DNA of 44,897 nt from contig DYGL01000004.1 of assembly GCA_020724725.1 (NCBI GenBank), positions 1 through 44,897 on the forward strand. Direction: 5' to 3'. How positions within the stretch are numbered: position 1 is the first letter of the stretch; every line of letters starts with the position of its first letter. Of this stretch, positions 1 through 44,897 are shown in pieces. The notes under the pieces were generated by a model, which saw only the letters and a list, made by a program, of their open reading frames with translations, was not told the DNA's origin and made no database searches. The translations under genes were made by a program, and so were the position numbers. The stretch comes from Candidatus Microgenomatus sp. GTDB taxonomy: Bacteria; Patescibacteriota; Microgenomatia; UBA1400; PJMF01.

Positions 1-50
1 CTTGGACTTGAGATAGGTAGTAGGTTGTTGATCTTGAGTTAGCATGGTTT

Positions 51-1181
51 TTATCGTTCAATGGCTTCCCAAACTTGACATTCATTTTCAACACAAATTC
101 TGCCTTGCACAATATGTTGCCCAAAATTTTCCAAAGCGTAAATTTTGGAAAGATCTTTTTCTTCTCCTTGATTGCTGATATCCAACCAATTTTCTGATCC
201 TGGAATCAAAATTCTAAATTCATAGTTAAAGTTAACACTCTGGTTTCCACTTGCTGAACAGCGGAAGCGCACTTCATCGCCACTTTTTAACTTTTCATCA
301 TCATCTCCTGTCATAGGATTAAGATTAACATCCAACATTTCAATGCTTGCACAAACTGGCATGGCTTGGCTTTCACAACAATTGCTCACGTTTGGTTGAG
401 CAGCACAAAATAGTTGGTTTTCGCCTTTAGCACAGATTTTCTTAGCCACACCATCTTTATTGACTGGTTGACATGTCAATCCATTATCGCAATCAGCGTT
501 ACTATTACATCCAAACTCTCCGCAATTGAGTTTTTCTTCAAGTGGTGGTTCATCTGGAGGATCGTCATCAGGCGGACAATCTTCACACACAGCATTAGCT
601 TCCTCACATAAATCACCACAGCTATCGGCTGAGCCAATTACCCACCATCCATTGCCGGTTCCGCCACAACGACAGCGAATCAAGCCAACTTCGGAACAAG
701 TTTCTACGCGATCAGTATTAGGATTGTCGCACCAATCTCCGCCCATTGATTCGTTGGTGCAAGCATCTAAATCGGTTACATATCCACAAATAATTCCGCC
801 ATCTGCAGTATCTCTACAAGTCTCATGATAACATTTGTCTGGATCGCCATTGTTTAAGCGATGAGTGTTTGGGCCACAGTCGCCACCATCTGTTGAGTTG
901 GGTATACAATAATCAATTCCTCCAATGTTTTCTAAATGTGTGTCTGGATAGGCTCCACAACCTTCTGGAGGAGCTGGAATATAATTTGGCGCCGCTTGCT
1001 GGCGATTGTCTTGGTTTTGTTGTATTAAGATGTAGCTTGCAGAAATTCCTATTGCTAAAAATAACAAAATAAGTAATCCAGCAAGTCTACTTCTATTTTT
1101 TATTGGCTTGGCGAGTGAAATCTGTTTTTCTAAGCTGATTTTTTTATATTTGGCTGGTAAGTAGTCTCTTGGATCATTCAT
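51..1181 (-). CDS. Cys-rich membrane-anchored/secreted protein
   Basis: 376-aa ORF; basic N-terminus plus one hydrophobic segment (LAGLLILLFLAIGISASYILI), then many Cys residues and a Pro/Asp-rich linker; TATAAT upstream on minus strand. Confidence 0.7.
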   Translation of the reverse strand: MNDPRDYLPAKYKKISLEKQISLAKPIKNRSRLAGLLILLFLAIGISASYILIQQNQDNRQQAAPNYIPAPPEGCGAYPDTHLENIGGIDYCIPNSTDGGDCGPNTHRLNNGDPDKCYHETCRDTADGGIICGYVTDLDACTNESMGGDWCDNPNTDRVETCSEVGLIRCRCGGTGNGWWVIGSADSCGDLCEEANAVCEDCPPDDDPPDEPPLEEKLNCGEFGCNSNADCDNGLTCQPVNKDGVAKKICAKGENQLFCAAQPNVSNCCESQAMPVCASIEMLDVNLNPMTGDDDEKLKSGDEVRFRCSASGNQSVNFNYEFRILIPGSENWLDISNQGEEKDLSKIYALENFGQHIVQGRICVENECQVWEAIER

Positions 1182-1276
1182 GCGGCTTCAATTTTTTATC
1201 TATTTTAGATTATAGTTTTTTTGACTTTTTTGCAAGATAAGAGGCCTTTTAGTTAATCAGTGATAGAATTCTTACA

Positions 1277-2065
1277 GTGCAGAAAGACAACTTGCTTTAC
1301 TACCTTGATTTCGTTTGGCTTCTAACAAAAAAAGAAATCAAACTGCGTTATAAAAGAACTTTTTTGGGTTTGTTATGGGTGATCCTCAATCCTTTGTTAC
1401 AAATGTTAATTATTGGTTTGGTTTTTCAGTTTTTTGTGCCGATGAAAATTGAAAATTATTTTTTGTTTTTATTTGCCGGACTTTTGCCTTGGGGTTTTTT
1501 TGCTAATTCTTTGCTTCGAACCACGCCACTTTTGGTGCAGGAAAGAGCTTTGATGCAGAAAGCAGCTTTTCCAAGGGAGGTTTTGGTCGTAGCAGCGGTT
1601 TTGGCCAATTTGTTTCATACTTTGGTGGCGAGTGGAGTTTTTTTGTTTTTTCTGACTTTTTTGCAAGGTAATTTAATGGATGCTTTGTGGTTTTTTATCT
1701 CTAGACTGTTTTTATCAGCTTTCTTTTTTGGTTTTTTCTTATTATTTGTTTTGGCTACTTGTTTGATTGTCTCCGCTCTTTATGTCAGAGTGAGAGATTT
1801 AAATTTTGTAGTACAACTTAGCGTCCAACTGCTCTTTTATGGAGTGCCTATTGTTTATGGTTTGAGTATGTTGCCTGAGATTTTTAGGCAAATTCTTTAC
1901 TTTAACCCTTTAGTAAGTTTTATTGAGATTTTTCGCTATTTTTTCTTGGGTGGTGAATTTAATTTAACGTCTACTTCTGTAGTTGCTTTATTGTCTTTTC
2001 CTTATTTATTAGTGGCTTTACGAATTTTTAGAAAAGAAAGTAAAAATTTTGATGACTGGTTCTAA
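1277..2065 (+). CDS. ABC-2 type polysaccharide exporter permease (Wzm-like)
   Basis: 262 aa; N-term LTKKEIKLRYKRTFLGLLWVILNPLLQMLIIGLVF typical of Wzm/TagG permeases; adjacent to Wzt-like ATPase. GTG start. Confidence 0.9.
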   Translation: MQKDNLLYYLDFVWLLTKKEIKLRYKRTFLGLLWVILNPLLQMLIIGLVFQFFVPMKIENYFLFLFAGLLPWGFFANSLLRTTPLLVQERALMQKAAFPREVLVVAAVLANLFHTLVASGVFLFFLTFLQGNLMDALWFFISRLFLSAFFFGFFLLFVLATCLIVSALYVRVRDLNFVVQLSVQLLFYGVPIVYGLSMLPEIFRQILYFNPLVSFIEIFRYFFLGGEFNLTSTSVVALLSFPYLLVALRIFRKESKNFDDWF

Positions 2066-3086
2066 AACAGCTGTTTTATTAAAGAAAGTAAATAAACGCT
2101 ATTTTTTGCGCAACTCTTTTGATAATAAGCCTTTTTTGGCCCTGCAAAACATTAACTTAAAGATCAAGCAGGGCGAAAAAATTGCTATTTTGGGTGATAA
2201 TGGTGCTGGTAAGACTACTTTGCTAAAAATGATCGCCGGCATTGCCGAGCCAAGCACTGGTCAGGTGAAAACTAGTGGTAAGGTAGTTTCCTTGATTGAC
2301 ATTACCGCCGGTTTCCATCAAGAGTTTTCTGGTCGAGAAAATATTTATCTTAATGCTATTTTGCTTGGTCTCAGACCAAAAAATGTCAAAAATCTAGAGC
2401 AAGAAATTATTGATTTTGCTGGCTTGGGTGAGTTTATTGATCAGCCAATCTATACCTATTCTTCAGGCATGGTTTTGCGTCTTGGTTTTGCCGTGGCCAT
2501 TCACGCTCAGCCAGATGTTTTGATTCTAGATGAAGGGATTATTGTTGGCGATCAAGATTTCCAGAAGAAAGCTTACGATAGTGTCGAAGAAATTTTTGCG
2601 AAGGGTAAGACCATTGTTCTCTCTAGCCACATGTTGCCTCTGCTTAAAAGACTTTGTCAGCGTTTTGTTTGGTTGGAACATGGTCAAATTATGATGGATG
2701 GTGGGCAAGAGGTTTTACTTGAATACAAGAAACACCGCGCCAATTTGCAAATAGAGAATTTGCCGAGTAATAAAAATGCTTCTTTATTGTTTGATTTTCT
2801 AAAAAACTTGCCAATTGGTGAGAAATTTGTAGCGACCGCTAGTAGTGGGAGTATGGAGCCTTTAATTTTGAAGGGTGACGAGATTGAAGTGGAGCGAGTT
2901 GATTTTGCTAATCTCAAAAAAGGCGATGTGATTGCTTTTTGGAATGATGCCTTACAAAACGTAGTTGTTCATCGCTTTTATAAGTTGGAGCAGGGCAAGA
3001 TTGTGACTAAGGGTGATAATAACCTAGTGGCAGACGTGGGTTATGTTGAGAAGGAAAATTTCTTGGGTAAAGTCTCAGGCTTTTGA
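2049..3086 (+). CDS. Wzt-like ABC ATPase fused to a C-terminal S26 signal-peptidase-like domain
   Basis: Walker A GDNGAGKTT, signature YSSGMVLRLGFA, Walker B VLILDEG; C-terminal about 95 aa contains SSGSMEPLILKGDEIEV...GDVIAF...VVHRFY...TKGDNN..AD, matching S26 peptidase motifs with His rather than Lys as putative base. Confidence 0.88.
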   Translation: MMTGSKTAVLLKKVNKRYFLRNSFDNKPFLALQNINLKIKQGEKIAILGDNGAGKTTLLKMIAGIAEPSTGQVKTSGKVVSLIDITAGFHQEFSGRENIYLNAILLGLRPKNVKNLEQEIIDFAGLGEFIDQPIYTYSSGMVLRLGFAVAIHAQPDVLILDEGIIVGDQDFQKKAYDSVEEIFAKGKTIVLSSHMLPLLKRLCQRFVWLEHGQIMMDGGQEVLLEYKKHRANLQIENLPSNKNASLLFDFLKNLPIGEKFVATASSGSMEPLILKGDEIEVERVDFANLKKGDVIAFWNDALQNVVVHRFYKLEQGKIVTKGDNNLVADVGYVEKENFLGKVSGF

Positions 3087-3368
3087 TTGCTTTTCAACAA
3101 TTTTCTCTTTAAGTGCCTGCTTCAACCATTCTTTGAGGTCTTTTTCCAACTCTTCTTTGGAAACATCATATTCTTGATTGAGTTTCTTGAGTAGATTGTC
3201 AAAAGAAATTGGTTTGGCTAGATTTTCCCAGATAGAAAAAGCCACATCTTCGAGTTCGATGATGTGTTTTTTATCTTTAGTCAGAAGCAAAAAGTGGTCG
3301 TTTTTTTTTAAAAAAACAACACCAACACTTCTAGAGAAAAGAAGACCATTTAAAACATCCATAATCAT
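3075..3368 (-). CDS. PqqD-family protein (RRE-like peptide-binding domain)
   Basis: 97 aa; HIIELEDVAFSIWENLAKPISFDNLLKKLNQEYDVSKEELEKDLKEWLKQALKEKIV matches the PqqD-fold pattern (LN..a..iW.lldg..t..ei...l...ydv....v..dv..fl..L...gli). Confidence 0.8.
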   Translation of the reverse strand: MIMDVLNGLLFSRSVGVVFLKKNDHFLLLTKDKKHIIELEDVAFSIWENLAKPISFDNLLKKLNQEYDVSKEELEKDLKEWLKQALKEKIVEKQSKA

Positions 3369-3392
3369 TAAGATTTTAGGATTTTTTAAGTA

Positions 3393-3467
3393 TTATATTG
3401 CTTCAGCAACAGCCAAACTGATTTTAATTTTGGCTTTTTTTAGCACTGGTTTGTTGTATTTTTTCAT
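3393..3467 (-). CDS. Candidate RiPP precursor peptide, 24 aa (MKKYNKPVLKKAKIKISLAVAEAI)
   Basis: Read by hand on minus strand; absent from ORF track because of length. GAGAAGGA-like ribosome-binding sequence just upstream, near-consensus promoter about 60 bp upstream, YxxPxL motif, 24 bp before the PqqD-like gene. Confidence 0.55.
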   Translation of the reverse strand: MKKYNKPVLKKAKIKISLAVAEAI

Positions 3468-3506
3468 ATTTCCTTCTCTGTTTTAAGAATTTTTATTTGA
3501 TTGAGC

Positions 3507-3535
3507 TTCACACTTTCTATCTGATCCAGTATAGT
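3507..3535 (+). promoter_or_regulatory. Candidate sigma70-type promoter for the QueC-like gene
   Basis: TTCACA - 17 bp - TATAGT. Confidence 0.4.
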
Positions 3536-3557
3536 AGCTCATTAGAATAATTGTCAA
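3528..3557 (-). promoter_or_regulatory. Candidate sigma70-type promoter for precursor peptide/PqqD-like genes
   Basis: Minus strand TTGACA - 18 bp - TATACT. Confidence 0.6.
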
Positions 3558-3583
3558 CATCATTTATTTTTAATAAATGTTTT

Positions 3584-4561
3584 ATGAAAAAAAATAAAGA
3601 TTTTGTTTCGAGGAGTTTTTTTAATAATTTTTTAAAAAACAGAGAAACTGAAGACTTAAATTTAATAGAGAATTTAGATAAGCTTTTTTTAAAAAAAAGA
3701 GGCTACGTTATTGAAAAACCAAAAGAATCGTCCAATGTGATTCTTTTACTTTCTGGAGGTTTAGATTCAATAGTCGCATGGGCTTTTCTAATGGAAGTTC
3801 GCAAGTACACTGTTTATCCAGTTTTTGTTAAAAGTAAAAAATTTAATTTATTTTCTCCAGAGTTTAGATCTATTCGTTATTTTTCTAAATATTTTTCTAA
3901 AAAATATGGGAAAAAATATGTAAAGCCTTTTTATTTAACTGTTTCTACACAACCAAAAGAGAAATCAATGTTTATAGGAAAAGAAAATTTAAGTGGAGTA
4001 GATATTTTAAATAATTTTCAATTAAACAACCATTTCTTGGAAAATGGTTCAAACATTGTGATATTTGAACCTCAAAACGTAGATCCTTATATCAAATCTT
4101 TTTATGGCTTGATTTACGCTCAATATTTAAATTTTCGCCACGGATTAGACGTAAAAGATATTTTTGTTGGAATCAACGCCTCTGACGGTTTGTTGGCAAG
4201 CAGTCAGTCTCTAACTTCAATAAGAAGCACAATGCTTTCAATGTGTATTTCTACTAACAAATATGATTGGAGTTTTTCTTCTCCATTCTTTGAAAGAGAG
4301 TTGGGTTCTATTATGGATAAGAGTAGTGTTATAAGAATAGGTCATGGTTTAGGTTTGCCACTTGAAAAAACTTGGTCTTGTTATAAAAAAAATAATATTC
4401 TGCAATGTGGAAATGATTGCATAAGTTGTGTTAATAGGAGACATTCTTTTGAGGAAGCAAAAGTTAAAGACGAAACCTTTTATAGTTTTTCTATTAAAAA
4501 AAGACTATTTGTTGCTCTCAATTTCAGATTAAAAAAACTTTTGAAATTATTAAGCATTTGA
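3584..4561 (+). CDS. QueC-like PP-loop ATPase
   Basis: PP-loop VILLLSGGLDSIVAWAF; C-terminal zinc-site pattern TWSCYKKNNILQCGNDCISCVNRRHSF as in QueC. ORF track starts at 3551 (TTG); ATG at 3584 more likely. Confidence 0.8.
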   Translation: MKKNKDFVSRSFFNNFLKNRETEDLNLIENLDKLFLKKRGYVIEKPKESSNVILLLSGGLDSIVAWAFLMEVRKYTVYPVFVKSKKFNLFSPEFRSIRYFSKYFSKKYGKKYVKPFYLTVSTQPKEKSMFIGKENLSGVDILNNFQLNNHFLENGSNIVIFEPQNVDPYIKSFYGLIYAQYLNFRHGLDVKDIFVGINASDGLLASSQSLTSIRSTMLSMCISTNKYDWSFSSPFFERELGSIMDKSSVIRIGHGLGLPLEKTWSCYKKNNILQCGNDCISCVNRRHSFEEAKVKDETFYSFSIKKRLFVALNFRLKKLLKLLSI

Positions 4562-4564
4562 ATA

Positions 4565-5314
4565 TTATCTTTTCTGCAAAATACCTAAACCAGAGTTTTT
4601 TGGAAAGGGGAAAGTGATTTTTTCTTGTATCCTTAATTCTTGCCAAAACTTCTTGACTCCATAATCCCCGCCGGTGAGTTGACCGGAAGCAACGATATCA
4701 TGAAAGCTCATGATCCCTCCTTTTTCCAACCTAGGATAGAAAAGCTTGTAGTCTAATTTGACTCCTTTGTAAGAATGGTCACCATCAATGTAAATATATT
4801 GATATTTTTTGCTTTGATATTTTTTGGCGAATTCTAAAGTCGTCATTAAGTGAGTGATGATGTGTTTATCAACTCCAACTTGAGCAAAATGATCCTTTGG
4901 ATTGATTTTTTTCCAAAAACCAATGCCTTGCCAATTTTGGCCATCATCGGTCTCATCGTAAGCAGCATCTACGAAATCTACTTTTCCAAAACCAATGTCT
5001 CGACAGGCACTAGCAATCATCATTGGCACATAACCTTTGAGTGAACCAACCACTAAAATATTTTTAGGTTTTAAATTCTGTACAAGAGCATAGTGAAGTA
5101 AGCCAAAGCCTAAGCTAGCGTTTTTTGAATCAACATTTTGTCCCTGATTGCCGTCGTATTTATCAATAAGAAATTTGGCAACATCTTTTTTAATTAGGCT
5201 GCTTTTGAGTTCTTTTTCTAAGCAATTTTTTTTATATGAATAGTAGATCTTTCTCAAACCAAACCATTTCACCAAATCAAGAAAATTTAGAATATTTTTA
5301 CGGTTAATTAACAT
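4565..5314 (-). CDS. Class I SAM-dependent methyltransferase (Methyltransf_24-like)
   Basis: NILVVGSLKGYVPMMIASACRD, YIYIDGDHSYKGVKLDYKLFYPRLEKGGIMSFHDI. Confidence 0.7.
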   Translation of the reverse strand: MLINRKNILNFLDLVKWFGLRKIYYSYKKNCLEKELKSSLIKKDVAKFLIDKYDGNQGQNVDSKNASLGFGLLHYALVQNLKPKNILVVGSLKGYVPMMIASACRDIGFGKVDFVDAAYDETDDGQNWQGIGFWKKINPKDHFAQVGVDKHIITHLMTTLEFAKKYQSKKYQYIYIDGDHSYKGVKLDYKLFYPRLEKGGIMSFHDIVASGQLTGGDYGVKKFWQELRIQEKITFPFPKNSGLGILQKR

Positions 5315-5373
5315 ATGTTTGTGAATAGATTTTACTATATCAGTACAAAGATTTGTGATAGGATAAACCTCTA

Positions 5374-5958
5374 GTGAAAAACGAAAGTGCTGTTTTGTTA
5401 GCCAAATTGAATATGCTGGGTGAAGACAACTACTTGAGCGATTTTTCTAGAGTAAATTATTTTTTCAAACAATTTGATGAGTTTTTGGTAAGTTTATTGC
5501 CCAATCGGCCAGCTACTCTCAGGCCAGCGCATTATGCTCGTCTTTTACCAAAGTCAGCTTGGCCTAATTATGAAAAGTTGTTTATCAAGCATGGCTACTC
5601 GGTTAGCAATCGTTTCCCTAGCACCATTGTTCAAGCTTACTTTGGTAAAAAATATCCTAGAGAATCGATTTCAATTGAGATTGTTAAGATTTCTGGAGTA
5701 GACAAACAAGAAATAGAGCTTTTAGTGGTAGATTCAAAACTTGATCGAGAAATAGTTGAGCAAGAAAATCTGAATCTGAGGCATTTTGCTCTTACCTTAG
5801 AAGAAAAGGATTTTGCTGATTTTGTTAATGTTCTTTTGCAAGCGGGTTTCAAAAAAGTTTTTTCTGGTAATAATCAATATGAGCAATCCAGCACCACTTA
5901 TTTTCAAAAGAATTTTGACAACAACTCTCTGAGATTGGAAATTTTTAAAAAGGTTTAA
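5374..5958 (+). CDS. Uncharacterised protein, possibly VOC-like
   Basis: 194 aa, GTG start; first gene of the co-directional operon; LRHFALTLEEKDFADFVNVLLQAGFKKVF...LRLEIFKK weakly resembles a VOC half-domain. Confidence 0.5.
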   Translation: MKNESAVLLAKLNMLGEDNYLSDFSRVNYFFKQFDEFLVSLLPNRPATLRPAHYARLLPKSAWPNYEKLFIKHGYSVSNRFPSTIVQAYFGKKYPRESISIEIVKISGVDKQEIELLVVDSKLDREIVEQENLNLRHFALTLEEKDFADFVNVLLQAGFKKVFSGNNQYEQSSTTYFQKNFDNNSLRLEIFKKV

Positions 5959-5959
5959 T

Positions 5960-7297
5960 GTGCAAAAAACAAATCAAGCAAATCTTTCTCAAGTGCAAAG
6001 CTCAGCTTTAAAATCTGCGCAAAATTGTGTGGCTTACGCCAAGCATTTAAAATCAAATAATCTTGATTCAAAAAAGACAGTTTTCGAAAACTTGCCTCTT
6101 TGTGACAAAGATAACTACACGGCAAAATATTCCATAGAAGAGAGAATTGATAAAAATAAATGTCTGGCTGATTTTTACATGATTTGCACTAGTTCTGGTT
6201 CAACCGCTGAACCAACCATTTGGCCTAGGGATTATGAATACGACCGTGGTTTGGAGCCACCTCACACCAAATTTTTAAACGAACATTTTTCTTTTAGTCA
6301 AAAGAAAACTTTGGTTGTAATTGCTTTTGGCTTAGGCACCACTCAGGCAGGCATGATGCACCTCAAATCTTCTTGGGAAGGAAGTTTGCATGGGCAAATT
6401 AGTGTCATTGCTCCAAATGGTGATGCAGAACAAACTGTTTTTTTATTGAATAAGCTTCATCCTCACTATGAACAAATTATTGTAATTGGTTATCCGCCAA
6501 TTATTAGTGATTTTATTGATTTGGCAGAGGAGAAAAAGCTTGACCCGCAAAAATGGAATTTGAAAATAGTTTTTGCTGGTGAAAGTGTCAGTCCTCTTTG
6601 GCGCAAAACAATGGCAAAAAAAATTGGTGGTAGTCAGCGCGACATCGTGTCTTTTTATGGTAGTACTGAGGCAGGCATGATTGGTTTTGAGTCGAAAGAG
6701 ATAAATCAATTGATTGCTCGTTGTTTGGATGATGAAGATTTGCGTTTTGATCTTTTTAAAACCTTTAATTTGCCAACTTTGGTGGAAGTTAATTTTGACA
6801 AAAAATATGTAGAAATAGTTGATGGCGAAATTGTGGTAACTGCCGATCAAGCAGTTCCTTTAGTTAGATATAATTTGCACGATCGAGGTTTTATTTTAGA
6901 CTCAAAAACAATTCAACAAGTTTTAAATCAACATAAAATTGGTTATAAATATCCAAAGAATCAAGGTTTTTTGGTGATTTATGGCCGTAATTTATCTAGG
7001 CAAATTTCTATTGAGGACGTGCAAAATGCCTTGGCTATTCTAAATTTTGCCAAATATTTTCATAAAGAATTTCAATATCAAGAAAAAACCAGCAAAGGGA
7101 GCATCATTTTGTCCTTGAATTTATATGCCAAAAATGACGAAAGCATTGCTGGAGAAAAAATTAAGTCTTTAGAAGTTGCCATGGCGAAAACAATTTCTAG
7201 ATTAATAATGTCAGCCCATCCGGTCAAAGTGAAAATTAAAGTTTTACCTGAAGCTCAAAGATTGGGTTATAAGTCTGGCAAACTCAGATATCTTTAA
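5960..7297 (+). CDS. PaaK-like adenylate-forming enzyme (phenylacetate-CoA ligase/CoF synthetase family)
   Basis: ICTSSGSTAEPTIWPRDYEYDRG and SFYGSTEAGMIGFES motifs; GTG start. Confidence 0.82.
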   Translation: MQKTNQANLSQVQSSALKSAQNCVAYAKHLKSNNLDSKKTVFENLPLCDKDNYTAKYSIEERIDKNKCLADFYMICTSSGSTAEPTIWPRDYEYDRGLEPPHTKFLNEHFSFSQKKTLVVIAFGLGTTQAGMMHLKSSWEGSLHGQISVIAPNGDAEQTVFLLNKLHPHYEQIIVIGYPPIISDFIDLAEEKKLDPQKWNLKIVFAGESVSPLWRKTMAKKIGGSQRDIVSFYGSTEAGMIGFESKEINQLIARCLDDEDLRFDLFKTFNLPTLVEVNFDKKYVEIVDGEIVVTADQAVPLVRYNLHDRGFILDSKTIQQVLNQHKIGYKYPKNQGFLVIYGRNLSRQISIEDVQNALAILNFAKYFHKEFQYQEKTSKGSIILSLNLYAKNDESIAGEKIKSLEVAMAKTISRLIMSAHPVKVKIKVLPEAQRLGYKSGKLRYL

Positions 7298-7321
7298 CTA
7301 GTCTTGTGGTTTTTTAAATTT

Positions 7322-8419
7322 ATGCAGCAATTTTTAATCAATCAGCAAATTACAAAACTTCATTGTGATTTAGGTTCTTTTGTAAAGTTATCAGAAACTT
7401 TTGATTTTAAAGTTTATTCAAATATTGCTTTATTAAGCAACAGGTCTTTAACCAAAATTTATCAATCTGAAATTGAAAGTTTTTTTGCTCAAGCTGGTTT
7501 TGCTTTGCAAATTATTGAGCTTGAAGATGGAGAACAATTTAAAGATTTGAAGCAAGTACAAAAAGTTTGGAAGGAGTTATTTAATTTGAAATTTGATCGT
7601 CACTCTTTACTAATTAATTTTGGCGGCGGCATGATTTCTGATCTCGGCGGTTTTGCCGCCGCCACCTTCATGCGTGGCATTGACTTTATCAATGTGCCAA
7701 CCAGTCTCTTAGCTCAAGTTGATGCGGCTCTGGGTGGGAAAACGGCTATTAATTTTGGCCAAATTAAGAATGGTATTGGTTTGTTTGTTAATCCAAAATT
7801 GACGGTTATTGATCCAACTTTTACCAAATCTTTGCCAGAAAGAGAAATTTTATCTGGTTTTGCGGAAGTTTTAAAACATGCCATTATTTTTGACTCAAAA
7901 CTTTTTTCTTTGTTGGACAGTAAGCCCTTTTTATCCTTTTCCTTGGAAGAGTTGGTAAAAATTATTGATCGCTCTTGTTTTTTGAAAATGAAAACTGCTG
8001 AGCAAGATTTCCTAGAGAAAAACCAGCGCAAGCTTTTAAATTTCGGTCACACCTTGGGCCATGCTTTTGAAGCGATTTCATTAAAATCTAAAAAGCCTCT
8101 TGCTCATGGGGAGGCGGTGGCACTGGGCATGCTTTTGGAAAGTCGTTTGGCAGTGACGATTGGTTTGCTAGCTAAAGCAGATTATTTGCAAATTGAGCAA
8201 ATAATTAATCGCAATTATGTTTTTGACTTGGATGGAGAAATTAAAGTTGCTGATGTTTTAGCCTTGCTTCAATTTGATAAAAAGAAAAAAGCCAATGAAA
8301 TTTATTGGTCGCTACCTCAGGCAGTTGGTCGGGCAGTCTATGATCAACTAATCCCTGAGTCGGAAGTTGAATCTGTTGTCAATGAATTTATGTTGGGAAA
8401 TTCAAAAAATGTTATCTAA
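7322..8419 (+). CDS. aroB: 3-dehydroquinate synthase or related sugar-phosphate cyclase
   Basis: FGGGMISDLGGFAAATFMRGIDFINVPTSLLAQVDAALGGKTAIN; LLNFGHTLGHAFE; HGEAVALGM. Track starts at 7304 (GTG). Confidence 0.92.
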   Translation: MQQFLINQQITKLHCDLGSFVKLSETFDFKVYSNIALLSNRSLTKIYQSEIESFFAQAGFALQIIELEDGEQFKDLKQVQKVWKELFNLKFDRHSLLINFGGGMISDLGGFAAATFMRGIDFINVPTSLLAQVDAALGGKTAINFGQIKNGIGLFVNPKLTVIDPTFTKSLPEREILSGFAEVLKHAIIFDSKLFSLLDSKPFLSFSLEELVKIIDRSCFLKMKTAEQDFLEKNQRKLLNFGHTLGHAFEAISLKSKKPLAHGEAVALGMLLESRLAVTIGLLAKADYLQIEQIINRNYVFDLDGEIKVADVLALLQFDKKKKANEIYWSLPQAVGRAVYDQLIPESEVESVVNEFMLGNSKNVI

Positions 8420-9068
8420 ACTGCCAATCTGCACCATCTTGGCTGAAACAGATTTGGCAAAAACAAGAGCACTGGTAGCTAAAGTAGAAAAAGACTCTAC
8501 TTTTTTTGAATTGAGAGCTGATTTTCTAAGCAATTTAAATGAAGAATTGATTTATTCTCTTAAAAAGATTCTCAAATTACCGACAATTTTTACACTAAGA
8601 GACATAGAAAATGGCGGTCAATTTGCTGGTTCTAATGCAGAAAAACTGAATTTTTATAGGCAAGCCGCTGATGCTTCTTATGAATACTTAGATCTTGAAT
8701 TAGATTCACCTTTAATTGATGTCTTCGACAGGAAAAAGTCGAAATTGCTTCTTAGTTACCATAATTTTTCAAAGACACCTAGTCTTGCTCAACTGCGCTC
8801 AATCATCGCTACAGCCCAAGCTAAAAATCCAGACCTGATTAAGATTGCTACCTTTGTTAATCAAACAACTGATTTACAAGTTTTGGCAAAATTACTACTA
8901 GATCACCAAGTTTCAAAGCAACTAATTGTGGTTGGGATGGGTGAGTTGGGCAAGCCATCGAGAGCCTTTTTTCCTTATTTGGGGTCTTTTTTGACTTATG
9001 CTGTTTTCAATAATAAGATAGCGTCAGGTCAACTTTCTTTGTTGGAAATGCAAAAGTATGTCTTCTAA
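8409..9068 (+). CDS. aroD: Type I 3-dehydroquinate dehydratase
   Basis: FFELRADFL, LPTIFTLRDIENGGQF, LLSYHNF (catalytic His), DLIKIATFVN (Schiff-base Lys). Track starts at 8367. Confidence 0.88.
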   Translation: MLSKLPICTILAETDLAKTRALVAKVEKDSTFFELRADFLSNLNEELIYSLKKILKLPTIFTLRDIENGGQFAGSNAEKLNFYRQAADASYEYLDLELDSPLIDVFDRKKSKLLLSYHNFSKTPSLAQLRSIIATAQAKNPDLIKIATFVNQTTDLQVLAKLLLDHQVSKQLIVVGMGELGKPSRAFFPYLGSFLTYAVFNNKIASGQLSLLEMQKYVF

Positions 9069-9786
9069 ATCTTGGATTTTCATTGCTGGTCCCTGCGCAG
9101 CCGAAAGTCGAGAGCAAATTCTCGCTTCCGCTAAATCTTTGAGTGAAATTGGTGTGCCTATTCTACGAGCTGGGGTCTGGAAGCCAAGAACTAACTCCAA
9201 CGATTGGCAAGGAGCTGGAGACGTGGCTCTAGAGTGGTTGAGAGAAGCCAAGAAAGCTACTGGCATTTTAACGGCAACTGAAGTTAGAGATCGAAGAACT
9301 CTGGATTTGGCGATAAAGAATGGCGTCGACTATTTGTGGATAGGCTCTCGAAATGCGCAAAACTTTGCACTTTTAGAGGAGGTTGGTCAAGCGACATCTC
9401 AAAGCAAGGCTCCAGTGATTTTGAAGCGCTCAATGTCATCTTCACTTCAAGAATGGCTAGGTAGTGCTGGATATATAGCCAAATATAATTCAAATATTAT
9501 TCTTTGCGAGCGAGGCATTCGCGGTTATTCTCCAGATACCAGAAATATTCTCGATCTACAAACCGCTTATTTGGCCAAGCTAGAATCTCCCTATCGAGTC
9601 ATAGTTGATGTTAGTCATGCGGCTGGTCGCACTGACTTGATTTATCCAATGTCTCTGGCTGTCAAAGCAGCTGGCTTTGATGGTTTGATGATTGAAGCTC
9701 ATCCTGATCCAAAACAGGCAAGAACTGATAGTTTTCAACAAGTAGACTTTAAAGAACTTAAAAAAATTTTCCATGCAGTTAAATAA
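9058..9786 (+). CDS. 3-deoxy-7-phosphoheptulonate synthase (DAHP synthase, type I-beta-like)
   Basis: FIAGPCAAES, LRAGVWKPRTN, GSRNAQNFALLEEVG, ILCERGIRGY..TRNILDL, VIVDVSHAAGR, GLMIEAHPDP. Confidence 0.9.
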   Translation: MSSKSWIFIAGPCAAESREQILASAKSLSEIGVPILRAGVWKPRTNSNDWQGAGDVALEWLREAKKATGILTATEVRDRRTLDLAIKNGVDYLWIGSRNAQNFALLEEVGQATSQSKAPVILKRSMSSSLQEWLGSAGYIAKYNSNIILCERGIRGYSPDTRNILDLQTAYLAKLESPYRVIVDVSHAAGRTDLIYPMSLAVKAAGFDGLMIEAHPDPKQARTDSFQQVDFKELKKIFHAVK

Positions 9787-11053
9787 ACTACAAAATATTA
9801 TTGACAAGGCTTGGAAAACACCAGCTTTCAGAGATTTTTATACAAAGAATAAGGCTCCTCGACAGATTGGTTCTAAAAGAGATTTAGCAAAATTTCCTTT
9901 GTTCAGCAAAGAGCTTTATCATAAGCTAATTAAACAAAAACCTTTGAAACTTGGCGATAATGTTTATATTTTAAAAACTTTGGTTGATTTGGAAGGTCAT
10001 GAAACAATTTTTCCCTTATCGGCAAGTGATTATCAAAATTACATTGCCTTGGAAAAACGTAAGTTTGAGTTGCTTGGTGTAAAAAAAACTGATCTTTGCA
10101 GTGTGGTGGCTTTTTCTCAAAATCATACTTTGCCTTTGACACAATCTTTCTTGGCTCTTGGAGCGTCTTATATCCCTCTGGATGGAGATGAAGAAAAGAT
10201 TTTTCGCAACCTAATAGAACAAAAAGTAACAGTGCTTTTTACTATTCCACCTGTGGTTTACCGTCTTTTAGATTACGTCAAATCTAGGCAACTTAAAACT
10301 TCTTTGCGCCTAATCGTCACTACTGGGGTGAAAATTCCTGATGTGGCAGAGTTAAGCAAAGAAACAGAGAAAATTTTGGGTGCCAAATTGCTGGATACCA
10401 TTGGTGCAACTGAGTTGGCTTCTTTTGCTTTTTCTTGTCCAGAGCACCCCAATTTTTATCATTTTGTTGATCAGCAACAAATAGTCGAAATTCTAGATCC
10501 ACAGACCAAAAAAGCTAGCAAAAGTGGTGAAATTGTGATCACTCCACTTTGGAAAGAGGATTTTGCGCTTCTTCGCTATGCGACGGGTGATTTTACTAAA
10601 ATTAATGAAGAGCTAACTTGTGGTTGTCGTTTGCAAAATAAACTTTTAGTTAGTGGCGTAGAAAAAAGATTATCTCAAACAACCAGAATACAGCGTTATT
10701 TAGTTAATTTTGATGATTTTTATTACAAAATTAAAGATAGTTTGCTATGGCAATATTTTTTTGATTCTAAGTTATGGTATTTTTTTGAGAAGCCAAAGTT
10801 ATTTGTTTTGCTAAGCAAAGTTAATCATGCAGATCGTGTTTTGGTTTTTATTGAAAAGCAAAAATTTTATTTAACCTTGAGAAAAAGGCAAAAAATTGAA
10901 GAGGTTATTTTTCAAATGACTAATGCTGACGTACAAATTGTGCTTTGTGATAAAAAAATAATCCAAAAAGTTAAGATTAATCATCAAGATATTAGAGATT
11001 TAAAGCAAAAGAATCTCTCTAAGGAAGTTTTGGCGCTTTTAAAACTATGCTAA
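9773..11053 (+). CDS. Second PaaK-like adenylate-forming enzyme
   Basis: Divergent PaaK-type protein: LLDTIGATELASFAFSCPEH, GEIVITPLWKEDFALLRYATGDFTKI. Confidence 0.78.
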   Translation: MQLNKLQNIIDKAWKTPAFRDFYTKNKAPRQIGSKRDLAKFPLFSKELYHKLIKQKPLKLGDNVYILKTLVDLEGHETIFPLSASDYQNYIALEKRKFELLGVKKTDLCSVVAFSQNHTLPLTQSFLALGASYIPLDGDEEKIFRNLIEQKVTVLFTIPPVVYRLLDYVKSRQLKTSLRLIVTTGVKIPDVAELSKETEKILGAKLLDTIGATELASFAFSCPEHPNFYHFVDQQQIVEILDPQTKKASKSGEIVITPLWKEDFALLRYATGDFTKINEELTCGCRLQNKLLVSGVEKRLSQTTRIQRYLVNFDDFYYKIKDSLLWQYFFDSKLWYFFEKPKLFVLLSKVNHADRVLVFIEKQKFYLTLRKRQKIEEVIFQMTNADVQIVLCDKKIIQKVKINHQDIRDLKQKNLSKEVLALLKLC

Positions 11054-12015
11054 ATTCTTCCAAAAAAGTCGACCTTCTGGTTTGTACTAATCGCGCAAGT
11101 CAAGACTTTCCACGCATTTGGAGCCAGATACTAAGCCAAGAAAAATTAAAAAAAATAGTCTTAGCTACTCAGGGTCAGGCCAATCAATTTAAAAATCGAG
11201 AAAAAAAGGTTCAGCATCTTTCTCTAGAAAGTAAAGGTAGAAGCAAAGCGCTGATTGCTGGTTTAAAGGAAACCTCAGCTTTTGCAGTGGCTTTAACAGA
11301 TGATGATTGTGTTTTGGATAAAAATTGGCTGTCAGAGTCGCTCGATTCTTTAGGCGAAAACGTAGATTTGGTTTATGGTCAGACCAAACCTTATCAGCCA
11401 GAGAAAAATCTTGGAAAATTTTGTCCCAGCACTTTTAGTAAAAAACCTAATCGTTTTTCTATTACTAGTAGTTTGGGCAAACATTGGCTGGAGGTTGGTT
11501 TTGACAACAATGTTTTGATCAAAAAAACGGTCTTTGAGCAAATTGGTCCTTATAAATGGTGGATGGGTCCTGGCTGTCTGGTGCCAGCGGCAGAAGATGC
11601 TGAATTTATCTTAAGATCACTGATCGCTGGTTACAAAATCGCCTACAATCCACGCATGTTGGCTTATCACGATCGCTTTCTCACTGCTGAGGAATTTGAA
11701 AAGCAGTTGCTGGCATATAATTATGGCGGTTTAGTGGCCTACGGCTTTTATGCTTTGCAGGGAGTGAAAGAGTGTCGAGAAATTTTTATTGATCATCTCA
11801 AAGTTTTCTTTTATCCCGCCAAAAAAAACTTAAAAGAAATAATTAAGGGTTCTTGGTCTATCATTTTATTTAAAGACTTTTTTTTAAATGCAAAATTTTT
11901 ATTGCAAGGTATTTTTTGGGCTTGGTTTTTTGCCAAAGTGATGCCGATTCCGGAAAAAGAGAATGTGGTTAAAAGGTTTTATAAGTCAAATGTTAAAAAG
12001 AACTCAAGCAGCTAA
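11047..12015 (+). CDS. GT2-family glycosyltransferase
   Basis: VDLLVCTNRASQDF, ALTDDDCVLDKNWL, AEDAEFILRSLIAGYKIAYNP. Confidence 0.85.
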   Translation: MLNSSKKVDLLVCTNRASQDFPRIWSQILSQEKLKKIVLATQGQANQFKNREKKVQHLSLESKGRSKALIAGLKETSAFAVALTDDDCVLDKNWLSESLDSLGENVDLVYGQTKPYQPEKNLGKFCPSTFSKKPNRFSITSSLGKHWLEVGFDNNVLIKKTVFEQIGPYKWWMGPGCLVPAAEDAEFILRSLIAGYKIAYNPRMLAYHDRFLTAEEFEKQLLAYNYGGLVAYGFYALQGVKECREIFIDHLKVFFYPAKKNLKEIIKGSWSIILFKDFFLNAKFLLQGIFWAWFFAKVMPIPEKENVVKRFYKSNVKKNSSS

Positions 12016-12898
12016 AACAGTTTTATTGGTCGGTCATGGTTATTGGGGCAAAAAAATTCTCGCTACTTTGCGAGCCTTTTCTGATTGGCAGATTTTAATT
12101 TTTGATAAGGCAGAAAATGAATTATCTTTAGATGAGTTTTTGGCTAAGAGTCCAAATTTCAGTCACGTCATTATTGCTACCCCAGAAAAAACACATTATC
12201 AGTTGGCTAAAAAATTTCTTCTTTTAAATAAAAATGTTTTGGTAGAAAAACCACTCTGCTTACTAGAAGAAGAAGCCAAAGAATTAATTAATTTAGCCAA
12301 AGAAAAAAAACTTTTTTTATTGGTTGATTATATTTTCTTGTACGATCAATTTTTATTTGAAGTGAAAAAAACTTTGCAAGCAAAAACTATTGGCAAAATT
12401 AAAAAAGTTGAAATCTTTCGCTCTAGTCCTGGCTTTACCAAACCTGATTTATTGGTTAGTGATGATTTAATGATTCATGACCTGTATTTACTTAGATACT
12501 TATTTGCTAACATAAAAAATGATTTATCTGAGCTAAAAATATTAAATCAGCTTGACCAACAACAATTAAAATTAGAGTTTAAGTTGGAAAATAATATTTT
12601 GGTTGAATCCTTTTACAGTTGGCTTGAATCAAAAGCTGGTCGCGAATTAACCTTTTTAGGTGAGACTGGCTCTTTGACTTGGACTAAAGATGCTTTGACA
12701 GAGCGATTAACTATTTCTCAAAACAAGCAAGAAAAAAATATTTTTTCTGGTGGAAATGACAATGATCCCTTATTTAAGCTTTTAGAGAAATTTTTGAACG
12801 AGCAAGATATAAAAAGCTTCGAAGCGAGTTATAATGATTACCTAGCTGATGTGATGAATTTATCACAAGTGCGAAATGCTTTTTATGCAATCAATTAG
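11990..12898 (+). CDS. Gfo/Idh/MocA-family oxidoreductase
   Basis: TVLLVGHGYWGKKILATL, HVIIATPEKTHYQLAKKFLLLNKNVLVEKPLCLLEEEAKELI. Track starts at 11963; ATG at 11990 more likely. Confidence 0.88.
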   Translation: MLKRTQAAKTVLLVGHGYWGKKILATLRAFSDWQILIFDKAENELSLDEFLAKSPNFSHVIIATPEKTHYQLAKKFLLLNKNVLVEKPLCLLEEEAKELINLAKEKKLFLLVDYIFLYDQFLFEVKKTLQAKTIGKIKKVEIFRSSPGFTKPDLLVSDDLMIHDLYLLRYLFANIKNDLSELKILNQLDQQQLKLEFKLENNILVESFYSWLESKAGRELTFLGETGSLTWTKDALTERLTISQNKQEKNIFSGGNDNDPLFKLLEKFLNEQDIKSFEASYNDYLADVMNLSQVRNAFYAIN

Positions 12899-13991
12899 TC
12901 TTTTTAACTTAAGCAGACAAATCCAGCCACTACAAAAAGCTTTCACTCAGGCTTTTGCAGAAACCTTGGCAAAAAATGAATTCACCTATGGATCGGCCAC
13001 CAAAGAATTGGAAGAAAACTTTGCTAAATTCGTCGACTGTCGCCACGCCTTGGCAGTAAGATCTGGCACAGCTGCTCTAATAGTAGCTCTCAAGGCTCTA
13101 GATTTACAAGCAAATGACGAAGTGATTACTACGCCTATGACTTTTTCTGCTACTACGGATGCCATTATTTTAGCTGGAGCTAAACCAATTTTTGCTGACA
13201 TTGATCCTTTAACTGGCAATTTAGATCTTCAGGCAATCAAGAAGGTTAAAACCAAGCGAACTAAAGCTGTTCTTTTGGTTCATTTTGCTGGAGTGCCTTG
13301 TGAGATGGATGAGATTGTGGATTTTTGCAAACAAAATAAGCTTTTACTAATTGAAGATGCCTCGCATGCTCATGGTTCTATCTATAAAGGCAAAAAAGTA
13401 GGTTCTTTTGGTGATGTGGCTTGTTTTTCTTTTTATCCATCTAAAGCTTTTGGAGCTTTGGGTAATGCGGGTATTATTACTACCAATAGCCAAGAAATTT
13501 TACAAAAAGCTGCAATGTTTGCTGAGCATGGCCTATCTGGACAAAAATACAGGCATTTTCTGGTTGGTTTTAATGAAAAAATTGATAATCTGCAAGCTGC
13601 CTTTTTGAATGTAAAATTCCCCCTTTTGCCGTCTTGGATTGAGCGCAGATTGGAAATTGCCAAAAAATATCAAAAAGTTTTGGAAGGCAAAAAAGTTAAA
13701 TGTTCATTTTGGCCAGATTATGTTCAGCCATCTTTATATGTTTTTTCAATTTTTAGTAAAGATAGAGATGAACTAGCTAAATATTTGGCCGATCATGGAG
13801 TGGGCAGTGGAATTTATTACCCAGTTCCACTGCATTTGCAAAAGTCATTTGAGTTTTTGGCTTATAAAAAAGGTGATTTTCCTCTTGCTGAAGCTTATGC
13901 TCAGACTACTTTGTCAATTCCTTTGTATCCAGAATTAACTGATAAAGAAGTCGATTATATTTGCGATTTACTCAGAAAATATCAATTTTGA
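12885..13991 (+). CDS. DegT/DnrJ/EryC1-family PLP aminotransferase
   Basis: RSGTAALIVALKAL, DDEVITTPMTF-like segment (NDEVITTPMTFSAT), IEDASHAHGSIYKGKKVGSFGDVACFSFYPSKAFGALGNAGIITTN (PLP Lys). Confidence 0.92.
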   Translation: MQSISLFNLSRQIQPLQKAFTQAFAETLAKNEFTYGSATKELEENFAKFVDCRHALAVRSGTAALIVALKALDLQANDEVITTPMTFSATTDAIILAGAKPIFADIDPLTGNLDLQAIKKVKTKRTKAVLLVHFAGVPCEMDEIVDFCKQNKLLLIEDASHAHGSIYKGKKVGSFGDVACFSFYPSKAFGALGNAGIITTNSQEILQKAAMFAEHGLSGQKYRHFLVGFNEKIDNLQAAFLNVKFPLLPSWIERRLEIAKKYQKVLEGKKVKCSFWPDYVQPSLYVFSIFSKDRDELAKYLADHGVGSGIYYPVPLHLQKSFEFLAYKKGDFPLAEAYAQTTLSIPLYPELTDKEVDYICDLLRKYQF

Positions 13992-15080
13992 AATTAATTG
14001 AATTTTATTTTCCCAACTATTTTTTTTAGCCAACTCTTTTTGTTTTTTGGAATTTATTTGTGATTTGTTTTTGAGTAGTTTTTGTAACTGTTTTTGCCAT
14101 TCTTCCAATTTATTACTAACGAAGATCAGATTTTTAAATTCTGGATTTTTCAACTCTTCAATTTCTGTGCTTAAAACTGCTTTGCCGAAATAAAAATACT
14201 CAAAAACCTTCATTGGGTAACAATATTTGTTAAAATTAACTTGAGTGTTGTAGGGAATGATTGTCACATCAAATTGCTTGATTATTCCGTACAATTCATA
14301 TCTATTGTTGCTCTCACCCATTAAAACATTTTCATATTTGCTGATTTTACGTAGCCACCCTGTAGTTTTGAATTGTGGGTCTTTTTTTTGATCTTTTTGG
14401 ATGGGTCCATAAAAAACAAATTGCCACTGTGGGTTATTTTTAATCAGCTGGTCAAGCAAGGGAAAATCTAAACGATAGTTGAGTCCGCCAACAAAGCCAA
14501 TCACTGGCTTATCAAATGATAGTCGGCTTTTTTTAATTAGTTTTTCATTGGGTTCAAAGAAGCCTTGAGCTGAAAGGAAGATGGGTTTTTTGCTTTGTTT
14601 CTGATGGAGTTTGGCTAAAACTTTCGAATTGACGAAAAAATAATCAATATTTTCAATGAGTTGTTTTTCTTTTTCACTATCTTCTTGGTAATCAATACAG
14701 TCGTAAATTTTCAAGCCGTTTTTAACTTTAACTTCGGCTAAATCATGATAATTGGGGTAGAAAAACCACAAAATTTTATCTTTTAAACCAAATTTAGCCA
14801 AAAATAGAAGCCAACTAAGTTTGCGATTGAATTGTTCCAAGCCCAGTAATTTTCTGCCTGGCAAGAAGTATTTGGCTTGGTGAAAATGTAAATTTTTACT
14901 AGATGGGTATGTGACTTGTGCTTTTTTTTTGAGAAAAAAGTAACTATTAATCTGATCGTAAATATAGACTTGATTGTATTTGGCTAAGGTCAGGGCAGTT
15001 TGACGCAAGAAGTCAGCGCTATGAGCAAAATCACCTTCTATAGGTATGATAATGACTTTATTCTTGATCATTTTGTGCAA
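13968..15080 (-). CDS. Glycosyltransferase family 1/4-like
   Basis: KPVIGFVGGLNYRLDFPLLDQLIKNNPQWQFVFYGP, NVLMGESNNRYELYGIIKQFDVTIIPY, YPMKVFEYFYFGKAVLST. Confidence 0.82.
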   Translation of the reverse strand: MHKMIKNKVIIIPIEGDFAHSADFLRQTALTLAKYNQVYIYDQINSYFFLKKKAQVTYPSSKNLHFHQAKYFLPGRKLLGLEQFNRKLSWLLFLAKFGLKDKILWFFYPNYHDLAEVKVKNGLKIYDCIDYQEDSEKEKQLIENIDYFFVNSKVLAKLHQKQSKKPIFLSAQGFFEPNEKLIKKSRLSFDKPVIGFVGGLNYRLDFPLLDQLIKNNPQWQFVFYGPIQKDQKKDPQFKTTGWLRKISKYENVLMGESNNRYELYGIIKQFDVTIIPYNTQVNFNKYCYPMKVFEYFYFGKAVLSTEIEELKNPEFKNLIFVSNKLEEWQKQLQKLLKNKSQINSKKQKELAKKNSWENKIQLISKLIFSE

Positions 15081-18000
15081 AGTATTTAATTCTTAAGGCT
15101 AAATCTAATTTAAAATCTGGCACAGTAATTTTTTGTTGACCCCGCTCAATTATTTCTTTCCCAATAACTAGTCCGCTAGCTGGATCATACCACTCTAATT
15201 CTCCTGCTAGAGCTAGGTCTAATTCTAAATAGGCTTGTTCGTTTCTTTTTGGGTCAATTTTGAGCAAATAAGCCAAAAACCAATCTTGATTGTTCATGGT
15301 ATAGACTTGAACTTGCTCTTTTGAAAGAGTGAATGAATCATATTTGATAGGCAGGAGTAATTCTTTTGGCAAAAAATCTTGTAAAGCTTTGAGATGGGCT
15401 CTTTCACTTGGGCCAAGGTAAACATTAGCATTGTCTTTATTTTCATAAATGCCATTTTGACCATTGGTCCAAAAAATCAGCCCCATATTTTGCATCACGC
15501 TTAGCCAAGACATGAGACGCATTTGTGTGCTTGCTCCCTCAAACCAACTTCGATCTTTGAAGCCAATTTCACTAACAAGCATAGCCTGCTTTTGAGCTTG
15601 GTATTTTTTGACTAAGTAGTTGATGTCGACAGATGTTAACTCTGGGTTTTGACGAATCGGGTTGTACCAGTGCACAGATAGAAAGTCTAAGTTTTTAGCT
15701 TGACTACTTTCCCAGTTAGTGCTTATTGGTAATTGATAAGGATCATTTTCCTTGAGGTAATTGATAACAAAATCATACCAAGCCTGACTTGGCTCGGCTT
15801 CGTTGGCAATTTCCCACAAATCGACCATTGGGCCGAATCTAGCAATCACATAATCCAAGTAAGTAGCCACTGCCTTTTGATTGTCTTGATTATTGATCTC
15901 AAAAGTAGATCTGAAAGGAGGGTAGAAACCAAAAATAGTCATTATAACTTTGAGATTGCGATCTTTTAGTTCTGTTAAAAGTTGATCGCCAAATAAACCA
16001 CCACTCGTACTTAGATTGAAGTTCGCCAAATCTAGCGAATTCCAAAGTGGCGGTGTCCAATTTTCCACTCCATATCTAAAAATATTTATCGAAGCTTCTT
16101 TTTGATAAACGTCTAGATATTCGCTAAGCGATAAATAAGCATAATTTGCTTGGCTTAAGCTTGGTTCTGGTAAATTTGAGGCTGGCATTTCATCAAAATA
16201 CTGACCATTGTAATTGCGATCGAAAAAAGCATCTTGAATGCCAAGGGGTAGGAAGGCTTGTTTGCCATTGATGGTAAACTGATTTCCCTTGATGCTGATT
16301 TTTTCTTTTCGATAAGTTTTAATTTCTACCTCACCTTTAATGGTTTTTCTTAAATAAGGACTTTTAATTTTGATTTGATATTGATAAAGTCCTGGTTCAT
16401 CTGGTAAAAATCTAATTTTCCAAGTGTTGTGGTCAAAATAAAAAGCTTTGACAATTTGTTTTTGTCCGTCTTTGCTAAATTCAGCGAAAATTTCTAAATC
16501 TAAAAATTTATTTTGATAAAGTTGCTCATCATGACCAATATTAATTTCTAGGAAATTTGCTTTTGTTTCTGCTTTCACCTCAAATCGCCAGATTCTTTTA
16601 ATATTTTGGCTTAGATACTTAATTTGAGTGATTTTTTCCTTCAATTTGCTTGACCATGTTTCAATTTGTTTGAACTCCACATAAGGATCTTTATTGTCTT
16701 TATTAAAAATTAGCTCAAAATTCTTATTCACAATTTCTTTACTTTTGATTTCTTGGTCGCTAATCGTAATTTTTTCTAACAAATTTTTATCTGTGTTTAA
16801 AATAAAAATGTTATTTTTATCATGGTAAACTTCTTGAGCATCAATCAGTAAATCTGGGACGTATTGCCAGAGCAGTCGACCATTTTGATCAAAATAACTA
16901 AGCTCAACTTTAAAGCCAGCTTTTTCACTAATAACTAATAGATTTTTTTGGATTTCTAAGAGTCGTAAAACTTTCCCGTCTAGCTGTTGTTGCCAATTGA
17001 TTTGACCATCATTTTCAAAACTTGTAATTTGGCCAGTGTCGCTACCAGTGATCAATTGATTTTCTAAATTAACCTGTTGACTGATGGCTCCAGAAACAAT
17101 TTTTGACCAAGTAATCTGGCCAGTCTCATAATCAATGAAAAGTAGTAGGTCACTGTTTTCTGCCAGCAAGTGTTTTTGTGCCAAAAATTGTTTTTGTTTT
17201 AGTTCAATAATTGGTTCTGATAGTTTAAACTGTTGGTAAATTGGTCTGTCAATTTGAGGAATTTCCCAAGTGATTTTTTGAAAATCCAAACTTATTTTTT
17301 TCAACTTTTGCTCATGAAGAATCAGTAGATTTTGTTCTTCACCATTCACTTTAAAAGCCATCAATGGCCAATTATTTTGTTTATTAATTTTGGTGTAATT
17401 GCCAGTTTCTCGATCAATACTAAGCAGGGCATTTTTCTGAGTTAAAATGATTCTTTGTGGATAAAAAAGAGGTGGGTGAAAACTAAAATCAAGATCGCTA
17501 ATTGCCCATTTTTCTTGACCAGTTTGAGCATCAAGACTAACGAATTTTTTTTCAATAGCTTGCCAAACGTAAAGATCGTTTTGATCTAAATATAAATTGC
17601 CAAAGTGAATGGTGTTTGGAACAAAAGCTTGTTTAGTGTCAATTGTTTTAAATTGTTTTGACCAAACTAAATTTCCCTGATTTTTATAAAGAGCGTAGAG
17701 TGTGCCAGTTCTTGAACCAAAAAAAAGCAGATCATTTTCTTTGGCAGTTACGATTGGTGTATCAGGTAGAGAATTGTCTCTGACGCTAAATTGCCAAAGT
17801 TGTTGACCGTTTTGTTTATCTAGACTGTAAACTTTTCCATCAAAATTGGCTAGAAAAATTTTTTCATTTTCGATCAAAGCTGAAAAAGGACTATATTTAT
17901 CTGCTTGAAATTGCCAGTTTTTCTCGCCTGATTTTTGTTTCAAAGAGATAGTCTTTCCATCTTGGACATTGAAGTAAAGATTCTCTTGATCAAAACTTAG

Positions 18001-18153
18001 GTTTTGGTAGAGAGCTAATTTGTTATTGGCGCCAATGTTTTTCTGAGTATAGAATTGCCAGTTTTTTTCTGTTTGTCTGAAAGAAAAAAATAGCAAAGAC
18101 AGCGCAATAAAAGCCAGAAATAAGTAAAACTTTTTAAGTTTCATAATTGGCAA
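15058..18153 (-). CDS. PQQ-like beta-propeller fused to DUF5060-like domain and TIM-barrel glycoside hydrolase
   Basis: N-terminal hydrophobic segment; repeated GxxxW motifs (LDKQNGQQLWQF, LDAQTGQEKWAI, IDYETGQITWSK); DUF5060-like region; NEAEP and VSEIG candidate acid/base and nucleophile. Confidence 0.8.
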   Translation of the reverse strand: MPIMKLKKFYLFLAFIALSLLFFSFRQTEKNWQFYTQKNIGANNKLALYQNLSFDQENLYFNVQDGKTISLKQKSGEKNWQFQADKYSPFSALIENEKIFLANFDGKVYSLDKQNGQQLWQFSVRDNSLPDTPIVTAKENDLLFFGSRTGTLYALYKNQGNLVWSKQFKTIDTKQAFVPNTIHFGNLYLDQNDLYVWQAIEKKFVSLDAQTGQEKWAISDLDFSFHPPLFYPQRIILTQKNALLSIDRETGNYTKINKQNNWPLMAFKVNGEEQNLLILHEQKLKKISLDFQKITWEIPQIDRPIYQQFKLSEPIIELKQKQFLAQKHLLAENSDLLLFIDYETGQITWSKIVSGAISQQVNLENQLITGSDTGQITSFENDGQINWQQQLDGKVLRLLEIQKNLLVISEKAGFKVELSYFDQNGRLLWQYVPDLLIDAQEVYHDKNNIFILNTDKNLLEKITISDQEIKSKEIVNKNFELIFNKDNKDPYVEFKQIETWSSKLKEKITQIKYLSQNIKRIWRFEVKAETKANFLEINIGHDEQLYQNKFLDLEIFAEFSKDGQKQIVKAFYFDHNTWKIRFLPDEPGLYQYQIKIKSPYLRKTIKGEVEIKTYRKEKISIKGNQFTINGKQAFLPLGIQDAFFDRNYNGQYFDEMPASNLPEPSLSQANYAYLSLSEYLDVYQKEASINIFRYGVENWTPPLWNSLDLANFNLSTSGGLFGDQLLTELKDRNLKVIMTIFGFYPPFRSTFEINNQDNQKAVATYLDYVIARFGPMVDLWEIANEAEPSQAWYDFVINYLKENDPYQLPISTNWESSQAKNLDFLSVHWYNPIRQNPELTSVDINYLVKKYQAQKQAMLVSEIGFKDRSWFEGASTQMRLMSWLSVMQNMGLIFWTNGQNGIYENKDNANVYLGPSERAHLKALQDFLPKELLLPIKYDSFTLSKEQVQVYTMNNQDWFLAYLLKIDPKRNEQAYLELDLALAGELEWYDPASGLVIGKEIIERGQQKITVPDFKLDLALRIKYFAQNDQE

Positions 18154-19576
18154 TTCCTAGGTATAAAAAGAAAAAAGCAGTTAGTTCATAATGGTTGGTA
18201 AAAACTGGATGAAATTGGGCAGCCAAAAAATAAGCAAGAGCAGCTATACCAAAAATTTGATTTTGACCATTCCAGCCATTTTTAATCGTTTGATAAACAA
18301 AAAATACAAAAACTAAGGTTGCTAAAACACCAGTTTCAGCCAAGAGTTGAACTAAAATATTATGAGCTGGAGCTTGATCAAAAATCACTACTGGACTATC
18401 AACAGTTTTAAAATTCTTGGCTAAATAGTAGGGTGTTAGATCCAAACCAATTCCTAGATAATTTTTGAAAGACATGGATAAAACGTGCTGATTGAGCTCT
18501 TGGCGATAGGAAAGACTACCATCTCGACTCAAAACATTTTGTAAACTGCTGGTTCTAATTAAAACATATGGTAGAGCTAGTAAAACCACGATAGCCAAAG
18601 ATATTTGAAAAATCTTTTTTTGAAATAGTTGCTGTGCTATTTGCCAAATAATTTTTTTGTATTTCAAAAAATAAAAAATCAAGCTCACGCCAGTTAAGAA
18701 ATAGAGACTACGACTACCAGTAAAAATGATGCCAACGAGTGCTAAAAAAGCTAGACTTAGGATTAAGTAGGCATTTTTTTTATTTTGTTTAAATTTTTCT
18801 AAACTCAGGCTAAATAAAATCATAAAATTCATCAATAAAAAAATAGCGGTAATATTTGGTTCATTAAAAATGCCGTCAGCTCTCAGCAAGTCTGCTGCTT
18901 CTGAAGATCTAGTCCCGAATTCAATTCCTGGCAACCTGTTTTCAATAAAACGACCTAAGTTTCCACCTTTCCACTGCTCATATAAAACCATGCTGGTGTG
19001 AAAAAAAGTCATTGATGCTAATGTGCTTAGTAAAATTTCAAAATACTTTTTATTTTTTAAATCAATTAGGTGAGGTAAGGAGAAAACTAAAATAAATTTG
19101 AGGATGATCACTGAACCAGCCAAAAGTAAGCTAGAAAATTCATGACCAGGGTTTCTTAAAAGAATGAGTAAAAAAAATACTAATAAGCTAAGTAGTGAAA
19201 TTTTATTTGTCAGGCTTAATTTATTTTTATCTGTTTTGTTTGTTTTTTTATCAAAAAATTTCTTGGAAAAATAATTTTGATAGATTAAAACTAAAAATAA
19301 ATCAGATAAATAAATTGGCAAAAAGTATTTAACGTCGTAAATGGCAAAACTAAAAATTTCATCCCGCTTGATAAGAGTGGTGTCAATTAAGTTGCGACCA
19401 ATGGTAAAAGGTAGTAAGTTAACAAATAGTAAAAACAAGCTCAATCTATAATTTTGTGTTTTACCAATGAGTATGATTAAATACACCAAGCTTATAAGGA
19501 GAAGAGTTTTATTGGAGTTGACCAGCAGTAAACTAAAAAGAAAAGCAGAATTCAACACAAAAAAAACAACGGTCAT
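18134..19576 (-). CDS. O-antigen ligase/Wzy-like polytopic membrane protein
   Basis: Multiple TM segments; ADGIFNEPNITAIFL, GSRSLYFLTG, GIGLDLTPYYL, APAHNILVQLLAETGVLATL. Confidence 0.82.
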   Translation of the reverse strand: MTVVFFVLNSAFLFSLLLVNSNKTLLLISLVYLIILIGKTQNYRLSLFLLFVNLLPFTIGRNLIDTTLIKRDEIFSFAIYDVKYFLPIYLSDLFLVLIYQNYFSKKFFDKKTNKTDKNKLSLTNKISLLSLLVFFLLILLRNPGHEFSSLLLAGSVIILKFILVFSLPHLIDLKNKKYFEILLSTLASMTFFHTSMVLYEQWKGGNLGRFIENRLPGIEFGTRSSEAADLLRADGIFNEPNITAIFLLMNFMILFSLSLEKFKQNKKNAYLILSLAFLALVGIIFTGSRSLYFLTGVSLIFYFLKYKKIIWQIAQQLFQKKIFQISLAIVVLLALPYVLIRTSSLQNVLSRDGSLSYRQELNQHVLSMSFKNYLGIGLDLTPYYLAKNFKTVDSPVVIFDQAPAHNILVQLLAETGVLATLVFVFFVYQTIKNGWNGQNQIFGIAALAYFLAAQFHPVFTNHYELTAFFFLYLGIANYET

Positions 19577-20393
19577 GATGCGTATTATACAGAAAATAAA
19601 AACTTTTAAGAGGAAACTTAATTTTTTTGATTTATTTATATTATTTTGTTTATTGGCAATCTTGGGATTCTTTATTTATAACCGTTTGCAACGTCAAGCT
19701 ACTTGGATAGATGTTCGTCTTTCTGTAGAAAATCCTGATTGGTGGTATCGTGGTTCACCGCCAAATTATTGGTATGCTCAAAATTTGCAAGTTGGTGATA
19801 GCTTAAATGATTCTTTTGGCAACAAAGTAGTGGAGGTGGTTAATATTGATAATTACGATAATTATGGTCCTTATCGAGACATTTACGTTGATTTGAAAGT
19901 ACGTGTTGATTACGACAAAAAGAAGAATCAATATCTTTACGAATTTAAGCCGCTAGTAACTGGCTCTTCGCTATTATTTAATTTTTCTCAAGGACAACTT
20001 AGAGGCTTGGTGGTTGGCATTGGGGAGCAAAAAATAGATTATTTTTACAAAACTATCAAAGCAGAAAAGAAAAAAATCTCTCCTAGTTTAGCTGAAAAAA
20101 TTAAGGTTGGAGCAAAGTCATATGATTTAGACGGTAATCTGATAGCAGAAGTGCTTGAGGTAAAAAACAACATTAATTCCTATTACGAATTTTCCGACCT
20201 AAGAGGAAGAAACGTAGAGGTTTATGACCCTAAATTTAGAGATGTTGAAGTTACTTTGCGCATCAAGAGTTTTAGTGAGCTTGGTTTGAATTTCTATATT
20301 AATGAGGCAGCTTTAAAAATAGGCAACGCCATTTGGTTTCAATTTCCAGAATTTGCTTTGGAAGACATGAAAATTATTGAACTTGTAGATTAA
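19575..20393 (+). CDS. DUF4330-like membrane-anchored protein
   Basis: Single TM (FFDLFILFCLLAILGFFIY) followed by about 240-aa extracytoplasmic region. Track starts at 19467; ATG at 19575 likely. Confidence 0.6.
   Translation: MMRIIQKIKTFKRKLNFFDLFILFCLLAILGFFIYNRLQRQATWIDVRLSVENPDWWYRGSPPNYWYAQNLQVGDSLNDSFGNKVVEVVNIDNYDNYGPYRDIYVDLKVRVDYDKKKNQYLYEFKPLVTGSSLLFNFSQGQLRGLVVGIGEQKIDYFYKTIKAEKKKISPSLAEKIKVGAKSYDLDGNLIAEVLEVKNNINSYYEFSDLRGRNVEVYDPKFRDVEVTLRIKSFSELGLNFYINEAALKIGNAIWFQFPEFALEDMKIIELVD
19584..19589 (-). promoter_or_regulatory. -10 box (TATAAT) seven nt upstream of the 19576(-) ATG
   Basis: Minus strand: TATAATacgcatcATG. Confidence 0.45.
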
Positions 20394-21612
20394 TTTTACT
20401 GATAACTTCCTGATATTTATTTAGATAAGTCAAATTGGCCCTCATCCCATGATTCTTGGTGAAATATTGCTTTTGTTTTTTCGACATTTTTTCTCTTAGT
20501 TTCTCGTTTTTTAGCAATTTGATTGTTTGCTTAGCAAATTCTTCTGCTGTTTCTGCTTCTAGATATTCTTGACCATTTTTCAAATGCAGGCCATCAATAC
20601 CCATTTTAGTTGAAACCAGCGGTAAACCATTTTGTAGAGCGGTGAGTGATTTAATCCGTACTCCAGCCCCAGTTTGAAATGGTAAGACAAAAACTTTACT
20701 TTGACTCAAAAATTTACCTAAGGATTTTTGGTGGCCGTGAAAAATTACGTTGGAATTTTTTTTGAGATCAGCCAGCTTAACGTTCTCATTGCCAACTACG
20801 TGAAATTTAATTGTTGGCAATTTTTTATTGATAAGAGGCAAAATTTTCTCGACAAAAAAGCGCACCGCTACTTCATTGGGTGGCCAATCTAAATATCCAA
20901 TAAACAATAAATCGTATTTTTTCTCTTTTTTGTTTGGTGCTTTTTTGAGAGGATAAACTAGAGGTTGAGTGCTAGTTGGCCAACCTTTTTGACCTAAGTA
21001 GCTAGTTTCAACATCAGAAATAGCAAAAATATGGTCAAACCTTGGGTAATTGATTTCACCATAGAGCCAATTTAGACTACCTTCCAAAAATAGATAAAGC
21101 TTGCGGATTGGTTTTTTGCTTTCCCTGAAGCGAGTGGCAAATAAAACATGATTGAGATTGTGATTTTCCAAAATTAATTTGGGTATTTTTTGACAATTTT
21201 TCTTTAGCCAAGCTCGAGAGGGCAAAAATTGAGCAGAATTAATGTGATCAACATGGATGATATCTGGTTGCCAAGTTTTAATTTTGTCTTTAATCCATGA
21301 AAAACTTGGTTTGTAGCGATATTGATAAACAAAGTGGGGACGCAGTTGAAGATAATTCCAAGCTAATTTAAGGTAATCATCTTTAATGCTTTCTGAGACG
21401 AGGCTAGTTTTAAAAACTTTGCTTTTGACTCCCAACTTTTTAAGCTTAGACAAGTCTTCTGGTCTAGCATTTCTTTCAGAGACAAAGGTGGCAAAAACTT
21501 CAAATTTTTTGGAGAGAGTGGCAATGCTATTAAAAGTTTTGATGCGCCCCCCGCCGTCAAGAGGCAAGGGAAAACACTGACTAAGATAGAGTAATTTCAA
21601 CCTCTTTGACAT
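20374..21612 (-). CDS. GT4-family glycosyltransferase
   Basis: LYLSQCFPLPLDGGGRIKTFNSIA, DLLFIGYLDWPPNEVAVRFFVEKILPLI, VFVLPFQTGAGVRIKSLTALQNGLPLVSTKMGIDGL. Confidence 0.88.
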   Translation of the reverse strand: MSKRLKLLYLSQCFPLPLDGGGRIKTFNSIATLSKKFEVFATFVSERNARPEDLSKLKKLGVKSKVFKTSLVSESIKDDYLKLAWNYLQLRPHFVYQYRYKPSFSWIKDKIKTWQPDIIHVDHINSAQFLPSRAWLKKNCQKIPKLILENHNLNHVLFATRFRESKKPIRKLYLFLEGSLNWLYGEINYPRFDHIFAISDVETSYLGQKGWPTSTQPLVYPLKKAPNKKEKKYDLLFIGYLDWPPNEVAVRFFVEKILPLINKKLPTIKFHVVGNENVKLADLKKNSNVIFHGHQKSLGKFLSQSKVFVLPFQTGAGVRIKSLTALQNGLPLVSTKMGIDGLHLKNGQEYLEAETAEEFAKQTIKLLKNEKLREKMSKKQKQYFTKNHGMRANLTYLNKYQEVISKINLQVQ

Positions 21613-21635
21613 GGTAAGATAAGAGTCTAACAAAG

Positions 21636-22631
21636 ATGTCAAAAAAAAACAGATCTATTCGAGTCTTGGTCGCTGGAGCAGGAGGTTTCATTGGCGGTCA
21701 TTTGGTTAAATATTTGCACTCACTTGGGTTTGAGCAGATCAGAGCAGTTGATATCAAGCCTTTAAGTGAGTGGTATCAGCTTGATGAGCAAGCAGAAAAT
21801 TTACAGTTGGATTTAAGTGAGTTAGCTAATTGTCGTCAAGCGACGCAGGATATTGATGAGGTTTACAATTTAGCAGCTGACATGGGGGGTATGGGTTACA
21901 TTGAAAAACATAAAGCATTGTGTATGCTTAATGTCCTCATCAACACTCATTTGCTGTTGGCTGCTAGGGACAATCAGGTCAAAAGATTTTTTTATGCTTC
22001 TTCAGCTTGTGTTTACAACATCGATCGCCAACAGTCTCCAGACATTCAGGGTTTAAAGGAAAATGATGCTTATCCGGCTAACCCAGAAGATGGTTATGGT
22101 TGGGAAAAACTATTTGCTGAACGCATGTGTCGTCATTTTAGTGAGGATTTTGGCTTAGAAACACGCGTGGCTCGTTTTCACAACGTCTATGGTCCTCATG
22201 GCGAGTATCAAGGTGGACGGGAAAAAGCTCCCGCCGCTCTAATTCGCAAAGTTCTTGAAGCTCAAAAAGATTCAAGAAAGACAATCGAAATTTGGGGTGA
22301 TGGTTTGCAGTCTCGCACTTTTATGTATATCGACGATTGTGTCAAAGGCATTGAGCTAATCATGCATCATGAAATTAAAGAACCAGTTAATTTGGGCACT
22401 AGTGAATTAGTGACTATCAATCAATTGGTTGGTCTCATTGAAGACATTGCTGGAGTGAAGCTACAGCGCAAATATAACTTGAGTGCTCCAAAAGGAGTTA
22501 GAGGTCGAAGTAGTGACAACACACTACTTCGCCAACATTTGAATTGGGAGCCACAAACACCACTTCGTGAAGGTTTAAGAGCAACTTATCATTGGATTGC
22601 TTCACAAATGAAATCTGGTGTAAAGACATGA
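21636..22631 (+). CDS. SDR epimerase resembling GDP-mannose 3,5-epimerase
   Basis: GAGGFIGGHLVKYL; AADMGGMGYIEKHKA...KRFFYASSACVYN...YGWEKLFAERMCRHFSEDFGLETRVARFHNVYGPHGEYQGGREKAPAALIRKV closely follows the GME family pattern. Confidence 0.82.
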   Translation: MSKKNRSIRVLVAGAGGFIGGHLVKYLHSLGFEQIRAVDIKPLSEWYQLDEQAENLQLDLSELANCRQATQDIDEVYNLAADMGGMGYIEKHKALCMLNVLINTHLLLAARDNQVKRFFYASSACVYNIDRQQSPDIQGLKENDAYPANPEDGYGWEKLFAERMCRHFSEDFGLETRVARFHNVYGPHGEYQGGREKAPAALIRKVLEAQKDSRKTIEIWGDGLQSRTFMYIDDCVKGIELIMHHEIKEPVNLGTSELVTINQLVGLIEDIAGVKLQRKYNLSAPKGVRGRSSDNTLLRQHLNWEPQTPLREGLRATYHWIASQMKSGVKT

Positions 22632-23368
22632 AAATAGTTTTTGCCAAGCAAGAATTTCTAGTTGGTCGCCTGCAGGAAGTAGTGAATTTTTTGTTTGGGC
22701 AATTGCAAGCTAAAAAGGCAACTGAGGTAGTTTTACCCTGTTCTTTGCATGATTTGGCGATGATCGATCAGGTTCAAAAGCAAGCTTCTTTTTACCAAAA
22801 TGTTGATTATTTTGTGAATGACAGCATGTGGTTAACCTTTTGGTTTCGTTTCAAATATCGTCGTTTTTTTGATCGCTTGTATGGTCCGAATTTGATGCAG
22901 GCTTTTCTGGATCATTCTGCAAGGCATAAAAATCTCAAACATTATTTTTTGGCGGCTGATCAGGCTAGTCAACTGAGCTTGCAAGCTCATATTTTAAAAA
23001 ATTATCCGCAACTTAAAGCAGAATTTGCTTTTCTGCCAAGAGAGATTTCACCTGCTGTTGAGCAAAAATTCTTGAGAAAAGTGTTGCTTAGTCAAGCTTT
23101 AGTCATTTGGTTGGGTATTGGTTCTCCCAAGCAAGTGCAATTGGCAGAATTCCTCAAGCAAAATTCTCAAAGTAAGCTAATTTTTTGTGTAGGGGCGGCT
23201 TTTGATTTTTTAAGCGGTCAAAAGAAACAAGCTCCTGTTTGGATGCAAAATAGCGGTTTAGAGTGGTTATTTAGACTATTTAGTGAACCAAAGAGGCTGT
23301 GGAAGAGGTATCTAGTGACAATACCAAGGTTCTTTATTTTTTCTCTAAAAGAGAAGTTGAAACCTTAA
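22628..23368 (+). CDS. WecG/TagA/CpsF-family glycosyltransferase (GT26)
   Basis: VNDSMW, YGPNLMQAF, WLGIGSPKQVQLAEFL, GAAFDFLSGQKKQAPVWMQNSGLEWLFRLFSEPKRLWKRYL. Confidence 0.88.
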   Translation: MKIVFAKQEFLVGRLQEVVNFLFGQLQAKKATEVVLPCSLHDLAMIDQVQKQASFYQNVDYFVNDSMWLTFWFRFKYRRFFDRLYGPNLMQAFLDHSARHKNLKHYFLAADQASQLSLQAHILKNYPQLKAEFAFLPREISPAVEQKFLRKVLLSQALVIWLGIGSPKQVQLAEFLKQNSQSKLIFCVGAAFDFLSGQKKQAPVWMQNSGLEWLFRLFSEPKRLWKRYLVTIPRFFIFSLKEKLKP

Positions 23369-24455
23369 TGAGCTCAATTATTTCTTTGGCAAATCTTTGC
23401 TCGCTAAATTTTTTAGCTTGCTTTAGACAATTTTCTTTTGAAAAATTCATTTTTTCAAATTGCTCAATCACTTCATTTAAAGCTTTTTCATCATATTTTC
23501 TAAAGAATAATCCAGTTTTTTGCTCAATAACTGTTTCTTTAACTCCTCCATCGCGGTAGGCGATGACCGGTAGACCATAGCTCATAGCTTCAACTGGCAC
23601 TAGTCCAAAATCCTCTTGAATCGAAGCATAGACGAGTGCTTTGCTTTGGGCATAGATGTCTGGCATTTTTTGATCGCTCACAAAGCCAAGGAATTTTATA
23701 TTAGACTTGGCCATTTTTTGCCATTTTTGAGCTTGTTGGCTGGTTCCCACCACAAGCAGAGGTTTTCGACTTAGATTAAAAGCTTTAATCACCAATTCAA
23801 TGCCTTTTTGCTTGACTAGTCTTGAAAAAAACAAGTAGTGAGTTTTCTTAATTTTGCTTGATTTTGTTATTTTTTTTGGAAGTTTGACAGGCGGATAAAT
23901 GACTTGCGAGTTGCTATTGTAATATTTCTTGATTCTACTTTGTACATTTTTAGAATCAGCAATTATTAGATCGATTTTTTGAATATTTTCTTTATCTTTT
24001 TTTCGAAGGTATGTGAAATAAGGATCGATTATTTTTTTAATTATTGGTTGTCTCAACCAATTTATTTCATTAAATTCTTCATACAAAAATCTAGGTGGAG
24101 TATAGACGTAGCTTAGATGTTTGTTTTTTACTTTGACCCAGTTGGCGCAAAAAGAGTGAGAAGAGGAGATGACTAAGTCGTAAACATTTAAGTTAAGCTT
24201 TGGCCAATAGTAGTGGTAAAAGTAAGGTTTAAAAAAACTAGGGTGACTGGTGACAAGGTTAAAATTACTTAATTTGGAAAAAAATATTTGACCTTTAGAT
24301 GTTTTTTTAATTTTTTTTGCAAGTTTTTTTTCAAGCAAAGAAGTGTAGAGATCCGCTTCTGGAAAAATTTTGAGTAAAGAAAGGAGTGTTCTTTCAGCTC
24401 CGCCAAAGTCAGTCAGAGAGTCATGGATAATTGCTATTTTAAATTTTTTTTTCAT
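23334..24455 (-). CDS. GT4-family glycosyltransferase
   Basis: IIHDSLTDFGGAERTLLSLLKIFPEADLYTSLL, LFFSRLVKQKGIELVIKAF, PVEAMSYGLPVIAYRDGGVKETV. Confidence 0.9.
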   Translation of the reverse strand: MKKKFKIAIIHDSLTDFGGAERTLLSLLKIFPEADLYTSLLEKKLAKKIKKTSKGQIFFSKLSNFNLVTSHPSFFKPYFYHYYWPKLNLNVYDLVISSSHSFCANWVKVKNKHLSYVYTPPRFLYEEFNEINWLRQPIIKKIIDPYFTYLRKKDKENIQKIDLIIADSKNVQSRIKKYYNSNSQVIYPPVKLPKKITKSSKIKKTHYLFFSRLVKQKGIELVIKAFNLSRKPLLVVGTSQQAQKWQKMAKSNIKFLGFVSDQKMPDIYAQSKALVYASIQEDFGLVPVEAMSYGLPVIAYRDGGVKETVIEQKTGLFFRKYDEKALNEVIEQFEKMNFSKENCLKQAKKFSEQRFAKEIIELIKVSTSLLEKK

Positions 24456-24538
24456 TTCACTGCTTTAAAGAAAGGTTTTTCTCTGAAATAATAAGTCAAC
24501 TCTCGCTTATTCTATATTTAGTTCGGCTTAAAGTAAAA

Positions 24539-26140
24539 ATGATTTCAGTTTTAATTAGATGGCTTTTTTTATGGATAACTTTGTTTTTTGTTGGTAGAAA
24601 ATTAATCGCTTTGTTTTTGAGTAAAAAGAATGATGCTAGACTTTTTATTTTTCCTAGTATTTGGTCTGGATTTGTCTTATTAATGATTTTTTTGCAATTT
24701 TTTTCTTTATTTTTACCTCTTAAAAACTATTTAGTTGTTTATATTTGGTCGGTGTTTTTTATTGTTTCTTTATTTTCTTTTTTTAAATTTAAAAAAAGAA
24801 AAATTAATTTTAATTTTAGTTTTTTTTCTTTTTTCTTTGTTTCATTGGCGACAATTATTTTGGGATTGTATTTTTCCACTGGAATTGTTAATCATTATGA
24901 CACTTATCTCTACAATTTTAATGCTGTTGCTTGGAATAGAGAATTCAGTGTTATTCCAGGTTTAGCAAATCTTCATAGCAGATTGGGTTTCAATAGTTCT
25001 TTTAATCTTTTTGCTACTTTTGTTGAATTTGGAACTAAGGCTGGCTATTCAGCCTTTATTGCTAATGGTTTTTTACTTGTCACAGTCGCTTTGCAGTATC
25101 TGCATCATATTTTTAATTCCAAAATTAAAGTAAATAATAGATTGTTTTTACTCTTTTTATTGCCTTTTATTTATTTGGCTTTAGTTGAAGGAAATTTAAG
25201 TTCTCTGTCAACAGATTTGGCCATGTATTCTCTTGCTTTATCTTGGTTGGGAACTTTGTTGGTTTATCCTGAGTTTAAGTTTTTAATTTTAGCTCAATCT
25301 TTTTTGATTTTGGTTTTTAAGTTGTCTGGTGTTTTTACTGCTATTTTTAGTTTTATATGTGCAATTGATTTTAAAAAAAATTTTTCTAAAACTATTCTTC
25401 TACCTATTCTAGTTATTTTTGCTTTTATGACTCGCAACACCTTTATTTCAGGATATCCTCTTTACCCAAGCACTTTATTGAAAACAAATTTTGTTTGGTC
25501 TATGCCAATTGAAAAGGCAAAAAATGAAGCTTTGGACATAAAGGCTTGGGCTAGAATGCCAGGCAATGATTATATGAGCTCTCTAGATCATGGGCTTGCT
25601 TACTGGTGGCCAGCGTGGTGGCAACGAGCTTCTTTGACTAATGAAATAAAAATTTTGTTTTTTTCTGTGCCAGTTTTGATTTTTTCTGCTTTTTTGAAAA
25701 AATGGAGCAAAGAAGAGCTCTTGATTTTAATGACTTGTCTTGCAAGTATTTGCTTGATTTTTTATCAGGCACCAGATTTAAGATTTGGCAGAGTATTTTT
25801 CTGGATTTTAGGAGCTTTGGCTCTGTTTAGAATTTTTGTTAACTTGAAAATAAGTGACAAGAATAAATTTAATTTAAGTTTATTAGTGACTTTAATTTTA
25901 TTTATTAAATTTGTTTTTCCCGCAATTTATTTTAAACATCAACCTGTTTTTTCTTTAAATAGTCTTAATCATTTTAAAAAGATAGAATATGAAGTTAAAA
26001 TGAGCAATGAAGGTCAAGAAATTTATACACCAATTATTGGCGATCAGTGCGGCAACTCTCCGCTTCCTTGCACTCCTTATTTTAATGAAAATCTTGAGTT
26101 TATAAGAAAAAATGAACTGAAACATGGTTTTAAATTATGA
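24539..26140 (+). CDS. Polytopic membrane protein (possible GT-C-type)
   Basis: 533 aa with many TM segments; embedded among glycosyltransferases. Confidence 0.55.
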   Translation: MISVLIRWLFLWITLFFVGRKLIALFLSKKNDARLFIFPSIWSGFVLLMIFLQFFSLFLPLKNYLVVYIWSVFFIVSLFSFFKFKKRKINFNFSFFSFFFVSLATIILGLYFSTGIVNHYDTYLYNFNAVAWNREFSVIPGLANLHSRLGFNSSFNLFATFVEFGTKAGYSAFIANGFLLVTVALQYLHHIFNSKIKVNNRLFLLFLLPFIYLALVEGNLSSLSTDLAMYSLALSWLGTLLVYPEFKFLILAQSFLILVFKLSGVFTAIFSFICAIDFKKNFSKTILLPILVIFAFMTRNTFISGYPLYPSTLLKTNFVWSMPIEKAKNEALDIKAWARMPGNDYMSSLDHGLAYWWPAWWQRASLTNEIKILFFSVPVLIFSAFLKKWSKEELLILMTCLASICLIFYQAPDLRFGRVFFWILGALALFRIFVNLKISDKNKFNLSLLVTLILFIKFVFPAIYFKHQPVFSLNSLNHFKKIEYEVKMSNEGQEIYTPIIGDQCGNSPLPCTPYFNENLEFIRKNELKHGFKL

Positions 26141-26853
26141 ATAAAATTTCAATTGTGATCCCTGTTTACAACGAAGAAAAATACATAATTCAAGTTCTAG
26201 CCAAGATATTGGCTTTAAAGTATGGTGTTTGGCAAAAAGAAATTATTATTGTTGATGATGGCTCGACAGACCAGACTGCTTTGCAACTAAAAAAATATCT
26301 CAAAAAACACCCAAAAAGCTTTAAGTTAATTACTTTGAAGCAAAATCAGGGTAAAGGAGAAGCAGTAAAAAGAGGTTTTCTTATTAGCTCTGGAGAAATA
26401 GTGATGATTCAGGATGCTGATTTGGAATATGATCCAAAAAATCACTTAAATATGCTTCAAACCTTTGCTAATTTTAATGCTGATGTGGTTTATGGTTCCA
26501 GATTTATTACCAATGAACCAAGAAGAGTTATGTACTTTTGGCATTATTTTGCCAATCTTATTATTACTTTTTTATCAAATTTATTTACCAATTTAAATTT
26601 AACTGATGTTGAAACTGGTCAAAAAGCTTTTAAAGGTTCTTTGATTAGAAAAATAGCACCCAGCTTAAAAGCCAAAAGATTTGGTTTTGAAATAGAAATA
26701 ACTGCCAAATTATCCAAGATTAAAAAGATTAAAATTTTTGAGGTTGGAGTTTCTTACAATGGTAGATCTTATGAGGAGGGTAAAAAAATTACTTGGCGAG
26801 ATGGATTATTAGCTATTTGGCAAGTTTTGCGTTTTAATTTGTGGGGCAAATAA
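26137..26853 (+). CDS. GT2 polyprenyl-phosphate glycosyltransferase (DPM1-like)
   Basis: ISIVIPVYNEEKYIIQVL, IIIVDDGSTDQT, MIQDADLEYDP, DVETGQKAFKGSLI. Confidence 0.88.
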   Translation: MNKISIVIPVYNEEKYIIQVLAKILALKYGVWQKEIIIVDDGSTDQTALQLKKYLKKHPKSFKLITLKQNQGKGEAVKRGFLISSGEIVMIQDADLEYDPKNHLNMLQTFANFNADVVYGSRFITNEPRRVMYFWHYFANLIITFLSNLFTNLNLTDVETGQKAFKGSLIRKIAPSLKAKRFGFEIEITAKLSKIKKIKIFEVGVSYNGRSYEEGKKITWRDGLLAIWQVLRFNLWGK

Positions 26854-26856
26854 AAA

Positions 26857-27204
26857 CTATTTGGCGTTTTTTATAGAAATTTCTCTGACAATTTTTGTAA
26901 TTTGTTTTTCTATTTTTTCTATTTTTATAAATAATTTATAAATTAAATAAAATAAACAAATAACTGAAACATATATTGCTAAGTCAACACCCCTGCCAAC
27001 TCCGAGTCTTTTTGCCAAACCAACTAGAAATCCTGGGTAAAAAATAAAATATAAAACAATTAGCCAAAAAAAGTTCCACAGAATAAAGAAAAGTCTAGTT
27101 ATCTGTTTTTTATTAAAGCTAATTAAGGTTTTGATAATAATAAAGATGATCAGAGCTGAGAGGATGAGTTGTGAGCCAAGGATTTCTTTGCCAAGTAGTT
27201 GCAT
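26857..27204 (-). CDS. DUF2304-like small membrane protein
   Basis: 115 aa with three hydrophobic segments; abuts a GT2 gene as commonly seen for DUF2304. Confidence 0.6.
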   Translation of the reverse strand: MQLLGKEILGSQLILSALIIFIIIKTLISFNKKQITRLFFILWNFFWLIVLYFIFYPGFLVGLAKRLGVGRGVDLAIYVSVICLFYLIYKLFIKIEKIEKQITKIVREISIKNAK

Positions 27205-27881
27205 TAGTTTAATTTCTTACTGACTAAGTCTATAAAAATGTTTATCGAATGACGGTTTTTTTGCCCTTTTTTCTTTGATTGGAGATTATATTTCACAGTG
27301 ACAGGAACTTCCACATAAGATAACTTTTTTCTTTTGATTTGATCTATTATTTCTGAAGCGTGGGCCATTCTATCTTGACTAATGTTTATTAAATGCAGAG
27401 CTTTCTTGTTTAAAGCTCTAAAGCCGTTATGAGTGTCTGTTAATTTAATTTCTGAAAAAATCCAAGTAAAAAAGATACCAATTTTTAAAACGAATTTTCT
27501 AAAAAATGGCATATTTATAGTTTTGCCCAAAAATCTCGAACCCAAAACAACATCAGCTTGATTTTTTAAAATTGGCTCAATCATTCTTGGAATTTCTTCG
27601 CCTAGAAATTGTCCATCAGCATCAAAAGTAATTGTGACTTCTGGATTTATTTTTTTTAGATAATCAAAGCCAGTTTGAATTGCTGCTCCTTGACCCAAAT
27701 TAATACAGTGTTGGAGAGTTATTGCTTTTGGATGCTTGGCTGATTCCAAAGTTGAATCTGTTGAGCCATCGTCCACAAGGACAATTAAATCAACATATTT
27801 AGCTACGCTTTCAATAACTTTTTTTATTTTCAGGGCTTCATTGTGGGCGGGAATAACTGCTGCCACCAGTTTTTTACTCAT
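27204..27881 (-). CDS. GT2-family glycosyltransferase
   Basis: VAAVIPAHNEALKIKKVIESV, LVDDGSTDSTLE, TFDADGQFLGEEIPRMI, LTDTHNGFRALNKKAL. Confidence 0.88.
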   Translation of the reverse strand: MSKKLVAAVIPAHNEALKIKKVIESVAKYVDLIVLVDDGSTDSTLESAKHPKAITLQHCINLGQGAAIQTGFDYLKKINPEVTITFDADGQFLGEEIPRMIEPILKNQADVVLGSRFLGKTINMPFFRKFVLKIGIFFTWIFSEIKLTDTHNGFRALNKKALHLINISQDRMAHASEIIDQIKRKKLSYVEVPVTVKYNLQSKKKGQKNRHSINIFIDLVSKKLN

Positions 27882-29778
27882 ACTTTTTTTTCATTTTATC
27901 AATTACATTTAGTATTTTATCCCCATCTAAATTCAAAGTATCAAAGTACCATTTTAAATTATTATATTGAGGCTCATTTTCTTCTTTAACCAGTTCAAGA
28001 GCCTTTTCCCTTGAAAGGATTCCTTCTCTAATTTGTCTAGATCTAAAGGAGTCGTTTTCAGTAAAACCCTGAACTTGGTAATAAATGTAGTTATAAAAAG
28101 CTGGAGTGCCATCACCAATTCTCCAAGAAGTGCTGGTGTCTTCTGACATTTCCCAGTTGTGCTCTGTGGTCAGAGTTTTGACAATCTCATCTTCTTGCCA
28201 TGGCAAATAATGCCACAAATAAACATAATCATGAGGTTTTAAATAAGTAGAGAAGTAACCAAAAGCTGTGTCAAAAATAGAGCTGTTGAAATAACTTGGA
28301 TTTTTGAGATACTGCCTGCCGTAATAAGAGAGTAGTTTGATTTTATCCAAAGCGGTGATGTTGTGAATCACCCCATCTGGATCAGCTTCTTTGACGCCGC
28401 AAAGTCCTGATTTAAATTCTTCTTTCTCCAGCTCGTTGCCCCGACAATAAATCATTAAGGGAATTTTGTATTTGCGCATAACTTGATCAGCGTAATACTC
28501 ACATTGTTTGTCTCCTTGCATGAATATGGGCACCATGCCTAAGTCAGGATTTTTAATCCAAGCTAAAATGTTTTCTCTAATATCTTTTCTTTTTTTGGCG
28601 ATGTTGGCTGAGACCAGAATTTGTTCAACTCCTAATTTCCCCAAAACTCTAGCTTGATTTCTCCTGCCAAGGTCAGAAATCATGCCCCAGTCGTAAGTAA
28701 AAGCAATTGGATTCAAGCCAAGCTCTTTTTTGATTAAATGTAGCCCATAAGAGCTGTCTCTCCCACCGCTAAAAGCGACCAAGCAGTCAATCTTTCCATT
28801 TTTTCTATATTTTTCTAAAGTTTCTTCTAATTTATTTTTACCTAAATAGCTAATTTTTTTATGCTCTAAACAATAATTACAAACTCCCAGCTCATTAAAT
28901 TTAATGAAAGGAGTTGTTTCTGGCAAAATACATTTACTACAGCGCTTGATTTGATCAATTTTTTGATAGTCGATTTGATGTTTTTTTAAATCCTCTATCT
29001 TGTTGATGAAATGATTTTTTTGAAGCAAAAGACCGTCGCTTTTAGAAAAATCTTTGAGACCATTAATGCTTTCATTTTTTTTGAGATCAAAAACCAACAA
29101 TTCATTTTTAATTTGAGTTGGTTTTGTTAAAAAAATCTTTTCTAAAGTTGATTTTTCAGAAGCAAAATAAACTTCCTCGTTTTTTTTCAAAAAATATAAA
29201 GAACCATTATTGCTATAGAGCAGTAATTGATTTGTTTCTGTTAAAAATAAGGCTAAATTAGCAGTGCCTTCAACTTTTTTGTTAAGTAGCTTCAATAGAA
29301 GTTTTGGCTCCAAAACCTTTTCATTTTTGGTGATTTCATCTTCCAAATAATCTAATAAAACCTGAGTGTCTAGTTCTATTGTTTCGTTTTTGTTTTTTTG
29401 AAAAGATTGATAATTAACAATGATTCCATTATGAATGCCAACGATTTTTTCATTTTTACTTATTACTGGCTGGTTGTTTCTATTGTTTTCCGCATCACCA
29501 TGAGTGGGCATGCGCGTGTGTCCCATGACTAGATTTATTTTTTCTCCAACCAACTCATTTTTGAGTCTTTCGTATTCCTTGCTTTTTAGAAAGCCTTTAA
29601 TATTTTGACTAGATTTAATTAAATCTTTCTGTTTTTCTCCAACCACAAAAAGACCGGCTGCTTCAGAACCCCTTGAAAGAGAGGAGTTGAATAGTTTTTT
29701 AATTGCTGGCTCTAGATCACTAAAATAATAACTCTTTTTAGAATTTTTGGAGTTGATTATGCCGTAGATACCACACAT
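27874..29778 (-). CDS. Fusion: class-II glutamine amidotransferase + WbpG-like N-acetyl sugar amidotransferase
   Basis: N-terminal MCGIYGII (Cys nucleophile), MGHTRMPTHGD; middle CSKCILPETTPFIKFNELGVCNYC; PP-loop CLVAFSGGRDSSYGLHL. Confidence 0.85.
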   Translation of the reverse strand: MCGIYGIINSKNSKKSYYFSDLEPAIKKLFNSSLSRGSEAAGLFVVGEKQKDLIKSSQNIKGFLKSKEYERLKNELVGEKINLVMGHTRMPTHGDAENNRNNQPVISKNEKIVGIHNGIIVNYQSFQKNKNETIELDTQVLLDYLEDEITKNEKVLEPKLLLKLLNKKVEGTANLALFLTETNQLLLYSNNGSLYFLKKNEEVYFASEKSTLEKIFLTKPTQIKNELLVFDLKKNESINGLKDFSKSDGLLLQKNHFINKIEDLKKHQIDYQKIDQIKRCSKCILPETTPFIKFNELGVCNYCLEHKKISYLGKNKLEETLEKYRKNGKIDCLVAFSGGRDSSYGLHLIKKELGLNPIAFTYDWGMISDLGRRNQARVLGKLGVEQILVSANIAKKRKDIRENILAWIKNPDLGMVPIFMQGDKQCEYYADQVMRKYKIPLMIYCRGNELEKEEFKSGLCGVKEADPDGVIHNITALDKIKLLSYYGRQYLKNPSYFNSSIFDTAFGYFSTYLKPHDYVYLWHYLPWQEDEIVKTLTTEHNWEMSEDTSTSWRIGDGTPAFYNYIYYQVQGFTENDSFRSRQIREGILSREKALELVKEENEPQYNNLKWYFDTLNLDGDKILNVIDKMKKKYE

Positions 29779-29785
29779 ATGATTT

Positions 29786-30190
29786 TTATTTTAAATAACA
29801 ATTTTTATCAAAAAGATATATATTTCTATAAGCTTCTTTACCAGATTTAAAAGACATCTTTTCATTTAGGCAATGATCTTTATTTATTATCTCATCTACA
29901 AACGATAAGCCATTAGCTTGCCACCAAAAATTTTTTTCTTGGTCATTAGACCATTGATGAGTGATGAGCAGATATTTGGCGTTTTCTTCTGGTTGAAGTA
30001 ACTCAAATAAACACTTCTTATTGTCACATTGCTTAATAATTCTAGATAACCTAATGAAGTTTAGATTTTTATTTTTTAACTCAATTCTAGTAATTCTTTC
30101 ATCAGTCCAAATGTTAATTGGATGATTTGTTTCTAAACTATCTAAATATTTTTTTGAATGTAAAAAAATATTTGAATAAAGATATTCTTT
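29786..30190 (-). other. Out-of-frame C-terminal continuation of the 30142-31440 gene
   Basis: Open minus-strand frame with no start codon: EYLYSNIFLHSKKYLDSLETNHPINIWTDERITRIELKNKNLNFIRLSRIIKQCDNKKCLFELLQPEENAKYLLITHQWSNDQEKNFWWQANGLSFVDEIINKDHCLNEKMSFKSGKEAYRNIYLFDKNCYLK*. Confidence 0.75.
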
Positions 30191-31440
30191 TTCTGCAAAA
30201 TATAGTAGTTACCTTCTTCCATTGAATCAAATAGCCAGTTTGAAGTGTCGTAGTAAAGGTCCAGGCCTTCTTCTCTATAGTTTTTGAAATTATTTTGAGT
30301 TTGATTAATGCTAAATAAAGTCCAGTAAATAGCTGCAACAATAAAAGACAAGTTAAATATAATTTTTGAGATGATTGATTTGTTTTTTTGATAGATTTCG
30401 TGGAAAATTATTAAAGTATTAATAGTCATTAAGTTTAAAAATAAGTAAAAATAACGACTTTCTATTCCAGGAAAAAAAGAATGGATGATGGACATTATTA
30501 ATATATATAATCCATAACTCTTAGTTTTTTTGAAAAAAGGACTCAAAATCAGAATGAATATTGAGGTTAAAATCATTAAACCATTCATCAATCCTGGTTT
30601 TAGGAGATCCATACCCCACCAGATGAAGCTTTCAGGAAAAAAAGAAGCTCCAAATAGTCCAAAAATATAAACAAAATTTTCAGTTTTAAGCGGTATGGAA
30701 AAAGCCTCATTTATATATTGATTGCCGTAGGGTGCAGAGTTGTTGTTTGTATTGTGAATTGTTTGAAAAATTACCAAGCCAATAGAAAAAATTATGAAAA
30801 AGAATGAATAAGTGTTCTTTTTGAATATGTCTTTAATGAGCTTTTTATAATTATTTTCACTAATTTTTTCTTTAATTTTTTGAAAACTAAATTGATTTAA
30901 AAGATAGACAATCAAAAGAACAAAACCTTCTATTCTTACCAAAAAAGCTAAACTTGTAAAAATAAAAAACATTTTTTTATTAGAATCAATGAAATACAAA
31001 GCTCCCATGGCAAAAAAGACATATAAGCCAACAGTTGTAATGTCCAAGGCATTAATTAGAGTTAAAGGATGAATTGAACAAAGCAAAGCAATTAAAAAAG
31101 CAATTTTTGAACCTAAATTTTTTTTTGCAATTAAATATGTAAAAACTAAAGTGCCGCTAGCAGCGAAGATGTTTAAAAATTTTGCTGCTGCAAAATAGGG
31201 AAAAGCAAAATCAGAGAAAAAAGGTCTAATGATGGCCATTAAAATTGGAGTCAATGGCTGCAATTGAATCATTGATGGTAGTAAAAATCTGGCATATGTT
31301 CTTGCATCACCTATATACTGATAAATATCTCCATGAGGCACTTTAAAATAATCAATATTGAGGAAAAGCACGACAAAATAAATGAGAGCTGCAAAGAAAG
31401 CCAAAATGTCAAAAAATAATTCAATTCTTTTGTTAGTCAT
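30142..31440 (-). CDS. GT-C/GT39-like membrane glycosyltransferase (apparently frameshifted near the C-terminus)
   Basis: Many TM segments; GDIYQYIGDARTYARFLLPS; ends abruptly in an AT-rich tail while adjacent frame continues as coding. Confidence 0.7.
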   Translation of the reverse strand: MTNKRIELFFDILAFFAALIYFVVLFLNIDYFKVPHGDIYQYIGDARTYARFLLPSMIQLQPLTPILMAIIRPFFSDFAFPYFAAAKFLNIFAASGTLVFTYLIAKKNLGSKIAFLIALLCSIHPLTLINALDITTVGLYVFFAMGALYFIDSNKKMFFIFTSLAFLVRIEGFVLLIVYLLNQFSFQKIKEKISENNYKKLIKDIFKKNTYSFFFIIFSIGLVIFQTIHNTNNNSAPYGNQYINEAFSIPLKTENFVYIFGLFGASFFPESFIWWGMDLLKPGLMNGLMILTSIFILILSPFFKKTKSYGLYILIMSIIHSFFPGIESRYFYLFLNLMTINTLIIFHEIYQKNKSIISKIIFNLSFIVAAIYWTLFSINQTQNNFKNYREEGLDLYYDTSNWLFDSMEEGNYYILQKKNIFIQIFFYIQKNI

Positions 31441-31489
31441 GTCTAATCATTGCTATTTTTGATTGTTTTATTGCATACTAAATTTAACA

Positions 31490-33637
31490 GTGTTGCGCTT
31501 TCTTTTCTATCCCAGCTTCTTTTTGCTCTTCTTGGTTTCTTTTTTTCTGATTGAAGGAGACCAACGTTTTTATCTTTTTGCTTTATGGTCAATTTTTCTT
31601 TACTTTTTTACTTTCAAATTCTTGCGTCAAGACAAGAAAACCGTAAGCAACCGCTACACTATTTCAGCTTTAGTAATGGCTTTGTTATTTTCTATAAATA
31701 TTTTCTTTTCTACCATTCCCTCGTTAACTCTAGAAAAATTATTATTTTATTTATTGGCTTTGGCTTTATTTGTTTTTTTTAATCTAATACCAGATAAAAA
31801 ATTTGATAAGTCAAGTTTTTTTTATTATTTAACTCTTAGTTCTTTGGTTTTAAATGCTTTCGTTTTATTTTTTACTTTTGTTGAGGTGCCGCCCAATTTA
31901 TTTCCCAGCATGAATTTGCTGGTTAAGGTTTTTGGTCACAACTACTATGTTTCTTATCTGCTTTTAGCTTTGCCAATTTTTTGGTGGCAATTTCTTTTTG
32001 CAGCAGAGCAAAAATTTATCAGTCAGAAAGAAATGAGAATTTTATCTCTTGTTTTGATTTTATCTTCTTATTTCATCATGATTTTTAGTCTGTCAAGAAT
32101 TTCCATGTTGGTTGGATTTTTACAATTAGCATTAATTTTCTACTTGAATAAAACAAGCTTTATCAAGCTTTTACATAACCAATTTGCTTATGTAGTTGTG
32201 CAGGTTTTTTCTTTAGTTCTTTTGGTTTTGGTAGCTCTTTTTGCAGCTCTGCCTAGTTTTTTTTCTGAGCAAAAGGATTGTCCTCTGAATTTTTCTTACA
32301 AAGAAATGTGTAAGCCAATTTTGCAAAATGATCGTCTTCAATATTGGCAAAAGGCTTTTTGGGTGTGGCAAACTAGCCCAATTTTTGGCACAGGTCTTAA
32401 GACTTTTGGTTTTTCTAGTCGGCAGTTTGTTTTAGAGAATTACAATTTCAGTTCTTATGCTCACAATAATTTTTTTCACAATTTAGCTGAGGGCGGTTTG
32501 GTGACGGGCCTGCCATTTATGGCTTTGATACTTTATTTTCTATGGAGGGCTTTTAAAGTTGTGCTTCGCGATCGTGGTCAAGGGCCTTTATTAAAATTCT
32601 TATTTCTAGCTGTCTCAGCTTCTTTTTTCAATGCCATGTTTGACCTGACTTGGAATTTTTTTGTTATTTTTGCACTGACTTTAATTTTTTTGGCTCTGAT
32701 TTTAAGAGAAGAAAAGTCTAGTTCTGCTTCAAACAGCATTTACCTGAGGTATTTAAATCTAATTTCTTTACTTAGTGTTTTCTTAGCTTTGTCTTACTTT
32801 TTTGCCAGCGTTTTGTTTAATTCTGGCAAAAACAGTCAGTTGGTCAAATTTTTTCCATATTTTGATCAGCACATCCGTAACTCATATCAGGACAAGCGTT
32901 TGGACTCAGCAGATTTTGCTAAAGTTTATTATCTTTATCGTTTTGATCCAGACTTTATTTACAATTATTCACGGGTGGATGGTTTAGATCAGGCCAAAAA
33001 AGCAGAGCTTTTGATTGAGTTGGGCAAGCTCGATCCTATTTATTTGCTCAAAAAAGTTAAATTTGAAGAAATGTCTTACCAAAGTGCCAAACCTTTAGTG
33101 GCAGAATTTACCAAGCTTTTGGTAAGTCATCAAATTCTTAATAATTTAGAACATCTTGATTATTGGCAGCAAAGAAACATGGCAATTGACTTTTTCCATT
33201 TTGGCAATCAGGCTTATCGAGACAATAATCCTCAAGTGTCAGTTTTTTTCTATCAGCAGGCCAAATTATTAAACCCCTTTATTATGGGTGAAATGCAGGC
33301 GGCTTTTTTGTCGACAGAGGAACTAGATCGAGAGCGATTGCTTGAATTCCTTAAGGTTTACGCAGATGCTCCAGCCCAAGATATGGGTCGATATTTTTAT
33401 GACTACATGGAGGCTTATCAAAAAGCTTTACTTTATTTGTTCAATAGCAATCGTATGTCCGAATTTTTTCCTCTCACTGAAAAAATTCTAGAAAAAGAGC
33501 CAAACTTTTCTTGGTTTTTGTGGCGAGAATTGATCGAGTCGAGTCAAACTAAAGAAGAAAAACAGAGACTAGAGCAAGTTTACGAACATTTTAAAAACTT
33601 AGAAACTTGGTCTGATTTTTTGCCTTTAGCAATTTAG
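31490..33637 (+). CDS. O-antigen ligase/Wzy-like protein with C-terminal soluble helical extension
   Basis: TM-rich N-terminus; GTGLKTFGFSSRQFVLENYNFSSYAHNNFFHNLAEGGLVTGLPFMAL; about 250-aa soluble C-terminal part. Track starts at 31463 (TTG); GTG at 31490 is possible. Confidence 0.8.
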   Translation: MLRFLFYPSFFLLFLVSFFLIEGDQRFYLFALWSIFLYFFTFKFLRQDKKTVSNRYTISALVMALLFSINIFFSTIPSLTLEKLLFYLLALALFVFFNLIPDKKFDKSSFFYYLTLSSLVLNAFVLFFTFVEVPPNLFPSMNLLVKVFGHNYYVSYLLLALPIFWWQFLFAAEQKFISQKEMRILSLVLILSSYFIMIFSLSRISMLVGFLQLALIFYLNKTSFIKLLHNQFAYVVVQVFSLVLLVLVALFAALPSFFSEQKDCPLNFSYKEMCKPILQNDRLQYWQKAFWVWQTSPIFGTGLKTFGFSSRQFVLENYNFSSYAHNNFFHNLAEGGLVTGLPFMALILYFLWRAFKVVLRDRGQGPLLKFLFLAVSASFFNAMFDLTWNFFVIFALTLIFLALILREEKSSSASNSIYLRYLNLISLLSVFLALSYFFASVLFNSGKNSQLVKFFPYFDQHIRNSYQDKRLDSADFAKVYYLYRFDPDFIYNYSRVDGLDQAKKAELLIELGKLDPIYLLKKVKFEEMSYQSAKPLVAEFTKLLVSHQILNNLEHLDYWQQRNMAIDFFHFGNQAYRDNNPQVSVFFYQQAKLLNPFIMGEMQAAFLSTEELDRERLLEFLKVYADAPAQDMGRYFYDYMEAYQKALLYLFNSNRMSEFFPLTEKILEKEPNFSWFLWRELIESSQTKEEKQRLEQVYEHFKNLETWSDFLPLAI

Positions 33638-34911
33638 TTAGTTTTTTCCAAAACCACAATTCCAGGGAGCTTCTCTCCACCCAAAAATTCCAATGCGGCG
33701 CCACCAGCAGTGGAAACATGAGTAAAATTATCTCTTAAATTAAATTGATTGATCACAGCGTTAGTTTCGCCACCGCCGAGAATTGTAGTTACACCTCGTT
33801 TTGTATTTTTGGCAATCGCTTTGACAATTTCTTTACTACCCTTCATAAAGAGTTGATTTTCAAAAACTCCTAGCGGGCCATTAAAGAAAATAGTTTTGGC
33901 TTTACTGAGCAAAAACTCATACAGATCAATGGTTTCTGGACCAATATCCAGGTATTGCAGATCTAAATTATTGTCACTGTCTTTGACATTTCTCAAAAGT
34001 TGCAACTTTAAAACATTTTTTTCATCTTTAACTTGACCATTTTTAGCGGCTAAAACGTCAATTGGCAAAACTACGCGAGGAACTGGTATTTTGCTTGCTT
34101 GTTTTTGATCGTGCACATCAACGACAGTGCGCTCAGTTTGGTGTTCCAAAAGGATTTCTTTGGCAATTTTTACATTAAGCTCTGCTTTTTGACCCATAAA
34201 AGAGTGGTGGACTTCAAAACCTGCAGCCTGCAAAAAGGCATTGGCAATGCCTCCTCCCACTAAAACTAGATCAGCCAATTTGGAAAGATTTCTGACAGCA
34301 CTAACCTTATCATCGATCTTAGCGCCACCCAAAACCACAATGAAAGGATGCTTGGCTTTTTCTAGCAAGTTGCTTAGTGCGGTTACTTCTTGTGCCAATC
34401 CAAAACCGGCAAAACTTGGCAAAAGTTTCGCGACTCCGACCACACTAGCATGAGCTCTATGTGAAGCGGAAAAAGCCTCATTAATATAAACTTCAGCTCC
34501 GCTATCATTCACAAGCTCTTTAGCGAAGCGCGCATCATTGACTTCTTCCTCTTTGTGAAAGCGCAAATTTTCCAAGAGTAAAATTTCTCCAGCCTCTAGC
34601 TTCTCAACAGCTTCAGAGACGCTTTTACCAATACACTCATTAACAAAAGAAGTTCTAAGTCCAAACTTTTCTTGCAGACGCTTGGCGACAGGTCCTAAGC
34701 TGAACTCACTCATTACTTGACCATCTGGTCTACCTAGGTGAGAGATCAGGATGACTTTGGCTGCGTGTTTTTGTAAGAAATCTATTAATGGCAATGTTGC
34801 GATGAGACGCTGATCATCTGCAACATGACCATTTTCCAAAGGTACATTAAAATCAACCCGCACTAAAACAGTTTTATTTTTAACATCTGATATTTTGGGA
34901 GTTTTAAGCAT
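33634..34911 (-). CDS. pgk: Phosphoglycerate kinase
   Basis: VLVRVDFNVPLENG, LISHLGRPDG, FVVLGGAKIDDKVSAVRNL, FFNGPLGVFE, TTILGGGETNAVI. Confidence 0.97.
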   Translation of the reverse strand: MLKTPKISDVKNKTVLVRVDFNVPLENGHVADDQRLIATLPLIDFLQKHAAKVILISHLGRPDGQVMSEFSLGPVAKRLQEKFGLRTSFVNECIGKSVSEAVEKLEAGEILLLENLRFHKEEEVNDARFAKELVNDSGAEVYINEAFSASHRAHASVVGVAKLLPSFAGFGLAQEVTALSNLLEKAKHPFIVVLGGAKIDDKVSAVRNLSKLADLVLVGGGIANAFLQAAGFEVHHSFMGQKAELNVKIAKEILLEHQTERTVVDVHDQKQASKIPVPRVVLPIDVLAAKNGQVKDEKNVLKLQLLRNVKDSDNNLDLQYLDIGPETIDLYEFLLSKAKTIFFNGPLGVFENQLFMKGSKEIVKAIAKNTKRGVTTILGGGETNAVINQFNLRDNFTHVSTAGGAALEFLGGEKLPGIVVLEKTN

Positions 34912-35147
34912 AAGTTTTCTTTGTTTTTTTAGAGAGAGTTTTGTGCTTTAAATATGGTCCATTGACGAGGCTGCAGATGAAATTTAACTAGCAATTAGTC
35001 AATAAACAGCCGAGTCACTGAGTGGGAAAAAGATTGTCAATTTAAATGAGCAAGACTTTTAGTCCCACGTGGCCAGATTTAAAGTGCAAAAACTCTCTCT
35101 TTTATGATACAATCTCCAAGTTCAAAAAGAAAGGAACTTTTTACACT

Positions 35148-36260
35148 ATGACTGATAAACCGGTCAAGAAATTACAAACTATGGAGGAGCTCTTAGCTGC
35201 TAATGCAGGTAAGTTGGTGATTCCAAAAAAAGGTGACACCGTCTCTGGTGTGATCGTTGAGAAAAATAAGAAGAGTCTAATTATCGATCTTGGCTCCAAA
35301 ACTGAAGGCATTGTTGCCGAGAAAGAATTTGAGTTTGCTATCGATTTTGTCAAAGAACTCAAGGCAGGTGACAACGTTAAGGCAATCGTCGTTTCCACTG
35401 ATAATGACAAGGGTCAGGTTGTTTTATCCCTCAAGGGAGCTGCTTCTGATGCCAAGTGGGAATATTTCGAAGAAGCCATGGAAAAAGATCAAGAATTAGA
35501 AGCCAAGGGTATCGAGATGAACCGTGGCGGTCTGATTGTTTTGGTCAATGGCGTGCGTGCTTTTGTTCCTTCTAGTCAATTTAGTCGTAAGTACATGGGT
35601 AAAATTCAAAACCTCAAGGGTGTGGCTTTCCCAGTCAAAGCGATCGAAGTTGATCGCGAGAAGAATCGTTTGATCTTTTCCGAGCGTCACGTTAGTGAGG
35701 CCAAGGAATTAGCTCAAAAGGATTTGGCTATTTCCAGCGTTAAAGAAGGCGAGATTTACGAAGGTGTAGTCTCTGGAGTCATGCATTTTGGTCTTTTTGT
35801 GACTGTTGAAGTCCCAGTTAAAGATGATGAAGAGCAAGACAGTATTGGTTACGTTGAGGGTCTGATTCACATTTCTGAAATTTCTTGGGAAAAAGTTAAT
35901 CATCCAAAGGATTACCACAAGATTGGTGACCGTATTAAGGTCAAAGTCTTGGGTATTGATGAGAAAACCAACAAGCTCAATCTCTCTATTAAGCAATTAG
36001 ATGCTGACCCATGGGAAAGTATTGAAGAGCGCTATAGTGTTGGCACCACCTTTACTGGTGAAGTGACTCGCGTTGAGGCTTTTGGAGCTTTTATCAATGT
36101 TGAAAAAGGCGTCGACGCTTTGATTCATGCTTCCAAATTGGAAGGTATGGACCTTAAAGTTGGCGAGAAAGTTACTGTCAACGTTGAAAATGTGGTCCCT
36201 GAGCAAAGACGCATGAGCTTATCTATTGTGGACACCTCAATGCCGATTGCTTACAAGTAA
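35148..36260 (+). CDS. rpsA: 30S ribosomal protein S1-like (multiple S1 domains)
   Basis: Successive S1 domains, e.g. GEIYEGVVSGVMHFGLFVTVE and GTTFTGEVTRVEAFGAFINVEKGVDALIHASKL. Track starts at 35046; ATG at 35148 likely. Confidence 0.9.
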   Translation: MTDKPVKKLQTMEELLAANAGKLVIPKKGDTVSGVIVEKNKKSLIIDLGSKTEGIVAEKEFEFAIDFVKELKAGDNVKAIVVSTDNDKGQVVLSLKGAASDAKWEYFEEAMEKDQELEAKGIEMNRGGLIVLVNGVRAFVPSSQFSRKYMGKIQNLKGVAFPVKAIEVDREKNRLIFSERHVSEAKELAQKDLAISSVKEGEIYEGVVSGVMHFGLFVTVEVPVKDDEEQDSIGYVEGLIHISEISWEKVNHPKDYHKIGDRIKVKVLGIDEKTNKLNLSIKQLDADPWESIEERYSVGTTFTGEVTRVEAFGAFINVEKGVDALIHASKLEGMDLKVGEKVTVNVENVVPEQRRMSLSIVDTSMPIAYK

Positions 36261-36277
36261 ATTTAATCGACAATTAG

Positions 36278-36307
36278 AAAAAGAGCGTCTTTCAAGACGC
36301 TCTTTTT
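36278..36307. terminator. Rho-independent (bidirectional-looking) terminator
   Basis: AAAAAGAGCGTCTTTCAAGACGCTCTTTTT between convergent rpsA and sugar transferase genes. Confidence 0.85.
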
Positions 36308-36314
36308 GTTTTAC

Positions 36315-36965
36315 TTAAAGTTTAAATTTGAAAATAGTTTTGAGTTGTTTGAGGATAATTTTGCCAATTAAATAAATTTCTTCTCTCAGAGTGGCTGTAG
36401 CACTCATTTTTTCTAAGCTTTTCCAGTAGGTCAAAGACTTGTTGTGTTGAGGGTCTAGAGCCCACAGAGAGAAAATTCCTGGCAGTTTTTGATGGCGCCA
36501 TTTATACCAATTAGGTTCTTTGCTTTTGAGAGCGAGAGCTTCTGCTACTGGCAGAGGGCGTGGGCCGATTAGACTCATTTCACCGCGCAAAACATTCAGG
36601 AGTTGTGGTAGCTCATCAAGGCCAGAATTAGAGAGAAATTTGCCAATTTTAATTTGTTTTTTGTAACCTAAAAAATTGATTTCTTTCTCCACAAAACGCG
36701 GGTCATCACTAATCTTAAACATCGGCCAAGGCGCTTCATTTTGTTTGGCGTATTTCTTTTGACTAGACAGAGCGTTTTTTTTCATGCTACGTAGCTTGTA
36801 CATAATAAAAATTTGCTCTTTCCTGCCAAGTCTTTTTTGCTTAAAAATTACAGGTTTACCCAAAAGCCAAAGTAAAAATGGATAGGCGACAACGCTTATT
36901 GGCAAAGAAAGTAACAAAAGAAAACTAGCTCCAGCAAGATCGAATAATCTTTTTTGGTCAAGCAT
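36315..36965 (-). CDS. Bacterial sugar transferase (polyprenyl-phosphate glycosyl-1-phosphate transferase)
   Basis: [68 protein letters not shown]. Confidence 0.95.
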
Positions 36966-37051
36966 AAATCAAGCTCCTATTCTAGCCATAATTTGGCAAA
37001 AGACTAGGCGCTAAACTATCTTTTTGAAGCTCAAGATGATATAATTAAGCC

Positions 37052-37216
37052 ATGGCAAAACAAAGAATGATCGTAACCGACGACCAATTATTAATTGACA
37101 TGGATTTATTGTTCAATGCAATTCGCGAAGCCAAAGGTAATTGGCAACAAGTTGAACAAGAAATGAAGCAATACCTAGCGGTGGTGCAAGGCATGACCGA
37201 AGCTAGTGAAGAATAG
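37052..37216 (+). CDS. Small protein, 54 aa
   Basis: Hand-read: MAKQRMIVTDDQLLIDMDLLFNAIREAKGNWQQVEQEMKQYLAVVQGMTEASEE*; TATAAT 6 nt upstream of ATG; below ORF-track cutoff. Confidence 0.55.
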   Translation: MAKQRMIVTDDQLLIDMDLLFNAIREAKGNWQQVEQEMKQYLAVVQGMTEASEE

Positions 37217-37283
37217 ATCAAAACTCTATTTAAAACTTCATAATCAGCTGCTTTGAAATATTCTGCCCTATAAGAAGGTTTTA

Positions 37284-37946
37284 ATGTCAGATAAAAATAA
37301 CTCAGATTCAAGTGCCAAAATGCCCTTAGTCATTGCGTGTGGCGATGAAGGCGTGCAGATCAATCATGGTCGTCGCTTGGCTTTTTTGGGTGCAGGTCTC
37401 AAATTAAACAACTTCAAACAAGTTCTAGAGGCAGTACGCCAAATGCTTAAATTTTATGGCGAAGGTGAGGATACAAGGCTCAGAATAGTGGCCAGTGAAG
37501 AAAACGCCTATATCAAAGAAGCTTTTGCTCTCAACGATTTTGATGAGGCTAATGCCAGCATGCAACAGTATTTGCAGGCTTTAGCTGATAGAGAAAATTT
37601 GCTTTACGCTGGTATTTTGCCTTTTGCTGATCCTTTGGAGTTGGAACACGACATCAAAGGTCACATGGTGCGTCCACGCAACATTCACATTGCCAACAAG
37701 ATTTGTTTCACTCTTTCTGGAGGTGAAACCACCTACAATTTGGGTCAGTATTTAATTTCAGCTGATTGGTTGGCTTTTGCTCCCAAAAATTTAGCCAAGG
37801 AAATTTTAGCTACTCAGGTAGAGTTTTATCAAAAACTAGCTAAGAGACCTTTACAATTTGTCATTGAAGAAGAGGGTGATTTGTCTCCTGAAATCGTCGG
37901 CAAAAATAAAGCAATTTTGTCTAGCTTAGGCTATAATCCTTCTTAA
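37284..37946 (+). CDS. Uncharacterised protein
   Basis: 220-aa ORF with plausible ribosome-binding sequence (AAGAAGG), codirectional with following genes. Confidence 0.75.
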   Translation: MSDKNNSDSSAKMPLVIACGDEGVQINHGRRLAFLGAGLKLNNFKQVLEAVRQMLKFYGEGEDTRLRIVASEENAYIKEAFALNDFDEANASMQQYLQALADRENLLYAGILPFADPLELEHDIKGHMVRPRNIHIANKICFTLSGGETTYNLGQYLISADWLAFAPKNLAKEILATQVEFYQKLAKRPLQFVIEEEGDLSPEIVGKNKAILSSLGYNPS

Positions 37947-37948
37947 GG

Positions 37949-38314
37949 ATGCCGAGAGTCAAAAACAGCCAAAAAATTTCCCTTTTTGATGATCTTTCTC
38001 CAAAGAAACCTGAACCTATTGTTCGTCAGAAAACTGATTTTACCTCTACTCAAGATTTGCTGGATAAATATAAGTTTCGTGAACAAAACAAGCATATCGC
38101 CCATGAATTTCAAGGCTTTGGTTGTTATTTAGCAGAAACTTTGGCAGACAAGAAGCACACCGCGTTGTATATTAAATTAGCAAAGACTGTTTCGCGCGGA
38201 CTTTTGGAGCGAGCTTTGCAATTTGTCATCGATTCCACAGCTGATAATAAAGCCAAATTATTTATGTGGAAGCTGGAGCAGCTCAAGAAAAACTATGAAG
38301 CATCTGACCACTAA
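37949..38314 (+). CDS. Uncharacterised small protein
   Basis: 121-aa ORF 3 bp after the previous gene. Confidence 0.65.
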   Translation: MPRVKNSQKISLFDDLSPKKPEPIVRQKTDFTSTQDLLDKYKFREQNKHIAHEFQGFGCYLAETLADKKHTALYIKLAKTVSRGLLERALQFVIDSTADNKAKLFMWKLEQLKKNYEASDH

Positions 38315-39458
38315 ACTTTTGATTTTTGTCCTTTTTGTTTTAACTCTTCTTTCTGCTTACAACTATTTTCAAAAACCTTTTGCCGATCGTTTCAAGGTCG
38401 AACAAAAAGAACTTTCCCAAAACCAAGCCACACCAACCCCCAGCAAAGTACCCAAAAAAGAACTAAGCACTAGAGATAAAATTGCCCAACTGCTAGTAGT
38501 GCCTTTGGACCTTAATGACTTAGAGAATGAGGGAACAGCTAGTGCCAAAATGCTTAATTTTATCGAGAACTATGATCCTGGTTTTGTTTTGTATTTTGGT
38601 GAGCAAATTTCCACTTCGGCAGCTGCTTTGGCAACCACCGCGGTGAGGAGTAGTTTTGCTGAAACTGATTATGTGCCGCTGATCGCTGTTGATCATGAGG
38701 GAGGCTTGGTTCAGCGCTTGAGTGGAGAGGGTTTTACCAAGCTAGAAGCTTGGCAGAAAGTTGTCGAGACTTACACTCCAGCTCAACAGAAAGCTGTCTA
38801 CAATCAATCTTCTAGAGAACTGCTGGCCGCTGGGATCAACATCGTTTTTGCTCCAGTAGTGGACTTGGCTTCAGCTAGCGCTGTTTTGCAAAGTCGTGCT
38901 GCTAGTGATTTAGATCTGACGGTAAATGCGACCACCAACTTTATTTACAGCTTTTCTCAAAATGGCATTATGCCGGTGATTAAGCATTTCCCTGGTATTG
39001 GCTCGATTGGTAGAGATCCACATTATGCCGTTTCAACCATTAGTTTGAAAAACCAAGATACGGCAATTTTCGGTCGAATCCTTGATGTTTTTGGCAACAT
39101 TGGTGTGATGAGCACCCATGTGCGTTTGACAGATAAATTTGCTGGCAAAGTTTGCAGCTTAAGCGAAGAATGTTTGGGTAAATTTTTGGAACTTTATCCA
39201 AGAGTTTTGCTTTTTAGTGATGATCTGAGCATGAAGGCTGCTCGAGCTCAACTCGGCACAAGTCAAGAAAAAGATCTGCCAACCGTGGCGGTTGAGGCTG
39301 TGCGAGCTGGTAATAATGCCTTGATTTTTGGCAAAGGTGTGGAGACCCAAACTTTGGAGCAAGTTATTTATGCCTTGCAAAAGGAGTATGAGGATTCAGA
39401 AAGTTTTCGTCAAAAAGTAGAAACTTCGCTTGGCAAAATTTTGAATTTAAAGAAATAA
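38295..39458 (+). CDS. GH3 beta-N-acetylhexosaminidase-like lipoprotein/secreted protein
   Basis: PLIAVDHEGGLVQRL, INIVFAPVVDLA, MPVIKHFPGIGSIGRDPHYAV, LLFSDDLSMKA; N-terminal hydrophobic segment. Track starts at 38223; ATG at 38295 likely. Confidence 0.88.
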   Translation: MKHLTTKLLIFVLFVLTLLSAYNYFQKPFADRFKVEQKELSQNQATPTPSKVPKKELSTRDKIAQLLVVPLDLNDLENEGTASAKMLNFIENYDPGFVLYFGEQISTSAAALATTAVRSSFAETDYVPLIAVDHEGGLVQRLSGEGFTKLEAWQKVVETYTPAQQKAVYNQSSRELLAAGINIVFAPVVDLASASAVLQSRAASDLDLTVNATTNFIYSFSQNGIMPVIKHFPGIGSIGRDPHYAVSTISLKNQDTAIFGRILDVFGNIGVMSTHVRLTDKFAGKVCSLSEECLGKFLELYPRVLLFSDDLSMKAARAQLGTSQEKDLPTVAVEAVRAGNNALIFGKGVETQTLEQVIYALQKEYEDSESFRQKVETSLGKILNLKK

Positions 39459-39471
39459 AAATTCCTTATTT

Positions 39472-39978
39472 ATGAATAATATTTTTTCCAAAAAACAGTT
39501 GCTTTTTAAAGTTTTATTTTCCTTGTTTTTCTTGATTTTTTTGATTGTATTTTTTGAGGCTTGGTCTAATTGGCTGACTTTAATAGGTTTTACCCTAGCT
39601 TATCTTTTCGGTATACTTTTACTTTTTTCTGATGAACAATTTTTGTATAAATTTTATCAAGAAAAGATTGACTCTGCGCATAATGATAATACGCAGTTTT
39701 CTGACCTAGCTAGTCGTAATTTTATTTTTTTGTTGGCTTTGCCACCACTTAGTATTTTTGTTTTAACCTCTTCCGGCAGCATTTTAGGAATCGCTTTGGT
39801 GATGGCAATTAATTCTTATTTGTTAGCAGAAATGTGGCAACTAAGAGACGAGTTTTTGTTGTTTAAAGATCGTTTTTTGGCGATGTCTAGAATTCAAACT
39901 ACGCCCAAAATGGTAAAGCAAATTTGTTATTTAGCTTTGTTTTATTTTGTTTTTTTGCTTTTGAATTTGCTTTTTTGA
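39472..39978 (+). CDS. Small polytopic membrane protein
   Basis: 168 aa, several TM segments. Confidence 0.6.
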   Translation: MNNIFSKKQLLFKVLFSLFFLIFLIVFFEAWSNWLTLIGFTLAYLFGILLLFSDEQFLYKFYQEKIDSAHNDNTQFSDLASRNFIFLLALPPLSIFVLTSSGSILGIALVMAINSYLLAEMWQLRDEFLLFKDRFLAMSRIQTTPKMVKQICYLALFYFVFLLLNLLF

Positions 39979-39981
39979 TTT

Positions 39982-40485
39982 ATGAAATTTAGGCTTTTAT
40001 TTTTCTTGTTTGGTCTTTTATTTTTACTTGCCTTGTATATTTTTTACTTAAGCTTTGGTTTTACTTTTTTACTTAAAGATCGACAACTAGTCACTCTAGT
40101 TCTCAAAGAACATATCTTAGCTTCTGCACAAAAAGAACTTTTAGTAGAAGTAGTCAGCAGTCAAGATAGCATTACGGCTGGCTTGTCTAATCGTTTAGAT
40201 CTTAAAACCTTAGACGGAAAACAATTAGATGGTATGATTTTTGTTTTTAAAGACAAAAGCAAGCAAAATTTTTGGATGAAGGATATGCTTTTTGCTTTAG
40301 ATATTTGTTGGTTAGATGATCTGCGTTTTTTAGCTTGTGAGAGAGCAATCGAGCCTCCAGGATCTTTGGGTTCTCTAATGATTTATAGTTCGATAAAACC
40401 TGCTAATTTTGTTTTGGAAACTAAGCCAGGCTTTTTAAGTCAAGAAGATCTTAATTTGCAACTTTTTCTCAAACAAGATCTGTAA
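39982..40485 (+). CDS. DUF192-family protein
   Basis: TAGLSNRLDL...GMIFVFKDKSKQNFWMKDMLFALDICWLDDLRFLACERAI. Confidence 0.78.
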   Translation: MKFRLLFFLFGLLFLLALYIFYLSFGFTFLLKDRQLVTLVLKEHILASAQKELLVEVVSSQDSITAGLSNRLDLKTLDGKQLDGMIFVFKDKSKQNFWMKDMLFALDICWLDDLRFLACERAIEPPGSLGSLMIYSSIKPANFVLETKPGFLSQEDLNLQLFLKQDL

Positions 40486-40515
40486 GTTTACTCAAAAACC
40501 AGCTACAATGAAAAC

Positions 40516-41175
40516 ATGGCCAATGATCACTCCTTAAAAAGGATCTTTTCTAGTACAAGCGCTCAAAAATATCCTACAGTGGGTAAGTTTTTGCCATCTC
40601 TATCGAATCAAAAGATTGTTTTTGATGCGCCACCAGTTCAGATTTCAGCTCAAGCTGACCAACAAGATAGCGAGGAAAACTTAAATCTTTTGGATGATTT
40701 AGTGACCAAAACTTTGCTTAGTCGTCCAAGTAGCCAGCCAGCCCCTGTTTCTGGTAGGGCCAAGGAAAATCTGGCTAATTTGAACACAAGTGAACAAACT
40801 GTGGAAAATACAGTCGCAGTTGAAGCCAGTCCAGAACAAGCTGAAGCTGTTGACCAAGCTGAGAGCCTAAACACTGCAGAAATTAGTGAACTAAGTAAAG
40901 AGCTGCAAGAAGTTTCCAAGGAAACCAAAGAGCAGCGTGAACAAGCTGAGATTGCTCAAAAACAACAAGAAATTAATAATTTAGTGGCTAGTGCGAGTAC
41001 GCCAGTGGCTGTTTCAGATAAGCCGGTGGTAGTTTTACCTATTACAGAAAAGAGTAAGGAAGAAGCCAAGTTCAAAAGTACTAGATATAGTGTGCGCTGG
41101 CTTTGGGAATGGTGCCAGAAAGTTGCTAAAATTTTCTCTGGTGCCGTGGTTTATAAAGAAGAAGTAGAATATTGA
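40516..41175 (+). CDS. Acidic low-complexity protein upstream of ATPase
   Basis: 219 aa, Glu/Gln/Ala-rich central region; 1-bp gap to ATPase gene. Confidence 0.6.
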   Translation: MANDHSLKRIFSSTSAQKYPTVGKFLPSLSNQKIVFDAPPVQISAQADQQDSEENLNLLDDLVTKTLLSRPSSQPAPVSGRAKENLANLNTSEQTVENTVAVEASPEQAEAVDQAESLNTAEISELSKELQEVSKETKEQREQAEIAQKQQEINNLVASASTPVAVSDKPVVVLPITEKSKEEAKFKSTRYSVRWLWEWCQKVAKIFSGAVVYKEEVEY

Positions 41176-41176
41176 T

Positions 41177-43519
41177 ATGAATAGTTCAGCTCAAGATTTT
41201 TTAGCGCAACTCAATGGTTTTTTCGCCTCATTTTTTTTGTTGGTGTTAGTCATCTCACTTCTAATTCTTTTGATTTTTCTGCTTGCTTCCTTTATCAAAA
41301 ATCAGCGTCGCGAAGATTATGTCCTTAATTTCGTCACGATTTTAGTTAAGTTGCCCAAAAGCAATGAAATTAAGATTGATGCAGCTGAACAAATGTTCGC
41401 TGGTCTTTATTCACTCAAGAAAGATGGTCTTTTTTCCTTTCTCAAGCCGGAAGATGTGATCGGTTTTGAAATTGTTGGTATGAAAGAGGACATCGCCTTT
41501 TATGTGACTTGTCACAAGTCAATTCGTGATTTCGTGGAAAAACAAATCAATGGTGCTTATCCCTCAGCTTCAATTACAGAGATGGATGAAGTTAATATTT
41601 TTAATGAAAAAGGTCGAGTGGCTTTTGCCCCAGTTCAATTAGAGAAAGCAAATTTCTATCCAATTAAGACTTATAAAGATTTGCCTACTGATGGCTTGTC
41701 TTTAATTACTTCAGCTATGTCCAAAATGGGCGATGGCGAAGGAGCAACTTTGCAAATTTTGCTTCGACCAGAAGGCAAGGCTTGGCAGAACCAAGGTCTC
41801 AAGCACAATCAAAAAGAAAAGAAACGCGAGGCTGATCCAGATAAAGCAAATTATAATCATGATCCAAAGGAAATTGAGGCCATCAATAATAAGGTTGGTA
41901 AGCCAGGATTTAGGGTTTCCATTCGCGTGGTAGTTTCAGCGCAAAGTGAGGTCACTGCCACTTCCAATCTCAACAACATTATTGGTGCTTTTTCCCAATT
42001 TACCTCGACCTACAACAATTTCAAAAAATCAAGCTTTTTGCTACTCAAACACATGTTTATGGTTGATTTCATCTATCGTTACATGCCTCTTTTTAATGCT
42101 CACACCATGGTTTTAAACACTGAGGAGTTGGCTACGATCATGCATTTTCCCAATAAAACTGTAGAAACTCATCACATTCGCGTACTGACCGCCAAGAATG
42201 CTCCAGCTCCCAATAAAATTCCCACATCAGGTCTTTTCCTTGGCAAATCCATTTATCGTGGTCAAGAGCGAGACATTTATGCTAGCCTCAATGATCGCCG
42301 TCGTCACACCTATATCATTGGTAAAACTGGTACCGGTAAATCTGAATTCTTAAAAGACATGGTTTTGCAGGATATTGAAGCTGGTCATGGTGTGGCAGTA
42401 ATTGATCCTCACGGAGACTTAGTCGATGATGTTTTACAACTGATGCCACCAGAACGAGCTGAAGACGTGATTTATTTCAATCCTTCAGATATCTCTCGTC
42501 CAATGGGCCTTAATATTATGGAGGCAGAAACTGAAGAACAAATGCATTTTGTGGCGAGCTCGATTATTGGTTTGATGTATAAGCTTTATGATCCTCACCA
42601 CACCGGTATTGTCGGTCCACGTTTTGAGCATGCTATTCGTAACGCTATGTTGACGATTATGTGTAAGCCAGGCAGTACTTTTATTGAGATGGTGCGTGTT
42701 TTAACTGATGCTAAATTTGTAGAGGAGTATTTGCCTTTGGTTAAAGATGGTATGGTCAAACGTTATTGGACTGACCAGATCGCCAACACCAGTGATTTTC
42801 ATAAGTCTGAGGTTATGGACTATATTGTTTCCAAATTTGGTCGCTTCGTCACCAACAAGACCATGCGTAATATTATTGGTCAACCTCACAGTTCTTTTGA
42901 TTTTCGTAAGGCTATGGATGAGAAAAAGATCGTCCTATGCAACCTTTCCAAAGGTATTTTGGGTGAAGAGGACGCTAAATTTCTTGGTTTGATCTTGGTG
43001 CCAAAGATTTTAGCTGCTGCTATGAGTCGTCAAAATGTGCCAATGGATCAGCGTCCAGACTTCTTTTTATATGTTGATGAGTTTCAAAACTTTGCGACTG
43101 AAGATTTTGCAGCTATTTTGTCAGAGGCGCGTAAATATCGCTTAAACCTAATCGTAGCTAATCAGTTTATTGGTCAGATTGATGAGGAAATCAAGAATGC
43201 AGTTTTTGGTAACGTGGGTACGATGGTCTCTTTCCGCGTTGGCGTGACGGATGCCAATTTCTTGCAGCATGAATTTGCTCCAACTTTCAACGAAAATGAC
43301 CTAACCAATGTCGAAAAATACCATGCCTACATCAGAACCATTGTTGATAACGAGCCGGTGCCAGCCTTCAGCATGTCACTTTACAAGGATATTAAGGCCC
43401 AAGAAGCTAGAATGAATCCCAAGTTGGCTGAAATGGTTAAGCAGCTTTCTCGCCTCAAGTATGGTAAAGATAAAGAGCTGGTAGAAGCAGAAATTAATCA
43501 AAGAGCAAGATTGCTCTAA
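41177..43519 (+). CDS. Membrane-anchored VirD4/TraD/TraC-like AAA ATPase
   Basis: N-terminal TM; HTYIIGKTGTGKSEFLKDMVLQDI (Walker A), VAVIDPHGDLVDDVLQLMP, FFLYVDEFQNFATEDFAAILSEARKYRLNLIVANQF. Confidence 0.88.
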   Translation: MNSSAQDFLAQLNGFFASFFLLVLVISLLILLIFLLASFIKNQRREDYVLNFVTILVKLPKSNEIKIDAAEQMFAGLYSLKKDGLFSFLKPEDVIGFEIVGMKEDIAFYVTCHKSIRDFVEKQINGAYPSASITEMDEVNIFNEKGRVAFAPVQLEKANFYPIKTYKDLPTDGLSLITSAMSKMGDGEGATLQILLRPEGKAWQNQGLKHNQKEKKREADPDKANYNHDPKEIEAINNKVGKPGFRVSIRVVVSAQSEVTATSNLNNIIGAFSQFTSTYNNFKKSSFLLLKHMFMVDFIYRYMPLFNAHTMVLNTEELATIMHFPNKTVETHHIRVLTAKNAPAPNKIPTSGLFLGKSIYRGQERDIYASLNDRRRHTYIIGKTGTGKSEFLKDMVLQDIEAGHGVAVIDPHGDLVDDVLQLMPPERAEDVIYFNPSDISRPMGLNIMEAETEEQMHFVASSIIGLMYKLYDPHHTGIVGPRFEHAIRNAMLTIMCKPGSTFIEMVRVLTDAKFVEEYLPLVKDGMVKRYWTDQIANTSDFHKSEVMDYIVSKFGRFVTNKTMRNIIGQPHSSFDFRKAMDEKKIVLCNLSKGILGEEDAKFLGLILVPKILAAAMSRQNVPMDQRPDFFLYVDEFQNFATEDFAAILSEARKYRLNLIVANQFIGQIDEEIKNAVFGNVGTMVSFRVGVTDANFLQHEFAPTFNENDLTNVEKYHAYIRTIVDNEPVPAFSMSLYKDIKAQEARMNPKLAEMVKQLSRLKYGKDKELVEAEINQRARLL

Positions 43520-43548
43520 AGTGTGAACTAAAATAGCAAATCTACTAC

Positions 43549-43576
43549 TTGAAATTGCCTTTAAAAAATATATAAT
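43549..43576 (+). promoter_or_regulatory. Candidate promoter for tRNA-Ala/23S transcript
   Basis: TTGAAA - 16 bp - TATAAT. Confidence 0.6.
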
Positions 43577-43764
43577 TCTCCTTTGTCTCTAAAGCTTTTC
43601 GGGAAAGCTTACAAGAGTATACGCGACAATCCGATTCAGGATTCCCTCCGTCCAAAATTTGCCTTTTAAGGCTTAGAAGAAAGAACAAGAAAGTATTTGA
43701 GAATATTTTATTGTCCTTTTGCACGTTAAATTGAACAAGTGAAGCACTAGATGACACCAAGCAA

Positions 43765-43838
43765 GGGCCCTTAGCTCAGTTGGCTAGAGCGCCACATTTG
43801 CAATGTGGAGGCCAAGGGTTCGAGCCCCTTAGGGTCCA
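43765..43838 (+). tRNA. tRNA-Ala (anticodon TGC)
   Basis: GGGCCCTTAGCTCAGTTGGCTAGAGC; anticodon arm CCACA-TTTGCAA-TGTGG; GGTTCGAGCCC T arm; acceptor AGGGTCC. CCA not encoded. Confidence 0.95.
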
Positions 43839-43894
43839 CAATGGTTTGCTGCTTATTAGGCTTTGGATTTCTCCCTCAGGGATTTCTAGAGACT

Positions 43895-43919
43895 AATAAC
43901 TAGCAAATTGCTAGTTATT
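43895..43919 (+). repeat. Inverted repeat/hairpin in tRNA-Ala to 23S spacer
   Basis: AATAACTAGCAA-A-TTGCTAGTTATT. Confidence 0.7.
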
Positions 43920-44041
43920 GATGTGAGAGCATCAAGAAATTGTTCTTTAATAAGTGAAGAAACTTTATGATTTAAATTTATTTAAACCATAAACTAACTG
44001 TTACTCAATATGACTGAGTAAGAGAACATTTTAATGATAAA

Positions 44042-44897
44042 TACTTTGTAAATTAAAGCAGAAGGTGGATGCCTTGGCTTGTTTGACCGAAGAAGGACGC
44101 CTAGGGTGCGAAAGTCGTCGGGGAGCTCCCAAAAAGCTGTGATCCGACGGTGTCCGAATGGGGAAACCCCCCTAGCAGTGATGCTAGGGATTCATGAATT
44201 TATTCATGGAGGGGAACGCGCTGAACTGAAATATCTAAGTAAGCGCAGGAAAAGAAATCGAATGAGATTCCCTTAGTAAGCGACGAGCGAAAAGGGAACA
44301 GTCCAAACCAGACTTTTGTCTGGGGTTGTAGGGCTTACGACATTGGATTCTTAAGGTTAGTAGAACAACGTGGAATAGTTGGCCAAAGAACGTGACAGCC
44401 GTGTATACGAAAACCAAGAGAAGCATAGTAAGTACCTGAGTAAGTTGGGAGACGGCAAACTCCCTTCCGAATCTGGGGCGACCACGCTCCAAGACTAAAC
44501 ATCAAACAAGACCGATAGTGAACGAGTACCGTGAGGGAAAGGTGAAAAGAAGGGCGGAAGGCCCCGTGAAATAGTACCTGAAACCATCTGCTAACAACCA
44601 GAGAGAGCCCTGTAATATGGGTGATCTCGTGCCTATTGAAGAATGAGCCAGCGAGTATTTGCGAGTTGCTTGGTTAAGACAATTGCATGTCGGAGCCGTA
44701 GTGAAAGCGAGCCTGAATAGGGCGAAATTTGTAACTCGTAAATGACCCGAAACCGGAGTGAGCTAACCATGATCAGGATGAAGTTCGTCGAAAGATGGAT
44801 GGAGGTCCGCACTGATGTATGCTGCAAGATGCTCGGATGAATTGTGGTTAGAGGTAATATGCCAATCGAACCCGGAGATAGCTGGTTCTCCCTGAAA
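44042..44897 (+). rRNA. 23S rRNA, 5' part (continues beyond window)
   Basis: GGTGGATGCCTTGGC, CCGAATGGGGAAACCC, CCGATAGTGAACGAGTACCGTGAGGGAAAGGTGAAAAGAA, GACCCGAAACC, GGAGATAGCTGGTTCTCC. 5' end approximate. Confidence 0.97.

Follow-up and report, generated by a model that had tools for sequence, protein, structure and literature searches.

A putative RiPP cassette in Patescibacteria combining a QueC-like enzyme, a PqqD-type recognition element and a peptidase-bearing exporter

Analysis of a 44,897-nucleotide stretch of contig DYGL01000004.1 (hereafter the window) indicated that about 3.3 kb of it probably constitutes a RiPP biosynthesis-and-export cassette, in which a QueC-like enzyme would act as the tailoring enzyme, an S26 peptidase domain would remove the leader and a Wzm/Wzt-type transporter would export the product. 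Comparison with relatives revealed the same gene set conserved over reordered loci, together with a conserved precursor and QueC-PqqD fusions. This bears out the cassette of precursor, PqqD-type RiPP recognition element (RRE), QueC-like ATP-dependent enzyme and exporter-coupled S26 peptidase postulated in a preliminary description of this DNA. The broader proposal is an even call: a new RiPP class in which a QueC-family enzyme activates a carboxylate of the C-terminal tail and a product of ~2–5 residues leaves through a peptidase-bearing exporter, Patescibacteria-wide and with a sister branch in which QueC and RRE are fused.

Analysis of the window confirmed all parts previously named, with unchanged coordinates; they are listed here together with a neighbouring methyltransferase gene:

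1277 to 2065, plus strand: ABC-2 type (Wzm-like) permease, membrane subunit of the exporter (PF01061, ABC2_membrane, E 3.6e-13)
2049 to 3086, plus strand: ABC ATPase with C-terminal S26 domain (PF00005, E 1.6e-22; likely start ATG at 2052)
2817 to 3083, plus strand: S26 domain of the exporter ATPase (Peptidase_S24, E 1.8e-5; TIGR02228, 74.2 bits)
3075 to 3368, minus strand: PqqD-like RRE, 97 aa (PF05402, E 3.1e-11)
3393 to 3467, minus strand: putative precursor peptide gene, 24 aa (leave-one-out profile, ribosome-binding site, conservation)
3551 to 4561, plus strand: QueC-like PP-loop enzyme (PF06508, E 5.1e-13; likelier start ATG at 3584)
4565 to 5314, minus strand: Methyltransf_24-type methyltransferase (PF13578, E 1.8e-15)

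Further along the window lie genes for glycosyltransferases and an O-antigen ligase, together with sugar genes. The host is a small-genome bacterium of the Candidate Phyla Radiation/Patescibacteria, and the loci compared here are surface-polysaccharide regions, where unrelated genes can be neighbours.

The 24-aa ORF (MKKYNKPVLKKAKIKISLAVAEAI, leader motif Y4xxP7xL9) is preceded by a good ribosome-binding site (AGAAGGAAAT-ATG). A related ORF of 21–34 aa with a YxxP motif adjoins the PqqD and QueC-like genes in each of the ten examined loci with both, in differing gene orders. Taken alone, YxxP in a short ORF is a weak signal, expected by chance in ~15–30% of cases per segment in nine of these loci and in 75% in one long segment. 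A profile of the short ORFs was therefore read in leave-one-out form, omitting the tested locus and, for the window, also its close relatives G001 and G005. The window ORF ranked first of 351 short ORFs (E 9.3e-7; runner-up E 0.5) and the equivalent ORF ranked first in every one of the ten loci, so that a chance short ORF was rejected. The same profile gave no significant candidate in eight loci with a QueC-like gene and without PqqD. In general RiPP terms, the loci thus hold a gene-encoded precursor with a conserved leader and an RRE close, or fused, to a candidate tailoring enzyme. The YxxPxL leader proposed earlier stood in part: YxxP is conserved and the Leu is not, Asp taking its place in several relatives. 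A PqqD-like gene conserved without such a short ORF, which the preliminary description had named as counter-evidence, was seen in none of the ten loci.

The precursor cores were more variable. Glu or Asp occurs 13–15 residues past the leader Pro in seven of the ten precursors, no core residue is invariant, and G001 and G005 lack the Glu near the C-terminus and any other acidic core residue; the modified residue therefore cannot be named. Going by the cut register of linear polyphosphorylated peptides (LPP; ~12–13 residues after Pro; see below), the released core would usually comprise ~2–5 residues. An AxA signal-peptidase cut site fits five peptides of the window clade (V-V-A in G003) and was rejected as a general rule because it fails in L035, L144, L151 and G017.

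The neighbourhood comparison suggested in the preliminary description found the QueC-like and PqqD genes adjacent or close in ten loci (G000, G001, G002, G003, G005, G017, L031, L035, L144 and L151), each with a related short ORF and with differing gene order and orientation. Equivalents of the Wzm-like permease adjoin the cassette in G002, G003, G005, G017, L031, L144 and L151. Class-wide, PqqD was also present in 12 of 19 genomes with the QueC-like gene vs. about two expected (Fisher p 3.4e-8), a value that ignores kinship and is based on a PqqD profile built partly from these same loci. The scan of named genomes relied on two short peptide patterns, which divergent relatives would escape. 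The best NCBIfam match of the window PqqD-like protein was the lasso B1-type PqqD family NF033536, below its cutoff. Three relatives (L142, L145 and L146) encode QueC-PqqD fusions in a single ORF; both domains exceed the Pfam cutoff in L142, and the PqqD part is supported mainly by a custom PqqD profile in L145 and L146. A structure prediction of the QueC-PqqD fusion from the three sequences (pLDDT 49) was too poor for geometry or RRE orientation. In L162, a PqqD-radical SAM-SPASM fusion lies beside the same kind of precursor, and QueC therefore sits in the position of a tailoring enzyme. The earlier remark that no radical SAM protein is visible applies to the window clade, which has no other visible modifier; it does not extend to the sister clade, whose clusters do include radical SAM genes. 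Genes that look HprK-like on inspection of their sequence, or that encode NTP transferases, turn up in relatives lacking QueC and in the sister clade; neither kind was found among the window proteins scanned.

All 22 members of the QueC-like family retain the SGGxDS ATP loop (P-loop; SGGLDS in the window) and the C-terminal Cys zinc site. The deazaguanine-binding motifs YxQxHxxE, VPxRN and YPDC, near-invariant across 61 canonical QueC sequences, are lost as motifs in all 22, although the Glu of YxQxHxxE is often kept. QueD (PF01242) exceeded its cutoff in none of 14 genomes (nine of 14 controls were positive), and true QueC was likewise absent from these 14, which include one genome complete in a single contig. 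A role as queuosine-pathway QueC was rejected on these grounds, and the preliminary description's other counter-indication, a QueC-like gene within a complete queuosine pathway, was not encountered in these genomes. The structural model of the protein was usable (pLDDT 75, pTM 0.77) and its fold matched QueC (Z 15.5), Cap9 (Z 14.3) and QatC (Z 13.6). In the family tree, nine PqqD-linked proteins form the window clade (support 98/97). A third clade occupies glycan loci without PqqD or precursor, next to a GT5-type glycosyltransferase in G007 and to a gene of similar appearance in L036; given this clade, the QueC-like reaction need not be peptide-specific. PADLOC, run on seven window proteins, found no defence partner genes, giving only weak QueC/QatC hits and generic ATPase hits; a Qat or CBASS defence locus was rejected accordingly.

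The S26 peptidase-like end of the exporter ATPase, noticed earlier, was verified by a match to archaeal-type signal peptidase I (TIGR02228, 74.2 bits vs. a cutoff of 51.85), a cutoff also exceeded in G002, L035 and L144. The catalytic residues Ser268 (codon 2850–2852), His308 (2970–2972) and Asp329 (3033–3035), assigned by cross-locus alignment, are intact. The domain is fused to the exporter ATPase also in G001, G003, G005, G017 and L151, whereas G002, L035 and L144 encode it on its own; it adjoins or is fused with this ATPase in most PqqD loci and is absent from seven of the eight PqqD-less QueC loci. Its suggested role as leader protease has gained an experimental precedent by analogy, as the homologous S26 peptidase LppS was reported in 2026 as the RRE-dependent leader peptidase for the YxxP precursors of LPP, with Ser, His and Asp demonstrated to be essential (PMC13381572). 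A literature search joining signal peptidases with RiPP exporters returned no match. C39 peptidase-containing ABC transporters carry an N-terminal cysteine leader peptidase fused to the cytosolic part of the exporter. The present design resembles these in fusing a peptidase domain to an exporter and differs in that the domain is an S26 serine peptidase, C-terminal on a Wzt-like ATPase.

LPP (lppAKBSDN) shares with the window a discrete PqqD-type RRE, a YxxP leader, an ABC exporter, a setting in capsule loci and, beside the discrete RRE, an archaeal-type signal-peptidase-like protein or domain (Ser/His/Asp), which in LPP is the leader peptidase (PMC13381572). It differs in having an HprK kinase and an NTP transferase, precursors of 35–200 aa and a mostly Bacillota distribution, compared to a QueC-like enzyme, precursors of 21–34 aa and Patescibacteria here; its exporter is MsbA-like with a separate peptidase, unlike the Wzm/Wzt exporter and ATPase-peptidase fusion of the window, and its leader YxxPxVLxHQxIxFET (PMC13381572) was not found here, the resemblance ending with YxxP and an approximately equal spacing. 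Because capsule loci of LPP already combine these elements (discrete RRE, YxxP leader, signal-peptidase-like leader peptidase), the chassis has a precedent, and the earlier view that this would not be a known RiPP class needs qualifying in that respect. Six papers naming both PqqD and QueC were found in a search of mostly openly accessible literature; judged by title and abstract, none concerns a RiPP pairing of the two, and an earlier report elsewhere may exist.

Lasso peptides (A, B1, B2, C, D) likewise share a YxxPxL-type leader, a B1-like PqqD, an ATP-dependent PP-loop enzyme, a leader peptidase and an exporter. However, neither an asparagine-synthetase-like macrolactam cyclase (lasso C) nor a transglutaminase-like B2 leader peptidase was found among the window proteins of 1277–21642; the PP-loop enzyme matches QueC, and the peptidase domain found is of the S26 type. 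Lasso leaders have Thr (or Ile) at position −2 (PMC10368454), whereas Thr does not occur in the window precursor, and the 17 residues after its leader Pro do not accommodate a lasso core of a 7–9-residue ring plus tail. Most likely, the pathway shares its type of chassis with LPP and lasso peptides and employs a QueC-family enzyme for the modification. Cap9 (type IV CBASS) and QatC (Qat) share the PF06508 fold, P-loop and zinc site with this enzyme. Cap9 acts, ATP-dependently, on the N-terminus of its partner protein, and a like action is only proposed for QatC (PMC12424860). Unlike both, the present enzyme stands together with a short precursor and an RRE, to which it is fused in some relatives; it has lost the deazaguanine-binding motifs, and no genes for defence partners turned up in the window. 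The ATP-dependent activation of a peptide carboxylate proposed here resembles that of the nitrile synthetase PesC, an asparagine-synthetase-like RiPP enzyme of another PP-loop family, grouped with Asn synthetases and closer in fold to ArtA than to QueC (PMC13060819).

In the proposed pathway, by analogy with LPP and lasso peptides, the PqqD-type RRE would bind the 24-aa precursor via its YxxP leader and offer the short C-terminal tail to the QueC-like enzyme and the S26 domain. The enzyme would then tailor the core, most likely by ATP-dependent adenylation of a carboxylate, either the C-terminal one or that of a Glu near the C-terminus; attack of ammonia or an amine on the adenylate would yield an amide, a nitrile or a lactam. 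At the exporter, the leader would be removed by the S26 domain, cutting ~12–13 residues past Pro as the same precedents suggest, and the very small product would leave through the Wzm/Wzt-type transporter. The chemistry, the order of steps, the export and the role of the product are conjectural, as is the attachment of the peptide to a surface glycan considered earlier.

A macrolactam synthetase role for the QueC-like enzyme, in which the peptide would become lasso-like or simply cyclised onto Glu/Asp near the C-terminus, is unlikely. The lasso logic of YxxP leader, discrete RRE, ATP/PP-loop enzyme, leader peptidase and exporter (PMC10368454) and the Glu/Asp at 13–15 residues after Pro in seven precursors would agree with this, but an RRE-type cut would usually leave a core of 2–5 residues, shorter than the lasso ring of 7–9, acidic core residues are lacking in G001 and G005, and the Asn-synthetase-like cyclase and B2 peptidase are missing from the proteins scanned. 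Quite improbable, too, is a real peptide system (precursor, PqqD, S26 exporter; LPP-like) in which the QueC-like enzyme is a mere neighbour that modifies a surface glycan or activated sugar. The glycosyltransferases, O-antigen ligase and sugar genes further along the window would fit such a role, as would the PqqD-less clade in glycan loci (G007, L036); against it stand the QueC-PqqD fusions, the proximity of both genes in ten rearranged loci with their significant co-occurrence, the supported clade of PqqD-linked proteins and a window clade that, QueC aside, has no visible modifying enzyme.

That the enzyme joins 7-carboxy-7-deazaguanine or another small acid to a peptide amine, as in type IV CBASS Cap9, seems very unlikely. 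Cap9 is its best sequence match among solved structures (E 2.3e-9), and QueC-family enzymes acting on protein tails are already known. Nevertheless, the deazaguanine-binding motifs lost here are largely kept in Cap9 as described (PMC13329287), the genomes are without QueD and true QueC, and CBASS/Qat partners were not found among the window proteins scanned. A different acid might still serve as substrate.

If tailoring by the QueC-like enzyme is correct, QueC, a cofactor/tRNA-base enzyme family with a recently discovered role in protein modification during phage defence, enters ribosomal peptide chemistry. The episymbiont-rich Patescibacteria would gain tiny secreted peptides as candidates for signalling to, or action on, host cells, and with the S26-ATPase fusion the C39 transporters would no longer be the only design of peptide-processing exporter. 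Because the cassette is small, the central claim is directly testable.

The methyltransferase gene next to the QueC-like gene has a counterpart in G005 (PF13578, E 1.2e-16), and neighbouring genes in G003 and G017 resemble it in sequence. Since it was found in loci without PqqD as well, it probably belongs to the surrounding surface locus rather than to the cassette.

The five genes of the cassette had been named from sequence alone, and the domain search bore out the named domains at correct positions:

1277–2065: exporter permease (Wzm/Wzt-type) with an ABC2_membrane domain
2049–3086: exporter ATPase with an S24/S26 peptidase domain at its C-terminal end
3075–3368: PqqD-like protein, PqqD domain
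3393–3467: precursor peptide
3551–4561: QueC-like protein, QueC domain

The S26 domain scored over the cutoff for the archaeal-type signal peptidase I model (TIGR02228; 74.2 vs. 51.85 bits), and the QueC-like protein fell far under the cutoff for true QueC (28.4 vs. 150.3 bits; both NCBIfam). The source assembly comprised 0.72 Mb at 84% completeness, with the window as one 44.9-kb contig. Close named relatives were Patescibacteria/CPR: Candidatus Pacebacteria UBA6188 (locus L030), Candidatus Paceibacterota UBA9650 (L034), and CP011212.1 (L032), titled TM6, which carries the same locus as G003, a genome of the window's genus.

Fifty-five relatives were searched first with the QueC-like protein and next with the PqqD-like one; the window's genome (G000), G001, G002, G003, G005, and G017 carried the two genes, always close together. 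Four more loci, L031, L035 (genome G150), L144 (G256), and L151 (G293), came from searches of named genomes and across the class; the neighbourhood search proposed in the preliminary description thus yielded ten loci with both genes. Their order and direction varied: PqqD and precursor are directed away from QueC in the window; G003 has ATPase-S26, PqqD, and QueC, followed by the precursor on the opposite strand; G002 has QueC, precursor, and PqqD, followed by an unfused S26; and G017 has precursor, QueC, PqqD, permease, ATPase-S26. In a class-wide draw of 373 genomes, 19 matched the QueC-like protein strongly (E up to 1e-25), PqqD occurred in 43, and 12 carried both vs. ~2 expected (Fisher p 3.4e-8, a statistic that ignores relatedness and used profiles built from some of the same loci).

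Each of the ten loci held a short ORF beside PqqD and QueC, listed below.

Short ORFs and predicted cores (LPP/lasso cut registers).
Window: MKKYNKPVLKKAKIKISLAVAEAI; VAEAI or AEAI
G001: MKKQLKKYVKPELKKNKVKINFAFAASK; FAASK/AASK
G005: MKKQAKKYSKPELKKSKIKINFAFAVAK
G003: MQKYKKPQLRIIDLKAILVVAE; VAE/AE
G002: MKKKSYNKPSVKKVALVAVAFAEPI; AEPI/EPI
G017: MKYIVPQDIRVEILAVLVQED; QED/ED
L031: MKKPSKEYIKPNDKKVKIRIVLPFVASSHDPFEI; exception, about ten residues
L035: MKTPKRIYKKPADKKIKLRAVLIIPEAV; IPEAV/PEAV
L144: MKKKSQVKVVKYQKPSDTRSKITVMLVET; ET/T
L151: MSTKKQKKKYKKPQDLRVKINALLFLEGE; LEGE/EGE

The YxxP motif alone was not significant within one locus in a chance test. With a leave-one-out profile, the held-out ORF ranked first in all ten loci (E 7e-12 to ~1e-3) among 31 to 351 competing short ORFs per locus, and the window ORF scored 9.3e-7 with G001 and G005 left out together. 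Under the same test, eight QueC-like loci without PqqD gave no significant precursor candidate (best E 0.18 or worse). Several precursors, the window's included, had a clear ribosome-binding site. Conservation among the precursors is limited to Y, P, and a basic stretch; of the YxxPxL leader originally recognised, Y and P are kept, but Leu is replaced by Asp in several.

The S26 domain retains Ser268, His308, and Asp329. Fusion to the ATPase was seen in G000, G001, G003, G005, G017, and L151; G002, L035, and L144 encode the domain as a gene of its own, and in L031 it spans two reading frames. The ATPases of G007, G010, and G013 lack it. Its homologue LppS, the leader peptidase of linear polyphosphorylated peptides (LPP), requires Ser29, His68, and Asp93 and depends on the RRE for leader cleavage; LPP genes are located in capsule loci, and the published consensus places the cut 12 residues past the Pro of YxxP (PMC13381572). 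Lasso leaders have Tyr at −17 and Pro at −14, i.e., a cut 13 residues past Pro (PMC10368454). By analogy, both registers would leave very short cores outside L031, which would account for how little of each peptide follows the leader.

The RRE, YxxP, and signal-peptidase-like leader peptidase are a chassis already known from LPP. We found no description of a QueC-family enzyme in a RiPP pathway, a QueC-RRE fusion, an S26-Wzt fusion, or pathways of this kind in Patescibacteria. A 2026 QueC-family survey mentions neither PqqD nor RiPPs in its main text, and that of a 2025 RRE survey does not mention QueC.

QueC and PqqD form one protein in three relatives, L142 (426 aa), L145 (403 aa), and L146 (446 aa); both domains exceed the Pfam cutoff in L142, and the PqqD part of L145 and L146, weak or absent in Pfam, relies on our own profile. 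L162 and L163 encode PqqD joined to a radical SAM enzyme, and a similar precursor accompanies the L162 fusion (MKKYQKPKATKVKTNVLFSCCGSRSSSV, E 2.2e-6). Since fusions of PqqD with radical SAM enzymes are well established in RiPP pathways, QueC takes the place of the radical SAM enzyme, and judged by domain architecture the QueC-like enzyme occupies the tailoring-enzyme position. The QueC-like tree resolved a window clade of nine PqqD-linked proteins (support 98/97), a second clade with the fusions (five rows, 99/98), and a third group of PqqD-less proteins of glycan loci, all separate from canonical QueC (100/100). One second-clade row, G352, had a precursor-like ORF and no PqqD within the stretch read, with a PqqD match on another contig.

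The family kept SGGxD[S/T] and the C-terminal Cys zinc site in 22/22 members. YxQxHxxE, VPxRN, and YPDC, near-invariant among 61 canonical QueC sequences, are gone as motifs; they contain residues required for queuosine in E. coli (PMC13329287). Neither QueD nor true QueC exceeded the cutoff in 14 genomes searched, including G003 (complete, one contig), which places the QueC-like gene outside a complete queuosine pathway. Unless the cells import the base, deazaguanine is therefore an unlikely substrate. The predicted fold (pLDDT 75, pTM 0.77) lies nearest QueC (Z 15.5), followed by Cap9 of type IV CBASS (14.3) and QatC of the Qat system (13.6); Cap9 was also the best profile match among solved structures (E 2.3e-9). 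The proposed chemistry, by analogy, is probably an RRE-guided modification by the QueC-like enzyme followed by leader removal by S26: the RRE would hold the leader, the precursor tail would reach the QueC-like active site, and ATP would activate a carboxylate, as in other PP-loop enzymes. The S26 domain would then remove the leader at the exporter. QueC itself, another PP-loop enzyme, converts carboxylate to amide to nitrile, and the nitrile synthetase PesC converts a peptide C-terminus to a nitrile (PMC13060819). Because the G001 and G005 precursors lack a Glu near the C-terminus, the C-terminal carboxylate would be the simpler common target.

The PqqD-less QueC-like clade (L024 of G007, L025 of G010, L138–L141, L143, L147) had no PqqD or precursor nearby, with many members in glycan loci, and represents one more use of this fold; the G007 gene adjoins a GT5-type glycosyltransferase.

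In further clusters of the class, other enzymes accompany PqqD, S26, and a YxxP peptide, e.g., a PIG-L family protein (L159). L158, L159, L160, L162, and L164 are PqqD clusters that encode YxxP short peptides and no QueC, most of them with S26, which suggests a wider RiPP family in Patescibacteria. The peptide adjoins the PIG-L family protein in L159 (a like-looking gene occurs in L160) and a PqqD-radical SAM-SPASM fusion in L162; the L164 candidate is Cys-rich and 67 aa long. Clusters of the sister clade may each encode a pair of YxxP peptides, with weak profile support for the candidate pairs in L142 (9178–9267 and 7459–7653), L146 (6924–7025 and 5383–5529), and L148 (7699–7839 and 10832–10927); one per pair ends in Tyr (KVKVWTMSY, IKSKIWTDY, NTPILNSY). 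The lack of radical SAM enzymes reported earlier does not extend to the sister clade, with such genes near the L145, L146, and L148 clusters.

Beyond the cassette, the window encodes:

5374–5958: uncharacterised 194-aa protein
5960–7297 and 9773–11053: two PaaK-like AMP ligases
7304–8419: 3-dehydroquinate synthase
8367–9068: type I dehydroquinase
9058–9786: DAHP synthase

With a Gfo/Idh oxidoreductase and a DegT aminotransferase, this truncated shikimate segment (5374–13991) is possibly a pathway whose end product is a dehydroshikimate-derived acid that goes into a surface compound; look-alike genes flank the cassette in G005 (L020) and not in G003. A Cys-rich protein (51–1181, minus strand), which probably has a single membrane anchor and shows a conserved N[DNP]PRD[YF][LI]PAKYK-like N-terminus, had equivalents in L020–L022, L024, and L026, adjoining the exporter in many of these loci; the window copy had no Pfam match. 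A 1031-aa protein (15058–18153, minus strand) that combines a DUF5060 stretch with beta-propeller repeats of the PQQ type adjoins an O-antigen ligase (18134–19576).

What the first reader, a model, noticed from the sequence alone, without database searches (positions are those of the whole stretch)
2049..3086. ABC exporter ATPase (Wzt type) carrying a C-terminal S26 signal-peptidase-like domain
The SGSMEP serine motif, a VVHRF segment (His-type base as in SipW/ER-like enzymes) and KGDNN..AD motif are in the same ORF as a canonical Wzt ATPase. No TM segment is evident, so the protease-like domain should be cytosolic, unlike ordinary signal peptidases. That implies a cytosolic substrate handed to the exporter. 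It replaces the carbohydrate-binding C-terminal domain seen in some Wzt proteins.
Basis: partly seen in the sequence, partly recalled or inferred. Interest (0 to 1): 0.75.

Follow-up and report, generated by a model that had tools for sequence, protein, structure and literature searches.

The report
Peptide-exporter motor with built-in leader peptidase
In several ultra-small (CPR) bacteria, the energy-supplying part of a membrane exporter has a peptide-cutting enzyme fused to its tail and sits beside genes for a tiny, probably chemically modified peptide, which suggests that these cells trim and export a so far undescribed small peptide product with one coupled machine.

Summary
The fusion is real. 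ORF 2049-3086 is a Wzt-type ABC ATPase joined in frame to a SipW/archaeal-type S26 peptidase domain without a membrane anchor. The same fusion is open in four genomes of one genus (one complete) and in two more genera, and is under purifying selection in the close pair tested. A sister genome has the two halves as separate, overlapping genes. The peptidase domain folds like a signal peptidase (model pLDDT 86), and Ser268/His308/Asp329 align with human SEC11 and are conserved.

Next to it lie a PqqD-type RiPP recognition element and, on the minus strand at 3393-3467, a 24-codon gene MKKYNKPVLKKAKIKISLAVAEAI with the YxxP leader motif that such elements bind. Comparable short candidates occur in 16 of 17 module loci. 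S26 domains without an anchor sit beside PqqD; anchored ones never do (15/17 versus 0/58).

Best explanation: a RiPP maturation-and-export module in which the exporter ATPase carries its own leader peptidase. The closest precedent is LppS/LppB of Bacillota (2026). New here are the fusion to Wzt, the QueC-like enzyme and the very short precursors. No step has been shown biochemically.

The parts
2049..3086 (+). Wzt-type ABC exporter ATPase fused to a C-terminal S26 (SipW/archaeal-type) peptidase domain. ABC about residues 20-235 (nt 2106-2753); docking helix plus S26 about residues 244-345 (nt 2778-3083). Ser268 codon 2850-2852, His308 codon 2970-2972, Asp329 codon 3033-3035
   Evidence: domains; nearest solved relatives Wzt, TarH, TagH; fusion in relatives; fold and SEC11 alignment; purifying selection on both parts
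1277..2065 (+). Wzm-type ABC-2 permease, the membrane partner; overlaps the start of the fusion gene
   Evidence: ABC2_membrane 3.6e-13; next to Wzt in the module loci of the relatives
3393..3467 (-). Candidate RiPP precursor gene, 24 aa: MKKYNKPVLKKAKIKISLAVAEAI, with a GAAGGA ribosome-binding site and a YxxPxL motif; directly upstream of pqqD
   Evidence: found by motif and position; 0.33 per kb in module loci versus 0.04 per kb in controls; dN/dS 0.13 between window and G005
3075..3368 (-). PqqD-family protein, a stand-alone RiPP recognition element (97 aa)
   Evidence: PqqD 3.1e-11; best solved match 9x8z, LppB per PMC13381572; then TbiB1, 9x90 and TfuB1; only PqqD found in the genome
3528..3557 (-). 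Promoter-like site TTGACA-18-TATACT (11 of 12) upstream of precursor and pqqD; a divergent + strand site lies at 3507-3535 before the QueC-like gene
   Evidence: consensus match only, and the total in the region is not above the shuffles
3584..4561 (+). QueC-like PP-loop ATPase (SGGxDS motif; Cys-rich C..CG.C..C..R zinc-type site), putative peptide- or carboxylate-modifying enzyme
   Evidence: QueC 5.1e-13; invariant PP-loop and Cys residues in 7 relatives; best solved matches Cap9 and QueC
4565..5314 (-). Methyltransf_24 class methyltransferase, in most module loci
   Evidence: 1.8e-15

Best explanation
This is a maturation-and-export module for a ribosomally made, post-translationally modified peptide (RiPP). 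A 24-residue precursor (3393-3467, minus strand) is bound through its YxxP leader motif by the stand-alone PqqD recognition element. The QueC-like PP-loop enzyme, probably with the methyltransferase, activates a carboxylate and modifies the peptide. The recognition element then presents the precursor to the S26 domain on the exporter's own ATPase (Wzt), which cuts off the leader in the cytosol with a Ser-His-Asp site. Because the peptidase is part of the ATPase, the trimmed product is released at the mouth of the Wzm/Wzt channel and exported. Shown here by sequence: the fusion, the catalytic residues and fold, the gene neighbourhood and the conserved precursor. Inferred: binding, cleavage, modification and export of the peptide. 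Not known: the cleavage site (A-x-A three residues before the end is suggestive in four congeners) and the product.
For: (1) In-frame fusion conserved in several lineages, with purifying selection on both domains. (2) The S26 domain aligns with SEC11A/C over the catalytic Ser, His and Asp (E 1e-16) and its model has a signal-peptidase fold. (3) Anchorless S26 goes with PqqD: 15 of 17 loci have PqqD within 1.5 kb, and the other two have it slightly further away; 0 of 58 membrane-anchored S26 loci do (Fisher p 6e-14). (4) Y..P small ORFs beside the module in 16 of 17 loci, about 8 times the control density; dN/dS 0.13 in the close pair. (5) The Asp that hydrogen-bonds the leader Tyr in LppB (D70, PMC13381572) falls on the invariant Asp of all 8 PqqD proteins. 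(6) Precedent: LppS, a SipW-like peptidase, cleaves an RRE-bound YxxP leader, and Ser, His or Asp mutants are dead (PMC13381572). (7) A helix precedes the S26 domain where LppS docks on its RRE; the motif F-L-x-x-L-P-x-G recurs in fused and several free anchorless forms. (8) One PqqD and one such S26 were found in the whole available genome, in overlapping adjacent genes.
Against: No biochemistry. Wzm/Wzt transporters are known for glycans, and the locus is a glycan cluster, so peptide export by this pair is unproven. The whole-protein model was poor outside the S26 domain (mean pLDDT 55). QueC-like genes also occur beside Wzm/Wzt without detectable PqqD or S26 (G007, G010), so that enzyme may serve another substrate. 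In G074 the fusion carries a frameshift. After any plausible cut the core would be only about 2-8 residues, unusually small.
Confidence: 0.65

Rival explanations
1. The ABC pair exports a surface polysaccharide, and the S26 domain is a regulator or processes a protein partner of glycan export; the PqqD/precursor genes are a separate peptide system that merely lies beside it.
For: Wzt is closest to O-antigen/teichoic acid exporters, and the surrounding 40 kb is rich in glycosyltransferases and polymer genes. In some loci Wzm/Wzt and S26/PqqD are separate genes (G013, G287).
Against: Anchorless S26 goes with PqqD whether or not it is fused to Wzt. The fusion turns up on different Wzt backgrounds within the same PqqD/QueC-like module.
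Confidence: 0.2
2. The S26 domain cuts its own polypeptide (LexA/UmuD-like autoproteolysis) to release or switch the ATPase.
For: The fold also matches the LexA/UmuD peptidase domains, and the domain follows a linker in the same chain.
Against: The active site is Ser/His/Asp of the SEC11/SipW type, not Ser/Lys. Related anchorless S26 domains are free-standing proteins beside PqqD.
Confidence: 0.07
3. The S26 domain is an inactive remnant used only as a docking site for PqqD and the precursor.
For: One distant homologue fused to a nucleotidyltransferase-like part has lost Ser and His (G332, 422 aa), so loss does happen.
Against: All six intact fusions keep Ser, His and both Asp residues, and dN/dS of the domain is 0.05.
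Confidence: 0.08

Closest known systems
Linear polyphosphorylated peptide (LPP) system of Bacillota: LppS SipW-like leader peptidase with LppB recognition element (PMC13381572)
   Same: Archaeal-type signal peptidase with Ser/His/Asp used as leader peptidase; stand-alone PqqD-type recognition element with a Tyr-binding Asp; YxxP leader; clusters inside polysaccharide loci
   Different: There the peptidase is free-standing, the exporter is MsbA-like, precursors are 35-200 aa, and an HprK-like kinase plus NTP transferase are core genes. Here the peptidase is fused to Wzt of an ABC-2 exporter, precursors are about 21-43 aa, a QueC-like enzyme is present, and no HprK or NTP_transf_5 was found in the genome
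Peptidase-containing ABC transporters (C39 PCATs) of bacteriocin and RiPP export (from general knowledge)
   Same: Leader peptidase and ABC exporter in one polypeptide, so trimming and export are coupled
   Different: PCATs carry an N-terminal papain-like Cys protease on a full ABC exporter half; here a C-terminal serine peptidase sits on a stand-alone ATPase subunit of a Wzm/Wzt pair
Lasso peptide systems (B1 recognition element, B2 peptidase, C cyclase)
   Same: Stand-alone recognition element, YxxPxL leader, PP-loop ATP enzyme nearby
   Different: The peptidase is S26 and not the B2 Cys peptidase; the PP-loop enzyme is QueC-like and not AsnB-like; the core is too short for a lasso
Wzt with C-terminal carbohydrate-binding domain (Aquifex-type, 8dku)
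   Same: ATPase of a Wzm/Wzt exporter with an added C-terminal domain
   Different: The added domain is a peptidase
QueC-family protein conjugases Cap9 (type IV CBASS) and QatC (PMC13279940)
   Same: QueC-like PP-loop enzyme that may act on a peptide or protein substrate
   Different: No defence genes; here with PqqD, precursor and exporter

Membership tests
RiPP biosynthetic cluster (general) | Short genetically encoded precursor with a conserved leader and variable C-terminus | tested here: met
   Y..P precursor candidates in 16 of 17 module loci, 0.33 per kb versus about 0.04 per kb in controls; purifying selection in the close pair. Translation not shown
RiPP biosynthetic cluster (general) | Recognition element that binds the leader | tested here: met
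   PqqD Pfam hit, top solved matches 9x8z (LppB), TbiB1, 9x90 and TfuB1, Tyr-binding Asp invariant. Met for the protein family; binding itself not tested
RiPP biosynthetic cluster (general) | Post-translationally modified product | not testable with these tools
   Needs mass spectrometry
LPP family | SipW-like peptidase with Ser/His/Asp beside a stand-alone recognition element | tested here: met
LPP family | Leader motif YxxPxVLxHQxIxFETxxS | tested here: not met
   Only Y-x-x-P and a hydrophobic residue at Tyr+10 are shared among the precursors
LPP family | HprK-like kinase and NTP transferase in the core cluster | tested here: not met
   No PF07475 or PF14907 match in the available genome, 84% complete
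Wzt (ABC-2 exporter ATPase) | Wzt-like ATPase with intact motifs beside a Wzm permease | tested here: met
   permease at 1277-2065; GDNGAGKTT, YSSGM, VLILDE and SSH present
Wzt (ABC-2 exporter ATPase) | Exports a polysaccharide | not testable with these tools
   Substrate cannot be read from sequence
S26B (SEC11/SipW-type) signal peptidase | Signal-peptidase fold with catalytic Ser and His | tested here: met
S26B (SEC11/SipW-type) signal peptidase | N-terminal membrane anchor with the active site outside the membrane | tested here: not met
   No hydrophobic segment; fused behind a cytosolic ATPase
C39 PCAT | N-terminal C39 Cys protease domain | tested here: not met
Lasso peptide system | B2 (transglutaminase-fold) peptidase and AsnB-like cyclase | tested here: not met
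   Neither is among the seven neighbouring genes scanned

The most novel reading that the evidence does not exclude
A new RiPP class of CPR bacteria. A QueC-family enzyme activates a carboxylate of a roughly 24-residue scaffold peptide and attaches or forms a small moiety there. A signal-peptidase domain on the exporter's ATPase then releases a tiny, 2-8 residue conjugate straight into a Wzm/Wzt channel hitherto known only for glycans.
Probability: 0.3. Interest if true: 0.85.

Novelty: new variant of a known kind. Interest (0 to 1): 0.68.

Why it matters
If true, bacteria have at least twice invented an exporter that carries its own leader peptidase: the Cys-protease PCATs, and this serine-peptidase Wzt. 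It would extend signal-peptidase-type RiPP processing from Bacillota to CPR (Patescibacteria/Minisyncoccota), where few peptide natural products have been described (general knowledge). It would also give the O-antigen-type Wzm/Wzt exporters a peptide substrate, and offer a QueC-family enzyme with a candidate peptide substrate. All pieces are small and can be tested in E. coli extracts.

Tried and rejected
Sequencing-error fusion: rejected (six intact homologues including the window, one from a complete genome). A conserved hydrophobic + strand peptide at 3178-3486 looked coding between relatives, but is the antisense shadow of the minus-strand precursor gene. LPP membership: rejected on motif and missing kinase. 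LexA-type Ser/Lys site: rejected; the base is His. NCBIfam has no family for the precursors. Wzt fusions in Bacillota: none among the loci fetched from 344 genomes sampled. Literature: no mention of PqqD, peptides or Patescibacteria in the QueC-family survey, and no report of an ABC ATPase-signal peptidase fusion found in the held library. Whole-protein structure model too weak to place the S26 domain relative to the ATPase. Plasmid search gave only archaeal-type signal peptidases and one unannotated match. One or several origins of the fusion could not be decided: the Wzt tree needs three changes, but its well-supported branches force only one.

Full report
OBSERVATION. The window (contig 31 of a 0.7 Mb, 84% complete genome) comes from the CPR/Minisyncoccota; its nearest named relative is Candidatus Pacebacteria UBA6188. 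ORF 2049-3086 encodes 345 aa. Residues 32-162 match ABC_tran, and 257-344 match archaeal-type signal peptidase I (TIGR02228, 74 bits, cut-off 52) and Peptidase_S24. Nearest solved relatives of the ATPase part are Wzt, TarH and TagH, and the match ends near residue 234, before the peptidase begins. There is no membrane segment.

IS THE FUSION REAL? The same single open frame is found in three further genomes of the genus (87, 70 and 60% identity; G003 is one complete contig), in G017 of another genus of the family (345 aa) and in G322 of another family of the class (351 aa). Pfam confirms the ABC_tran plus S24 architecture in G003, G017 and G322, although the S24 score is below the curated cut-off in G003 and G017. 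In G002, of the same genus, Wzt (240 aa) and S26 (117 aa) are separate genes overlapping by four bases. In G074 the fusion has a frameshift. Between window and G005, dN/dS is 0.05 for each domain. A tree of the Wzt domains needs three changes to place the fused ones, so repeated fusion or fission is likely, but one origin is not ruled out; the anchorless S26 domains form one side of a well-supported branch (98/99) away from anchored ones.

PEPTIDASE. A model of the domain alone is good (pLDDT 86, pTM 0.78), and its best structural matches are human SEC11C/A, bacterial signal peptidases and LexA-type domains (Z 8-9, so fold only). The profile aligns with SEC11A/C at E 1e-16, bringing Ser268, His308 and Asp329 onto the SEC11 Ser, His and Asp positions (the SEC11A residue roles are from general knowledge). 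These residues are kept in all intact fusions. In place of the membrane anchor is a short helix with the motif FLxxLPxGxxF. In LppS the N-terminal helix is what docks on the recognition element (PMC13381572).

NEIGHBOURHOOD. Downstream on the minus strand is a PqqD protein, the only one found in the genome. Its best solved match is 9x8z, LppB bound to its leader, followed by lasso B1 proteins. LppB Asp70, which holds the leader Tyr, aligns with an Asp invariant in all eight PqqD proteins of the module. Next on the plus strand is a QueC-like PP-loop enzyme with intact SGGxDS and Cys motifs, closest in the PDB to Cap9 and QueC. A Methyltransf_24 gene follows, and in relatives a PLP-dependent decarboxylase. 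This set is conserved but patchy across the class: QueC-like hits in 19 of 373 genomes; 18 regions were then read in detail.

THE PRECURSOR. Between pqqD and the QueC-like gene a minus-strand ORF of 24 codons (3467-3393) encodes MKKYNKPVLKKAKIKISLAVAEAI, with a ribosome-binding site and a promoter-like site 60 bases upstream. Relatives: MKKQAKKYSKPELKKSKIKINFAFAVAK (G005), MKKQLKKYVKPELKKNKVKINFAFAASK (G001), MKKKSYNKPSVKKVALVAVAFAEPI (G002), MQKYKKPQLRIIDLKAILVVAE (G003), MKYIVPQDIRVEILAVLVQED (G017), MSTKKQKKKYKKPQDLRVKINALLFLEGE (G322), MKTPKRIYKKPADKKIKLRAVLIIPEAV (G183), MKKKSQVKVVKYQKPSDTRSKITVMLVET (G287). Aligned without gaps on the Tyr they share P at +3 and I or L at +10 (read by eye). 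A fixed rule (Y..P, basic, 18-60 aa) finds such ORFs in 16 of 17 module loci, 27 hits in 81 kb, against 9 in 223 kb of control sequence and about 6 expected in shuffled module sequence. Not every hit counts: a few of the 27 are clearly chance, one control hit is a true module copy, and for G017 the rule picked another ORF than the one listed above. dN/dS is 0.13 between window and G005. The conserved + strand 'peptide' over the same stretch is the antisense shadow.

ASSOCIATION. Over 75 S26 loci from three searches (order, class, and 344 genomes of a Bacillota centre), PqqD lies within the fetched 1.5 kb in 15 of 17 anchorless cases and 0 of 58 anchored ones (p 6e-14; relatives are not independent and a few loci recur, so the p value is only indicative). 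The two exceptions, G017 and G013, have PqqD a little further away. Elsewhere in CPR the same anchorless S26 is fused to NTP_transf_5, and the QueC-like enzyme to PqqD: further links between the same parts.

MECHANISM. By analogy with LppS/LppB, whose RRE-dependent leader cleavage was shown with Ser, His and Asp mutants (PMC13381572), PqqD should present the precursor to the S26 domain. Fusion to Wzt would place cleavage at the exporter. In four congeners the peptide ends A-x-A plus three residues, which recalls the signal peptidase rule, but this is only suggestive. What the QueC-like enzyme does is open; the QueC family is known to act on proteins in Cap9 and probably QatC (PMC13279940), and G007/G010 carry it without PqqD.

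COMPARISON AND VERDICT. It works like LPP processing combined with the PCAT principle, but is a member of neither: the LPP motif, HprK and NTP transferase are absent, and the protease class, position and transporter differ from PCATs. It is best called a new variant of a known kind.

Noticed in passing
window 7304-9786 with 5960-7297 and 9773-11053: A partial shikimate pathway (DHQ synthase, type I dehydroquinase, DAHP synthase) flanked by two AMP-ligase-like genes inside a CPR glycan cluster; suggests an aromatic or dehydroshikimate-derived acyl group for the surface polymer or the peptide.
   Followed up: partly
window 51-1181 (-); L059 7699-9090, L063 3935-6097, L098 11836-13221: Proteins starting with an N-P-R-D-[FY]-L-P-[AS]-K-Y-K type motif, Cys-rich in the window copy, sit beside Wzm/Wzt in this genus; no Pfam match for the window copy. 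Possible exported or assembly partner.
   Followed up: no
L096 12884-14179, L097 9393-10721, L065 8236-9513: The same anchorless S26 domain fused to NTP_transf_5 (PF14907) in other CPR genomes, with PqqD adjacent in L096 and L065.
   Followed up: partly
L096 8227-9507, L099 5539-6879, L102 8686-9897: QueC-like enzyme fused to a C-terminal PqqD domain in one chain.
   Followed up: partly
L102 5770-6044, L096 11177-11266, L099 6924-7025: Precursor candidates of the loci with QueC-PqqD fusions end in Trp/Tyr-containing tails (SIWGGGYAY, SIWGGGDPY, KVWTMSY, KIWTDY), unlike the hydrophobic tails of the Wzt-fused type.
   Followed up: no
L098 8211-9158 and L104 8482-9345: QueC-like gene beside Wzm/Wzt and a methyltransferase but with no detectable PqqD or S26; L104 has a nearby ORF with a radical-SAM-like Cys motif.
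   Followed up: partly
window 27874-29778 (-): Glutamine-amidotransferase domain protein whose C-terminal half carries a SGGRDS PP-loop motif, as in amidotransferases of surface sugar synthesis.
   Followed up: no

Follow-up and report, generated by a model that had tools for sequence, protein, structure and literature searches.

A conserved mini-peptide gene in a module with a PqqD-like RRE, a transporter-borne S26 peptidase domain and a QueC-like enzyme

Gene content of the locus and conservation of the peptide ORF

The window, meaning the whole 44,897-nucleotide stretch of Candidatus Microgenomatus sp. contig DYGL01000004.1 analysed here, contains a module composed of a small peptide, an RRE, an ATPase-fused S26 peptidase, an exporter permease and a QueC-like ATP pyrophosphatase. 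Direct translation of the minus strand from 3467 to 3393, ATG to TAA, gives the 24-residue precursor peptide MKKYNKPVLKKAKIKISLAVAEAI, as an initial annotation made from the sequence alone had claimed. The surrounding elements named in that annotation were also located. The purine-rich, ribosome-binding-like sequence GAGAAGGA lies at 3478-3471, 3 bases before the peptide ATG, and 24 bp separate the peptide stop codon from the ATG of the PqqD-like gene at 3368. The promoter-like TTGACA-N18-TATACT of the peptide/PqqD unit lies on the same strand at 3557-3528 and is the sole exact match in the 44.9 kb window, for which 0.04 exact TTGACA/TATACT pairs with a spacer of 17–19 would be expected. The same sequence, again with a spacer of 18, occurs once 5' of the peptide gene in both nearest relatives, G027 (L015 7879-7908) and G029 (L016 2127-2156), with spacer bases differing from those of the window; an AAGGA-type sequence is also found upstream of the G027 and G029a peptides.

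The PqqD-like gene (3075..3368, minus strand; Pfam PqqD 3e-11) encodes a discrete RRE of 97 residues. Convergent with it on the plus strand are the genes for a Wzm-like ABC-2 exporter permease (1277..2065; Pfam ABC2_membrane 4e-13) and a Wzt/TagH-like ABC exporter ATPase (2049..3086) with a C-terminal archaeal-type S26 signal peptidase domain. The QueC-like gene (3551..4561, plus strand; likely real start ATG 3584; Pfam QueC 5e-13) is divergent from the peptide gene. A Methyltransf_24 methyltransferase gene (4565..5314, minus strand; Pfam 2e-15) represents a frequent, not universal companion, and such genes are found near QueC-like genes both with and without PqqD. Elsewhere in the window (7304-9786), as well as at L015 507-2910, genes for 3-dehydroquinate synthase, type I dehydroquinase and DAHP synthase sit inside a glycan locus; they are flanked by two AMP-ligase-like ORFs (5960-7297, a weak Pfam AMP-binding match, and 9773-11053, recognised by eye), with a DegT aminotransferase gene further on.

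A PqqD search of 49 genomes in the family gave a match in 10. Small ORFs adjoining PqqD in the relatives are plainly related to the window peptide; they were seen in G027 (MKKQAKKYSKPELKKSKIKINFAFAVAK), G029 (MKKQLKKYVKPELKKNKVKINFAFAASK), G028 (MKKKSYNKPSVKKVALVAVAFAEPI), G024 (MQKYKKPQLRIIDLKAILVVAE), G023 (MKKPSKEYIKPNDKKVKIRIVLPFVASSHDPFEI) and G036 (MKYIVPQDIRVEILAVLVQED) and in a second system copy of G029 (MKKYIKPRLKKVILKALLARSE). The two peptide/PqqD/QueC copies of G029 are different from each other; one is at L016 (C84) and the other, at L035/L022 (C21/C77), is split over two contigs. A leader profile built with the tested locus left out ranked the window peptide first among 1,750 window frames, with a score of 23.4 bits (E 3.5e-6); the runner-up had 8.3 bits (E 0.26). 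Because the training peptides had been chosen by YxxP, this ranking is partly conditioned on that motif. Genomes G194 and G334, in which no peptide was known before, provided a cleaner test; the profile, without YxxP selection, returned one clear match in each, MKTPKRIYKKPADKKIKLRAVLIIPEAV (22.0 bits, E 2e-6) and MSTKKQKKKYKKPQDLRVKINALLFLEGE (26.4 bits, E 5e-8), and in both the PqqD gene comes directly after the peptide. PqqD is present in G392 too, and these loci have contig ends and overlapping ORF calls. Among the scanned QueC loci without a linked PqqD, the best frame reached only 9.1 bits. No member of the window's QueC clade (G000, both copies of G029, G027, G028, G024, G023, G036, G299 and G194) lacks a YxxP peptide of 21–34 residues next to its QueC-like and PqqD genes, and G334 has one as well. 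Matches from Dyadobacter (L012-L014) were dropped, being 38% over 52 residues within an unrelated ORF and without QueC or PqqD context.

Changes among close peptide genes are biased to third codon positions (5/4/11 differences at the three positions between G027 and G029a). The dN/dS between G000 and G027 is about 0.24/1.55, from few codons and with dS partly saturated; peptides of 24–28 codons do not permit a precise value. No frame-breaking change was seen in the ORFs of the closest relatives, and Tyr, Pro and a usually basic leader are kept in every linked PqqD locus of the window clade. Thus a disrupted frame in relatives that keep PqqD, the observation named beforehand as refuting, is absent. 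By these comparisons the ORF of 24 residues is genuine and encodes a conserved precursor peptide, with expression, binding and mass data lacking.

The RRE and the S26 peptidase domain

The closest solved relatives of the PqqD profile are TbiB1, LppB (9x8z), PbaB1 (9x90) and TfuB1, all of them leader-binding RREs. Asp-77 of the window protein (D77), the single invariant residue among 15 PqqD-like sequences, lines up with D70 of LppB, the residue to which the leader Tyr is bonded in the LPP system. The protein thus passes as a discrete RRE domain of the leader-binding type. On the peptide side, YNKPVL matches YxxPx[L/V] as had been proposed. The precursor has an RRE-type leader motif conserved in relatives, as required of an RRE-dependent RiPP, and its recognition by the RRE, also part of the initial annotation, is supported by peptide conservation, the profile relatives and the D77/D70 match, in the absence of binding data. 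A caveat drawn by analogy concerns LppB N33, the replacement of which by Ala nearly abolished binding in LppB; this position is Glu in the window RRE, and Glu, Lys or Asp in it and its closest relatives. The comparison with PqqA held for size and for nothing else. PqqC and PqqE were not found among the Pfam-scanned window neighbours and the peptide core has no Tyr, so that the locus does not qualify as a PqqA/PQQ system.

The S26 domain (about residues 245–345 of the ATPase fusion, nt 2781-3083) matches TIGR02228 sigpep_I_arch at 74 bits, above the cut-off of 52, and its Ser, His and Asp are kept in 9 of the 9 aligned S26 sequences across loci. An archaeal-type signal peptidase linked to an RRE, one of the defining traits of LPP systems, is therefore present. 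In the LPP family such peptidases act as RRE-assisted leader peptidases (PMC13381572), and the proposal connecting the peptide with the adjacent S26 domain looks right. Further ABC ATPase-S26 fusions are encoded at L015 8335-9369, L016 2597-3646, L018 6986-8056, L023 11612-12649 and L105 681-1739. The fusion recalls bacteriocin exporters that contain a C39 peptidase, but here a Wzt-like ATPase is combined with an S26 peptidase; we read it as a leader peptidase that forms part of the transporter and would act in the cytosol.

The module recurs in relatives, where the S26 peptidase is fused or separate, as with the 117-aa S26 protein of G028. Loci of the family that have QueC without PqqD (G026, G007 and G044) also lack S26 and the peptide, whereas G042, G043 and G022 have PqqD, S26 and an HprK-like kinase without QueC. 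These QueC-only and HprK-only loci indicate that peptide, RRE and peptidase stay together as one module and that the modifying enzyme is exchangeable. LPP-like sets (PqqD, an S24/S26 peptidase, an HprK-like gene and often NTP_transf_5) were noticed in the same phylum at L020, L021, L024, L082 and L109, with peptides such as MKKTYKKPAEKVEKLLVYTGNQTL (L021) and MNKNQKTKKAYKAPAEKVEKIEIDVFTLESYQ (L024). The HprK-like and NTP transferase genes are both present in L020 and L021, and in part in L024 and in clade B of the QueC tree described below.

The QueC-like protein, its linkage to the RRE and the peptide C-terminus

QueC-type enzymes have so far been known from tRNA-base synthesis and phage defence. 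A QueC-like protein is held by 20 of 385 genomes of the class. The SGGxD loop and four Cys are invariant in the 20 sequences, satisfying the definition of the QueC family, and the profile matches Cap9, QueC and QatC in the PDB. The CDG-recognition pair Y129/D131, which recognises the deazaguanine acid in B. subtilis QueC and is absent in QatC (PMC13279940), is missing in all 20 aligned proteins. No QueD/PTPS match was found in the window's own genome, which is 84% complete, so QueD could be hidden. Without the recognition pair and with no QueD-type gene, deazaguanine is improbable as the substrate; we rejected a canonical queuosine/preQ0 role, preQ0 synthesis being unlikely on this sequence evidence. 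A carboxylate of the peptide is the more likely one to be activated, although the chemistry is unproven.

The QueC tree has two PqqD-linked groups, A (the window's) and B, and PqqD linkage clusters on it, with 4 changes needed, compared with 9.3 in shuffled data and no value as low in 500 shuffles; G194, which is in fact linked, was scored as unlinked in this test. Within the window's clade, no QueC-like gene lies outside a peptide/RRE/S26/exporter module. In group B, the QueC-like proteins of G363, G344 and G339 have a PqqD domain at their own C-terminus, as does the related G816 protein. Pfam detects the fused domain in G363 (E 3.9e-8) and G816 (E 4.6e-8); the G344 match is weak, and that of G339 was found only by a custom profile. 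YxxP peptides adjoin the fusion genes as well, for example MANLRKNNSKYKAPTAKKKKIIISSTNRGKDYYPILLVAEPDPVPW (G816) and MKRSVTKKSRYEAPKGLSKRIKVYTLRKKNYFEVEGLLAELKM (G363). The conserved unit of peptide, RRE, S26 and QueC is thus accompanied in relatives by QueC-RRE fusions. Fusion of an enzyme to an RRE is the usual sign in RiPPs that the enzyme acts on the RRE-bound peptide. Together, the constant location in the module and the fusions point to a QueC-like enzyme that would act on the RRE-presented peptide. The initial annotation was right about the peptide but had not singled out this QueC-like neighbour, the main novelty.

Part of the QueC-like family acts on something else, since in G026 and G007 the QueC-like gene keeps the same exporter, decarboxylase and methyltransferase neighbours while peptide, PqqD and S26 are all missing. 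QueC-like genes without a peptide or linked PqqD were also seen at L038, L039, L073, L074, L075 and L092, several of them beside genes for Wzm/Wzt exporters, PLP decarboxylases and methyltransferases. An additional role of this branch of QueC, so far unexplained, is implied. A PLP decarboxylase as the general amine source was rejected, as the window genome gave no hit to Pfam PF00282.

In the LPP system, LppS cleaves 15 residues beyond the leader Tyr (PMC13381572), and 10 of 11 clade-A peptides end 17–20 residues past their motif Tyr. At the LPP register the cores of the 11 would be VAEAI, IPEAV, AEPI, LEGE, VAE, RSE, QED, ET, FAVAK, FAASK and one longer sequence. By this analogy the released cores would be only about 2–5 residues, the cleavage site being inferred; in the window peptide, the leader would span about residues 1–19 including YNKPVL, leaving VAEAI or EAI as the putative core. 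A hydrophobic-x-Glu motif, [LIVFAM]2-x-E, is found near the C-terminus of 11 of 16 QueC-linked peptides, compared with 4.4 in shuffles (0 of 5000 reach 11), with the qualification that the motif was chosen after the data were seen. The near-terminal Glu is missing in the G027 and G029a peptides. The motif occurs in both QueC groups despite their differing distance from the leader, and in clade B it lies far from the likely cut; for this reason its association appears to be with QueC and not with the peptidase. An AxA pattern in SLAVAEAI had been put forward, as speculation, as a possible signal peptidase site. The pattern is present but is not clearly such a site, as the LPP-register cut falls after SLA and VAE belongs to the hydrophobic-x-Glu motif; the AVA is better read as part of a motif shared by both groups, and cleavage at AxA was kept as a possibility only. 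Clade-B clusters also encode a second peptide type (L076 9178-9267, L078 6924-7025, L080 3770-3892 and 3910-4017) ending in Trp-(Thr/Gly)...Tyr (VWTMSY, IWTDY, IWGGGDPY and IWGGGYAY); these peptides probably go with the second PqqD/HprK and not with QueC.

Proposed pathway, alternatives and known systems

The explanation we consider best, and hold with good though not full confidence, is a small RiPP precursor that is presented by the RRE to a QueC-like modifier, cut by the S26 peptidase and exported. The peptide and the RRE protein would be made from the peptide's own promoter, and the RRE would bind the YNKPVL leader as a beta strand and present the peptide to the QueC-like enzyme. The latter may spend ATP to activate a carboxylate, either the peptide C-terminus or the conserved near-terminal Glu, for joining to ammonia or an amine, which would yield an amide, nitrile or conjugate; this activation is our best guess for the chemistry and is unproven. 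Cytosolic removal of the leader by the S26-type peptidase on the exporter ATPase would follow, and a core of about 2–5 residues (VAEAI in the window) would leave through the Wzm/Wzt-like exporter. Leader binding, the order of steps, the cleavage site and the QueC reaction with its target group are all inferred. All evidence is comparative and the genomes are fragmentary; single-sequence AlphaFold models were too poor (pLDDT 46 and 36) and were left unused.

Of the alternatives, a chance ORF deserves virtually no weight: short ORFs are common in A+T-rich DNA, but the first rank and E value in the leave-one-out profile and the third-position bias led us to reject it, and the promoter and start context are conserved. 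Scarcely more credible is the reading in which the ORF is no precursor and regulates pqqD, as an upstream ORF or untranslated leader. The 24-bp distance to the PqqD-like gene in the window would suit such an element, but the G024 peptide (L018 9372-9440) is on the other side of QueC and on the strand opposite PqqD, and the G036 peptide precedes QueC; we rejected the idea on the gene orders in L018 and L023, and YxxP is the leader class bound by such RREs.

The hardest alternative to dismiss, which we regard as possible but unlikely, accepts the RRE-bound RiPP precursor and has QueC amidate a co-exported glycan or small molecule, the peptide being altered by the methyltransferase or decarboxylase or only cleaved and exported. 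The G026 and G007 genes, next to Wzm/Wzt, a PLP decarboxylase and methyltransferases and without PqqD, S26 or peptide, speak for it, as do the similar G177 locus, which lacks the exporter, and the abundance of glycosyltransferase-like ORFs in these loci. It is at odds with QueC-PqqD fusions in four genomes, with a PqqD linkage that follows the QueC tree and with a C-terminal motif common to the QueC-linked peptides of both clades. We consider it quite improbable that the locus is an LPP system of another phylum in which QueC plays only an accessory part. It shares with LPP systems the RRE, the archaeal-type signal peptidase, a YxxP leader and the idea of an exporter, and LPP-like sets exist in the phylum (L020, L021, L024 and L082), but no HprK-like kinase or NTP transferase (NTP_transf_5) gene is present in the clade-A loci read. 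Of the LPP leader YxxPxVLxHQxIxFET only YxxP is kept, and LPP precursors have 35–200 residues with a modified core Ser (PMC13381572); VAEAI has no Ser to carry the core phosphoserine.

Returning to the RRE-presented, QueC-modified precursor, the loci apparently form an undescribed family of modified-peptide clusters in which, judged from their genes, a QueC-type enzyme was recruited, sometimes by gene fusion, to modify a ribosomal peptide. On balance, we lean towards a new RiPP class of tiny-genome bacteria, taken to be CPR-type from genome size and kin, with 2–5-residue cores, an RRE-guided or RRE-fused QueC that amidates, nitrilates or conjugates a carboxylate, and a transporter-borne peptidase. 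If true, this would bring a QueC-family enzyme into RiPP biosynthesis for the first time and add a pathway for a small metabolite or signal in organisms of which little secondary metabolism is known, giving minimal-genome bacteria a candidate exported small molecule. It would extend signal-peptidase-type RiPPs beyond Bacillota, with leader peptidases fused to exporter ATPases. Protein modification by the QueC family was shown only recently, in phage defence, and the QatC reaction is still open; an RRE-QueC fusion with a substrate of 21–50 residues would be a far simpler system in which to learn how QueC relatives act on peptides. A QueC-family enzyme acting on a RiPP, or QueC and PqqD named together, was not found in the literature searched; most subscription papers were outside the search, which is no proof of novelty.

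The closest described kin are the linear polyphosphorylated peptides (LPPs; lppA-K-B-S-D-N of Paenibacillus alginolyticus), said to be restricted to Bacillota (PMC13381572). Both have a discrete RRE with a tyrosine-binding Asp, a YxxP leader, an archaeal-type signal peptidase, a dedicated exporter and placement in polysaccharide loci. LPP systems use an HprK-like kinase and an NTP transferase, whereas the window clade has neither in the loci read and a QueC-like enzyme instead, a peptidase fused to a Wzt-like ATPase, precursors of 21–34 residues with cores of about 2–5, and a place outside Bacillota. Paeninodin-type lasso systems (PbaB1, PbaA) also have a PqqD-like RRE as a discrete protein and a short leader of the [Y/W]xxP kind; the window leader has Tyr rather than Trp and there is almost no core to thread, and neither a transglutaminase-like B2 protease nor an asparagine-synthetase-like cyclase (macrolactam synthetase) is among the Pfam-scanned window neighbours (51-7297). 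PesC of nitrilobacillin, one of several enzymes that amidate or nitrilate a peptide C-terminus, forms a nitrile at a RiPP C-terminus in an ATP-dependent manner (PMC13060819), and the chemistry we propose likewise activates a RiPP carboxylate with ATP, although PesC is asparagine-synthetase-like and unrelated to QueC. Within the QueC family, protein modification is known for Cap9 (type IV CBASS) and probable for QatC (qatABCD) (PMC13279940). The window protein resembles them in the SGGxDS loop, the Cys4 site and the proposed action on a peptide chain, and resembles QatC also in lacking the Tyr/Asp pair that recognises the deazaguanine acid. The partner of Cap9 and QatC, in contrast, is a defence protein with an N-terminal Gly; here it is a mini-peptide accompanied by an RRE, a leader peptidase and an exporter, and in some relatives of the window system QueC is itself fused to PqqD.
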